Virus record (IMG/VR): IMGVR_UViG_3300036857_000341
Span: 1 to 40,207 of that record
Strand: one strand, 5' to 3'
Length of the DNA stretch: 40,207 nt
From: a virus
The position numbers were made by a program, and so were the translations under genes. Within the stretch, counting starts at the first letter, position 1; each line of letters begins with the position of its first letter. The notes under the pieces were generated by a model that was not told the DNA's origin, did no database searches, and saw nothing but the letters and a program-made list of their open reading frames with translations. Shown here in pieces: positions 1 through 40,207 of the stretch.

Positions 1-127
1 TGATGACCCAGCCCTACCGGATCATGCCCATCGGCCACCCCGCTGACTACCAGACGTTCCGGATGACCCGGCGTTCTGACACGTCGATTGTCCAAGCCTG
101 TAAGGAAGCAGGATGTGAACAGTGGGC
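1..127. repeat. Terminal copy of a 127-bp exact direct repeat (circular overlap)
   Basis: Bases 1-127 are identical to 40081-40207 over their whole length. The repeat begins in the stop codon of the tail-tube gene ending at 40083 and continues into the gene starting at 3, so joining the two copies restores a continuous gene order with a TGATG start/stop overlap. A perfect 127-base overlap is what short-read assemblers leave when a circular graph is written out with k = 127. It is best read as an assembly overlap, giving a unit genome of 40,080 bp, rather than a physical terminal repeat. Confidence 0.93.
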
Positions 128-434
128 CAAGGGCTGGGAAACCCACATCGACGAAAATACCAGTCTCGGGAGGGGTCAGGCTGCTTACATCCGGCGTGAG
201 TCCGGCCGGACGTTCACCGAGCACCGTACCGTCTCAGGTCTTACGGTGTTCCGATTTCCGTCCGGTCAACGATGCTTTGCCGAGCACCGGACACAGCCGA
301 TGCTGTACGTCGTGCAGGGCGGCGACTGGCGCCAGCGACGTGGCCTGCTTCGGCAGCACGTCAACGGTGATGACTGGGTGGACGATTTCGCCACCCATCA
401 GGACAGGGTGAAAACCCAACTGGAGAAAGGATAG
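3..434 (+). CDS. Conserved phage hypothetical protein between two tail-tube genes
   Basis: A 143-residue protein. Its ATG overlaps the stop of the upstream tail-tube gene by one base (TGATG, visible intact at 40081-40085). It has an acidic/aromatic core with two cysteines near residues 33 and 38 (ACKEAGC), a stretch resembling GWETHIDE, an RCFAEH segment and a C-terminal DDWVDDFATHQDR motif. The same pattern, with paired Cys, then a 'YVV-GGDW' block and an 'EDF-HQDR' tail, is familiar from unassigned proteins in actinobacterial phages and prophages. No catalytic motif is visible. Its place between the two tail-tube-like genes suggests a virion or tail-assembly role, which is inference only. 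Confidence 0.85.
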   Translation: MTQPYRIMPIGHPADYQTFRMTRRSDTSIVQACKEAGCEQWAKGWETHIDENTSLGRGQAAYIRRESGRTFTEHRTVSGLTVFRFPSGQRCFAEHRTQPMLYVVQGGDWRQRRGLLRQHVNGDDWVDDFATHQDRVKTQLEKG

Positions 435-438
435 CCAG

Positions 439-846
439 ATGGCTAAGGAAAGCGGTCTGGGTTGGACCACGCTGTCCGTGGATGACAGCGCGGGGACGCC
501 CAACGACATTCGCAACGACGTGACGAACTTCGAGTTCGCCACACCGCGCGCTGTGCAGGACACCACTGGCGTGGACAAGTCGGCCATGGAGCGGCTGCTT
601 CTGCTGGCCGACTTCAGCGTGACCCTCAACGGCGTGTTCAACGATGCCGCGGGCAAGTCCCACGCGACGTTCAAGACAGTCCCGTCCACCAGCGTGGCAA
701 GGACTACCAGTCTGGCGCACAGCGGCCAGACCCTGGCCGGGGAGCTCCTGTACACCGATTACAGCCTGAGCAGGGCGCAGTCAGGAGAGCTCACCTGGTC
801 GGCCCCGGGTGTCCTGGCCGACGGCACCGTTCCTACGTGGTCGTAA
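439..846 (+). CDS. Second tail-tube-like protein (short paralogue)
   Basis: A 135-residue protein preceded by a GAGAAAGGA ribosome-binding site. It has the layout of a phage tail-tube subunit: a short N-terminal strand, then DVTNFEF, then DTTGVDKSAMER, a VTLNGVFND strand, and LLYTDYSLSRAQSGELTWS near the C-terminus. These blocks line up with the 253-residue protein encoded at 39322-40083 (DTTGIKRSAYER and LNYDGSRSQDGSYTF), so the two are probably paralogues. It lies directly upstream of the tail assembly chaperone, where the major tail protein normally sits. Which of the two forms the bulk of the tube cannot be told from sequence. Confidence 0.85.
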   Translation: MAKESGLGWTTLSVDDSAGTPNDIRNDVTNFEFATPRAVQDTTGVDKSAMERLLLLADFSVTLNGVFNDAAGKSHATFKTVPSTSVARTTSLAHSGQTLAGELLYTDYSLSRAQSGELTWSAPGVLADGTVPTWS

Positions 847-862
847 GGGGGGGGGCCGGCAG

Positions 863-1270
863 ATGGGGTTCCAGCGCAAGCTGATCGAGATCACGTTCGA
901 GGGTTACCTGTCCGGGTTGGAAGTCAGGTCCCGACCGATCAGCATGGATCAGCTCCTTACGTTCGTGGCGTTCCAGGAATTCGACCTGTCGGACGGGGAG
1001 GCCTCGAGCGCGCTGTGGAAGCGCGTGTGCCAGACCCTGGCCGAATGCATGGTCAGCTGGAATCTGGAGGACGAGATCGGTCGGCCGGTGCCTCTGACGA
1101 CCGACGCCATTGCCGGTCAGGGGTTCGACCTGGTGATGGAGATAACCGGCGCGATCGGGAGCCGGGCCACCAAGCCTGACGCGGACCTGGGAAAAGGCTC
1201 GAGCTCTACCGGCAGTTCGGTGGAGGCATCGCTTCCGATGGCTCCGTTGTCGGACGACCTCGCGAGCTAG
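863..1270 (+). CDS. Tail assembly chaperone, short form (gpG-like)
   Basis: The 135-residue zero-frame product of a lambda G/GT-type gene pair. I chose the ATG at 863 (MGFQRKLIEITFEG); the frame is open further upstream, but only 863 has a purine-rich G-run (847-855) at suitable distance. The body contains ITFEGYLSGLEVRSRPISMDQLL, typical of the TAC family, which recruits tail-tube subunits to the tape measure during tail assembly. After residue 111 the frame runs into a Ser-rich tail ending at 1270. A GGGAAAA slippery heptamer at 1189-1195 is positioned for a -1 shift into an open frame (see the fused product). Position between tail tube and tape measure fits the family exactly. Confidence 0.9.
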   Translation: MGFQRKLIEITFEGYLSGLEVRSRPISMDQLLTFVAFQEFDLSDGEASSALWKRVCQTLAECMVSWNLEDEIGRPVPLTTDAIAGQGFDLVMEITGAIGSRATKPDADLGKGSSSTGSSVEASLPMAPLSDDLAS

Positions 1271-1434
1271 TAGAGGCCCATACGATCCTGACGCTGTGCC
1301 GCACTTTCGGTCAGCTGCCCAGCGCGGTACTGGCCGAAAGTGCGGAGCTGATGAGGCTCATCAACATCGAAGCCGCGGGGGGCTTGGCACCCAGGAAGGG
1401 AGGTGACACCGGTTATGGCTATGAACACGATTGA
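863..1434 (+). CDS. Tail assembly chaperone, frameshifted long form (gpGT-like)
   Basis: A predicted 190-residue fusion made by -1 programmed frameshifting. Ribosomes read codons 863-1195 in frame 0, slip on GGGAAAA, re-read base 1195 and continue in the -1 frame to the TGA at 1432-1434. The extension begins RLELYRQFGG and contains LVEAHTILTLCRTFG and LAESAELMRLINIEA, a helical tail typical of the T part of these chaperones. It has no start or ribosome-binding site of its own and overlaps the beginning of the tape-measure gene by 20 bases. In lambda the long form is a minor product needed for tail assembly. The frameshift is inferred from the heptamer, the open frame and the conserved location. 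Confidence 0.88.
1189..1195 (+). other. -1 ribosomal frameshift slippery heptamer GGGAAAA
   Basis: The heptamer is in the required X-XXY-YYZ register (CTG-GGA-AAA in frame 0). After slipping, both tRNAs re-pair with GGG and AAA. It lies 75 bases before the zero-frame stop at 1270, and the -1 frame stays open for 79 codons. GGGAAAA is the commonest slippery sequence in phage tail chaperone genes. Confidence 0.88.
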
Positions 1435-3925
1435 GATCACGGCTGAATCCAAGGACAAAACCAAATTCGATATTGTGGAGCGTAAGATTAAGCGCTCCGC
1501 TGACGTGATCAAAACAACCGGTGAGAAGGCTGGCAAGGACCTGGCCGACAGCCTGGAAAAGGGTGCCAAGAAAGCCGCCGATGCCGTGGAGGACGCCGGC
1601 ACCAAGGCCGGTAAGGGCTTGGCTGACGGGGTGAAGAAAGGCAGCGATGACGCGGCGGGGGAGGCCCAGCAGGGCGGCAGCAAGGTTGGTGCAGGGTTCC
1701 TGGCGAACATCAAGGAATTCACCAAGCACGTAAAGGATGAGTTCAAACGAGTTGGCGAGAACGCCAAGGGGATGGCTTCGGAGATAGCGGCCAAGGCCAA
1801 GTCCGGAGGTGGAAAGCTCAAGTCCGCCGGTATGGCGATGGGCAAGGTGTTGGCCGCCGGGGTGCTGCTCGCGGTTGGAACGGTAGGCGCCGGCCTGATC
1901 AACGCTATGGGTTTTGAGGCTGCCAACGACGAGCTGGCCGGGCAGCTGTCGCTGTCAGTGGAAGGTGCCAAGAAAGCGGGGGAGGCTGCATCCAATGTTT
2001 ACAAGCAGAACTGGGGTGAGTCGATCGGGGATGTCAACGATGCCATCAAGTCCATCGGACAGAATCTGGTCAGTGTCAACCAGGTAAGCAAGTCCGAACT
2101 GGAGTCGATGACTACCCAGGCACTGACTCTTCGCGACGCGTTTGGTGTCGAGGTGGTGGATTCCACTCGCGCGGTCGGCCAGATGATCAAAACCGGTATG
2201 GCCAAAAATGCCAAGGAAGGCTTCGACCTGATCACCGCTGGTGAGCAGATGGGTCTTGACAAAGCCGGTGATTTGATCGACACGTTCAACGAATATGGGA
2301 CCCAATTTCGTAAACTGGGGATTGACGGGCCGTACGCCTTGTCTCTGATCAACGCCGCGATTCAAGCCGGCGCACGAGATTCGGATATCGCGGCTGATGC
2401 CATCAAGGAATTCTCCATCCGGGCTGTGGACGGATCCAAGCTTACGGCGCAAGGATTCAAAGCGGCCGGGTTGGATGCCGATAAGATGAGCGCGGCTATC
2501 AGTAAGGGCGGTCCGACAGCCCAAGCTGCGTTCCGACAGACGTTGCAAGCTGTGATGTCCATCAAGGATCCGATCAAACAAAACGCTGCCGGCGTAGCGT
2601 TGTTCGGAACCCAGTGGGAGGACATGGGACCCAAGGTCATGGGTGCCATGTCCAAGGCGGACACTGCTTTGGAAGAGGTGGACGGTGCCACTAAAAAGCT
2701 TGGTGACACCATGGGGAACAATCTGACCACCAAGATCGAGAGCGCCAAGCGTGCGGGGGAGGCCTGGGCCAACAGCAAGCTGCTGCCTGTGGTGGAGCAG
2801 ATTTCCGACCGCTTTACCGATGACTTCCTGCCGGCGCTCCAGACCATTGGGTCCTTCATGCGCGACACGCTCGGGCCGGTGGTCAAGGAATTCGCGGAGA
2901 AGTGGCTGTCCGCGGTCAAGCGGAACCTGGACGACATCAAAGCGGCGTTTGAGGACAACCGGCCCCAGCTGGAGTTGTTCGGTGAGGCACTGAAGAAAAT
3001 CGCCCCCGTCATCGGCACCGTGCTGGTGGTTGGTGTGGAAGTCCTGGGCGCGTCTATCGAAGCGTTGATCCGCACCATCGGGTTCTGTGTGGACGCCTTC
3101 CTGTTGTTGAAAGAGGGCATTGGCAAGGCGGTGGCCGCGGCCATGCCGGTCATCGGCAAGTTGGTGACGGGGTTCATCGGCGGCATCGGGATGATGATCA
3201 ACGCCCTGTTGCCCTACGCCAAGTCGATGGACAAGGTGTTCCACACCAACACCGCGCAGTGGGTGGAGTCCCAGCGTAACGCCATGCTCCAGATGGCCCA
3301 GGACGCCAGCGACGCTTTCGACCAGATAGCCACCGACGCGCAGGAGATGGCCGACGCCGCGTCGCGCGAGCGCGTCTTGATCAAGCTCAAGGGTGACAAG
3401 CAAGACATCCAATCCAAGATCGACGATGTCAAGCGACGGTTGAAAAACCCCAACCTGACCAATCCCCAGAAGTCCAAGCTACGGGCCGATCTGTCCCGGC
3501 TGCGAGCCGACCTTATCCAGGCCCAGGCTGCCATCAACCGGCTCAAGGGCAAGACAGTCACGTTGCGCACCAACCGGGAGATCTACACCTACCGGTACGA
3601 CTCCACCAAGTCCAAGCGTGGTCGGCAGTACGAGGAACACGGTGGCATCTCCACCGCGGCCACTGGTGGTCCACGCGGCCGGGAGACCTTGACCGGTGAG
3701 GCCGGTATGGAGCTGCTGGATCTACCACCGGGAACGATGGTGCACAGCAACCCGGACACCGAACGGATCCTCGGTGAGCGGGCTCGGCAAGGACAGGGAG
3801 ACATCTTCGTGACCGTCATGGTGGGGACCGAGCGGTTGGGCCAGCTACTGATTCGGCCGTTGCGGAACGAGGTCAGAGCCCTGGGCGGTAACGTCCAAGC
3901 GGTCCTGGGAGGTGGCCGGGCATGA
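1415..3925 (+). CDS. Tape measure protein
   Basis: An 836-residue protein that sets tail length and occupies the tube lumen. I chose the ATG at 1415, with a GGGAGG site at 1398-1403; an upstream GTG at 1403 would sit on top of that site. The N-terminal 130 residues are Lys/Ala/Gly-rich and helical, followed by a hydrophobic segment (VLAAGVLLAVGTVGAGLI) and a PhageMin_Tail-like region with AGVALFGTQWEDMG near residue 400. A second hydrophobic stretch lies around residues 530-600 (IGTVLVVGVEVLGA to FIGGIGMMINALLP), then a coiled-coil-like RRLKNPNLTNPQKSKLR region. Its 3' end overlaps the fibre gene by ATGA. At about 1.5 angstrom per residue it predicts a tail near 125 nm. Confidence 0.95.
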   Translation: MAMNTIEITAESKDKTKFDIVERKIKRSADVIKTTGEKAGKDLADSLEKGAKKAADAVEDAGTKAGKGLADGVKKGSDDAAGEAQQGGSKVGAGFLANIKEFTKHVKDEFKRVGENAKGMASEIAAKAKSGGGKLKSAGMAMGKVLAAGVLLAVGTVGAGLINAMGFEAANDELAGQLSLSVEGAKKAGEAASNVYKQNWGESIGDVNDAIKSIGQNLVSVNQVSKSELESMTTQALTLRDAFGVEVVDSTRAVGQMIKTGMAKNAKEGFDLITAGEQMGLDKAGDLIDTFNEYGTQFRKLGIDGPYALSLINAAIQAGARDSDIAADAIKEFSIRAVDGSKLTAQGFKAAGLDADKMSAAISKGGPTAQAAFRQTLQAVMSIKDPIKQNAAGVALFGTQWEDMGPKVMGAMSKADTALEEVDGATKKLGDTMGNNLTTKIESAKRAGEAWANSKLLPVVEQISDRFTDDFLPALQTIGSFMRDTLGPVVKEFAEKWLSAVKRNLDDIKAAFEDNRPQLELFGEALKKIAPVIGTVLVVGVEVLGASIEALIRTIGFCVDAFLLLKEGIGKAVAAAMPVIGKLVTGFIGGIGMMINALLPYAKSMDKVFHTNTAQWVESQRNAMLQMAQDASDAFDQIATDAQEMADAASRERVLIKLKGDKQDIQSKIDDVKRRLKNPNLTNPQKSKLRADLSRLRADLIQAQAAINRLKGKTVTLRTNREIYTYRYDSTKSKRGRQYEEHGGISTAATGGPRGRETLTGEAGMELLDLPPGTMVHSNPDTERILGERARQGQGDIFVTVMVGTERLGQLLIRPLRNEVRALGGNVQAVLGGGRA

Positions 3926-6900
3926 GCTTCCCCCAGACTCCGCAATCTCTGGTTGCTGAGCTCTTGATTGACGGCGTTTGGACGGACATCACAGATGAGC
4001 CGGTGCTCGAGCGCGACTCCATCGTCATCAACCGGGGTACTCCCGACGGAGCGAACGAAACGCCACCATCGCGATGCACACTTACCGTCAACAACCGCAA
4101 CGGGAAGTTCAGCCCGCGCAACCCCGTCAGCCCGTACTACAAAAAGATTGGCCGCAACACCCCCTTGCGAGTGCGGCTGCCTGACGTCGCTCTGGACCCT
4201 TACATCAGGACCTGGAAATCCAACGCCGGTTACACAACCCCGGATTCGGCTGCGCTGTCGATCACCACGGTGCTTGATCTTCGGATTGAGATCGAGCCTG
4301 ACAGCTGGACAAACAATGCCTTCTCCCTGGCAGCCAAGTATCTCACTACGGGAGATCAGCGTAGCTGGGCTTGGTGGGTGGACGAAAACCGCAAACTCAA
4401 GTTCCGGTCCAACGGAACCGGCGCGGTCGGTGGCAACGTGGACTGGATCTCCAGCGCGGTTATCCCGTTTACCACTGGCCGGGGAGCACTACGCACCACG
4501 TTCGAGAACAGCGACGGTTCCGGAAACCGGCGCGTCACGTTCTACACCGCTGCAAGCCTGGCCGGTCCGTGGACCCAGCTCGGCAGCGCCTTCGTACTGG
4601 CCGGCACAACGGCACTGTTCGACTCCACCGCTCAGGTAGAGGTCTGCCGCGTAGACAACATCACCGTCCCCGGGCCGGCTGGGCACAACATCGACCTGGT
4701 GATGCCTGGGCGTACCTACGGTTTCCAGATGTATTCAGGCCTCGGTACCAGCCTGGTGGCATACCTGAACCCGGACTTGGGTGAGGGGGTTGATCCGATC
4801 ACCGACGCACAAGGCAACGTCTGGACACCCCAGTTCGGAGCCTGGGTCGTCAACCCCAGCATTCGTTTCGTCGGGGAAGTTTCGTCCTGGCCTCAGGAAT
4901 GGGACACCTCCGGTGAGGACCGTTACGTCCAGATAGAAGCCAGCGGGGTTCTGCGCAGGCTCCAGCAAGGCAACCCCTTGTTGACGTCCCCCATGTACCG
5001 GGGGATCACCGCGGTGGCTTCCAACGTGGTCGCCTACTGGCCTTTGGAAGATGAGCCGGGCGCGCTCCAGCTCGCGTCCGGTATCGGCGGCCCACCTTTG
5101 ACCTGCTCCCAACCACCCGACGCGGGAAGCTACAGCGAGTTCAAAGCTTCCAAGCCTGTAGCCCAGATGCCCAGCTCTGAACCGGGAACGTGGCGTGCCG
5201 GAGTCCCGGCGTACACCAGCCCATCCGGAAGCCACATGATCCGGTTCATGGTGCACATCCCGGCAGGGACGCTGAGCGGAACCACGCTGTTGCGGGTGCT
5301 GGTGGTGTCCAGCCAGGTCGGTTACTTTGAGCTCTCCTACATCAGCACCAGCAATGGACAGATCCGGTTCCGGGCTTTCGACACCAGCGGTACGCAAATT
5401 GTCTCCTCCGACAGCGCGACTCCTGGTGGGATCAACGACAAGAACGAATACATGAGCCTGGATTTGGAGGACACCGGGTCGGCCCTTCACTGGAACGTCA
5501 TCCAGATGGACCTTGATCAGCCCATCGGTGCTGGTGGAACATTCAATGACGGCACATTGGCAGCCACCGACATCACGCGGGTACGGGCGATAGAGGTCTA
5601 TCCCAACGCGACTTCGGCCCCAGCGGAAAGCGTGGCGTTCGGTCACTTGTCCGTCCAGCATGGGATTACCAGCTTCTTTGAGCTGGACGACCAGGCCAAG
5701 GGTTGGATCGGTGAGCGTGCGGGAGACCGGTTCAGCCGGCTGACCGCGGAGAATGGTGTACCCGCGGTGGTGTTCGGGGATCCGGACGAGACTCAGCCGA
5801 TGGGCGCGCAACCGGTCCAGACGCTGGCCACACTGTTGCGTGAGTGCGCTACCGCGGACATCGGCCAGTTGCTCGAGCCAAGAGACTTCCTGGGCTTGAT
5901 GCTTCGGACCCGGCTGAGCCTGACCAACCAGATCCCGGCGCTCGAGCTCGACTATGACGCGTCCCAGCTGACCCGATTCAAGCCGATCGACGATGATCAG
6001 TTGACCCGTAACGACATGACCGTTAACCGGCCGGGAGGCTCGAGCGCGCGCGTCATCGCTACGACCGGACCGCTCAGCGTCAACCCTCCACCGGACGGGG
6101 CAGGGCAGTACGACGACCAGATCGAAGCCAACGTCGAAACCGATGCCGAGCTGACCGACCATGCCGGCTGGCGAGTGCACCTGGGCACGATCGACGAAAG
6201 CCGCTTCCCCGACCTGGCGCTGACCCTCGCCAGGTCGCAGCTGGCGAGCCTGCGCGTGGGCATCGCGGCGTTGGACGTCGGGGACCGGATCACCGTGGAC
6301 AATCCACCGGCCGACCGGATGCCACCCGACCAGGTGAGCCAGCTGGCCTGGGGCTTCACCGAAACACTGTCCGGATATGTCTGGGATGTGGTGATCAACG
6401 GCATTCCGGAGTCCGGCTGGCAGGCCGCTGTGTGGGGCTCTGACGCCGCCGCGGCCACCGACGACCCAGCACCGGCTCGGTACGCGCCGGACGCCTCCAA
6501 CCTGGCTGTAGCAGCCGACAGCACCCAGACAGCGCTGTTGGTCAACACCAGCCTGGGACCGTTGTGGAGCACCCAGAGCGCGGATTATCCCCAGGACATC
6601 TGGGTGGACGGGGAGCGCTGCGAGCTGAGCGCGGTCGGTGTCACACCGTCGCTGGTGGCCGTTGGTACCGGCGCGTCGGGGACGGGCAACACCGGGATCA
6701 CGGCCGGGCTGCCGGCCGGGACCGCCGTGGACGATGTGGTCGCGATCTTCGCTTCCATCCGCAACAGCGGCACCGGCGTGCCGGTGCGGCCGGATGCCTG
6801 GTATGAGGCCCTGAACTTCAGCAACGGCAACGCCCGGCTTTACCTCAGGCGCTACGACGGGATCTGGACCATGCCCGCGGTCGCCTTCACCGGGGGCGCC

Positions 6901-7839
6901 GGCACCGATGACACCCTGGCCCAGAGCGCGAGCTTCCGCGGCGTGGACTGGCCGGCCATCAGCGCACTGTCCCAGCTGAACGGAAGCGCGCAGAACATAG
7001 CCACACCCGCGCTTCCGGTACCGGAGTGGGCTGGGATCATCCTGGGGCTCGGCTGGAAGCAGGACGACTGGAGCGCGTCCGGAGCGGCCGCGCTGGGCGG
7101 CGAGTGGACCGAGATCAACGAACGGACGTCCACCGCGGGCAACGATGCCGGGCAGGTCTGGGACTACCAGGTAGCTCCGATGTGCGCCACCGGCGTGGAG
7201 GCCTCAAGTTTCACCATCACCGGGGGTGCCGCGGCCATCTCGCGGGGCGCGGTGATCTGCCTGCCGGTGCGTACGCCGGCCGCCAACAGCAACCCGTATT
7301 TCGAGACCGACGCGTCCGGCTGGACCAACACCGCGGGGGTGGCCGCGCCGTCGCGCTCCACCGCACAGAAGCACAGCGGCACGGCCTCAGCCCTGCTGGC
7401 TACCGTCGGCACCCCGGCCAACTGGAGCATTACCAGCCAGTCCATCGTGCCGAGCATTCAGGGGCAGCTGTGGAGCGCGACCGCCTGGGTCCGGGTCAAC
7501 ACCGGCGCCAGCATCGACCTGCGGATAGTCCTGGCCTGGGCGGACGAAACTCAGACCGCGCTGAGTATCACGGCCGGCACTACGACCACGGTACCCACCA
7601 GCATCTGGACCCCGCTCACCGTGACGGGGTTCAGCCCGGCCGGTACCGGGTTCGCGCAGATCCGGCTACAGGCACTGAACAACCCGGTCGGTGGCAGCCA
7701 GGTCCACGCGGACGAGATCGAGCTGACCTCCCCGCGTATTCAGGGGTTCACCGTGGCCCGGTCGCAGAACGGCGTGGTGAAGAGCCACACCGCGGGGACC
7801 GATGTCCGAGTCAATCCTGAGTCGTTCTGGTCGCTGTAA
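3922..7839 (+). CDS. Large minor tail protein / tail fibre with lectin-like domains
   Basis: A 1,305-residue virion protein, start coupled to the tape measure by ATGA. The N-terminal 110 residues (VAELLIDGVWTDIT, CTLTVNNRNGKFSP) match the baseplate-proximal module of streptomycete siphophage minor tail proteins. A region from about residue 365 starts VVAYWPLEDEPGA and has the look of a LamG/concanavalin-type beta-sandwich. A repetitive beta region follows at about 915-1118, and from residue 1123 a CBM-like module begins NPYFETDASGW and continues with 'WSATAWVRV', as in CBM4/9-type carbohydrate-binding domains. It is expected at the tail tip, binding a cell-surface polysaccharide. The domain names are family-level inference; receptor and any enzymatic activity are unknown. 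Confidence 0.88.
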   Translation: MSFPQTPQSLVAELLIDGVWTDITDEPVLERDSIVINRGTPDGANETPPSRCTLTVNNRNGKFSPRNPVSPYYKKIGRNTPLRVRLPDVALDPYIRTWKSNAGYTTPDSAALSITTVLDLRIEIEPDSWTNNAFSLAAKYLTTGDQRSWAWWVDENRKLKFRSNGTGAVGGNVDWISSAVIPFTTGRGALRTTFENSDGSGNRRVTFYTAASLAGPWTQLGSAFVLAGTTALFDSTAQVEVCRVDNITVPGPAGHNIDLVMPGRTYGFQMYSGLGTSLVAYLNPDLGEGVDPITDAQGNVWTPQFGAWVVNPSIRFVGEVSSWPQEWDTSGEDRYVQIEASGVLRRLQQGNPLLTSPMYRGITAVASNVVAYWPLEDEPGALQLASGIGGPPLTCSQPPDAGSYSEFKASKPVAQMPSSEPGTWRAGVPAYTSPSGSHMIRFMVHIPAGTLSGTTLLRVLVVSSQVGYFELSYISTSNGQIRFRAFDTSGTQIVSSDSATPGGINDKNEYMSLDLEDTGSALHWNVIQMDLDQPIGAGGTFNDGTLAATDITRVRAIEVYPNATSAPAESVAFGHLSVQHGITSFFELDDQAKGWIGERAGDRFSRLTAENGVPAVVFGDPDETQPMGAQPVQTLATLLRECATADIGQLLEPRDFLGLMLRTRLSLTNQIPALELDYDASQLTRFKPIDDDQLTRNDMTVNRPGGSSARVIATTGPLSVNPPPDGAGQYDDQIEANVETDAELTDHAGWRVHLGTIDESRFPDLALTLARSQLASLRVGIAALDVGDRITVDNPPADRMPPDQVSQLAWGFTETLSGYVWDVVINGIPESGWQAAVWGSDAAAATDDPAPARYAPDASNLAVAADSTQTALLVNTSLGPLWSTQSADYPQDIWVDGERCELSAVGVTPSLVAVGTGASGTGNTGITAGLPAGTAVDDVVAIFASIRNSGTGVPVRPDAWYEALNFSNGNARLYLRRYDGIWTMPAVAFTGGAGTDDTLAQSASFRGVDWPAISALSQLNGSAQNIATPALPVPEWAGIILGLGWKQDDWSASGAAALGGEWTEINERTSTAGNDAGQVWDYQVAPMCATGVEASSFTITGGAAAISRGAVICLPVRTPAANSNPYFETDASGWTNTAGVAAPSRSTAQKHSGTASALLATVGTPANWSITSQSIVPSIQGQLWSATAWVRVNTGASIDLRIVLAWADETQTALSITAGTTTTVPTSIWTPLTVTGFSPAGTGFAQIRLQALNNPVGGSQVHADEIELTSPRIQGFTVARSQNGVVKSHTAGTDVRVNPESFWSL

Positions 7840-7865
7840 GGCCTTTGGAACAAGGGAGAATCAAG

Positions 7866-8342
7866 ATGGCGACAGCCGGCCAGATCATCAGGGCCAGTGA
7901 CATGAATCGCGTGGTGGCGTACGCGACGTTGACGGCCAACAGCTCCACAACCACCACCGAAATGATCGTGATGACGGTGGGCCAGGCCAGCTACCAGACC
8001 GGTCGGGCGTACCGGACGACCATCAAGGGATTGGTCAACAGCTCGGTGGCCAACGACACCGTGACCTGTCGCGTGAGAAAAACCAACATCTCCGGTCAGA
8101 CGGTGTTGAACACCTTCGCCACCAAGTGCATCACCACGGCGGAGAACTGGCCGGTATATTTCCAGGGCTACTTCACACCCACGACCAACTTCACCGACGC
8201 GTTCTGTGCCACCATCGACAGGCGTACCGGCACGGGCAACATCCTGATGGCAGCCAGCGCGACCGAACACGTGGCCTATCTGCTGATCGAGGACATGGGG
8301 TCCGGCAGCCTGGACTCCTATCCCGGAATCATCTCGGTGTGA
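7866..8342 (+). CDS. Putative minor tail protein
   Basis: A 158-residue protein. The frame is open from a TTG at 7845, but the ATG at 7866 has the better ribosome-binding site (AAGGGAGA at 7852-7859), so I start there (MATAGQIIRASDMNRVV). The sequence is beta-strand-rich, with many Thr/Val alternations and two cysteines in the middle. The opening 'AGQ-I-ASDMN' is common in small proteins encoded immediately after the fibre gene in actinobacteriophages. Position and composition suggest a tail-tip or fibre-associated protein. No enzymatic motif is visible. Confidence 0.8.
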   Translation: MATAGQIIRASDMNRVVAYATLTANSSTTTTEMIVMTVGQASYQTGRAYRTTIKGLVNSSVANDTVTCRVRKTNISGQTVLNTFATKCITTAENWPVYFQGYFTPTTNFTDAFCATIDRRTGTGNILMAASATEHVAYLLIEDMGSGSLDSYPGIISV

Positions 8343-8343
8343 C

Positions 8344-8619
8344 ATGCCAGAGCCGAGCGTGCTGGGTGTTCTGGCCAGTATCATCGCCGCGTTGGTGGTG
8401 CTGGCCGGCTGGCTGGTGCGCCTGTACGTACGTGAGGCCCGCCGTCAGGTGGCCGAAGCCAACGCGCGGGCCGACCGGTTCGAGCAGATGGCGATGCGCG
8501 CGCTGGGCGCCACCGAACAGATTCTTCCCGTGCTGGAGCGGCGTGCGCGGGTAGCCGAGACGGTGGAAGATGTCGTTGGACACTCCATGTTGACCTCCCC
8601 TACGGAGGGTGACCGATGA
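8344..8619 (+). CDS. Small single-span membrane protein with charged helix
   Basis: A 91-residue protein starting two bases after the preceding stop. Residues 5-27 (SVLGVLASIIAALVVLAGWL) form one N-terminal membrane segment. They are followed by a highly charged Arg/Ala/Glu helix (REARRQVAEANARADRFEQM) with a coiled-coil-like heptad pattern. It overlaps the next gene by ATGA. One-span proteins with this layout are frequent next to the endolysin of actinobacteriophages and may belong to the lysis cassette. That role is inferred from position. Confidence 0.8.
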   Translation: MPEPSVLGVLASIIAALVVLAGWLVRLYVREARRQVAEANARADRFEQMAMRALGATEQILPVLERRARVAETVEDVVGHSMLTSPTEGDR

Positions 8620-8804
8620 AGATCTTGGATTGGCTGACCCGGAAGCGCTCCACCAACGGGGACCGCGACACCCGGCTGGCCAGGCTCGAGGCCCGGACCG
8701 AGCGCGCTGAAGCACGCGTCGCACGGATCGACCCCCGACGGCAGGCCGCGCGGGCAGAGGAGTTCGAGGCACGGTTGCGTCACGTCCTGCTCAGGGACGG
8801 TTGA
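8616..8804 (+). CDS. Small charged coiled-coil protein
   Basis: A 62-residue protein, start coupled to the previous gene by ATGA, with a GGAGGGTG site just upstream. It is extremely rich in Arg, Glu and Ala (TRLARLEARTERAEARVARI) and should form one long amphipathic helix. No membrane segment or motif is present. The similar charged helix at the end of the preceding membrane protein suggests the two could pair, which is speculative. Confidence 0.7.
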   Translation: MKILDWLTRKRSTNGDRDTRLARLEARTERAEARVARIDPRRQAARAEEFEARLRHVLLRDG

Positions 8805-8844
8805 CAAAGAGCTTTCGGGGGTGGCACCTGGGAGGATAGAGGCT

Positions 8845-9174
8845 ATGGACCTGGACACCATGCGTATCGTCATCACCGCGCTGATGTGGCTCACCATCCC
8901 CGGCGCCGTCGCCAGTCTCATCCTGCTGTTCGTTGGTACGAAAGAGCGCGATGAGTTTTTCTGGCACGTGGTCACCTATGCCGGGTCGATAGCCCTGGTG
9001 GTCTCGGTCTGGGCGCTGGGGCGTCTGCTGGTGGATCATCTGGGTTCGATCCCGGGCTGGTATCCGATCCTGTTGGTGGTGTCATTTGTGACCGTGCCGG
9101 TCGCGGTCTACTGGCGGCTGTCCCTGCAGACGCGTAGCCTGTTGCGTAAACCACACACCGACGTATCGGAGTAA
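8845..9174 (+). CDS. Three-span membrane protein upstream of endolysin (holin candidate)
   Basis: A 109-residue protein. I use the ATG at 8845, preceded by GGGAGGATAGAGG, rather than the in-frame upstream start at 8821. Three hydrophobic segments are visible: LTIPGAVASLILLFVG, YAGSIALVVSVWALG and YPILLVVSFVTVPVAVYW. They are separated by short charged loops and followed by a basic and acidic tail. It ends three bases before the endolysin start. Size, span number and position fit a holin or an accessory lysis membrane protein; a second holin-like gene follows the endolysin at 10392. Confidence 0.8.
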   Translation: MDLDTMRIVITALMWLTIPGAVASLILLFVGTKERDEFFWHVVTYAGSIALVVSVWALGRLLVDHLGSIPGWYPILLVVSFVTVPVAVYWRLSLQTRSLLRKPHTDVSE

Positions 9175-9177
9175 GGC

Positions 9178-10200
9178 ATGCCGCTGGTTCGAGGTATCGA
9201 CGTCCACCCCAGCTACCAGACCGTGACCGACTGGGGGAAGGTGGCCGGCGCGGTGGATTTCATGATCCAGAAAGCGACCGAGCACACCACTTTTCGTACG
9301 TCGAACATGTACTACAAAACCGCCAAGGCTAAGGGTTTGCTGGTTGGGGCGTACCACTTTTTCCGGCCGGGCAAAGGCAGCGCCACCGATCAGGCTGACT
9401 GGTTCGTGGCGTGGTTGCGCGCGGCCGGCTGGCAGAAGGGCCGGGATTTGCCGCCAGTGCTAGACCTCGAGCGCGATGACGACCTGTCGGATGCCACGGT
9501 GCGGGCTCGCGCGGCGGTGTTCCTCAACCGTGTGGACAGCGTGCTGGGGCTCGGCTCGGATCCATGGCAGCGGACCATGCTCTACATGAACGCCAGCTGG
9601 CGCGACCGCATGAACGGTCTGCACCATGGCCGGGTGCTGTGGCTGGCCAGCTGGCCGGCTGAGTTCGACCACGCCTGGCCGACCAGGGAAACCAGCAAGC
9701 CGTCCGGTGCGGGCATCTGGCAGTTCACCGACAACGGTGGCGGCATGGTGCCGGGCATCACCAACGGCGGGCCTCAGTCGCTCGATCTGGACGTTGCTGT
9801 TCAGGCTGAGCTGGCCAAAATGGCACCCCTGTTTTACAACGATGGAAAGGAAGAGGACATGGACCTGACCCCCGCCAACCTGGCCGCGATCGGCAAGGCG
9901 GTCTGGGACCACAAGCGCGAGGTGAGCGCGTCGGCGTGCAAGCTGGCCGGCTGGCCGGATGGATTCGACGCCAGCGCATGGAATCTGCTGTCCGGTGCCG
10001 ACGCCGCGGAGGTGGCCCTGCTGGCCCTGGCGCGGTCGGAGGAGGCCCGCGACGCTGTTCAGGCTCAGGTGCTGGCCGGCATCCAGCAGGCCACGGCAGG
10101 TCGGCTCAGCACGGAGGAGGCGCGCGAGGTGGCCGACCTGGTGACCGCCAACCTGGTACGGATCGTGGTGGAGCCCGGCCAGACGGCGGCCGGCGCGTGA
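9178..10200 (+). CDS. Endolysin, GH25 muramidase
   Basis: A 340-residue glycoside hydrolase of family 25, which cleaves the MurNAc-GlcNAc bond of peptidoglycan to release progeny. Family landmarks are clear: RGIDVHPSYQ at the N-terminus, FMIQKATEH, GAYHFFRPG, the catalytic DLE within LPPVLDLERDD (about residues 93-99), and IWQFTDNGGG followed by DLDVAV near residue 205. No signal peptide is visible, so export probably depends on a holin. After residue 220 an acidic helical region (LTPANLAAIGKAVWDH and the following helices) resembles C-terminal segments of other actinophage lysins and may bind the wall or mediate oligomerisation. The stop overlaps the next gene by GTGA. Confidence 0.95.
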   Translation: MPLVRGIDVHPSYQTVTDWGKVAGAVDFMIQKATEHTTFRTSNMYYKTAKAKGLLVGAYHFFRPGKGSATDQADWFVAWLRAAGWQKGRDLPPVLDLERDDDLSDATVRARAAVFLNRVDSVLGLGSDPWQRTMLYMNASWRDRMNGLHHGRVLWLASWPAEFDHAWPTRETSKPSGAGIWQFTDNGGGMVPGITNGGPQSLDLDVAVQAELAKMAPLFYNDGKEEDMDLTPANLAAIGKAVWDHKREVSASACKLAGWPDGFDASAWNLLSGADAAEVALLALARSEEARDAVQAQVLAGIQQATAGRLSTEEAREVADLVTANLVRIVVEPGQTAAGA

Positions 10201-10349
10201 GCGACAAGGACTCAGCCGAGCTGACAGCGCTCACCGTGGAGACTGCCGCGCCCCGGCCGGTGGACGTGGTGCCCTGCCCGGACTGCCACACCACCGGTTG
10301 CGCGCTGTGCGGCTACAGCGGCACGCTGACCGTCGAGCTCGAACAGTAG
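10197..10349 (+). CDS. Zinc-ribbon mini-protein
   Basis: A 50-residue protein whose GTG start overlaps the endolysin stop (GTGA). The C-terminal half holds CPDCHTTGCALCGYSG, two Cys-x2-Cys pairs five residues apart, a clear metal-binding knuckle. The N-terminal half is polar. Small zinc-ribbon proteins are often encoded beside lysin genes in these phages, but their role is unknown. Confidence 0.8.
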   Translation: MSDKDSAELTALTVETAAPRPVDVVPCPDCHTTGCALCGYSGTLTVELEQ

Positions 10350-10391
10350 ACGTCCGGCCAACCCTGGTCGGCTGAGAGAAAGGCCGGGCTG

Positions 10392-10784
10392 ATGTCCGAC
10401 TGGTTCAAGATCTACGGCAAGTCCCTGGCGTTCGTACTGGGCGCGTTCGTCGTGGCGCTTCGGCAGGTGACCGACGACGGCCACGTGACCGGCGCTGAGT
10501 GGTTCGTCGTGATCGGTGCGGCCAACAGCGCGGTGGCCGTCTACTTCGTGGCCAACCTGACCGGCACGTCCGGCAAGTACGGCAAGATCGTCACCCATAC
10601 GGTGACGCTGACAATCCCCGCGCTAGTGGCGTTCATCCCGGGCGGGATCACGGGGAACGAGCTGATCGACCTCATCATCATCGCCGGCAGCGCGGCCGGT
10701 GTCCTGGGCTTCCCCAGTGTCCAGCATCCGGTCAACCCCGTGGTGCTCCAGCCCGCTGTTGCGCAAGGACAACACGCGGGCTAA
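10392..10784 (+). CDS. Holin-like membrane protein
   Basis: A 130-residue membrane protein with a GAGAAAGG ribosome-binding site. It has an N-terminal amphipathic/hydrophobic segment (LAFVLGAFVVALRQVTDD), a second segment (GAEWFVVIGAANSAVAVYFVAN), and then LTIPALVAFIPGG and IDLIIIAGSAAGVLG. The 'ALRQVTDDGHVTGAEW' loop is characteristic of a holin family found next to endolysins in Streptomyces phages. It is the last gene of the rightward late operon and is followed by a strong hairpin terminator. Expected role: timed membrane permeabilisation that lets the GH25 lysin reach the wall. Confidence 0.85.
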   Translation: MSDWFKIYGKSLAFVLGAFVVALRQVTDDGHVTGAEWFVVIGAANSAVAVYFVANLTGTSGKYGKIVTHTVTLTIPALVAFIPGGITGNELIDLIIIAGSAAGVLGFPSVQHPVNPVVLQPAVAQGQHAG

Positions 10785-10821
10785 GCTGGCTTCATCAGAT
10801 CCGCATTGCTGGTGACAACAC

Positions 10822-10866
10822 AGAACACCCCCGGTCAGCGCATAATGATGCGAGCGGGGGTGTTCT
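10822..10866. terminator. Bidirectional terminator between convergent genes
   Basis: A perfect 11-bp stem (AGAACACCCCC at 10822-10832 with GGGGGTGTTCT at 10856-10866). Its loop contains a smaller hairpin, CGCAT-AATG-ATGCG. It lies between the end of the late operon (10784) and the end of the convergent minus-strand methyltransferase (10873), so it can serve both directions. Confidence 0.88.
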
Positions 10867-10872
10867 GCTGTC

Positions 10873-11556
10873 TCAGAGCAGCTGGAGCACCTGCTGACCG
10901 ATGTACTCGGTGTAAACCGGCGGCAGCGCCTCACGCAACGCGAGATGGTCGTCTGTCCAGTCGATGCCCTTGGCTTGTTGCATTTCGGCCACCGTGGCTT
11001 TACCGCCGCCCCTGCCGTACGCGGCGACGTACGGGCCGTCGTGGTAGACGCCGTGCCGCCAGCCACGCACACGGCCGCGGTGTGATTTGTGCTTGGGTTG
11101 GATTACGGCTGGTATCGAAGATCCCGATCTGTGGCTGTGTCCGAATTCGAAAAAGCGATGCATGATCACACCGAGTCCAAACATCTCGCCACACAGCATA
11201 AGATCCTTGCGGATCGCGGCACCGGCAACGTTTTCGATCACCCACGGGGCGCGGGTGAACAGTTTGAGCGCGTTTCGTGTGGGCTCAATCAACCGTGGAT
11301 GTGGATTACCACGCTTGGCATTGGTTCCCCGAATGGGCGCACCCTCGCCTTGACACGGTGGTGAGGTGTGCACGAAATCGAACTCGTGCCCGTATCGGCC
11401 AAGGAACCACAACGCGTCGCACTCGAAGAATTCCTTGCCGGGATAGACGCTTGTTGGTCGGATGTCTACGCCGACGACTTCGAAACCAGCGCGGGCGTAG
11501 CCGGCTGCCGCGCCACCGTCGCAGCAGAACAGGTCGAGCAACCTCGGTGATCTCAT
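10873..11556 (-). CDS. C5-cytosine DNA methyltransferase
   Basis: A 227-residue DNA (cytosine-5) methyltransferase. The ATG at 11556 is favoured, with AGGAAATTG upstream; an in-frame TTG lies just before it. Motif I is LLDLFCCDGGAAAGYARAGF (AdoMet binding), with VVGVDI as motif II. Motif IV is SPPCQ with the catalytic Cys near residue 68, and motif VI is ENV near residues 108-110. The protein ends with LPPVYTEYIGQQ, the usual motif X region. It is short for the family, with a reduced target-recognition region. No restriction enzyme is seen nearby, so self-protection against host restriction is likely. It is the last gene of the leftward accessory block. Confidence 0.92.
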   Translation of the reverse strand: MRSPRLLDLFCCDGGAAAGYARAGFEVVGVDIRPTSVYPGKEFFECDALWFLGRYGHEFDFVHTSPPCQGEGAPIRGTNAKRGNPHPRLIEPTRNALKLFTRAPWVIENVAGAAIRKDLMLCGEMFGLGVIMHRFFEFGHSHRSGSSIPAVIQPKHKSHRGRVRGWRHGVYHDGPYVAAYGRGGGKATVAEMQQAKGIDWTDDHLALREALPPVYTEYIGQQVLQLL

Positions 11557-11585
11557 CAATTTCCTACCTTACCGATCGGTATCAA

Positions 11586-11603
11586 TGTTGGGTATACGCA
11601 ACA
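11586..11603. promoter_or_regulatory. Palindromic operator, site A
   Basis: TGTTGGGTATACGCAACA, with 5-bp inverted arms TGTTG/CAACA separated by 8 bases, the same geometry as the sites at 11837, 12105, 14442, 15606 and 18963. It lies 30 bp upstream of the methyltransferase start. On the minus strand TTGCGT could act as -35, but no good -10 is found at 17 bp (CGATCG), so this site may be a weaker or operator-only copy. Confidence 0.6.
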
Positions 11604-11631
11604 CCGGCTCCCCTGGGGGCTGGGGAGCCGG
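11604..11631 (-). terminator. Hairpin terminator after the 48-residue gene
   Basis: A perfect 10-bp stem, CCGGCTCCCC (11604-11613) with GGGGAGCCGG (11622-11631), and an 8-base loop. It lies 12 bases downstream of the stop of the minus-strand gene at 11644. No strong T-run follows, so efficiency is uncertain. It abuts operator A and so separates the methyltransferase from its upstream neighbour. Confidence 0.65.
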
Positions 11632-11643
11632 GTCTGTCTGTGG

Positions 11644-11790
11644 TCAGTCAAGGCTTGCGATGAGCTCGTAGCTGTCGGCCCGTGCCTCGCGCTGGTAGGA
11701 GGAGAAGACGTTGGCCACATCCTCGTAAGTCCATCCCCAGCCCCAGGCGTCCAGTTCGACTACCAGCCGGCCGTCCTTGTAAAGCCTCAT
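11644..11790 (-). CDS. 48-residue acidic mini-protein
   Basis: Start at 11790 (MRLYKDGRLVVELDAWGWGW), chosen because GGGAGG lies six bases upstream; the frame is open further but without a better site. The short protein has a beta-hairpin-like start, a WGWGW aromatic cluster and an acidic helix ending SYELIASLD. No family was recognised. It forms a single-gene transcription unit with its own promoter (11824-11856) and terminator (11604-11631), the arrangement expected of an early, individually controlled phage mini-protein. Confidence 0.72.
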   Translation of the reverse strand: MRLYKDGRLVVELDAWGWGWTYEDVANVFSSYQREARADSYELIASLD

Positions 11791-11823
11791 CCTGGTTCCT
11801 CCCAGGTCTTCGTCGTTGAGACC

Positions 11824-11856
11824 AGTATGGCACAGGTGTTGAGAATTTGCAACACC
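11824..11856 (-). promoter_or_regulatory. Operator-promoter, site B (minus strand)
   Basis: Reading the minus strand: -35 TTGCAA (11852-11847), a 17-bp spacer, and -10 CATACT (11829-11824) preceded by an extended -10 TGC. The palindrome GGTGTTG-N8-CAACACC (11835-11856, 7-bp arms) covers the -35 and most of the spacer. The predicted transcript starts near 11817 and reaches the ATG at 11790. Confidence 0.72.
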
Positions 11857-11860
11857 CCCG

Positions 11861-11912
11861 AGCAAAGAAAAATGAGAGCCCTGCCCGGGCGGGGGAAGTG
11901 GGCAGGGCTCTC
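11861..11912 (-). terminator. Strong intrinsic terminator of the structured RNA
   Basis: A perfect 13-bp GC-rich stem, GAGAGCCCTGCCC (11874-11886) with GGGCAGGGCTCTC (11900-11912), 13-base loop. On the minus strand it is followed by ATTTTTCTTTG, a proper U-tract. This is the most classical rho-independent terminator in the window, and it lies downstream of no protein gene. Confidence 0.9.
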
Positions 11913-12085
11913 GTCTGGGAGGGGCCGGTGGGCCTACGTGCTGTTGGGCTTAGGATTTCCCACCGGTTAGGTGTTCGGATCGAGATGCCCCGCGCGAATC
12001 GGTTCCAACGATTCCAGCTTGCTACCGGCTTGCGCCTAAAGCTACTGGGGGCCTCTAGTCGGCTACTCGCTTCTCGATCCGAACA
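11868..12085 (-). ncRNA. Predicted structured non-coding RNA (about 218 nt)
   Basis: A stand-alone minus-strand transcription unit with a promoter (site C), no credible protein gene and a strong terminator. The predicted start, seven bases after the -10, falls at 12085, which is the first base of a 14-bp helix (12072-12085 with 11972-11985). This helix closes a multibranch domain containing a hairpin with GAATCG/CGATTC arms and a GGC-GCAA-GCC hairpin with a GNRA tetraloop. A second domain (11925-11966) has an 8-bp stem CCGGTGGG/CCCACCGG enclosing CCTA/TAGG. The third domain is the terminator. I recognise no known RNA family. It could be an antisense or regulatory RNA, or act on host machinery. 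Confidence 0.78.
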
Positions 12086-12091
12086 AGCACT

Positions 12092-12122
12092 AGCTTAGCA
12101 TGACTGTTCAGTTTGTGCAACA
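12092..12122 (-). promoter_or_regulatory. Operator-promoter, site C, driving the structured RNA
   Basis: Minus strand: -35 TTGCAC (12120-12115), a 17-bp spacer, and -10 TAAGCT (12097-12092) with TGC just before it (extended -10). The operator-like TGTTG-N8-GAACA palindrome (12122-12105, one mismatch in the second arm) covers the -35 and spacer, as in sites B, D, E and G. Confidence 0.78.
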
Positions 12123-12125
12123 GGT

Positions 12126-12326
12126 TCAGCCAGGAAATTTCGCCGGCCTGGTGCCGCGGGTGATGTGCCTGGCCTTGGCCTCATGCTCGTCCCAGGCGCC
12201 GTTGCGGTTGGACGTGGAGCGCACCGTGCCGACGATGAACCCGATGATGGAACCGATCACCACGCCGGCCACGACCAGGCAGAGCATGCCGGCCACCAGG
12301 GTTGCGGTGTCGATCTGGTAGCTCAC
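12126..12326 (-). CDS. Single-span membrane mini-protein
   Basis: A 66-residue protein with a GTG start overlapping the preceding stop (GTGA at 12326-12323). One long hydrophobic segment, TLVAGMLCLVVAGVVIGSIIGFIVG, takes up residues 9-33 and carries small-residue GxxxG-like spacing. A polar, charged tail follows (SNRNGAWDEHEAKARH). It is the last gene of the leftward operon beginning at 14390. No family was recognised; it could be a membrane-associated host-takeover or exclusion peptide. Confidence 0.72.
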   Translation of the reverse strand: MSYQIDTATLVAGMLCLVVAGVVIGSIIGFIVGTVRSTSNRNGAWDEHEAKARHITRGTRPAKFPG

Positions 12327-12598
12327 GCCCCCGGATCCCTTCCGTAGTTGCCCTCTCGGACAATCTGGTCAGCTTCGGCCTGCATGGCGTCACGCATCGC
12401 CTGTCCGCGTGGCGAACGCGGAGCCTGCCCGCTGGCAGCCGCGAGCCGGTCCACCAAGTTGGGCAGGTAGCGCTCGATCATGTCGCGGCAGGGGTGTCCG
12501 GGCGTGAGATCGACCAGGCCGGTATAGGCGACCTCCTCAGCTACTCGGATCTCCGTACCGCGTTCGTCGGTCAGCGAGAGTTTGATCTTGATGGTCAT
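12323..12598 (-). CDS. Hypothetical protein
   Basis: A 91-residue protein beginning MTIKIKLSLTDERGTEIRVA, with a GGATAGGAAA site overlapping the end of the upstream gene (eight-base gap). The first half looks like a small beta-sheet. The second is helical and charged, with PCRDMIERYLPNLVDRL and EADQIVREG. No known motif was recognised. It is coupled by GTGA to the downstream membrane mini-protein and lies behind the exported six-cysteine protein in one operon. Confidence 0.75.
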   Translation of the reverse strand: MTIKIKLSLTDERGTEIRVAEEVAYTGLVDLTPGHPCRDMIERYLPNLVDRLAAASGQAPRSPRGQAMRDAMQAEADQIVREGNYGRDPGA

Positions 12599-12606
12599 CA
12601 GATTTC

Positions 12607-13701
12607 CTATCCGATTGGGATGATGTGTGCACCAGAGTACGGCTCGGCATGAACCACGCCGCCGTGCCGGACGGGCTGCCCGGCCGGCGCCGGCAGGTAC
12701 TCGGTGTAGACCTTGACGTTGACGCGCGAGCTCGCGCATGCCGGGTCCATCTGGTAGTCCAGCATCGGGTTGAACCGGTAGTGGTGCAGGGTGCCGTCGA
12801 TCGTGCCGGTGGTGACCTTGGTGGCTACGTTGCAATACGAGCCGTCGGCCCGCACCTGGCGCACGAACAGCGTCAGCCGGGTCTGGAGCGCGGCGGCTCC
12901 CCCGGTGGACTCCACGCTGACCCCCAGCCCTGCCCAGACGTGTGCCTGCGTGGTGCCGGCAGGCAGCTGGACCGTCCGGTAGACGGCATCCACCGCGCGC
13001 GGCCGGGGCGCCAGGCCGAACGGTAGCTCTCCGGCCTGCCGCCATTCCATCCCACCAGAGTAGGAATTGGACGCGATCCTCAGGAAAGTGTTCGCGCCGT
13101 CGATCACGTCCAGGAGGTTGTTCGGATTGGTCACGCACTCGACGGTGCGCTTGCCCGCGCGGATCACGCTGGTGTTGTCGCAGCGCCCAGCCTGGGCTCG
13201 CAGCTCGATCACGTACGTCCCCGACTGTTCCGGGCTGAACAGCCACTCGGTGCCGACCGCGGCCGGCCGGGCATCGCCGCGGTGGTTACGCGTGGCCAGC
13301 GTGCTCCGAGCTCGCTGCGTGGCGCTGGTGGCTCCCAGCGGGTAGGCCTCCACCCTGGCGCCCATCAGGCTACCGGTGGTCGCGGTGCCCTCCCAACGCG
13401 CGCTCCAGCGGTACTGGCGACCGGCCTCGAGCTCGAGCGTGCACGTGCGCAAGGTGTGGAAGATGTAGTCGGTCGGCAGCTGGTGCAGACCGGTGCTCGA
13501 GCTGGCGCAGACCGGCGCCGGCTGGGTGTCGGCCACCTGCTGGGACGCCTGCGTGACGTTGCCCAGATGGGCTGTCGCGGCTGGGCTGGCGATGACGCCG
13601 GTCAGCAGGATCAACAGGCCCAGGTTGGCCTGCTCCTGCCAGCGGGCAAGCCGCTTCAGAATCCGGACCACACGAAGTGCCTTGTGCTGGGGTTGGTTCA
13701 T
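12607..13701 (-). CDS. Exported or membrane-anchored six-cysteine protein
   Basis: A 364-residue protein with GAGAGGAAA upstream of its ATG. A basic N-terminus (residues 1-28) precedes a hydrophobic segment, LGLLILLTGVIASPAATAHLG, so it is probably translocated with a cleaved or retained signal. The mature part is beta-rich and contains six cysteines (in APVCA, RTCT, GRCD, VECV, SYCN and DPAC contexts), an even number consistent with disulfides outside the cell. It is not in the virion operon but among small minus-strand accessory genes. No family was recognised. Surface modification or superinfection exclusion are reasonable hypotheses. Confidence 0.85.
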   Translation of the reverse strand: MNQPQHKALRVVRILKRLARWQEQANLGLLILLTGVIASPAATAHLGNVTQASQQVADTQPAPVCASSSTGLHQLPTDYIFHTLRTCTLELEAGRQYRWSARWEGTATTGSLMGARVEAYPLGATSATQRARSTLATRNHRGDARPAAVGTEWLFSPEQSGTYVIELRAQAGRCDNTSVIRAGKRTVECVTNPNNLLDVIDGANTFLRIASNSYSGGMEWRQAGELPFGLAPRPRAVDAVYRTVQLPAGTTQAHVWAGLGVSVESTGGAAALQTRLTLFVRQVRADGSYCNVATKVTTGTIDGTLHHYRFNPMLDYQMDPACASSRVNVKVYTEYLPAPAGQPVRHGGVVHAEPYSGAHIIPIG

Positions 13702-13737
13702 GGTAGGTTTCCTCTCGTACTGGTGCAGGTACGGGCA

Positions 13738-13773
13738 TGACCCCCGCTGGCAAGCTACGCCGTGCGGGGGTCA
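13738..13773. terminator. Hairpin between the mini-protein gene and the exported-protein gene
   Basis: A perfect 10-bp stem TGACCCCCGC (13738-13747) / GCGGGGGTCA (13764-13773) with a 16-base loop. No U-tract follows on the minus strand, so it may be a partial terminator or mRNA-stability element inside the operon rather than its end. Confidence 0.65.
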
Positions 13774-13779
13774 CTCGTT

Positions 13780-13971
13780 TCAGCTGAGCAGATCTTTGAG
13801 ACCTGCGCGCAGCCGGGCCAGCCGGCCGGGCTCAGGGACGTGGTTGTATCGGACCCAGGTCCCCAGGATATGGAACCAGTAGCCCGGCCGTGCGGACATC
13901 GGACCACCAGAGGCCTTGTATCCGATGACCTGCCGGCAGCGTTTGCAGGTGCTGATCAGGTTCCGGCTCAT
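13780..13971 (-). CDS. Cys-pair mini-protein with WFHI signature
   Basis: A 63-residue protein whose start overlaps the upstream stop by ATGA. It begins MSRNLISTCKRCRQVIG with one Cys-x2-Cys knuckle and continues to YWFHILGTWVRYNHV, which shares the aromatic-His motif with the upstream protein (NWFHIHN). The C-terminus is basic (RLARLRAGLKDLL). The pair looks like a duplicated metal- or nucleic-acid-binding module. Function unknown. Confidence 0.75.
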   Translation of the reverse strand: MSRNLISTCKRCRQVIGYKASGGPMSARPGYWFHILGTWVRYNHVPEPGRLARLRAGLKDLLS

Positions 13972-14390
13972 GCCAGATCCTGGCTGTGCTGCTCGGCAGC
14001 ATCCCGGATCTTGCGCAGTTGATCGGCCGACAGGTCTGGGGAGATGACCCGGGACGTGATCTTCTCCGTTACGTCCTGACCATGCGCGATCCGCTGGTGG
14101 ACCTCTTCCCGCACGTCGGCAGGCGATTCCGGCGCGCGACCGATGAACCAGTTGTGGCGCCGGGCGTTGACTGGGAACCGGACGACATGGGTGTACTCCA
14201 CCCAGTGGACGCTGTTGCCGTTCAGGCCTTCCGGCGCCGGCTCGACCTGAGGTTCAGTCTGGGGCTCCGCCATCAACCGGCCGTTGGCATACAACCGGCT
14301 CGGATAGCATCGCGTGGAAGCGTTGTGGATGTGGAACCAGTTCTGCCCGCTGTCCTGCTGGATCGAGCGGTGGCAGTTTTTGCAACGCAT
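13968..14390 (-). CDS. Cys-pair protein with WFHI signature, longer paralogue
   Basis: A 140-residue protein, first gene after operator-promoter D. Its N-terminus, MRCKNCHRSIQQDSGQNWFH, carries a Cys-x2-Cys-x-His cluster followed by WFHIHN and a further Cys, a likely zinc-binding fold. A Gln/Glu/Pro linker leads to a second region, HWVEYTHVVRFPVNARRHNW, and a helical, charged C-terminus (SPDLSADQLRKIRDAAEQH). The N-terminal module resembles the neighbour at 13780. No enzymatic motif is visible. It may be a DNA- or RNA-binding host-takeover protein, which is inference. Confidence 0.8.
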   Translation of the reverse strand: MRCKNCHRSIQQDSGQNWFHIHNASTRCYPSRLYANGRLMAEPQTEPQVEPAPEGLNGNSVHWVEYTHVVRFPVNARRHNWFIGRAPESPADVREEVHQRIAHGQDVTEKITSRVISPDLSADQLRKIRDAAEQHSQDLA

Positions 14391-14428
14391 GGTGCGTGTC
14401 CTCCCCTTGGTGGGTCGCGTGAGACCCC

Positions 14429-14461
14429 ACCTTAACCGAGGTGTTGACTTTATGCAACACC
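14429..14461 (-). promoter_or_regulatory. Operator-promoter, site D (minus strand)
   Basis: Minus strand: -35 TTGCAT (14457-14452), exactly 17 bp, and -10 TAAGGT (14434-14429). A near-ideal palindrome GGTGTTG-N8-CAACACC (14440-14461, 7-bp arms) overlaps the -35 and spacer. It drives the 14390-12126 operon and also covers the end of the preceding gene (stop at 14450). Confidence 0.8.
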
Positions 14462-14692
14462 GTAGACGAAAACAGGACGGCCGTCGATCGTATAGGAATG
14501 GCAGCCGTTGCCGTAGCTGATGGTCTGGGTCACCACGTGGACGCGAGAGACCCGGCGCCGGGGCTTACGCGCGGGCAGCCGGCTCTTGCGATGCCGGGCT
14601 TCATCGCGGCGGATCCGGTCATCGGCCAGCGCGCCGGGCAGGTTGCCCAGGTTGGTCAGCAGCAATACGAAGATCATGCGCAAAACGAGCAC
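14450..14692 (-). CDS. Small exported protein
   Basis: An 80-residue protein with a GTG start at 14692, chosen because GGGAG lies seven bases upstream. An ATG at 14677 in the same frame is possible. The N-terminus (VLRMIFVLLLTNLGNLPGALA) looks like a signal peptide. A very basic middle follows (RHRKSRLPARKPRRRVSR), then a C-terminal strand region, SYGNGCHSYTIDGRPVFVYG. It overlaps the upstream membrane-protein gene by 74 bases in another frame, and its end runs into operator D. Unrecognised. Confidence 0.68.
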   Translation of the reverse strand: MLVLRMIFVLLLTNLGNLPGALADDRIRRDEARHRKSRLPARKPRRRVSRVHVVTQTISYGNGCHSYTIDGRPVFVYGVA

Positions 14693-14855
14693 GGGTCAGC
14701 TCCCTCGGTATCGGTGAGAGGTTGGGCCGGGGGCTGGGCATCGGTACCACCTCGGTACGGGGGTAGGCCGGCCCGGACAGGAAGACACCGAGCGCGACCA
14801 GACCACCGGCCAGCATCAACGTGATGGCCACCGCGGCCAGTAGGCGCAGCCTCAT
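14619..14855 (-). CDS. Small membrane protein
   Basis: A 78-residue protein coupled to the upstream gene by ATGA. Residues 4-28 (RLLAAVAITLMLAGGLVALGVFL) form a membrane anchor or signal. They are followed by a Pro-rich extracytoplasmic-looking stretch (VVPMPSPRPNLSPIPREL) and a basic C-terminus. The last 74 bases are shared, out of frame, with the next gene at 14692. No lipobox cysteine is present, so it is not an obvious Rz1-type spanin. Unrecognised. Confidence 0.68.
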   Translation of the reverse strand: MRLRLLAAVAITLMLAGGLVALGVFLSGPAYPRTEVVPMPSPRPNLSPIPRELTRARFAHDLRIAADQPGQPARRAGR

Positions 14856-15061
14856 GTCCAGATCCCCATTTCGTTGTGGGTCTTGGCCCAGCCCCAGCAG
14901 TCACGGCAGAGCCCGGACCCGGATCCCTTGCGGACCTGACGGTCGATTCCGCAACGCGCGCACGGGGTGTTCGGATGCCGCCCGGTCAGCGAGTCGTCGT
15001 GGCTGCGAACGGCCCAGGGTGCCGAGCCGGCATAGGTGACCTGGGGCTGAGGCAAGATCAT
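14852..15061 (-). CDS. Zinc-ribbon mini-protein
   Basis: A 69-residue protein. I start at 15061, with GGAG five bases upstream and an ATGA overlap with the preceding gene; the frame is open further upstream but without support. The C-terminal half holds CARCGIDRQVRKGSGSGLC followed by RDC: two Cys-x2-Cys pairs about 15 residues apart with a WGWAK tail, a classic zinc-ribbon spacing. Unrecognised function; one of four overlapping Cys-rich or membrane mini-genes transcribed from promoter E. Confidence 0.75.
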   Translation of the reverse strand: MILPQPQVTYAGSAPWAVRSHDDSLTGRHPNTPCARCGIDRQVRKGSGSGLCRDCWGWAKTHNEMGIWT

Positions 15062-15261
15062 CGTGGCTCCATGGTGCGGCCACGCTCGTCCGCGATCAGG
15101 TTGCATGTGTCGCAACGGGTCCATAGGCACTGGTCGCAGTGCCAGCGCACGTGATGCTGGCCTGGCCCCAACGAAGGTTGACGGCAGGCCCTGTTCTGGC
15201 AGGCGCTGGGGCGCGCTGGGCGGACGGGGCGCCGTCGCCAGCCGGGCTCACGCAGGCTCAC
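15058..15261 (-). CDS. Cys-rich mini-protein
   Basis: A 67-residue protein hidden in a longer open frame. The real start is probably the GTG at 15261, which overlaps the upstream stop (GTGA), and the stop overlaps the next ATG (ATGA). The N-terminus is Arg/Pro-rich. The second half holds ACQNRAC, then HVRWHCDQCLWTRCDTC, giving six cysteines in pairs and one or two likely metal sites. Function unknown. Confidence 0.72.
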   Translation of the reverse strand: MSLREPGWRRRPVRPARPSACQNRACRQPSLGPGQHHVRWHCDQCLWTRCDTCNLIADERGRTMEPR

Positions 15262-15491
15262 TCGCGCACCACCGTGATGCCGCTCGCGCGCAGAGCCCGG
15301 CCCAGGTCGGCCAGGCCGGGGTAGGCTTCGGTGACCGACGCCATGACCGAGCAGTCCGGGCAGGTGATGGCGCCGGGGCCCATCGGCTTGATGTCGGACA
15401 CGTACTCGCCGCAGATGGTCAGGTGGCTGTCGCTGTGCTGGCCGTGGATCTGGTGGTCGGTCATGGCGTAGGTGGTGTTGATCTTGCTCAT
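15258..15491 (-). CDS. Cys-containing mini-protein, first gene of leftward operon E
   Basis: A 77-residue protein. The ATG at 15491 is favoured because GAGGGG lies nine bases upstream; another ATG at 15500 overlaps that site. The sequence has a His-rich start (HQIHGQHSDSHLTICGEY) and ITCPDCSVMASVTEAYPGL, together offering His and three Cys ligands. It ends with a helix-strand pair (LGRALRASGITVVRE). It is the promoter-proximal gene of a five-gene, fully overlapping operon. No family was recognised. Confidence 0.75.
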   Translation of the reverse strand: MSKINTTYAMTDHQIHGQHSDSHLTICGEYVSDIKPMGPGAITCPDCSVMASVTEAYPGLADLGRALRASGITVVRE

Positions 15492-15591
15492 GTCGGACAT
15501 CCCCTCTTCGTCGTGGGTCCCCAGGTGGGTGGGAAGAGCTACAGAGCCGGTCGTCAGCGTCCCTGGACTCCACCCACCTGAGGTGGCCCCG

Positions 15592-15623
15592 AGCGTAGTG
15601 CTACGTGTTGGGAAAAGTCAACC
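15592..15623 (-). promoter_or_regulatory. Operator-promoter, site E (minus strand)
   Basis: Minus strand: -35 TTGACT (15621-15616), an 18-bp spacer, and -10 TACGCT (15597-15592). The imperfect palindrome GGTTG-N8-CAACA (15623-15606) overlaps -35 and spacer. It drives the five-gene operon ending at 14450 and lies back-to-back with the promoter of the HTH regulator. Confidence 0.72.
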
Positions 15624-15645
15624 CCCTTGGAGTGGCTGGTTTAGT

Positions 15646-15671
15646 CAACACATCATGCTAGACTGCCGCCA
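15646..15671 (+). promoter_or_regulatory. Extended -10 promoter giving a leaderless regulator mRNA
   Basis: TGC-TAGACT (15656-15664) is an extended -10. Seven bases downstream of it is the A of the ATG at 15671, so the transcript is predicted to start at the initiation codon. No ribosome-binding site is present before the ATG. A half operator, CAACA (15646-15650), stands eight bases upstream of the -10, as in site E. Confidence 0.68.
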
Positions 15672-15982
15672 TGCCTGAATCGATCACGAGACCTCGTGTC
15701 CGCCTGAGCGACCCGGACAAGCTGCGCCGGGAGCTCCGGCGCCGGTATCCGGACGAGCCCGCTACGGAGCGTAGTTACGCCCGGATGATCGGCGTGACCC
15801 CGGCCACCTGGACGCGCGTGGCCGGCTCGGAGATCGGCTGTGGCGGGATGTTCATCGCGGCCGTGCTCGAGGCTCTGCCGGGCAGCCGGTTCGAGCGCTG
15901 GTTTGAGATTCGCACCGAGCCGGCCAACGTCAAGCCGGCCACCAAGACTCAGCCGGGCCGATCCGGGAAGAGGCCCAGCTGA
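15671..15982 (+). CDS. HTH transcriptional regulator (candidate operator-binding protein)
   Basis: A 103-residue, very basic protein. A helix-turn-helix is suggested by ERSYARMIGVTPATWTRVAG (about residues 37-56), followed by a hydrophobic helix, GMFIAAVLEALP, and a disordered Lys/Pro tail. The form (helix, IGV turn, recognition helix, 'FIAAVL--LP') resembles short phage Cro/C-type regulators. It is divergent from the leftward operon E and appears to be translated from a leaderless mRNA, as many phage repressors are. I infer it may bind the TGTTG-N8-CAACA operators, but nothing in the protein proves specificity. Confidence 0.8.
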   Translation: MPESITRPRVRLSDPDKLRRELRRRYPDEPATERSYARMIGVTPATWTRVAGSEIGCGGMFIAAVLEALPGSRFERWFEIRTEPANVKPATKTQPGRSGKRPS

Positions 15983-16110
15983 GAGACCGGCATGTTGTTT
16001 CCAGACACGCACCGGTCTCACGGGCTGCCCGGTCCGGACAGGGTTCCCCGTCGGACGGAACCTGGTGCCGCGGGCAGCCCACCCCGGAAAAGTCCGACAA
16101 CAGATCCGAC
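15983..16110 (+). other. Structured 5' leader of the next gene
   Basis: No convincing gene. A hairpin with 8-bp arms GAGACCGG (15983-15990) / CCGGTCTC (16012-16019) begins next to the regulator stop. It is followed by a long stem GGGCTGCCC (16022-16030) / GGGCAGCCC (16072-16080) that encloses GTCCG/CGGAC or, alternatively, GTTCC/GGAAC pairings. A 42-codon frame (15992-16120) crosses it but lacks a ribosome-binding site. It could be a leaky terminator plus a regulatory leader. I do not recognise a riboswitch class. Confidence 0.55.
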
Positions 16111-16122
16111 CAGGAGATGATC

Positions 16123-16593
16123 ATGACCGAACAGACACAGCCCACCAGCGGAATGGACGTATCCGCTGAGCCGGCTCCGGTGGACCCCAGCCTTGTGCCG
16201 GACCCCGAGACCATCGTCATCCAGGTGGACGAGGGATGGTACAAGGGCCTGGACGAGGCGACCGCGGAACAGGCAGCCGAGCTCGATCAGCTGCTCGCGC
16301 TGTACGACAGGGCCGAAGCCGAAGCAGATGAGGCGTCCGAGCGGTTCGAGGCCGTCAGGGCGGCATGCAAAGCCATCGCCTACGACCTGGCCAAGCCGGG
16401 GGAGGACACACGCAAGGTCGAGCTGAAGTCGGCCCGGCTGCACGCGCCGCTGGAGATGATCTATGTGGCTGGCCGGAAGACCCTGGACCGGAAGCTGCTG
16501 CAGTCCACCTATCCGGGGCTGGACCTCACGGTGTTCGAGAAGATCGGCAAGCCCAGTTGGTCCATGCGGCGGGGCAAGACAGCTTCGGAATAA
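16123..16593 (+). CDS. Acidic helical protein upstream of nuclease
   Basis: A 156-residue protein. The ATG at 16123 (MTEQTQPTSG) is six bases from AGGAG and preferred over the in-frame ATG at 16117. A Pro/Glu-rich N-terminus is followed by long helices (EATAEQAAELDQLLALYDRA, SERFEAVRAACKAIAYDL) and a basic C-terminal part with RKTLDRKLLQSTYPGLDLTV. Small helical proteins of this sort often precede the exonuclease/SSB genes in actinophages. No motif gives a function. Confidence 0.8.
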   Translation: MTEQTQPTSGMDVSAEPAPVDPSLVPDPETIVIQVDEGWYKGLDEATAEQAAELDQLLALYDRAEAEADEASERFEAVRAACKAIAYDLAKPGEDTRKVELKSARLHAPLEMIYVAGRKTLDRKLLQSTYPGLDLTVFEKIGKPSWSMRRGKTASE

Positions 16594-16666
16594 GGGGGTG
16601 GAGCGGTGTTCGGCGACGGATTCGAATGGGAGTAGGAGAAAATCCCTTGCTGGCAGAGGATCCCTG

Positions 16667-17527
16667 GTGACCCAACCACCGCCAAAGCCCCAGCGCTACA
16701 CGCTGGCTGACGCGATGGCGAGCAGACCCCAGGCGCTGAACGGCAACAGTGCCTGGGGCCAACGCTACGCCGGGCAGGTCCGCCGCATTGTCACCAACCA
16801 CGCCATGCGGGCACCCCGGCAGGTTCAGGTCCACCTGGGTCCCAGCGAGCTGGGTGTGGAATGCGATCTCCAGGTGGTCATGAAACTGCTCGGCTTCCCC
16901 AACACCAACCACGTGGTGGACCCGTGGCCGTCGATCGTGGGAACGGCCGTACATGCCTGGCTGGCCGACGCGTTCAGCTCCTACAACCATCTGGTGGGGC
17001 AGCTTCGGTTTGTGGCCGAACAGCGTGTTGTGCCCTTTCCGGAGCACACCGATTCCCAGGGTCATGCCGGCACGGCCGATCTGTATGACGCGCTCGAGCT
17101 GGCCGTGGTGGACCACAAGATCCTCGGTGAAACATCTATGGCCAAGGTGCGCCGGGATCCGCCGCGCAAGTACAAGGCTCAGCTGTTGCTGTACGCGCTG
17201 GGCTATCGGAGGCTGGGCCTGCCGGTCAACCGCGTGGCACTGGTCGCCTACCCACGCACCACATCCACGCTGAACGGTTTGTACGTCTGGGACCGACCCA
17301 GCTCGGCAGCCGATGACGAGTTGATCAGCGAGGTGCTGGAGGACACCGTTCGGCGTAAGCAGTTGGTGACCGACATCCGCACCGGCCGGACCACGCTGGC
17401 CAAGGTGACCCGGCAACCCGATGACGACGAATGCTACTTCTGCCCGTTCTACCGGCCAGAGGTCGCCAAGCAGCCCGGCCTGCCAGGCTGTCCCGGAACA
17501 GCCCAGGCGCTCAATTCAGTGCTATGA
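16667..17527 (+). CDS. Cas4/RecB-like exonuclease (PD-(D/E)XK, Fe-S type)
   Basis: A 286-residue nuclease. I use the GTG at 16667 with AGAGGA upstream, because the longer frame continues far into the preceding gene. Landmarks are GTAVHAWLAD (His of motif I), GTADLYDALELAVVDHK (the D...D-x-K core) and KYKAQLLLYALGYRRLG (QxxxY motif). A C-terminal cysteine cluster (ECYFCPFY and PGCPG) with an N-terminal GVECD could hold a 4Fe-4S cluster, as in Cas4/AddB-like enzymes. No CRISPR array or other cas gene is present, so a role in phage recombination or end-processing with the SSB-like and SNF2 proteins downstream is most likely. Confidence 0.88.
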   Translation: MTQPPPKPQRYTLADAMASRPQALNGNSAWGQRYAGQVRRIVTNHAMRAPRQVQVHLGPSELGVECDLQVVMKLLGFPNTNHVVDPWPSIVGTAVHAWLADAFSSYNHLVGQLRFVAEQRVVPFPEHTDSQGHAGTADLYDALELAVVDHKILGETSMAKVRRDPPRKYKAQLLLYALGYRRLGLPVNRVALVAYPRTTSTLNGLYVWDRPSSAADDELISEVLEDTVRRKQLVTDIRTGRTTLAKVTRQPDDDECYFCPFYRPEVAKQPGLPGCPGTAQALNSVL

Positions 17528-17542
17528 TGCTTTTACTCAACA
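17520..17542 (+). promoter_or_regulatory. Possible extended -10 promoter with operator, site H
   Basis: TGC-TATGAT (17520-17528) is close to an ideal extended -10. An operator-like element, TGATG-CTTTTACT-CAACA (17525-17542, nine of ten arm bases matching the family), covers the predicted start point. No -35 is seen. The Cys-pair protein at 17565 would be the first gene. Confidence 0.5.
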
Positions 17543-17564
17543 CTCCGACAGCGAGGTAACCGAC

Positions 17565-18029
17565 ATGCCTCGAAAGACTTCCGCCGCAACCACAGGCACC
17601 GCCGCGGCGGATGGTACAGGCTCCCCCGTGATGAGCGGACAAGGGAAAACAGCCGTACCAACCGACGCTACGCCTGGTCATATAGCGGACCAGTCGTTGC
17701 GTATACACATCATCACCAAAACAAACAACGCATACGAAATCTGTTCCGACTGCCGGCACTGGCTGGAACGGCTTGCCGACACGTGCCAGTGCTGTCAGTC
17801 ACACACCCACCGATCGCTCAACCACGGAAGGACATACGTCGATGACGTATCCCCAGCAACCGCTCCCGCCTGGGTACCCCCAGGGCTATCCCCAGCAGGA
17901 GATGCCTGGACAGATTCCGGGCTCCGCTCCCGGCTACCAGCAGCCGACCCCCAGCGCACCTCCGGTGGCAGGCTACCCGGCAAACGCCGGCACCGTTCCG
18001 TATGGGACGAATCCCTCACAGGCTGGTAA
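17565..18029 (+). CDS. Cys-pair hypothetical protein overlapping the next gene
   Basis: A 154-residue frame starting MPRKTSAATTGTAAADG, with GAGG eight bases upstream. A low-complexity Ala/Thr/Gly start leads to IHIITKTNNAYEICSDCRHW and TCQCCQSHTH, which holds paired cysteines and His suited to metal binding. The last 188 bases lie over the Pro/Gln-rich start of the next gene in another frame, and the protein there is Pro/Ser/Arg-rich and unconvincing. The reading frame nevertheless has no earlier stop. The central Cys region is probably real; the exact C-terminus is less sure. Confidence 0.68.
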   Translation: MPRKTSAATTGTAAADGTGSPVMSGQGKTAVPTDATPGHIADQSLRIHIITKTNNAYEICSDCRHWLERLADTCQCCQSHTHRSLNHGRTYVDDVSPATAPAWVPPGLSPAGDAWTDSGLRSRLPAADPQRTSGGRLPGKRRHRSVWDESLTGW

Positions 18030-18891
18030 CGGATTCGCACAACCGAGCAACGCCTACCCACCCCAGGGCGGATACCAGCCCGGCCCACAGCAGTTCCAGG
18101 CGCCCCAGGGCTACCCGCAACAGCAGTGGGGCCAGCCCGGCCCACAGCAGTTCCAACCTGCCGCGCCGGTCCAGCAGTACACGCTGGACGACTTCGGCAG
18201 CCAGCCCAGCGGACCCAACGGCCCCTCGCTGACCAAGCTGGTTCAGGGCAACCAGTGGCCGGTCGGCACCGAGTGGCTGTGCGTGATCAAGCGCGACGTG
18301 ACCGACGCCGACGTGAGCCACCAGACCGAGCTCAACACCAACCGGCCGTTGTTCAACAAGGACGGGTCGGCCAAGCTGTCCATCGCGATCCACGTGGAAG
18401 CGATTCAGATCGTGATGCAGGGCCAGGTCTACCCCAGCCCGAACCACGCTGACGGCAACGGCACGTGGTACATCCAGGGCCGCGCGCGGGACGAGTGGGC
18501 GCGAGCTCGGCAGGAAGCCGGCTGCCCGCCTGGGACGTTCGGCCTGCGCGGTGAGCGCGTACGCGTCAAGCTCGCCGGGCGCCGGCCGATCCCCGGCGTG
18601 CCGCAGCCGGCCAACGACTGGGAGATCCATGTGACACCGGCGAACGGAGTCCAGACCCCGCAACCGGCGACCACCCAGTCGTTGGCGCCACAGCAGGCAC
18701 AGCAACCCGCGGCGGGCCAGGCACTGGCTCCCCAGGTCTCTCCGGTCTGGCAGGCCATGGAGTACGGCGCGGCGTCGGCCCAGCCGGTCGTTCAGCCTGG
18801 TCCGCAGGCAGCCGGACAGCCGGCGCCACCGCCCACCCTGAACGACCGGCAGCAGGCGCTGCTGCAGCAGTTCCAGCAAGGCGGCTCGTAG
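17842..18891 (+). CDS. Probable ssDNA-binding / replication accessory protein with Pro-Gln-Gly tails
   Basis: A 349-residue protein, start with GGAAGGA upstream. Residues 1-115 are low-complexity Pro/Gln/Gly/Tyr (repeats like QGYPQQ and GPQQFQ). A central folded region, about residues 120-265, begins LTKLVQGNQWPVGTEWLCVI and contains LSIAIHVEAIQIVMQGQ and WYIQGRARDEWARARQ, beta-rich and suggestive of an OB-type fold. It is followed by a second Pro/Gln-rich tail ending QALLQQFQQGGS. Position between an exonuclease and a helicase, and intrinsically disordered tails, fit an SSB-like protein, but no signature proves it. Confidence 0.78.
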   Translation: MTYPQQPLPPGYPQGYPQQEMPGQIPGSAPGYQQPTPSAPPVAGYPANAGTVPYGTNPSQAGNGFAQPSNAYPPQGGYQPGPQQFQAPQGYPQQQWGQPGPQQFQPAAPVQQYTLDDFGSQPSGPNGPSLTKLVQGNQWPVGTEWLCVIKRDVTDADVSHQTELNTNRPLFNKDGSAKLSIAIHVEAIQIVMQGQVYPSPNHADGNGTWYIQGRARDEWARARQEAGCPPGTFGLRGERVRVKLAGRRPIPGVPQPANDWEIHVTPANGVQTPQPATTQSLAPQQAQQPAAGQALAPQVSPVWQAMEYGAASAQPVVQPGPQAAGQPAPPPTLNDRQQALLQQFQQGGS

Positions 18892-18931
18892 GGTAGGATT
18901 GGCTCTGCCTGCGTGAGAAGCGTTCACCTGC

Positions 18932-18963
18932 ACAGCCCCCGGTCAGAGTCGTCCGGGGGCTGT
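18932..18963 (+). terminator. Hairpin terminator after the SSB-like gene
   Basis: A perfect 11-bp stem ACAGCCCCCGG (18932-18942) / CCGGGGGCTGT (18953-18963) with a 10-base loop, then GTTGTGTTT. Its last base is the first base of operator G, so termination of the upstream unit and initiation of the next are packed into 60 bp. Confidence 0.85.
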
Positions 18964-18993
18964 GTTGTGTTTACGCAACACCCACGATAAGGT
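18963..18993 (+). promoter_or_regulatory. Operator-promoter, site G (plus strand)
   Basis: Plus strand: -35 TTGTGT (18965-18970), exactly 17 bp, and -10 TAAGGT (18988-18993). The palindrome TGTTG-N8-CAACA (18963-18980) covers -35 and spacer. It drives the gene at 19017 and probably the replication genes. It is the only clear plus-strand member of the family. Confidence 0.78.
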
Positions 18994-19016
18994 TCCTGTG
19001 AGGTAAGGAGAAACCC

Positions 19017-19388
19017 ATGACCACAGACCCATTCGAGCGTGCACGTGCGGTAGCAGAAGCTGTAACCGGTCAGCCGGCCAAGCTCGAGCAGATCACCTCA
19101 CGCGAGCTTGAGATCAACGCACCAGAGCCGACCGAGACCGTGCACGCACTGACCAACGAGCTGCTGGCGGCGCAAGCCCAGCGCGATCTCATGTTGATCA
19201 CGCTGAGTCAGCTGCGTGGTGATCTGCGCAAGCTGGCCGATGCGAACGTGGACGCTCCCAACGTCTGGCGCTGGACCGTGCAGCGGATGGCCAAAAGGCT
19301 GGAGGCCTACACCGGCGCACTCGATCATCTCGAACAGCGAGCCGACACGGGACCGGAAGGCCCTTCCCAGCCACCGGAACCGGCGTAG
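19017..19388 (+). CDS. Helical hypothetical protein, first gene of replication operon
   Basis: A 123-residue protein with an AAGGAG site six bases upstream. It is almost wholly helical, with ERARAVAEAVTGQPAKLEQ, LTNELLAAQAQRDLMLITLS, and RWTVQRMAKRLEAYTGALDH, ending in a Pro/Glu-rich tail. The pattern suggests a coiled-coil oligomer. No family was recognised. Being first behind operator-promoter G, it may be an early regulator or replication accessory. Confidence 0.78.
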   Translation: MTTDPFERARAVAEAVTGQPAKLEQITSRELEINAPEPTETVHALTNELLAAQAQRDLMLITLSQLRGDLRKLADANVDAPNVWRWTVQRMAKRLEAYTGALDHLEQRADTGPEGPSQPPEPA

Positions 19389-19389
19389 G

Positions 19390-19542
19390 CTGGCACGTAC
19401 CGCCGCGCGGTTGGGTCGCCCCCATCTTGGCCGGGAGGACGCGGCGGTGCCAGGCCGGGGGAGCACACCCCCGCGTGCTTCCCCGGTCCACCCTCACATC
19501 ACACAAAGTCATCCCCGGCAGGCCACGCGAAACCTGCCGGGG
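19390..19542 (+). other. Cluster of three strong hairpins between genes
   Basis: Hairpin 1 pairs CTGGCAC (19390-19396) and CGCCGCG (19401-19407) with CGCGGCG (19440-19446) and GTGCCAG (19447-19453), with a four-base bulge. Hairpin 2 is GGGGGAGCAC (19457-19466) / GTGCTTCCCC (19475-19484) with one G-U pair. Hairpin 3 is CCCCGGCAGG (19513-19522) / CCTGCCGGGG (19533-19542). None has a T-tract. The region could be a processed mRNA spacer, an attenuator or an RNA element controlling the helicase operon. Confidence 0.6.
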
Positions 19543-19554
19543 AGAGTGAGTTAG
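19447..19554 (+). CDS. Possible 35-residue peptide inside the hairpin cluster
   Basis: GTG start with GGGAGGA nine bases upstream, encoding a basic, Pro/His/Arg-rich peptide (from MPGRGSTPPRASP to ARNLPGRVS-like ending) and stopping just where the ribosome-binding site of the next small gene begins. Composition could equally be a by-product of the GC-rich hairpins. Kept as a weak candidate. Confidence 0.3.
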   Translation: MPGRGSTPPRASPVHPHITQSHPRQATRNLPGRVS

Positions 19555-19564
19555 GAGATAACCC

Positions 19565-19630
19565 GTGACCACGGTAACACACGGCACCCCGGAACTCGCT
19601 GTCAATCCTCTCCTGACAGAAGGTGCGTAG
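19565..19630 (+). CDS. 21-residue leader peptide coupled to the helicase gene
   Basis: A GTG start with AGGAG eight bases upstream encodes MTTVTHGTPELAVNPLLTEG plus Ala. Its TAG (19628-19630) shares a base with the GTG start of the helicase (TAGTG). The helicase start itself has only a poor ribosome-binding site (GAAGGTGCG), so translation of this peptide probably delivers ribosomes to it. Likely a coupling peptide; an independent function cannot be excluded. Confidence 0.6.
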   Translation: MTTVTHGTPELAVNPLLTEGA

Positions 19631-21492
19631 TGTCGGTGATCACGGGAATCCTGCCCCCACCGGTTACCGCGCTGTCCGCCGTTGTTCCACGTGAAACACT
19701 GCCGTCGGTCTATGTCGAGATGAACGCCAACGCCTCCAAGCTGCTCCTGCTGGCCTCGAGCCCCAGCCATGACGCGATGGCCCACCTGGCCGGCCTGATC
19801 CAGAGCTGCACCCCGCTGTTCGAAAGCTCCGACCCCCCGGGCGGATACGTCTGCCCGCTGTCCTGGTCGGCCGTAGTACAGCTGTCGGCCACGCTGGGCA
19901 CGGCGTGGAACCCCAGCCCGCGCGTGCTGGACTGGATCAAGGCTGAGATCTTGCGTCGCACGAATCAAGCCTCTGACCTTGACTCCCCCCTCCCGCGGCT
20001 CGCGGTGCTCGAGCACCTACCGGAAGGTCTGCGGCCGTACAGCTGGCAAGTGCTGGGTGCCGAGCTGATCGCCACGATGGGCAACCCGATCATCGTGGAC
20101 GACCCCGGCACCGGTAAAACGATCACCGCGATCCTGGGCCTGGTGGAGCGCGCGTCGCGCACACTCGCGCCTCTCGCGCCGGTGCTGGTGGTCTGCCCGG
20201 CCAGCGTGGTGGACGCCTGGGTGGAGGCCTGGCAGACCTGGGCGCCCCACGTCCGCGTGGTGGCCTGGCGCGGCGACAAGCGCCGGCGGTTGCGCCTGAT
20301 CGGCCGCGCGGACGTATACGTGTGCAGCTGGGACATGGCGCGCACCGACGCCGGGCCATCGACGGAAGGCCGGCACCGGCCACTGATCATGCTCGACCCC
20401 GGCGCCATCGTGATCGACGAGGCGCACTACGCCAAGAATCCCCAGGCCGCCCGGACCAAGGCCGTGCGTCGGCTTGCGCGGCTCGCGCACTCCCGGACCG
20501 GCACCGTCATCCCGATGACCGGCACCCCGATCGGCAGCCACGCCGGCGACTTCTGGCCCATCCTCGACCTGGTCGAGCCCGGCGCCTGGCCGAGCAAAGA
20601 ACGCTGGGTGAACCGGTACTGCCTGACCGTCCCAGGCGATTACGAAACCAAGGTGTTGGGCGTCGCCCCGGCCGCCGAGCCGGAGTTTCGCAAGACCCTG
20701 CTGGGCCAGATGCGCCGCGTGGCCAAGGCCGATGCCCTGTCCGAGCTGCCGCCCAAGGTGCACTCGGTCCGCACGGTCGAGCTGCCGGCGGCCGCGCGAG
20801 CGGCGTACGACTCCATGGAGTCCGACATGGTCGCCGAGCTCGCGGACGGCGGCGAGGTATCGATCATGTGGAAGCTGGCGGCGCTAGGTGCGCTGTGCCA
20901 GATGGCCAGCGCCACCGCGGCGGACGTTGAGGTCACCTACGGCCCGGACCGCGACGAACTCGGCGAGTTCAAGCGACACCAGCACGTCATCCTGTCAGCC
21001 CCCAGCTGGAAGGTGGACGCTCTGCTGGAGGTGATGGCCGAACGCCCCGGACAACCAGTCGTCTGCTTCGCCCCGTCCAAACAGCTGGTCGAGCTCGCCG
21101 GCGCGGCAGCGGCCAAAGCCGGCTACCGAGTGGGCTACATCGTCGGCGGCCAAAGCTCGGCCACGCGCACCGGTGCCATTCGCGCGTTTCAAGCCGGCGA
21201 GCTCGATCTGATTTGTGTCACCACCAAGGCCGGCGGCGTCGGCATCACACTCACCCGCTCGAGCTGCGCGGTATTCCTGCAACGCCCCTGGTCCATGGTG
21301 GACGCCGTCCAGGCAGAGGACCGGCTCCACCGCATCGGAGCCGAGGGCCACGAGTCCATCGAGATCATCGACATCGTGGCGAAAGACACTATTGACACCC
21401 GTATCCGCTCTGTCCTGAAAGACAAAGCCAGCAACCTGGCCGATCTGGTGCAAGACCCCAGAGTGGTCAACGACCTGTTCGGAGGAAAGTAA
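19630..21492 (+). CDS. SNF2-family DNA helicase/translocase
   Basis: A 620-residue ATPase with a GTG start overlapping the small upstream ORF. Motif I is VDDPGTGKT (about residue 157), motif II DEAH (about 263), motif III PMTGTP (about 296), motif V TKAGGVGITLT (about 531) and motif VI QAEDRLHRIG (about 563). The order and spacing are those of SF2/SNF2 proteins. It begins with a 130-residue N-terminal region lacking a known motif. Such enzymes move along duplex DNA and take part in replication fork remodelling or recombination. It lies upstream of a RuvC-like resolvase, a methyltransferase and the polymerase fusion. A parS-like site lies inside its first codons. Confidence 0.93.
   Translation: MSVITGILPPPVTALSAVVPRETLPSVYVEMNANASKLLLLASSPSHDAMAHLAGLIQSCTPLFESSDPPGGYVCPLSWSAVVQLSATLGTAWNPSPRVLDWIKAEILRRTNQASDLDSPLPRLAVLEHLPEGLRPYSWQVLGAELIATMGNPIIVDDPGTGKTITAILGLVERASRTLAPLAPVLVVCPASVVDAWVEAWQTWAPHVRVVAWRGDKRRRLRLIGRADVYVCSWDMARTDAGPSTEGRHRPLIMLDPGAIVIDEAHYAKNPQAARTKAVRRLARLAHSRTGTVIPMTGTPIGSHAGDFWPILDLVEPGAWPSKERWVNRYCLTVPGDYETKVLGVAPAAEPEFRKTLLGQMRRVAKADALSELPPKVHSVRTVELPAAARAAYDSMESDMVAELADGGEVSIMWKLAALGALCQMASATAADVEVTYGPDRDELGEFKRHQHVILSAPSWKVDALLEVMAERPGQPVVCFAPSKQLVELAGAAAAKAGYRVGYIVGGQSSATRTGAIRAFQAGELDLICVTTKAGGVGITLTRSSCAVFLQRPWSMVDAVQAEDRLHRIGAEGHESIEIIDIVAKDTIDTRIRSVLKDKASNLADLVQDPRVVNDLFGGK
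19683..19698. promoter_or_regulatory. parS-like ParB-binding site
   Basis: TGTTCCACGTGAAACA agrees at every position with the chromosomal parS consensus TGTTNCACGTGAAACA and contains the CACGTG core. It sits in the coding sequence of the helicase (Val-Pro-Arg-Glu-Thr codons). I recognise no ParB or ParA in this genome, so any binding protein would be the host's. Confidence 0.7.
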
Positions 21493-21665
21493 TGCTTGAC
21501 AAAGATGCTCTCATAGGCGCTCTCACAGTAGCTCTCTGGGAGAGAAACGAGCAACTCTACGCCCAAGGTCACGCACGAGAGGTTTGGCCTGCAACCCATT
21601 TCGAACCAGAGGCTGAACGGCTGGTCGAGATCATGCTCAAGGAACTTGGGGCAAGGGATGATTGA
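21492..21665 (+). CDS. 57-residue acidic helical protein
   Basis: A small gene tightly fitted between the helicase (TAATG overlap at 21490-21494) and the RuvC-like gene (eight-base overlap). GGAGGAAAG precedes the ATG. The sequence starts MLDKDALIGALTVALWERNE, continues with a HAREVWPATHFEPEAER stretch and ends with an acidic helix (LVEIMLKELGARDD). No family was recognised. Spacing and the strong ribosome-binding site make it a real gene. Confidence 0.78.
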   Translation: MLDKDALIGALTVALWERNEQLYAQGHAREVWPATHFEPEAERLVEIMLKELGARDD

Positions 21666-22110
21666 CAGCGTGCTGGGTATCGACCCCGGTCCCACCACGG
21701 GTGTCTGCCTGTTGGTGTGTGACGGCCCGTTGATGGCCTCACCCCTGCTGTACCAGTGCAACCACAGAGCCATGGAGTCCCTGCTGTTCCATCTGGTGGA
21801 GCGACACAACCCCACCTACATCGCCTACGAAACCTGGGCTCCCGGCAAGGCTCGCGGTGGTGGCTCAACCGTCACCAAAGAACTGATCGGCAACATCGCC
21901 AGCTGGTGGCCGAGCCTGACCCGTGGCGCCACCGCGGGCATGGTCAAGCCCTGGGCCACCGACAAACGGCTGAACGCCGTCAGCGAAGAATTCAAGCGCG
22001 ACGCTACCGGCATGCGACACGCACGGGACGCCGGCCGGCACGCGCTGTTCTGTGCCGTCAACCAGGGCTTGATGCCAGACCCCCTGAGCAGAAAGGCGAG
22101 AGTGTCATGA
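21658..22110 (+). CDS. RuvC-like Holliday junction resolvase
   Basis: A 150-residue nuclease of the RNase H fold. I use the ATG at 21658 (MIDSVLGIDPGPTTG), which places the first catalytic Asp at residue 9. The second acidic position is Glu in IAYETWAPG (about residue 57), and the third is in MRHARDAGRHAL near residue 120. Size and motif spacing match phage RuvC-type resolvases, which clear branched DNA before packaging. It overlaps its neighbours on both sides (eight bases upstream, ATGA downstream), so it is part of the replication/recombination operon. Confidence 0.9.
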   Translation: MIDSVLGIDPGPTTGVCLLVCDGPLMASPLLYQCNHRAMESLLFHLVERHNPTYIAYETWAPGKARGGGSTVTKELIGNIASWWPSLTRGATAGMVKPWATDKRLNAVSEEFKRDATGMRHARDAGRHALFCAVNQGLMPDPLSRKARVS

Positions 22111-22643
22111 CACTGCTTGGTTACAAAGCTAACAATCACCCCCAACAGACGCGTAAGCGGGGGGCCGTAGACGCAACAGATGATCGGGGCACGGACCCGG
22201 TTTTCTTTGCTGGGCTGGTTGGACGCTTTGGTCAATTTGACCTTGACGTAGCGGCAGCGCCACACAACACAAAGGCAACTAGGTATTACACCTTGTCGGA
22301 CGATGGACTCTCTCAGCCCTGGGATGGACGCCGGGTCTGGTGCAACCCGCCCTATTCCGATTGTTATTCCTGGGTTGACAAAGCCTGGGCTGAATGGGGT
22401 AAAGACGAAACCCGGCTGATTGTTCTTCTCCTGCCGGCCAACCGGGTAGAGCAAGTCTGGTGGCAAGATCTGGTCGAGCCCTACCGGGACAGGCCTGACT
22501 CTCCGCTGCACGTGGAATTTCTTCGCGGGAGGATGCGGTTCGACCGACTTGGTTGGACCAAGCCCGTCAAGGGGGACAGGCCGCCGTTTGGTTGTTGTCT
22601 TCTGATCTGGTCCAACGACTACACCCGACCTACAACTCCATAG
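22107..22643 (+). CDS. Phage N6-adenine DNA methyltransferase (Dam-like)
   Basis: A 178-residue protein coupled by ATGA to the resolvase gene. It shows the phage adenine-methyltransferase layout: TDPVFFAGLVGRFGQFDLDV at the start, NTKATRYYT, the catalytic NPPYS (a DPPY variant, about residue 81) inside RRVWCNPPYSDCYSWV, then LLLPANRVEQVWW and a C-terminal FLRGRMRF. It transfers a methyl group from AdoMet to adenine, likely to protect phage DNA from host restriction. No partner endonuclease is visible. With the C5 methyltransferase at 10873 the phage carries two different DNA-modifying activities. Confidence 0.92.
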   Translation: MTLLGYKANNHPQQTRKRGAVDATDDRGTDPVFFAGLVGRFGQFDLDVAAAPHNTKATRYYTLSDDGLSQPWDGRRVWCNPPYSDCYSWVDKAWAEWGKDETRLIVLLLPANRVEQVWWQDLVEPYRDRPDSPLHVEFLRGRMRFDRLGWTKPVKGDRPPFGCCLLIWSNDYTRPTTP

Positions 22644-22660
22644 CTGAAAGGTGGTGTCGC

Positions 22661-25600
22661 GTGACTGCTCAAACCCAGCTCGAACCGGTGTTCGCGCTGT
22701 ACGCGCAGGCTTATCTTGACGCCGGCTGGCCGTGCGTGCTGCCGGTGCCTGCGGAAACCAAGTCCCCGCCACCGGAGGGCTTCACCGGGGAGGCCGGGAT
22801 CGACACCGACGCGAACACGCTGGCGGTGTGGGGCCAGACCCTGCCCTACCACAGCATCGCGTTGCGCATGCCCGCGACCGCTGAGTGGGCGGTGATCGGC
22901 ATCGACGTGGACGACTACCCCAAGGGCGAAACGGTGAAGGTCGGTGGGCAAACGCTTGCCGCGCTGGAGGCCCAGCTCGGGCCGCTGCCACCGACGTGGA
23001 TTTCCAGCGCGCGGCCGGCGCCGTCCGGTATCCGCTTCTACCGCGTGCCGGCCGGCCGCTACCGCACCAAGCTGACGGCCGGCTCGACCGGCGACATCGA
23101 GGTCATCCAGCGCCACCACCGCTACGCCGTGGTCGCCCCTTCGGTCAACATGGACGCGGGTGGAACGCTGTACGCATGGTGGCATCCACCGACAGGTCCC
23201 ACGGTGTTTCCAGGCATGCTCCCCAGCCCTACCGATCTGCCCTGGCTGCCGGACACCTGGGTCGCGCACTTGCGTGAAGGGGCGAGCGCTGCAGGCCCGG
23301 CCGCGGCAGCTCGCGACGACGGCGCCCGGCTGCTGAGCCTGGCGCCCCAGGGCGAACCATGCGTGGCTATGGCCGACGCGATCACCAAGGCGGTCGGTCT
23401 GATGGCGCCCACCAACGCCGGCACGCGCCACGACATCACGATCGAGCGCGTCCACCACCTGGTCATGCTGGCCGCGCAAGGGCACCCCGGGCTCGCGAGC
23501 GCACGTGACCGCCTGGCCGTGCTGTGGGAGGACCTGACCCGCGGCGAGCAGCGCGCGGATGAGTTCGAGCGGATGTGGACGACGAGCTCGCGCAAGGCCG
23601 TCACCGCGATCGGCGGCACCACGCCCTGGCCGCACGCCGTCGGGCCGGACGGCCGGTGTGACTCCGACGCCGCCCGTCTGCTGGCCCAGGGCCTGACCTG
23701 GTCAGCACCCCAGCACCCCGGTCAGCCCCTGGCGGGGGTTGATCCACTGGCCAATGGTCACTCGAATCATGTTAGTGATCAATCGGACATAACGGATAAC
23801 GAGGTTAACCAGGCATATTTCGCCACGTACGGACCACCGGCTACCAGCCTGGTCGGCGTGCTCGGCTCGGCTCCGTTCGATCCACCGGCAGCCTTCGACC
23901 AGGACATCGCTGCCGCCGCGCTCGAGCGCACGTGGCCGGGCCTGCGCTACGCCCCTGACGCCGACATGTGGTTCCAGCGCCAAGCCGACGGCCGGTGGCG
24001 GATCGGCAAGCGCGGCCACAAGGCTCAGCTGGCCCTGCTGGCCAACCTGGCGCCGGCCGGGGACGCGAGCGCGGACAAGGGCACCCCGGAACAGGCACGG
24101 GCAGCCCGGCGCGCACGGCTGAAATCCAGCGCGGGCAGCTCCGCCGTGGCGTCGAAGATGCTGGAGCTGGCCAGCCTGTCCGACCACCCCAGCGCGATCG
24201 ACGCGGGCAAGCTGGACGCCGAACCGGAGATCTTGTGGGCCGGTGGGTTGCCGTGGGACCTGGCAGCCAGCGCGGCCGGGCCGGTGCTGGCGAACATCGG
24301 CTGGGCCGAACCACACACCCATGACGCCGGACACGCCCCAGCAGCCGGACCGACACCGGCTTGGGATGCCTTCTGTGCCGCGGTGTGGCCGGATCCCGAA
24401 CTACGCGCCTGGGCACTCCGAGTCCTGTCGATCGGGTTGACCGGCTATCCGGACGCCGCGCTGATCATCCTGACCGGAGAGACCGGCCGCGGCAAGAGCT
24501 CGGTCGCACAGTTGGTCTGTGACGTGCTCGGCAGCTACGGAAGCTCGGTCCATCGCTCATTGCTGTTCGGCGACAACAGCTCGGAGAAGCACGTTCACGA
24601 ACTCAGGGGCCTGCGGTTGGCCTACATCGACGAATCCCCACACGGCACCCGCGGCAGCACCGAGCACCTGAAGCAGATCACCGGGGGTGGGGTGCTGATG
24701 GCCAACAACAAGTACGAGGCGACCTATCCGTTCGCTCCGACTCATACCCTGGTGCTGACCTCGAACCATGAGCCGGACCTGTCCGACCCCGCGCTGGTGC
24801 GCCGGGTCCGGCCCATCCCCTGCATCGGGGATCCCGGCGCGGTGGCGGCCGCCCGGCGCGCGCTGGCTGCCGGTAACGGCCGGGTCTGGGAAGCCGAGCG
24901 GCCCGGCGTACTGGCCGCGATGATGACCCAGGCCGCGGCTTGGCTGGCCGACCGGGACAGCAGCGAGGTGGCCGCGCTGCCCGCGCTCGCCAGCTACGTA
25001 GCCGACCTGGCCGAAGAGGATGACCCGATCCACGGCTGGCTCACCGAATGCACGGATCCCGACGACTACGGAAGCCGCGCGAGCGACCTCTACGCCAACT
25101 TCCGCACCTGGTGGCAGGCGTCCGGGCTGAACGTACGCGAGATGCCGACGGTCACCCGCTGGGGGCGCCAGCTGAACAAGCGTGGCTACCCCAAGATCAA
25201 GCGCACCAACGCCAACTACAGAGGGTTGGTGCTCAAGGGTCTGAGGTTGGCGGGTACGCCCTCGAACGCGGGGGCGCCGGTCAGCCGGCCGACGCTGGAG
25301 GCTTACGCCGGGCAAGTCGCCACGCCGACTGACCAGGACGCTCCACAACCCACCATGTTGCCTGAGGCAACTGACCATGACTGCCCAACCACCCAGCCAC
25401 TGTCCAGCCCTATTTCCCCAGGTCAAATACCCCTTCTGGATACTATGGATACTATGGATAGTAAGGAAGGGGAAAAGAGTAGAGAAGAGGTAGGAGAAGA
25501 AAAGGGGACAAATGGGGGCATGGATAGGGGGGAAGAAAATAGTGGAAAGGATAGTGACCGCCAACAGCCCATACCCTCCGAACAATCCATTCCAGGGGCG

Positions 25601-27541
25601 GACCGGCAGCCCGTGCCGGCCTTGCCGCGCGATTCGGACGCCCCGGCGTTGGTGATCACCGACGGTGAACTGGCGTGTGGGCAGGGCGCGCCCACACCTG
25701 TTGAGACCGTTGCCGAGCTGGAGCTACCGGAGCGGTTGTGCTTCGACCTCGAGACCGGCAAGGCCGACGACTTGTACACCACGCCCCGCGGGCGGTTCGG
25801 CGTACTCGCCGGCTACGCGCCCATCGATGGCGGCGAACCTGGCGTGACCACCGACTTCGACGCGATCGCGCGTCAGGCGCCCCGGGCCGATCTGGTCATC
25901 AACCACAACCTATGGGGGTATGACCTGCCGGTGCTCGCGCGGCATCACGGACTCGACCTGGCCGCCGTGGACGCCGACGCCACGATCGACACCGAGATTC
26001 TGGCCCGGCAGATCGACCCACCGATGGCCCGTGACAAGGGCGTGGACGCCGACCGGAGATACGACCTGGACAGCCTGGCCGAACGCCTGGGCCTGCCCGG
26101 CAAGGCCGGGTCCATCTCCGACATCGCCAAGCGGCACAAGGGCTACGCCAACATCCCGCCCGATGATCCTGAGCTGGTGGCCTACACCAAGCGCGACGCC
26201 GACCTGCCCGTCCTCGTCTGGCGCGAGCTGGACAAGCTCTGGCCCGGCATCGCGACAGAGCCCTACATCCGCCGCGAGCACAAGATCTACAAGCTCGCGG
26301 CCCAGATGCGGCACAACGGCGTCTGCGTGGACACCACGCTGCTGGCCGACCGGCTGGCCGAACAGGCCCTGCGCAAGGCCGGCGTGCTCGGCTGGCTGCG
26401 TGACACCCACGGGATCCCGTTCGAGAGCGCGAGCCCGCTGGCCACCAAGGACGGCAAGGCCGCGCTCGAGCAGGCGTTCGCCCGGCTGAACGTACCCGCG
26501 GACGTACTGCCGCGCGCGCCCAAAACCGGCGTCATCTCCGTGGGCGGGGACGGCATGCGCGAGCTGGCAGCCGGCTGGCCCGCCGATCATCCGGTGGCAC
26601 AGCTCTGCCAGGCCGTGGCCGCGGTCAGTGGTGAGCGCACCATCTACGAGACCGTACGGCGCTGCCTGGTGCCCGGTGAGCTCGCGGACGACGGCATGGC
26701 GCGGGTGCATCCCAAGACGAGCTTCCGGCAGGCCTCCGGACGGGCCAGCGTCACCGACCCCGGTATGACGGTGTTCGGCAAGCACGGCCAGCGCTGGCGT
26801 GAACGCGAGGTGATCCTGCCCGACCCCGGGCACGTCATGCTCACGGTGGACTTGTCCCAGGTGGACATGCGTGGGGTGGCCGCTCACAGCCAGGATCCGG
26901 CTTACATGGCGCTGTTCGAGCCCGGCCGCGACGCGCACGCCGAAATGGCTCTCCTGCTGTTCGGTAGCAGGGATGCTCGCGAGCAGACCAAAGCGATCAA
27001 CCACGGGTACAACTACGGTGAGAGCGTCAAGCGGATCGCCGCTGACAACGGGCTGGACCTGGCGGTGGTCCAGGCTTTCGACGCCGGGATGCGCAGCCGC
27101 TTCCCCGGCGTGGTGGCCTGGAAAGAGGCCTGCGCGCGTGAGGGTGAGACCGGCGCGCTGCTGGACAACGGCTGGGGCCGGCTGATGCGCCCCGATCCCC
27201 GCCGCGCCTGGACCCAGGCACCCGCGCTCAAGGGCCAGGGAGCCGCACGCGACATCCTGTGGGAGGGCCTGCTGCGCCTGGCCGCGCTCGGAGACGGCGC
27301 GCTGGTGCCGTTCTTGCGCTTCACCGTGCACGACGAGATCGCGCTCTCCGTGCCGCGTGAGCATGCCTGGGACATCGAGCAGATGGTCATCGCTGCCCTG
27401 ACGTTCGAGTGGCGTGGCGTGCCGATTCTCGCGGCCGGCCAGGTCTGGAAGCGCGATGACGGCACCGAGGCACCCGCGTACGGGGCATCATGGGGACAGT
27501 GCTACGCCAAGGCGTACCCTGATAATGTAAAGGAGGCTTGA
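22661..27541 (+). CDS. Fused primase-polymerase, SF3 helicase and family A DNA polymerase
   Basis: A 1,626-residue single frame; GTG at 22661 with GAAAGG upstream. Module 1 (residues 1-240) is a PrimPol domain: VIGIDVDDY (about 80), SSARPAPSGIRFYR (about 114), GDIEVI (about 144). Module 2 (about 550-760) is an SF3/D5-type helicase: Walker A LTGETGRGKSS (about 606), Walker B RLAYIDES (about 650), motif C LVLTSNHEPD (about 700). Module 3 (about 1020-1626) is a DnaQ-type exonuclease plus PolA: exo I FDLETG, exo II NHNLWGYD, exo III AYTKRDADL, Pol A VDLSQVDMRG (about 1394), Pol B KAINHGYNYG (about 1443), Pol C VHDE (about 1556). One chain thus combines priming, unwinding, synthesis and proofreading. 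Low-complexity linkers separate the modules. Confidence 0.95.
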   Translation: MTAQTQLEPVFALYAQAYLDAGWPCVLPVPAETKSPPPEGFTGEAGIDTDANTLAVWGQTLPYHSIALRMPATAEWAVIGIDVDDYPKGETVKVGGQTLAALEAQLGPLPPTWISSARPAPSGIRFYRVPAGRYRTKLTAGSTGDIEVIQRHHRYAVVAPSVNMDAGGTLYAWWHPPTGPTVFPGMLPSPTDLPWLPDTWVAHLREGASAAGPAAAARDDGARLLSLAPQGEPCVAMADAITKAVGLMAPTNAGTRHDITIERVHHLVMLAAQGHPGLASARDRLAVLWEDLTRGEQRADEFERMWTTSSRKAVTAIGGTTPWPHAVGPDGRCDSDAARLLAQGLTWSAPQHPGQPLAGVDPLANGHSNHVSDQSDITDNEVNQAYFATYGPPATSLVGVLGSAPFDPPAAFDQDIAAAALERTWPGLRYAPDADMWFQRQADGRWRIGKRGHKAQLALLANLAPAGDASADKGTPEQARAARRARLKSSAGSSAVASKMLELASLSDHPSAIDAGKLDAEPEILWAGGLPWDLAASAAGPVLANIGWAEPHTHDAGHAPAAGPTPAWDAFCAAVWPDPELRAWALRVLSIGLTGYPDAALIILTGETGRGKSSVAQLVCDVLGSYGSSVHRSLLFGDNSSEKHVHELRGLRLAYIDESPHGTRGSTEHLKQITGGGVLMANNKYEATYPFAPTHTLVLTSNHEPDLSDPALVRRVRPIPCIGDPGAVAAARRALAAGNGRVWEAERPGVLAAMMTQAAAWLADRDSSEVAALPALASYVADLAEEDDPIHGWLTECTDPDDYGSRASDLYANFRTWWQASGLNVREMPTVTRWGRQLNKRGYPKIKRTNANYRGLVLKGLRLAGTPSNAGAPVSRPTLEAYAGQVATPTDQDAPQPTMLPEATDHDCPTTQPLSSPISPGQIPLLDTMDTMDSKEGEKSREEVGEEKGTNGGMDRGEENSGKDSDRQQPIPSEQSIPGADRQPVPALPRDSDAPALVITDGELACGQGAPTPVETVAELELPERLCFDLETGKADDLYTTPRGRFGVLAGYAPIDGGEPGVTTDFDAIARQAPRADLVINHNLWGYDLPVLARHHGLDLAAVDADATIDTEILARQIDPPMARDKGVDADRRYDLDSLAERLGLPGKAGSISDIAKRHKGYANIPPDDPELVAYTKRDADLPVLVWRELDKLWPGIATEPYIRREHKIYKLAAQMRHNGVCVDTTLLADRLAEQALRKAGVLGWLRDTHGIPFESASPLATKDGKAALEQAFARLNVPADVLPRAPKTGVISVGGDGMRELAAGWPADHPVAQLCQAVAAVSGERTIYETVRRCLVPGELADDGMARVHPKTSFRQASGRASVTDPGMTVFGKHGQRWREREVILPDPGHVMLTVDLSQVDMRGVAAHSQDPAYMALFEPGRDAHAEMALLLFGSRDAREQTKAINHGYNYGESVKRIAADNGLDLAVVQAFDAGMRSRFPGVVAWKEACAREGETGALLDNGWGRLMRPDPRRAWTQAPALKGQGAARDILWEGLLRLAALGDGALVPFLRFTVHDEIALSVPREHAWDIEQMVIAALTFEWRGVPILAAGQVWKRDDGTEAPAYGASWGQCYAKAYPDNVKEA
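25452..25557 (+). other. Polypurine, low-C tract at the helicase-polymerase junction
   Basis: In about 105 bases the plus strand has only three cytosines (25452, 25509 and 25519) and is mostly G and A, in a genome where C is otherwise abundant. It begins with near-tandem ATGGATACT units and encodes a Lys/Glu/Gly/Asp-rich linker (KEGEKSREEVGEEKG). Such tracts can form R-loops or triplexes. It may be an interdomain linker of recent origin, a replication origin, or both. Confidence 0.65.
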
Positions 27542-27542
27542 C

Positions 27543-28121
27543 ATGTCTGAGAGTGAACCTACAGAAACACAGCGTCAGAGGCTGGCTGAGTTCGCAGGTC
27601 AGAGCGATGCTGAGCCTTCTCAAGCTCCTGAACAGGCTCCTGAACGACGACCTCATCGACGCAACATCGGTAAGTTGGAGCGGCCAGGACCACGTAGCAA
27701 CCTGATTCGCCTTCTGGCACAGGGAACACGGACTATGCGTGAGTTGGCCTCCATGCATGACTGTGCGGTCAGTGCCATCCACCAGTTTCAGGAACGCCAT
27801 AAGGAGGAGATCGAAGCCCGGCGTCAGGAGGACTACAACGCGTTGAGCTCGGTGTGGATTGCCAACAAGGAAAGCCGTTTGCTGGAGCTGTCCCAGCTGT
27901 ATCAGCACCTTGGGGACGGCGAGATTGATCCCGACGCCGTGCGAGCTGCCAAGGATCTCTTGCGTGCCGCGGCCGAAGAGCTGGGCCAGATTCCCAACAA
28001 AACAACGGTGGTCCAGGCGCAGCCGTTCGAGGTGCGTCTCATCGACGGCAACACGCAACAAGCCGTTGACGACACGGAGACTGAACAGCCGGAAGGGGAT
28101 GAGTATGACCAAGGGGTCTGA
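27543..28121 (+). CDS. Terminase small subunit
   Basis: A 192-residue protein with AAAGGAGG upstream, starting one base after the polymerase gene. After a Gln/Glu/Pro-rich N-terminus it has a DNA-binding HTH-like segment (RSNLIRLLAQGTRTMRELAS and SAIHQFQERHKEEIE), a helical oligomerisation region (ANKESRLLELSQLYQHLGDG) and an acidic tail after PNKTTVVQAQ. Placement just before the large terminase supports the role of recognising the packaging start site. The family is divergent, so the call depends partly on context. Confidence 0.82.
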   Translation: MSESEPTETQRQRLAEFAGQSDAEPSQAPEQAPERRPHRRNIGKLERPGPRSNLIRLLAQGTRTMRELASMHDCAVSAIHQFQERHKEEIEARRQEDYNALSSVWIANKESRLLELSQLYQHLGDGEIDPDAVRAAKDLLRAAAEELGQIPNKTTVVQAQPFEVRLIDGNTQQAVDDTETEQPEGDEYDQGV

Positions 28122-28260
28122 CAAACGCAAGCGGCAGTTGCGGGTGATCCAGGAACGGCGCAAGCGCAAGCATGTCAAGCTGCTCGGACAGGCGTACCGG
28201 CAGATGCTCGACACCCGTATCGCCAACGCACGGGGGCATGGGCTGGTTGACGACTCGTGA
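28105..28260 (+). CDS. 51-residue very basic protein
   Basis: Starts inside the terminase small subunit gene (17-base overlap), with AAGGGG seven bases before the ATG. The protein is dominated by Lys/Arg (DKRKRQLRVIQERRKRKHVK) and then a helix, LLGQAYRQMLDTRIANARG. It may bind nucleic acid, perhaps assisting packaging, but this is inferred from charge and location. The stop overlaps the next GTG (GTGA). Confidence 0.72.
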   Translation: MTKGSDKRKRQLRVIQERRKRKHVKLLGQAYRQMLDTRIANARGHGLVDDS

Positions 28261-28538
28261 TTCATTTTGCAGGGGTTGATGTCCAAATAGGGCAGCATGT
28301 TCGACAGCGTTGTTCCTGGTGTGGGGCGGTTCTACTGGATTACGATCTGTCGAATATCGCTGTTCCAATCGGGCAAGATCCAAACCCCGGTAGATGGGGT
28401 GTAGGAGAGCTGATCTCGGTAGACGATGGCTGCTCCCATGTGGTGGAGCACTCTGATGGTGCGCAGATTCCGGTAGGTACTTGCTTTGAGCTGGAGCGAT
28501 TCGAGCAGGTTGTAAGCGATGTCCGCCACGCTGACTGA
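28257..28538 (+). CDS. Cys-pair protein between terminase subunits
   Basis: A 93-residue protein with a GTG start (GTGA overlap). It contains QRCSWCGAVLLDYDL, a Cys-x2-Cys knuckle, followed by a beta-rich part, GRWGVGELISVDDGCSHVV, and VGTCFELERFEQ. The form is typical of a conserved actinophage hypothetical encoded near terminase and related to RNA- or zinc-binding mini-proteins. It overlaps the large terminase gene by 20 bases. Confidence 0.78.
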   Translation: MIHFAGVDVQIGQHVRQRCSWCGAVLLDYDLSNIAVPIGQDPNPGRWGVGELISVDDGCSHVVEHSDGAQIPVGTCFELERFEQVVSDVRHAD

Positions 28539-29943
28539 CACGGGTCTGGAGACCGGGCAGCACACATACGTCCACAGGGGCGCGGCCACAGCGCTGTTCC
28601 GCTCGCGCTTCCCCGAGATCCTGCTGTCCGGGCCGGCCGGCACCGGCAAGTCCATGGCCTGCCTTACCAAGCTGATGCTCCAGGCGGTCAAGTACCCCGG
28701 CATGCGTGGCCTCATCATCCGCAAAACCCTCGTGTCCCTGGGCTCTACAGCCCTGGTCACCTGGCGTGAGAAGGTCATATCCGGCCTGCTTAAGTCCGGG
28801 CAGGTGTGGTTCTACGGCGGCAGCGCACAGGAGCCGGCCCAGTACCGGTTCGGTAACGGCAGCGTCATCGTCATCGGCGGGCTCGACAAGTCCACCAAGA
28901 TCATGTCCAGCGAGTACGACGTGATCTACGTCCAGGAAGCCATCGAGCTGTCCGAGGACGACTGGGAGAAGCTGACCACGCGGCTACGCCATTACGTCAT
29001 GCCCTACCAGCAGCTGATCGCGGACACCAACCCGGACAAGCCGACGCACTGGCTCAAGGCTCGATCCGACCGCGGGCAGCTGCGCATGCTGGAGAGCCGG
29101 CATGAGGACAACCCCGCGCTGTACCAGCACAACGAATCCGGTGAGCTGGTTACCACCGACCAGGGCAGGGACTATATCGCCAAGCTGGACAGCCTCACAG
29201 GCGTACGTCACAACCGCTTGCGCAGGGGCCAGTGGGTGGCTTCCGAGGGCATCATCTACGAGCAGTGGGATCAGGCCCTGCACGTGATCGATGCCATGCC
29301 CAAGGGTTGGGAGGACTGGCCGCGGTACTGGAGCGTGGACTTCGGTTTCGTCCACCCGTTCGTCTGGCAGTGCTGGGCCGTGGCTCCCGACGGAGAGCTC
29401 TACCTGTACAGGGAATACGTCCGGACTGGGCGGACCGTTGATGAGCACGCGGAAATCATGCTGCGTGAGGTCACGTTCAAAACCGACGGATCGGCCAGCC
29501 CGGGCCATGGGCGTAAGGGGCAGTGGCGGGAGCCTTCACCCGTATCGATCCTCTGCGATCATGACGCGGAGGGTCGCGAAACGCTTGAGCGCGGCCTGGG
29601 CATGATCACGCGGCCGGCACGTAAGGCGGTCACTGAGGGTATCCAAAAGGTACAGATGAGGCTGAAACCCCAGATGTCAGAATCCGGGGAGATGAGGCCA
29701 CGGCTGTACGTTCTGCGAAATGCCTTGTTCGACAGGGATCCCGCACTGGTTGACGCGCTCAAACCCACCTGCCTGGCTGATGAGATCCCCGGCTATATCT
29801 GGGCCCCGGACACCAGCAAGGCTGCCGCTGACGGGGACCGGAAAGAGGTGCCGCTCAAGGAAGAGGACGACAGCTGCGACGCCATGCGTTACCTGGTGGC
29901 GGAAATTGATTTCGAGCCTGAGTTGAATATCCGGTGGATGTAA
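28519..29943 (+). CDS. Terminase large subunit
   Basis: A 474-residue DNA-packaging motor. Walker A is SGPAGTGKS (residues 37-45) and Walker B is YDVIYVQEAIEL (about 133-144), with a Gln before the catalytic Glu. The coupling region is LIADTNPDKPTHWL. The C-terminal nuclease carries WSVDFGFVHP (about 271), ILCDHDAEG (about 344) and DSCDAMRYL (about 451), the expected RNase H-like acidic triad. It cuts concatemeric DNA and drives it into the prohead through the portal encoded downstream. Confidence 0.95.
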   Translation: MSATLTDTGLETGQHTYVHRGAATALFRSRFPEILLSGPAGTGKSMACLTKLMLQAVKYPGMRGLIIRKTLVSLGSTALVTWREKVISGLLKSGQVWFYGGSAQEPAQYRFGNGSVIVIGGLDKSTKIMSSEYDVIYVQEAIELSEDDWEKLTTRLRHYVMPYQQLIADTNPDKPTHWLKARSDRGQLRMLESRHEDNPALYQHNESGELVTTDQGRDYIAKLDSLTGVRHNRLRRGQWVASEGIIYEQWDQALHVIDAMPKGWEDWPRYWSVDFGFVHPFVWQCWAVAPDGELYLYREYVRTGRTVDEHAEIMLREVTFKTDGSASPGHGRKGQWREPSPVSILCDHDAEGRETLERGLGMITRPARKAVTEGIQKVQMRLKPQMSESGEMRPRLYVLRNALFDRDPALVDALKPTCLADEIPGYIWAPDTSKAAADGDRKEVPLKEEDDSCDAMRYLVAEIDFEPELNIRWM

Positions 29944-29979
29944 ACTATTCTCAACATATGAGAGAGGGGGTGATCGACC

Positions 29980-30090
29980 ATGCCGTGGAGGACTTCTCTG
30001 GATCCCCATGCCAGCTGCCCGGACCCGTCCTGCGTTGCCAAACCGAGCGAGCCTTGCTCGCCTAGCTGCCAGTGTGACGAGTGCGAGTAG
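29980..30090 (+). CDS. 36-residue cysteine-rich mini-protein
   Basis: Found below usual ORF-length limits. ATG at 29980 with GAGAGGGGG nine bases upstream. The protein MPWRTSLDPHASCPDPSC continues with VAKPSEPCSPSCQCDECE: six cysteines in 24 residues, a metal-binding or disulfide-rich knot. It is the last recognisable gene before a 500-base stretch with no clear gene. Function unknown. Confidence 0.68.
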   Translation: MPWRTSLDPHASCPDPSCVAKPSEPCSPSCQCDECE

Positions 30091-30323
30091 GGGGCTAGCT
30101 ACTTTCGTCAACATCCTGTGGTAGGGTGGTGCTCAAGCTGTTCTCCTAGTAGGCCCCGTGCACGGGAGCTGAACACATGAGCAGCCCAGCTCAACCTAGG
30201 TGGGCGAACGGTGACCGGTAGCACCGCAAGAGATCCGGCTCTAGCTCGGAGTTACATGGGCGCTTGGCATCGTTTGCTCCTTGCCGGTCAGGTCAGTACC
30301 GGACGGTGCGTGGATCTCACCGT

Positions 30324-30407
30324 ATGACAGACCACCGCTGGCCGGGTTCAGCCCGTAAGGAAACTGGCCCGGCCGGCGCACAATTGAGACGACCTGGGCC
30401 GGCCTGA
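30324..30407 (+). CDS. Possible 27-residue micro-protein
   Basis: ATGA overlap with the preceding 23-codon frame. Encodes a basic peptide (MTDHRWPGSARKETGPAGAQ followed by LRRPGPA). One base separates its region from the next ATG at 30409. No ribosome-binding site of its own, so it would depend on coupling. Weak candidate. Confidence 0.3.
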   Translation: MTDHRWPGSARKETGPAGAQLRRPGPA

Positions 30408-30470
30408 GATGGCCGGGCATTGGTGGCCAAGCGCGACGCTAGCTAGCGCGACACCCCAGGAAGCTCGCTG

Positions 30471-30611
30471 ATGACTTGGCGCTTGAGCGGGATAGAGTCC
30501 CGAATCAGTGAGTTGCGCGAGACCCCCGGTAAGCCGCTCCTGTGCAGACTGCCGGGGGTCTTGTGCACCTATGCAAACCTGGGCATCTCTGCTATACACT
30601 CAGCGTTGTGA
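30471..30611 (+). CDS. Possible 46-residue micro-protein coupled to the membrane-protein gene
   Basis: TGATG start overlap with the preceding micro-ORF and a GTGA stop overlap with the gene at 30608. Encodes MTWRLSGIESRISELRETPG followed by a Cys-containing tail (LLCRLPGVLCTYANLG). A strong hairpin (30520-30561) lies inside the frame, which argues against coding. Weak candidate. Confidence 0.3.
   Translation: MTWRLSGIESRISELRETPGKPLLCRLPGVLCTYANLGISAIHSAL
30520..30561 (+). terminator. Hairpin upstream of the head operon promoter
   Basis: A perfect 10-bp stem AGACCCCCGG (30520-30529) / CCGGGGGTCT (30552-30561) with a 22-base loop, then TGTGCACC. It resembles in sequence and form the hairpins at 10822 and 18932, and separates the terminase region from the head genes. 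The T-tract is weak. Confidence 0.7.
30590..30605 (+). promoter_or_regulatory. Extended -10 promoter of the head operon
   Basis: TGC-TATACA (30590-30598) is a good extended -10. The start point is predicted near 30605, only three bases before the GTG at 30608, so the first message would be nearly leaderless. The -35 is poor (TATGCA at 17 bp). Confidence 0.55.
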
Positions 30612-30901
30612 CAAGCTTCCTTGACACCGCGGGGTCGGCGTACGCCACCGAGCGCGCCAGGCCTCGAGCTCACAGCCGGCGCGTTCCCGTCCTGCTGGCC
30701 ATGGCCACGGTGCTCGGTGTGGTGCTGGGGCGCCTGGTCTCGGCTGTCCCGGCCATCCGCGACGTGCTGCTCCAGCTGGCCGGCCTGGGCATGATCTGCT
30801 GGGGCGCCTGGACCTGGAATACCGTGGCCGGCATGGTCGCCACCGGCGCCAGCCTGCTGGTTGTCCAGGCGCTCACCAGCCGAGCTGGTAACGGAGAGTA
30901 G
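30608..30901 (+). CDS. Small membrane protein preceding the portal gene
   Basis: A 97-residue protein with a GTG start, almost no leader and no ribosome-binding site. A polar, basic N-terminus (ATERARPRAHSRR) is followed by VPVLLAMATVLGVVLGRLV and VLLQLAGLGMICWGAWTW, then GMVATGASLLVVQAL: two or three membrane spans. Unrecognised. Its place as the first gene of the structural operon is unusual for a membrane protein. Confidence 0.7.
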   Translation: MTSFLDTAGSAYATERARPRAHSRRVPVLLAMATVLGVVLGRLVSAVPAIRDVLLQLAGLGMICWGAWTWNTVAGMVATGASLLVVQALTSRAGNGE

Positions 30902-30906
30902 CGGCC

Positions 30907-33228
30907 ATGCGGTCGTTGGGGAAGGAGCTGGCCCGGCTCACCGGCTCGGCTGTTGCCGCGCTCGCGCCTCCCCGTAACGACTCTCCGATCCCGCTGGTGT
31001 CCGGCTCCAGCGGCGGCATGTCTAACCTGCTTGGTGGCGGCTCGTCCGGCACAGGTGACCCTGTTGGCCAGATGGAGCTGATGGGCTCGGTCGGCACGTT
31101 GTTCGCGGTCGTGGACGGTGGAGCCGAAGCGGTCGCCAAGGTGAGTTGGAACCTCTACCCGGCCGGCCTCACCGAGGACGAGCGCGACGGTAAGGAGCTG
31201 TCCGGGCACCCCGCGCTGGACGTGCTGAACAACCCGAACCCTTTCACCACGCGCCAGGAGTTTTTCGAGATCGGCCAGCAGCATCACGATCTGACCGGAG
31301 AGGCTTGGGTGGTGGTTGCTCGTCGCGGCACCTCCACCGTCGGGCCACCTGTCGAGCTCTGGAACGTACGACCGGACCGGATGTCACCGGTGCCCCATCC
31401 GGAGAAGTTCATCGCGGGGTACGTCTACAGCTCCCCGGACGGGGATGACATCCCACTGGAGACCACCCAGGTGATGCTCAACCGGCGCCCCAGCCCGCTG
31501 GATCCCTACCGCGGCATGGCACCCATTCAGTCGGTGATGAACGATGCCGACGCCGCCAAGTACGCCAGCCAGTGGCAACGCAACTTTTTCGTCAACAGCG
31601 CGGAGCCGGGCGGCATCATCAGAACGCCGGCCGGCAAGATCCTCAAGGACGCTGAGTTCGAGCAGCTCCAGCAGCGCTGGCGCCAGCAGCACCGTGGCGT
31701 GGCCAACGCACACCGCGTGGCGATTCTCGAGGGTGGCATGGAATGGATCGACCGCAAGTACACCGTCCGTGACATGATGTTCGACGCGCTACGCGGTCTG
31801 AGCTCCGAGCAGATCCGTGAGGCGTACCGCTTCCCCAAGTTCATGCTGGGCGTGATGGAAGACGCCAACCGCGCCAGCGCGGTGGCAGCCGAGCTGGTGT
31901 TCGGACGCTGGTATGTGGCCGGCCGGCTGGCTCGCTGGCAACAGATGCTGAACCATGACTTTCTCCCGCTGTTCCCCGGTGGTGACCGGCTTGAGTTCCA
32001 TCCGGTCAAATCGGACTACATCCCGGCCGATGTGGATCTTGACAACGCCACGTTGACATCCAAGGTGTCCGCGTTCGCTCAGCTGGTGGACAAGGGGGTG
32101 CCGATCGAGCAGGCGCTGGAGATCGTAGGCCTGCCCGGGGTGGACATCCCTACGGTTAGTGAAGACACCATCGGCCGGCGTGAGAAGATGGAATTGGTAC
32201 AAAAGGTGTATCTCGGTGTGGACACCGTGATCACCGCGGTGGAGGCCCGGCGCGAGCTGGCCGCGGCCGGCTGGGACATCAATCCGGAGGACTGGGAAGA
32301 GTCGGAGCCTGAGGAGGCACCCCAGCCCCAGCTCGATCCGGCGCCGGCACCACAGCCTCAGCTCGAGCCCACTGATCCAGACGAGGCTGAGCAAGCCGCC
32401 ATGGCCGCGCGCTGGCGCGCGATGGCCGCTCTGGTCCGGGGCCAGCAGGACGGGGACGCACCGGTCAGTACCCCGGCTTCGGAGAGCTCGATCCCCGGCC
32501 GCGCGGAGGTCGATGACGCCGCGGCAGAGCTCGAGGTCGAATGGACATCGGTGCTGGACAGCTGGCACGGCCAGATCGTTCGGACCATCGAGACCAACGG
32601 GGATGACGAGATAGCCTTGCGCGAGTCTAGCCTGCCGACCACCTACGCCGTGGACCTGCTCACCGAGCGGATGGCCGAACAGTACACCGATGGTGCTGAC
32701 CAGCTCTGGCAGGACGCACGGGACCAGGGCGTGGACGCCGACGACCTGGGAGAGGTTAGTGATCCGGAGCTGCGCGACCAGGCCGAAGCGGCGGTTACCG
32801 AGCTGGCCCAGGCCTGGACCGATGCCGCGATCGTGGCCGTACGGCAGGCGTACGAAGAGGACGTGAGTAACTGGGATCCGGGCCTGCCAGGAGTCCAGAC
32901 CGTACGTAACGTCACCAACACCGAAGCGGCCGACAGGGTCGCGAGCATGCTGGCCGACCTGGGCACCGCGCGCGACCGCGCGAAGCTCACCGGCACACTG
33001 CACCGCGCGCGCAACCAGGGCCGCATCGCCCAGGCCAAGCAGGCGCCCAAGGCCACCTACGTGGCGCTGGAGGAGAGCGACGATGCCAGTTGCGATCCTT
33101 GCCGGGACGTGGACGGTAAGGAGTTCCGCAACCTGGCCGCTGCTGAACGCGCGTACAAGACCGGTGGGTACTCCAAGTGCAAGGGCCGTGACCGTTGCCG
33201 CGGCACATTCAACGCAAGGTGGGATTGA
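30907..33228 (+). CDS. Portal protein fused to a MuF-like minor head protein
   Basis: A 773-residue fusion. Residues 1-450 form an HK97-type portal: MELMGSVGTLFAVVDGGAEA, SGHPALDVLNNPNPFT, LTGEAWVVV, VMLNRRPSPLDPYRGMAPIQ and a helical stem with RDMMFDALRGLSSEQIREAY and FPKFMLGVMEDANRA. A Pro/Gln/Glu linker (about 460-500) leads to a MuF-like head-morphogenesis domain with ESDDASCDPCRDVDGKEF (about residues 721-738) and YSKCKGRDRCRGTFN at the very end. In most phages these are two genes. The portal ring is the DNA entry channel; MuF-type proteins are ejected or help capsid assembly. Confidence 0.92.
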   Translation: MRSLGKELARLTGSAVAALAPPRNDSPIPLVSGSSGGMSNLLGGGSSGTGDPVGQMELMGSVGTLFAVVDGGAEAVAKVSWNLYPAGLTEDERDGKELSGHPALDVLNNPNPFTTRQEFFEIGQQHHDLTGEAWVVVARRGTSTVGPPVELWNVRPDRMSPVPHPEKFIAGYVYSSPDGDDIPLETTQVMLNRRPSPLDPYRGMAPIQSVMNDADAAKYASQWQRNFFVNSAEPGGIIRTPAGKILKDAEFEQLQQRWRQQHRGVANAHRVAILEGGMEWIDRKYTVRDMMFDALRGLSSEQIREAYRFPKFMLGVMEDANRASAVAAELVFGRWYVAGRLARWQQMLNHDFLPLFPGGDRLEFHPVKSDYIPADVDLDNATLTSKVSAFAQLVDKGVPIEQALEIVGLPGVDIPTVSEDTIGRREKMELVQKVYLGVDTVITAVEARRELAAAGWDINPEDWEESEPEEAPQPQLDPAPAPQPQLEPTDPDEAEQAAMAARWRAMAALVRGQQDGDAPVSTPASESSIPGRAEVDDAAAELEVEWTSVLDSWHGQIVRTIETNGDDEIALRESSLPTTYAVDLLTERMAEQYTDGADQLWQDARDQGVDADDLGEVSDPELRDQAEAAVTELAQAWTDAAIVAVRQAYEEDVSNWDPGLPGVQTVRNVTNTEAADRVASMLADLGTARDRAKLTGTLHRARNQGRIAQAKQAPKATYVALEESDDASCDPCRDVDGKEFRNLAAAERAYKTGGYSKCKGRDRCRGTFNARWD

Positions 33229-33229
33229 C

Positions 33230-34060
33230 ATGCGAGGATTCAACCCGCGGCAGCTGGCCAACCGCGCCATCAAGGACCCCAAGGACAAGGGGTACACGAT
33301 CACCAACGCGGTCGCCGGCCAGGCCGACATCTACATCTACGAGGAGATCGGTTTCTGGGGCGTGTCTGCGCAGGCGTTCGTCCGCGACTTGCTCGCGCTG
33401 GACGCCGGCACGATCAACCTCCACCTCAATTCCCCCGGTGGCGAGGTGTTCGACGGCATCGCCATCCACGGTGCGCTCAAGAGCCACCCGGCTACCATCA
33501 ACGTCTACGTCGATGCCCTGGCAGCCAGCGCGGCATCGTTCATCGCCATGGCCGGCGACAGCATCAGCATCATGCGCAACGCCCAGATGATGATTCACCA
33601 GGGCCAGGGGTTCGCGATGGGTCCCCGGCAGGAGATGCTGGCGATGGCCGACCTGCTGGAGAAGGCCGACAACAACATTGCCGACATGTACGCCGCGCGG
33701 GCTGGCGGGTCGGTCGACAAGTGGCTTGAGGCCATGACCGCAGAGACCTGGTACAGCGCGGACGAAGCCGTCAGCGCCGGCCTGGCCGACAAGGTGATCG
33801 ACAGCTGGGAGATGGCCCCCGAGGGTGCCGCACCCGGCGGCCCGATGGACACCGACGATCCTGAGTACGCCTGGGCCGCGCGGCTGGCCGCGATGCGTAC
33901 CCGCTACCGGGGCAGGTCGAACGCTCCCGAGCCGTATATCCCACAGAATTCCTTGCCGAGCCCATCGAGCAAGGGTGTTCCACAACCAACGCCCGAGCCT
34001 GTCAAGATTGACTTGACGTCGGCTATCCGGGACCTGAAGAGTCTCAAGGGAGGCAAGTAA
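33230..34060 (+). CDS. ClpP-like prohead maturation protease
   Basis: A 276-residue serine protease, ATG at 33230 with AAGGTGGG upstream. The ClpP fold is clear: INLHLNSPGGEVFDGIAIHG, DALAASAASFIAMAGD with the nucleophilic Ser at about residue 100, MMIHQGQGF with the catalytic His at about 123, and ETWYSADEAVSAGLADKV. It should cleave the N-terminal delta domain of the capsid protein during prohead maturation. A C-terminal Pro-rich linker ends with a short helix, TSAIRDLKSLKGGK, which might act as an internal scaffold. Confidence 0.95.
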   Translation: MRGFNPRQLANRAIKDPKDKGYTITNAVAGQADIYIYEEIGFWGVSAQAFVRDLLALDAGTINLHLNSPGGEVFDGIAIHGALKSHPATINVYVDALAASAASFIAMAGDSISIMRNAQMMIHQGQGFAMGPRQEMLAMADLLEKADNNIADMYAARAGGSVDKWLEAMTAETWYSADEAVSAGLADKVIDSWEMAPEGAAPGGPMDTDDPEYAWAARLAAMRTRYRGRSNAPEPYIPQNSLPSPSSKGVPQPTPEPVKIDLTSAIRDLKSLKGGK

Positions 34061-34062
34061 CC

Positions 34063-35469
34063 ATGGCACCGACCCCTACGATCCCGGACACGGTTGAGGG
34101 ATTCGAAGAGGCACTGAACGACACCGAACGGCTCAACGCCATGCTGGCTGATGGCACGTTCGGCACGTTCGTCAACAGCTACGTGCAGAAGATCACCGCC
34201 AAGGACCACACGCTCGAACAGCAGATCGAAGCCGAGGTTAAGCGCGGCTGGGACAAGTTCTGCCTGGACAACGGCATCGACCCCAAGCAGCTGGCCGAGC
34301 CGATCAACCGGCCCAACATGGCCGGCTTCGTCCGGGCCAAGAACGAGCCGCCCACATCCGTGCTGCGCAAGCAGGAGCTGTACAACGAGCACGCCTACGG
34401 CGCCACGATCGATGCCGCTGGGTTGTTCGCCGACGCGCGCGAGTACTTCCAGGCCGCCGCGCCGCGCAACGCCGGCACGATCCAGGACCCCGCGGTGCGG
34501 GCCAAGCGAGAGAGGCTGGTCGAGCTGACCAACGCCTACTCTTCGCAGGTCCCGGCTGACGGCGGCTTCCTGGTTCCGGAGACGGTGCGATCGGAGATCC
34601 TTGAGCTCGCGCTTGAAACCGCGATCGTACGGCCGCGGGCCACCGTCATCCCCATGGACACGCTTCGCGTCAGCCTGCCGATGGTGGACGAGGTGAGCCG
34701 GGTCAGCTCGATCAAGGGCGGCATCGTCGGTGGCTGGGCCGAAGAGGGCGCGGCGATGGACATCGAGTCGTCGGCCAAGTTCTCTCGCGTCGTGCTGGAA
34801 GCCAAGAAACTGTTCGGCTATGCCGCACCGCCCAACGAGCTGCTGGACGACGCCCCGGCGTTCCGGGCCTGGTTCCAGAAGTCGTTCCCGGGAGCCATCA
34901 CCTGGTTCGAAGATCTCGCGTTCCTGGCCGGCAACGGAGTGGGACAGCCGCTCGGTGCGCTACACACCGGCGCGTCTGCCGCGATCAGCGTGGCCAAGGA
35001 AACCGGCCAGGGCGCGGCCACCATCGTGTTGGAAAACATCCTGAAGATGTACGCCAGGATGTTGCCCACCTCGCTCGGCAGTGCGGTCTGGACGGCCAAC
35101 CTCGACACCTTCCCTGAACTGATGACCATGGCCCTGTCGGTCGGTACCGGCGGCGGACCGGTCATGCTGACCAACGCCGCGAGCGGCCCGCCGATGACTA
35201 TCCTGGGCCGGCCGGTCACCTTCACCGAGAAGGTGCCGACCAAGGGCACGGTCGGTGACCTCTCCTTCGTGGACTGGTCGTACTACCTGATCGGAGACCG
35301 GCAGACCATGCAGGTCAACTCCTCGGAGCACTACCGGTTCGCCAACGGCCAGACGGCGTTCCTGGTGACCGAGCGTGTGGACGGGCGGCCGTGGATCAGC
35401 AGCGCGATCACGCCGAACAAGGGCGCAGACACGCTGTCCCCGATCGTCAAGCTCGCGACCAGGGCATAA
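34063..35469 (+). CDS. Major capsid protein, HK97 fold
   Basis: A 468-residue capsid subunit starting two bases after the protease gene. The N-terminal 150 residues are helical and charged (DTERLNAMLADGTFGTFVNS, TLEQQIEAEVKRGWDKF), fitting a delta domain removed by the ClpP-like protease. The fold begins around SSQVPADGGFLVPETVRSEI and continues with GWAEEGAAMDIESSAKFSRV, FLAGNGVGQPLGALHTG, AVWTANLDTFPELMTM and GRPVTFTEKVP, all standard HK97-type capsid blocks. Near the end QTAFLVTERVDGRPWIS closes the A domain. The size is typical once the delta domain is counted. Confidence 0.95.
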   Translation: MAPTPTIPDTVEGFEEALNDTERLNAMLADGTFGTFVNSYVQKITAKDHTLEQQIEAEVKRGWDKFCLDNGIDPKQLAEPINRPNMAGFVRAKNEPPTSVLRKQELYNEHAYGATIDAAGLFADAREYFQAAAPRNAGTIQDPAVRAKRERLVELTNAYSSQVPADGGFLVPETVRSEILELALETAIVRPRATVIPMDTLRVSLPMVDEVSRVSSIKGGIVGGWAEEGAAMDIESSAKFSRVVLEAKKLFGYAAPPNELLDDAPAFRAWFQKSFPGAITWFEDLAFLAGNGVGQPLGALHTGASAAISVAKETGQGAATIVLENILKMYARMLPTSLGSAVWTANLDTFPELMTMALSVGTGGGPVMLTNAASGPPMTILGRPVTFTEKVPTKGTVGDLSFVDWSYYLIGDRQTMQVNSSEHYRFANGQTAFLVTERVDGRPWISSAITPNKGADTLSPIVKLATRA

Positions 35470-35486
35470 CCAGTAGGGTGGCCGGT

Positions 35487-35705
35487 ATGTGGATCAAGAT
35501 GGATGGTGCCGGGGGATACCGGCCACTCGATAAGTTTGTCCAGCTCCTGGTCGTCCAACCCGTTTCGGGGCTTTGGCGTGTGGCTGGCCGGGTTACCGAT
35601 GGTGGAACCACTTTGGAATTCGCTGGGGACTACGGATCTCAGGCAGACGCAGAGGCTGCCTTGGCTCTGTTGATGCAACAGGTTGGCGTGTACGACGCCA
35701 ACTGA
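35487..35705 (+). CDS. 72-residue hypothetical protein after the capsid gene
   Basis: Start ATG 35487 with TAGGGTGG upstream (MWIKMDGAGGYRPLDKFVQL). A short beta-rich part with repeated Val/Trp (LLVVQPVSGLWRVAGRV) is followed by a helical end (QADAEAALALLMQQVGVYDA). No family was recognised. Position suggests a small head protein or an expression-related mini-gene. Confidence 0.72.
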   Translation: MWIKMDGAGGYRPLDKFVQLLVVQPVSGLWRVAGRVTDGGTTLEFAGDYGSQADAEAALALLMQQVGVYDAN

Positions 35706-35797
35706 AACCGGCCGGGTCTGGTGCACTCGCAAGGGATTCCAGGTCTGGCACAGCCGGCAGGTAAACCGCGAGGATTCCTGCCAGGAAAGGGAAAACC

Positions 35798-36226
35798 ATG
35801 GAAGGACTCGGACGGCTGTTCAACGTCGTGCCGACTGCTGCCGGAGCGTGGGTCTCACTCAGACATGCCGCAGCTGTGACCTTCGTCTGCACCGGATCGG
35901 ACACGTTCACCTTGAACGAGGCGACCGATTCGGCAGGCTCGGGAGCACAGGCTCTCACGGTCATCACGCATCGGTACTACAGCTCGGGGGCGGTCGGACA
36001 GACCGCTTGGGCTCGCAACCCGGCATCTGGTGAGGCGACGGCGGCCAGCGCGGTGGTCTCCACCGACGCAACCTTCGCCATCCACGTCAGCGCCAACTCG
36101 CTGAGCGATGGGTTCAGCCATGTCCGGCTCGCGGTCGCGGGGTCCGGTCTGGTCCGCGCGATTCTGCACGACCTGAACATGCAGCGCTCTCCGGAGTATC
36201 TGCCTGTTCCGGTCTCGAACGCGTAA
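35798..36226 (+). CDS. Putative head protein, beta-rich
   Basis: A 142-residue protein with CAGGAAAGG before its ATG. It is rich in Thr, Ser, Val and Ala with alternating strands (VTFVCTGSDTFTLNEATDSA, ATFAIHVSANSLSDGFSHVR). It ends with RSPEYLPVPVSNA. The profile suits a capsid decoration or stabilising protein, supported by its place directly after the capsid gene, but no specific family is recognised. Confidence 0.78.
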   Translation: MEGLGRLFNVVPTAAGAWVSLRHAAAVTFVCTGSDTFTLNEATDSAGSGAQALTVITHRYYSSGAVGQTAWARNPASGEATAASAVVSTDATFAIHVSANSLSDGFSHVRLAVAGSGLVRAILHDLNMQRSPEYLPVPVSNA

Positions 36227-36241
36227 AGGAGCGCTTGACAA

Positions 36242-36706
36242 ATGAGTGTTCTCAACGACGGTGCGGCGTTCACCAAGGGAATCCTGGGAATTCGGGTCAG
36301 CCGTGCGACGGCGGCTCTGCCCCAGACGGCCCAAGCGCCACTGTTCACCATCACAGGTGGGCGTATCGCGCTGATGGCCATCGTGGGAGAGGTCACCACG
36401 GCGATCCAGGCCCAGGCCAACGGTACTCAGCTGGTGTTCAACCCCTCCGGAACAGGTGCCGATACCGATCTGTGCACTGACCTGGACATCACCGGCGACG
36501 CGGTGGGCACGTACTACACGCTACCGGCGGCGGTCGGCTCGGCCATGGTGGACGGACTCTGGTTCGTGCCGATCGCCGACGCCCACATGAAGGTGCTCGG
36601 ACCGGGCGCGGTCGAGCTCGACTGCGCGGCGTCCAACACTGGTTCGGTCAAGTGGGACATGTGGTATGTCCCGTTGGACGACGGCGCGTCGGTCGCCGCG
36701 GCTTAG
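36242..36706 (+). CDS. Putative head decoration protein
   Basis: A 154-residue protein with AAAGGAG upstream. It reads as an all-beta domain: GILGIRVSRATAALPQTAQA, LFTITGGRIALMAIVGEVTT, LVFNPSGTGADTDLCTDLDI, and VKWDMWYVPLDDGASVAAA at the end. This 'TITGGRI-L--IVGEVTTAIQ-Q-N' pattern is found in structural proteins encoded after the capsid gene of actinophages. Function as a surface decoration or trimer-cap protein is likely but unproven. Confidence 0.8.
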   Translation: MSVLNDGAAFTKGILGIRVSRATAALPQTAQAPLFTITGGRIALMAIVGEVTTAIQAQANGTQLVFNPSGTGADTDLCTDLDITGDAVGTYYTLPAAVGSAMVDGLWFVPIADAHMKVLGPGAVELDCAASNTGSVKWDMWYVPLDDGASVAAA

Positions 36707-36735
36707 CCGGAATCGGACAGGGTAAGGAGCACCGT

Positions 36736-37251
36736 ATGTGGGATTGTGAAAAGTGCGGCACGAAAAACATCGCGGCCGGGCTTGAAACCTGCCCGCACTG
36801 CGGTGCTCCACACCCCGATTCGAACCGAGAGGACAACGATATGGCCAAGGCGACAAGGCTGGGAGGTGCCAGCGGATGGCCGGACCAGGAACCGACCCAG
36901 GAGGCTGGTACGGACTCCTCAGCCTCTACCGAACAATCGGAGCGGAGTTCGAATCCGAGCGAGCAGCAGAGCCAACAGCCTGCCCCATCGACGGGACGCC
37001 CCTCCGAAGCGGACCAGACGGACAGCTCTGGTGCCCCTTCGACGGATGGCGCAACGGCTGACCATGAGCCGGTCCGGGAAGGCACCACGGCGGCTGACGG
37101 GTCCACGGTCGGCAACTACGATCGCTGGCGTAAGGCAGATCTCGAGGCCGAAGCTGACGCGCGTGGGCTCGAGCCGGTGGACGGCTGGACAATCGCCGAC
37201 CTGGCCGCGCTGTTGCGCGCGGACGACCAGGACGTCGAAGCCCAGCAGTAG
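36736..37251 (+). CDS. Zinc-ribbon and C-terminal helical domain protein with disordered linker
   Basis: A 171-residue protein starting MWDCEKCGTKNIAAGLETCP, with AAGGAG six bases upstream. Residues 1-27 form a zinc ribbon (CEKC and CPHCGAP). Residues 36-115 are a disordered Ser/Thr/Glu/Gln linker. Residues 120-165 form a small helical domain, YDRWRKADLEAEADARGLEP with IADLAALLRAD, resembling SAP/Rho-N-like modules common in head-region proteins. An internal ATG at 36841 (MAKATRLGG) could give a form without the ribbon. The whole linker is overprinted by another gene (36876-37061). Confidence 0.78.
   Translation: MWDCEKCGTKNIAAGLETCPHCGAPHPDSNREDNDMAKATRLGGASGWPDQEPTQEAGTDSSASTEQSERSSNPSEQQSQQPAPSTGRPSEADQTDSSGAPSTDGATADHEPVREGTTAADGSTVGNYDRWRKADLEAEADARGLEPVDGWTIADLAALLRADDQDVEAQQ
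36876..37061 (+). CDS. Nested zinc-ribbon protein overprinted in the previous gene
   Basis: A 61-residue gene lying wholly inside 36736-37251 in a different frame. The ATG has its own GGGAGG nine bases upstream. The protein MAGPGTDPGGWYGLLSLYRT continues with an acidic helix and then ACPIDGTPLRSGPDGQLWCP and FDGWRNG, a compact Cys/Asp-Gly zinc-ribbon-like motif. The 'CP-DG-PL--GPDG-L-C-FDGW' pattern is familiar from small proteins encoded behind actinophage capsid genes, so this frame looks authentic rather than a shadow. In the host frame the same bases encode only low-complexity linker. Confidence 0.7.
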   Translation: MAGPGTDPGGWYGLLSLYRTIGAEFESERAAEPTACPIDGTPLRSGPDGQLWCPFDGWRNG

Positions 37252-37389
37252 CTACACTCGGATACGCCGGGCTGGGTGCTGGGAAGAGACCGCGGGATTC
37301 CAAGCCAACTGGCTACCCCTCTCGCGGTTTCCCAGCCCGGCACACCGACAACTGAACAACCCCCGTCCCACACCAGCCAGAAAGCGAGC

Positions 37390-38460
37390 ATGGTCATGGA
37401 CGCCGTAGCCTACGTTTCGCGCGAGCAGGTGAAGCGACTGCTTGATGTGAAGGCCACCGCGTTGATCGATGATCAGGTCGATGACGCGATTCTTTCGGCA
37501 TCCGAGACCATTCACGGCAAGCTGTTGCGGAGGTTCCATCCCTGGCAGGGATCCCAGGTTTGGGACTGGCCCAACTGGCAGTACGCCGACGCCTGGCAGC
37601 TCTGGCTGGACGACCGGGAAGCGGTCAGCCTCACCGAGGTTGTCACCGGCACTCAGACGCTCGAGCCCAGCGCCTATTTCCTGGCCAACGCCGGCAACGT
37701 CTCCGGACCGCCGTACAACACCCTGAATCTGGACCAGGCCCACAGCGCGGCATTCAGCCCCGGCGCCAGTTGGCAACGCGCGGTGTCCATCACCGGCACG
37801 TTCTACCACCCGTTCACCGCGAAGCCGGCCGGCGCGCTGGCCGCGGGTGCCGGATTGGACGCGAGCCAGACCACGGCCACCGTGACCAACGGCAGCGTGT
37901 TCACCGGCGTCCGGACGTTGGATCTCCTGATGATCGACAGCGAGATGCTGCTGGTTACAGAACGTAGCTCAGTCGATACGGGCCAGACCTCGAACTCGCT
38001 GACTGCGGCCAAGAACGACCACCTGATCACCGTGGTAGACGGCACGGCGTTCGCTGCGGGAGAGACGATAACGCTCGACGCTGAGACCATGCTGGTTACG
38101 CGCGTGGTCGGCGACACCCTGGTGGTGGACCGCGCGGCTGACGGGTCCACGCTGGCCGCGCACAACGCTGCCACGCCGGTCTACGCCGACCGCGCGCTGA
38201 CGCTCCAGCGCGGTGTCCTGGGCTCCACAGCGGCCACCCACGCGGCCGGCGCGGTCATCGCTCGGCATCAGCCCCCGGCGCTGATCTCCAGCCTCGCGCG
38301 CGCCCTGGCTGTCCAGGAGCTGCTGCAGCAGGGATCCGGCTACGCCATGACGACCGGCAGTGGGGACAACGAACGGGAGGCCACCGGCAAGGCCATCGGG
38401 CAGCTGTGGATGTCGGCCTGCGCAGCGTACGCGCGCGGCCCGCGGGTGAGGGCAGTCTGA
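37390..38460 (+). CDS. Head-tail adaptor with inserted repeat domain
   Basis: A 356-residue protein. Start ATG 37390 or 37396 (MDAVAYVSREQVKRLLDVKA). The first 60 residues resemble gp6/gp15-type head-tail adaptors (ISxEQ... then DDQVDDAILSASETIHGKLL). The end (ALISSLARALAVQELLQQGS) is helical like the adaptor C-terminus. Between them are repeated beta units: IDSEMLLVT (about 182) and LDAETMLVT (about 230), and DRAADGSTLAAHNAATPV (about 247) and QRGVLGSTAATHAAGAVI (about 273). Simple adaptors are near 100-120 residues, so this one carries a large insertion, possibly exposed at the neck. Confidence 0.82.
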   Translation: MVMDAVAYVSREQVKRLLDVKATALIDDQVDDAILSASETIHGKLLRRFHPWQGSQVWDWPNWQYADAWQLWLDDREAVSLTEVVTGTQTLEPSAYFLANAGNVSGPPYNTLNLDQAHSAAFSPGASWQRAVSITGTFYHPFTAKPAGALAAGAGLDASQTTATVTNGSVFTGVRTLDLLMIDSEMLLVTERSSVDTGQTSNSLTAAKNDHLITVVDGTAFAAGETITLDAETMLVTRVVGDTLVVDRAADGSTLAAHNAATPVYADRALTLQRGVLGSTAATHAAGAVIARHQPPALISSLARALAVQELLQQGSGYAMTTGSGDNEREATGKAIGQLWMSACAAYARGPRVRAV

Positions 38461-38858
38461 TGGCCGGCATGATCGACTACAGCATCCGGCCGCGTGGTCC
38501 GCTGTTCGACGGCCGGCTGGCCCGCGTGGTACGCCCGGCGCTGGATGGCGCGGCGCACGACGTGGCGCGGCACGGGCAGGACATCGTATGGCTGTTGGGC
38601 CACCGGACGTTCAAGACATGGACCAACACATGGGGTGGCAGCCTGGTTACCGAACGCCGGGCGGACGATTGGGTAACCCACGACAACGTGATCTATGGTC
38701 CGTGGCTGGAGGGCGTTAGCAGCCGTAACGCCAGCACAAGGTTCAAAGGATACAGGACGTTCCGGCGCGCGCAACAGGAACTTGACGCCAAGACACCCAC
38801 GATTGTGGAAGCGTCGATCAAACGATCCGTGCTCGGTCGGCTGCTGGGTGGTGGATGA
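38460..38858 (+). CDS. Neck / head-tail connector protein (HK97 gp10-like)
   Basis: A 132-residue protein whose ATG overlaps the adaptor stop (TGATG). Basic and aromatic: YSIRPRGPLFDGRLARVVRP, TFKTWTNTWGGSLVTERRAD, and KGYRTFRRAQQELDAKTPTI. Size, pI and position between adaptor and tail terminator match minor-tail/neck proteins of the gp10 type that complete the head-tail joint. Confidence 0.78.
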   Translation: MAGMIDYSIRPRGPLFDGRLARVVRPALDGAAHDVARHGQDIVWLLGHRTFKTWTNTWGGSLVTERRADDWVTHDNVIYGPWLEGVSSRNASTRFKGYRTFRRAQQELDAKTPTIVEASIKRSVLGRLLGGG

Positions 38859-39322
38859 TGGCAAGCCAGCTCGGTGTCAGCGACATTCTGGACGCGGTGG
38901 AGTCCAAGGTGATGGCGCTGGGGTTGTTCGACTCGATCAACATGCATGAGCCCAAGTCCAGCCCGGGCCAGCAGGGTCATGCGGCTATCTGGGTGCAACG
39001 GCTTGGTCCGGCTCCTGGTGCCAGCGGGCTGGCCGCTACGGCAGGCCGGCTCGAGCTTCGGATTCGGCTCTACGGGTCCATGCTGTCCGAGCCCCAGGAT
39101 GAGATCGACCCGGACATGACGTACAAGGTTGACACCCTGCTGGCAGAGTTCTCAGGCGATTTCGATCTGGGAGCCAGGGTCCGCAACGTGGACTTGCTCG
39201 GTGCCTACGGTGAGCCGTTGGGCGCGCAGGCCGGCTACCTCAACCTGCAAAACTCGATGTTCCGGATTATGGACATCACGCTACCCCTTATCGTCAATGA
39301 CATCTGGAACCAGGAGGCATGA
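38855..39322 (+). CDS. Tail terminator protein
   Basis: A 155-residue protein overlapping its neighbours at both ends (ATGA-type). Begins ASQLGVSDILDAVESKVMAL, has a central strand HAAIWVQRLGPAP and then LELRIRLYGSMLSEPQDEID. It ends YLNLQNSMFRIMDITLPLIV. The helix-strand order and location directly before the tail-tube gene match tail terminator proteins, which cap the growing tube and join it to the head. Confidence 0.8.
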   Translation: MMASQLGVSDILDAVESKVMALGLFDSINMHEPKSSPGQQGHAAIWVQRLGPAPGASGLAATAGRLELRIRLYGSMLSEPQDEIDPDMTYKVDTLLAEFSGDFDLGARVRNVDLLGAYGEPLGAQAGYLNLQNSMFRIMDITLPLIVNDIWNQEA

Positions 39323-40083
39323 TGTCGAAGCAATCCGGGCTGGGGGACAATCTGTACGTCGGTGGGTACGACGTATCCGGGGACGTCATCTCGATTGGCC
39401 GGGTCGGGGGAAGTCAAGCCACGCTTGACACCACCGGGATCAAGCGTTCCGCCTACGAACGGATCGGTGGCGTACGCGACGGTGGTGTGGAAGCGGTGGC
39501 CTGGTGGAACCCCACCAACTCACCGGCCAGCCCGGATGATGCCGAGCACCAGGTTTTCCGTGGCCTGCCGACCGCGGACGTCATCCTGACCTACTGCCGG
39601 GGAACGACCCAGGGCAGTCCGGCCGGCAGCATCGTGGCCAAGCAGCTCAACTACGACGGCAGCCGGTCACAGGATGGCTCGTACACTTTCGCTGTGGCTG
39701 CGCAGGCCAACGGCTACGGGCTCGACTGGGGCAACCTGCTGACCGCGGGCAAGCGGACTGACACCACCGCCACCAGCCCGGCTACCGGGCTCGATCTGAC
39801 CACGGCGTCCACCGCGTTCGGCTGGCAGGCATTCCTCCACGTGTTTGCCTTCACCGGCACCAGCGTGACCGCGACCATCCAGGACAGCGCCGACAACTCC
39901 AGCTTTGCCAACCTGACCGGCGCGGCGTTCACCGCTGTTACGGCAGCGCCGGCCAGTCAGCGGCTGGAAGGTGGGCGTACGGCGACCGTACGCCGGTACA
40001 TCCGGGTCATCACCAGCGGTACGTTTTCCAACGCGGTGTTCGCCGTTGGGTTTACCCGCAACGATGTGGCTGTGAGGTTCTGA
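39322..40083 (+). CDS. Major tail (tube) protein
   Basis: A 253-residue protein. The ATG at 39322 (MSKQSGLGDNLYVGGYDVSG) is four bases from AGGAGG and forms TGATG with the preceding stop; an ATG at 39319 is also in frame. The tube fold is suggested by DVISIGRVGGSQATLDTTG, SAYERIGGVRDGGVEAVAWW and VAKQLNYDGSRSQDGSYTFA. From about residue 150 an additional beta-rich domain appears (AFLHVFAFTGTSVTATIQDS, RRYIRVITSGTFSNAVFAVG), probably decorating the tail surface. It is longer than, and related to, the second tube-like protein at 439. Confidence 0.88.
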   Translation: MSKQSGLGDNLYVGGYDVSGDVISIGRVGGSQATLDTTGIKRSAYERIGGVRDGGVEAVAWWNPTNSPASPDDAEHQVFRGLPTADVILTYCRGTTQGSPAGSIVAKQLNYDGSRSQDGSYTFAVAAQANGYGLDWGNLLTAGKRTDTTATSPATGLDLTTASTAFGWQAFLHVFAFTGTSVTATIQDSADNSSFANLTGAAFTAVTAAPASQRLEGGRTATVRRYIRVITSGTFSNAVFAVGFTRNDVAVRF

Positions 40084-40207
40084 TGACCCAGCCCTACCGG
40101 ATCATGCCCATCGGCCACCCCGCTGACTACCAGACGTTCCGGATGACCCGGCGTTCTGACACGTCGATTGTCCAAGCCTGTAAGGAAGCAGGATGTGAAC
40201 AGTGGGC
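40081..40207. repeat. Second copy of the 127-bp terminal overlap
   Basis: Identical to 1-127. When the circle is closed, one copy should be removed. Confidence 0.93.
40083..40207 (+). CDS. Truncated duplicate of the first gene (window edge)
   Basis: The first 41 codons of the 143-residue conserved hypothetical at 3-434, cut off by the window end. It is the same gene seen again through the circular overlap, not a second locus. Confidence 0.9.
   Translation, partial: MTQPYRIMPIGHPADYQTFRMTRRSDTSIVQACKEAGCEQW

Follow-up and report, generated by a model that had tools for sequence, protein, structure and literature searches.

The minus strand of the window (the whole stretch of 40,207 nucleotides of viral DNA analysed here) harbors, at positions 12085–11868, an element that is likely to represent a free-standing small RNA of the phage, equipped with its own promoter and its own terminator; as judged from the sequence, the probability of this reading is roughly three in four. 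The 218-nt span, read leftward, corresponds to an RNA of ~215 nt. The element is a real sequence feature and likely a discrete RNA, its function being a testable conjecture, and it is treated below as a candidate phage small RNA without an assigned family. The initial annotation had described it as a stand-alone, non-coding, structured transcription unit, a description which the promoter, the predicted fold, and the terminator support well at the level of sequence. The signals, the predicted fold, the predicted accessibility, and the complementarity derive from the sequence; from them, we infer transcription, pairing in vivo, and its timing.

The predicted RNA consists of a multibranch domain, a second hairpin, a C-rich linker, and an intrinsic terminator (Table 1). 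The 14-bp helix closing the multibranch domain was previously proposed to begin at the very start of the transcript, and this was borne out: the projected start (12085, or 12084 in the case of a purine start) is situated 7 nt past the TAAGCT hexamer and coincides with the first base of the helix. The second hairpin of 8 plus 4 bp (11966–11925) and the ensuing terminator with a U-tract (13 bp, U5) were recovered as well. The terminator possesses a C-rich loop of 13 nt, and its stem is followed by A-UUUUU; it was missed by the automated terminator scan, whose limit of 8 is exceeded by this loop. The domains are predicted to fold independently, in the order of their synthesis and without competing pairing. 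According to the opening energies, the only freely open segments are CCCCUCCCAG, which separates hairpin 2 from the terminator, and the terminator loop, the remainder being costlier to open; both segments resemble anti-Shine-Dalgarno sequences, and the linker portion CCUCCCAG represents one. The earlier statement that this strand lacks a credible protein frame holds: it contains only a 21-aa ORF overlapping the promoter, and all six frames score negative.

Table 1. Features of the predicted RNA, its promoter, the adjacent genes, and the candidate target sites (window coordinates)
Feature	Positions	Strand	Basis or remark
Weak operator-like palindrome spanning the −35 element of the RNA promoter	12103..12124	.	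9/14 positions of GGTGTTG-N8-CAACACC
−35 element TTGCAC	12115..12120	-	sequence, in-phase promoter list
−10 element TAAGCT, 17-nt spacer, TGC before it (extended −10)	12092..12097	-	sequence
Domain 1: 114-nt multibranch, closed by perfect 14-bp helix 12072-12085 / 11972-11985	11972..12085	-	fold, z −3.8
Hairpin 2, 8 bp + 4 bp	11925..11966	-	fold, z −3.5
C-rich single-stranded linker CCCCUCCCAGAC	11913..11924	-	opening energy 0.02-0.29 kcal/mol
Intrinsic terminator, 13-bp perfect stem 11900-11912 / 11874-11886	11868..11912	-	z −6.9
Gene next upstream, part of the leftward operon and encoding a membrane-type protein of 66 aa	12126..12326	-	RNA promoter just past its stop
Downstream 48-aa gene, candidate target	11644..11790	-	has a strong operator-promoter of its own (operator at 11835-11856)
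48-aa gene: Shine-Dalgarno CUGGGAGG	11798..11805	-	complementary to linker CCUCCCAG
Gene 3922-7839 (1305 aa, minor-tail-like): Shine-Dalgarno CUGGGAGG	3905..3912	+	
Gene 8845-9174 (109 aa, immediately preceding the endolysin gene): Shine-Dalgarno CUGGGAGG	8828..8835	+	

The fold of the whole RNA (218 nt) has a predicted energy of −100.7 kcal/mol (z = −5.8), and none of 200 shuffled sequences folded as well. Perfect inverted repeats of 13–14 bp within 150 nt did not occur in six shuffles of the genome. In related phage DNA (239 sequences, 2.05 Mb, both strands), the combination of a perfect hairpin of at least 12 bp and a downstream terminator of at least 9 bp with T5 was encountered twice, i.e., in the element itself and as one plain tandem terminator in the record L037. 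Fold energy was rejected as proof of an RNA: among windows of equal GC content (n = 1332), the minus strand ranks 17th by this measure and the plus strand, which folds better, 3rd. Hence, neither the existence of an RNA nor its strand can be deduced from the fold energy alone, and the direction of the element rests on the promoter and the U-tract.

The promoter is in place (Table 1), though far from the sigma-70 consensus (6 of 12 matches, counted by eye), and the automated promoter scan did not call it. The operator which the initial annotation attached to it is less well supported. Strong palindromes conforming to GGTGTTG-N8-CAACACC occur five times in the window (11584, 11835, 14440, 15604, and 18961), and weaker members of the same family lie at 10755, 17523, 17693, 29937, and 9138; the one at 10755 accompanies a TTGCGC-17-TAAGCT site within the end of the gene 10392–10784. 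Operators 11835, 14440, and 18961 span the −35 elements of TTGNNN-17 promoters (TAAGGT and TAAGCT being among the −10 elements of this family), and a TTGACT-18-TACGCT promoter is compatible with operator 15604. At the RNA promoter, the site is in phase with the −35 element, as at 11835, 14440, and 18961, but it ranks only 13th in the genome by the position weight matrix, and in-phase sites as good occur at 8 of 975 TTG triplets (0.8%; the five strong sites left out, the RNA site counted in). An operator at this promoter is thus possible but weak. The operator family as a whole probably constitutes a phage regulon, and a helix-turn-helix protein (15671–15982, plus strand, phrog_3642) encoded next to one of the operators is a probable regulator or repressor; the RNA might be subject to the control by the phage repressor as well.

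The weak consensus match of the promoter brings in another explanation, in which the leftward operon 14390–12126 has the element as its structured 3′ terminus; the helices would only protect the end of the mRNA and insulate the 48-aa gene, with no function in trans. No terminator is seen between the gene 12126–12326 and the element, so read-through would carry the RNA as the 3′ UTR of that gene; transcripts initiated at the 14440 promoter could then end at the 11874–11912 terminator, since no other terminator is seen between the gene 12126 and the next promoter. In such a read-through transcript, the domains are predicted to form still, with minor changes to hairpin 2. On the other hand, a terminator alone would suffice for this purpose, a 114-nt multibranch domain together with a hairpin being unusual, and a promoter sharing the geometry of the other promoters of this phage has its projected start precisely on the opening base of the first helix. 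Overall, an operon end of this kind seems rather improbable.

If the element is a free-standing RNA, its accessible segments suggest a mode of action. Leftward transcription from the promoter of the element to its terminator would yield the ~215-nt RNA, the stable body of which consists of the long 5′ helix plus hairpin 2, while CCCCUCCCAG and the C-rich terminator loop would pair with the G-rich Shine-Dalgarno sequences of selected phage mRNAs. Ribosome binding would thereby be blocked, and the expression of tail, lysis, or neighbouring genes delayed. The best candidate targets are genes 3922, 863, and 8845 and the adjacent 48-aa gene; host mRNAs are perhaps targeted, too. Five copies of CTGGGAGG, the linker complement, are present in the genome: one at the RNA locus, one within a gene, and three that coincide exactly with Shine-Dalgarno sequences (Table 1). 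For gene 3922, the predicted pairing extends into the 3′ arm of hairpin 2 (CCGGCC), reaching 14 bp with one bulge. When the linker was compared with the start regions of genes, 4 of 41 passed the 1% threshold set by coding-sequence controls. Matches to Shine-Dalgarno sequences arise with any C-rich segment, though: letter-permuted linkers did as well in 24 of 200 trials and permuted terminator loops in 147 of 200. The 16S tail, too, has three of the four best targets among its own best. Target prediction, not being significant against the permuted segments, was therefore discarded as proof of pairing. With permuted C-rich segments performing almost equally, the support for trans-pairing is suggestive only, and pairing of the C-rich segments with Shine-Dalgarno sequences is proposed tentatively, at odds clearly below even. 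Of the antisense role envisaged initially, the cis variant found no support, the opposite strand being devoid of a credible gene, and the trans variant directed at Shine-Dalgarno sequences is plausible.

Such a mode of action would resemble that of the mycobacterial RNAs B11 and 6C, for which it is established; these are structured RNAs whose two open C-rich stretches can bind to ribosome-binding sites (PMC10470900), as is proposed for the element; for B11 of Mycobacterium abscessus, either C-rich loop suffices for the repression of a target (PMC10470900). However, B11/6C RNAs are host-encoded, conserved, and have two C-rich loops, whereas in the element one of the stretches is a linker, the body is a large multibranch, and there is no Rfam match. 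Phage small RNAs acting on tail genes or lysis have been reported, e.g., STnc6030 of BTP1 and PAK_P4as15 (PMC12197685), the proposed effects being on a tailspike gene or on lysis timing; STnc6030 is antisense to the tailspike gene, and these RNAs show no sequence relation to the one described here.

The statement that the RNA belongs to no recognised family was confirmed in that no Rfam family reached its gathering score. Among the sub-threshold matches were ar14 (RF02344; 19.2 bits versus 58.8) and ar7 (RF02342; 23.9 versus 60), and 6C was not among the weak matches. These alphaproteobacterial sRNAs possess, as does the element, an intrinsic terminator with a C-rich loop, and the weak matches reflect this shared type of terminator; the scores being below gathering, the element is not a member of either family. 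The 6S-like role proposed initially is not borne out: although the domain ends are joined by a long helix as in 6S/Ms1 RNA, 6S is a rod with a central open bubble, whereas the domain here is a multibranch and gave no Rfam match.

Bases 1–127 of the window are identical to bases 40081–40207, and this terminal direct repeat indicates a closed, complete circular genome of 40,080 bp. The genome encodes a tape measure protein, endolysin, terminase, portal, capsid, and an SNF2 helicase; no integrase was detected among the proteins scanned, and no tRNA was found. The structural genes are 25–69% identical to their counterparts in Streptomyces phage Dagobah and the polymerase is ~40% identical to that of Actinoplanes phage phiAsp2, which points to an actinobacterium as the most likely host. 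A single 1626-aa protein (22661–27541, plus strand) combines a primase-polymerase N-terminus with a family A DNA polymerase C-terminus; among the relatives, its longest matched length was found in L037. The 364-aa protein encoded in the neighbourhood of the RNA (12607–13701, minus strand) has no family and no relative in the records searched.

With the RNA as a query, blastn returned no match at E ≤ 1 in the phage records (n = 50,697) and no homologue in phages and plasmids (INPHARED, PLSDB), and the exact patterns of the closing helix and of an inner 18-mer had no match in IMG/VR. A single-sequence covariance model of domain 1 revealed no homologue in 97 other related phage records; a match with an E of 0.73 in Streptomyces phage Dagobah was rejected, as it falls in annotated genes. 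Weak blastn matches to RNA query positions 191–218 in six related records looked at first like conservation and were likewise dismissed: of the records fetched, three have one common unrelated, apparently protein-coding sequence and the others are unlike the RNA. The relatives were gathered via scans with DNA polymerase (46 loci), portal (19), capsid (80), and terminase (80), and the scans of the genome collection with portal and polymerase yielded no relative. Those gathered are distant, with roughly 30–60% protein identity in the matched gene; at such distances, the loss of a recognisable RNA is not evidence against the RNA.

Among phage RNAs, the nearest counterparts are those of cluster A mycobacteriophages (L5, D29, StarStuff), in which a very abundant and stable ncRNA arises from the early P-left promoter in a host-toxic region, its function being given as unknown (PMC5712189); in addition, three strongly expressed intergenic ncRNAs, nc_1 to nc_3, are documented in Rhodococcus phage WC1 (PMC10986025). 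These transcripts share with the element their actinophage origin and non-coding nature and, judging by placement, the element may work like them. By this analogy, it could be a non-coding RNA made early and abundantly and directed at the host, through binding or titration of a host protein or through toxicity, with the C-rich segments being incidental. The placement in an operator-rich leftward region, the precedents named above, and the large folded domain devoid of a known motif fit this explanation. At the same time, no sequence relation to these RNAs was found among the phage records. The P-left RNAs of cluster A are ~500 nt long, processed into several species, studded with stoperators, and lack a canonical terminator, whereas the element is shorter and sharply terminated. 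They are driven by a repressor-controlled early leftward promoter; the operator here is in phase with the −35 element and weak. A host-directed RNA of this kind appears unlikely.

The sequential arrangement of promoter, structured domain, terminator, and gene on one strand is also what would be expected of a cis-acting leader (attenuator, riboswitch, or put-like antitermination RNA) serving the 48-aa and methylase genes. This is very unlikely: when the 3′ arm of the terminator is blocked, its 5′ arm remains essentially unpaired and domain 1 unchanged, so that no antiterminator pairing emerges, and the 48-aa gene has a strong operator-promoter of its own past the terminator.

Of similarly low probability is a function at the DNA level, as an origin of replication or a site of recombination or packaging, with the inverted repeats misread as RNA helices. 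Inverted repeats are strand-symmetric, the plus strand folds even better, and nine other perfect repeats of 12–14 bp are present in the genome, several of them intragenic, the one at 21089–21206 being as long as that of the element. Yet only one strand has the promoter and the U-tract on either side of the repeats, and no iterons were found. Genome-wide, eleven perfect inverted repeats with arms of at least 12 within 150 nt were counted versus 0–1 in shuffles, among them those at 21089–21206, 18783–18850, 18610–18686, and 15338–15469; where the lysis and methylase genes converge, a perfect hairpin of 13 bp (10821–10867) is apparently a bidirectional terminator. An RNA antitoxin resembling type I or III and paired with the 48-aa gene, as the complementarity of its Shine-Dalgarno sequence to the linker might suggest, is the most improbable explanation: there are no tandem repeats of the sort that would precede a terminator and a ToxN-like gene in a type III system, and the 48-aa protein is acidic and aromatic rather than a membrane peptide and matches no family.

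Overall, a free-standing phage small RNA accounts best for the promoter, the fold, and the terminator taken together. A bolder suggestion, namely that the multibranch domain of 114 nt represents a novel RNA fold with a specific activity (as a protein-binding decoy or a regulator of host machinery), joined within one phage RNA to an anti-Shine-Dalgarno arm and founding a new family of phage regulatory RNA, is a long shot. Actinophage ncRNAs are known from RNA-seq as highly expressed transcripts. Here, the sharp predicted ends, the simple modular fold, and the explicit candidate targets mean that a small set of mutants could test the covering of ribosome-binding sites. If true, the C-rich mode of actinobacterial sRNAs would be exemplified in a phage as well.
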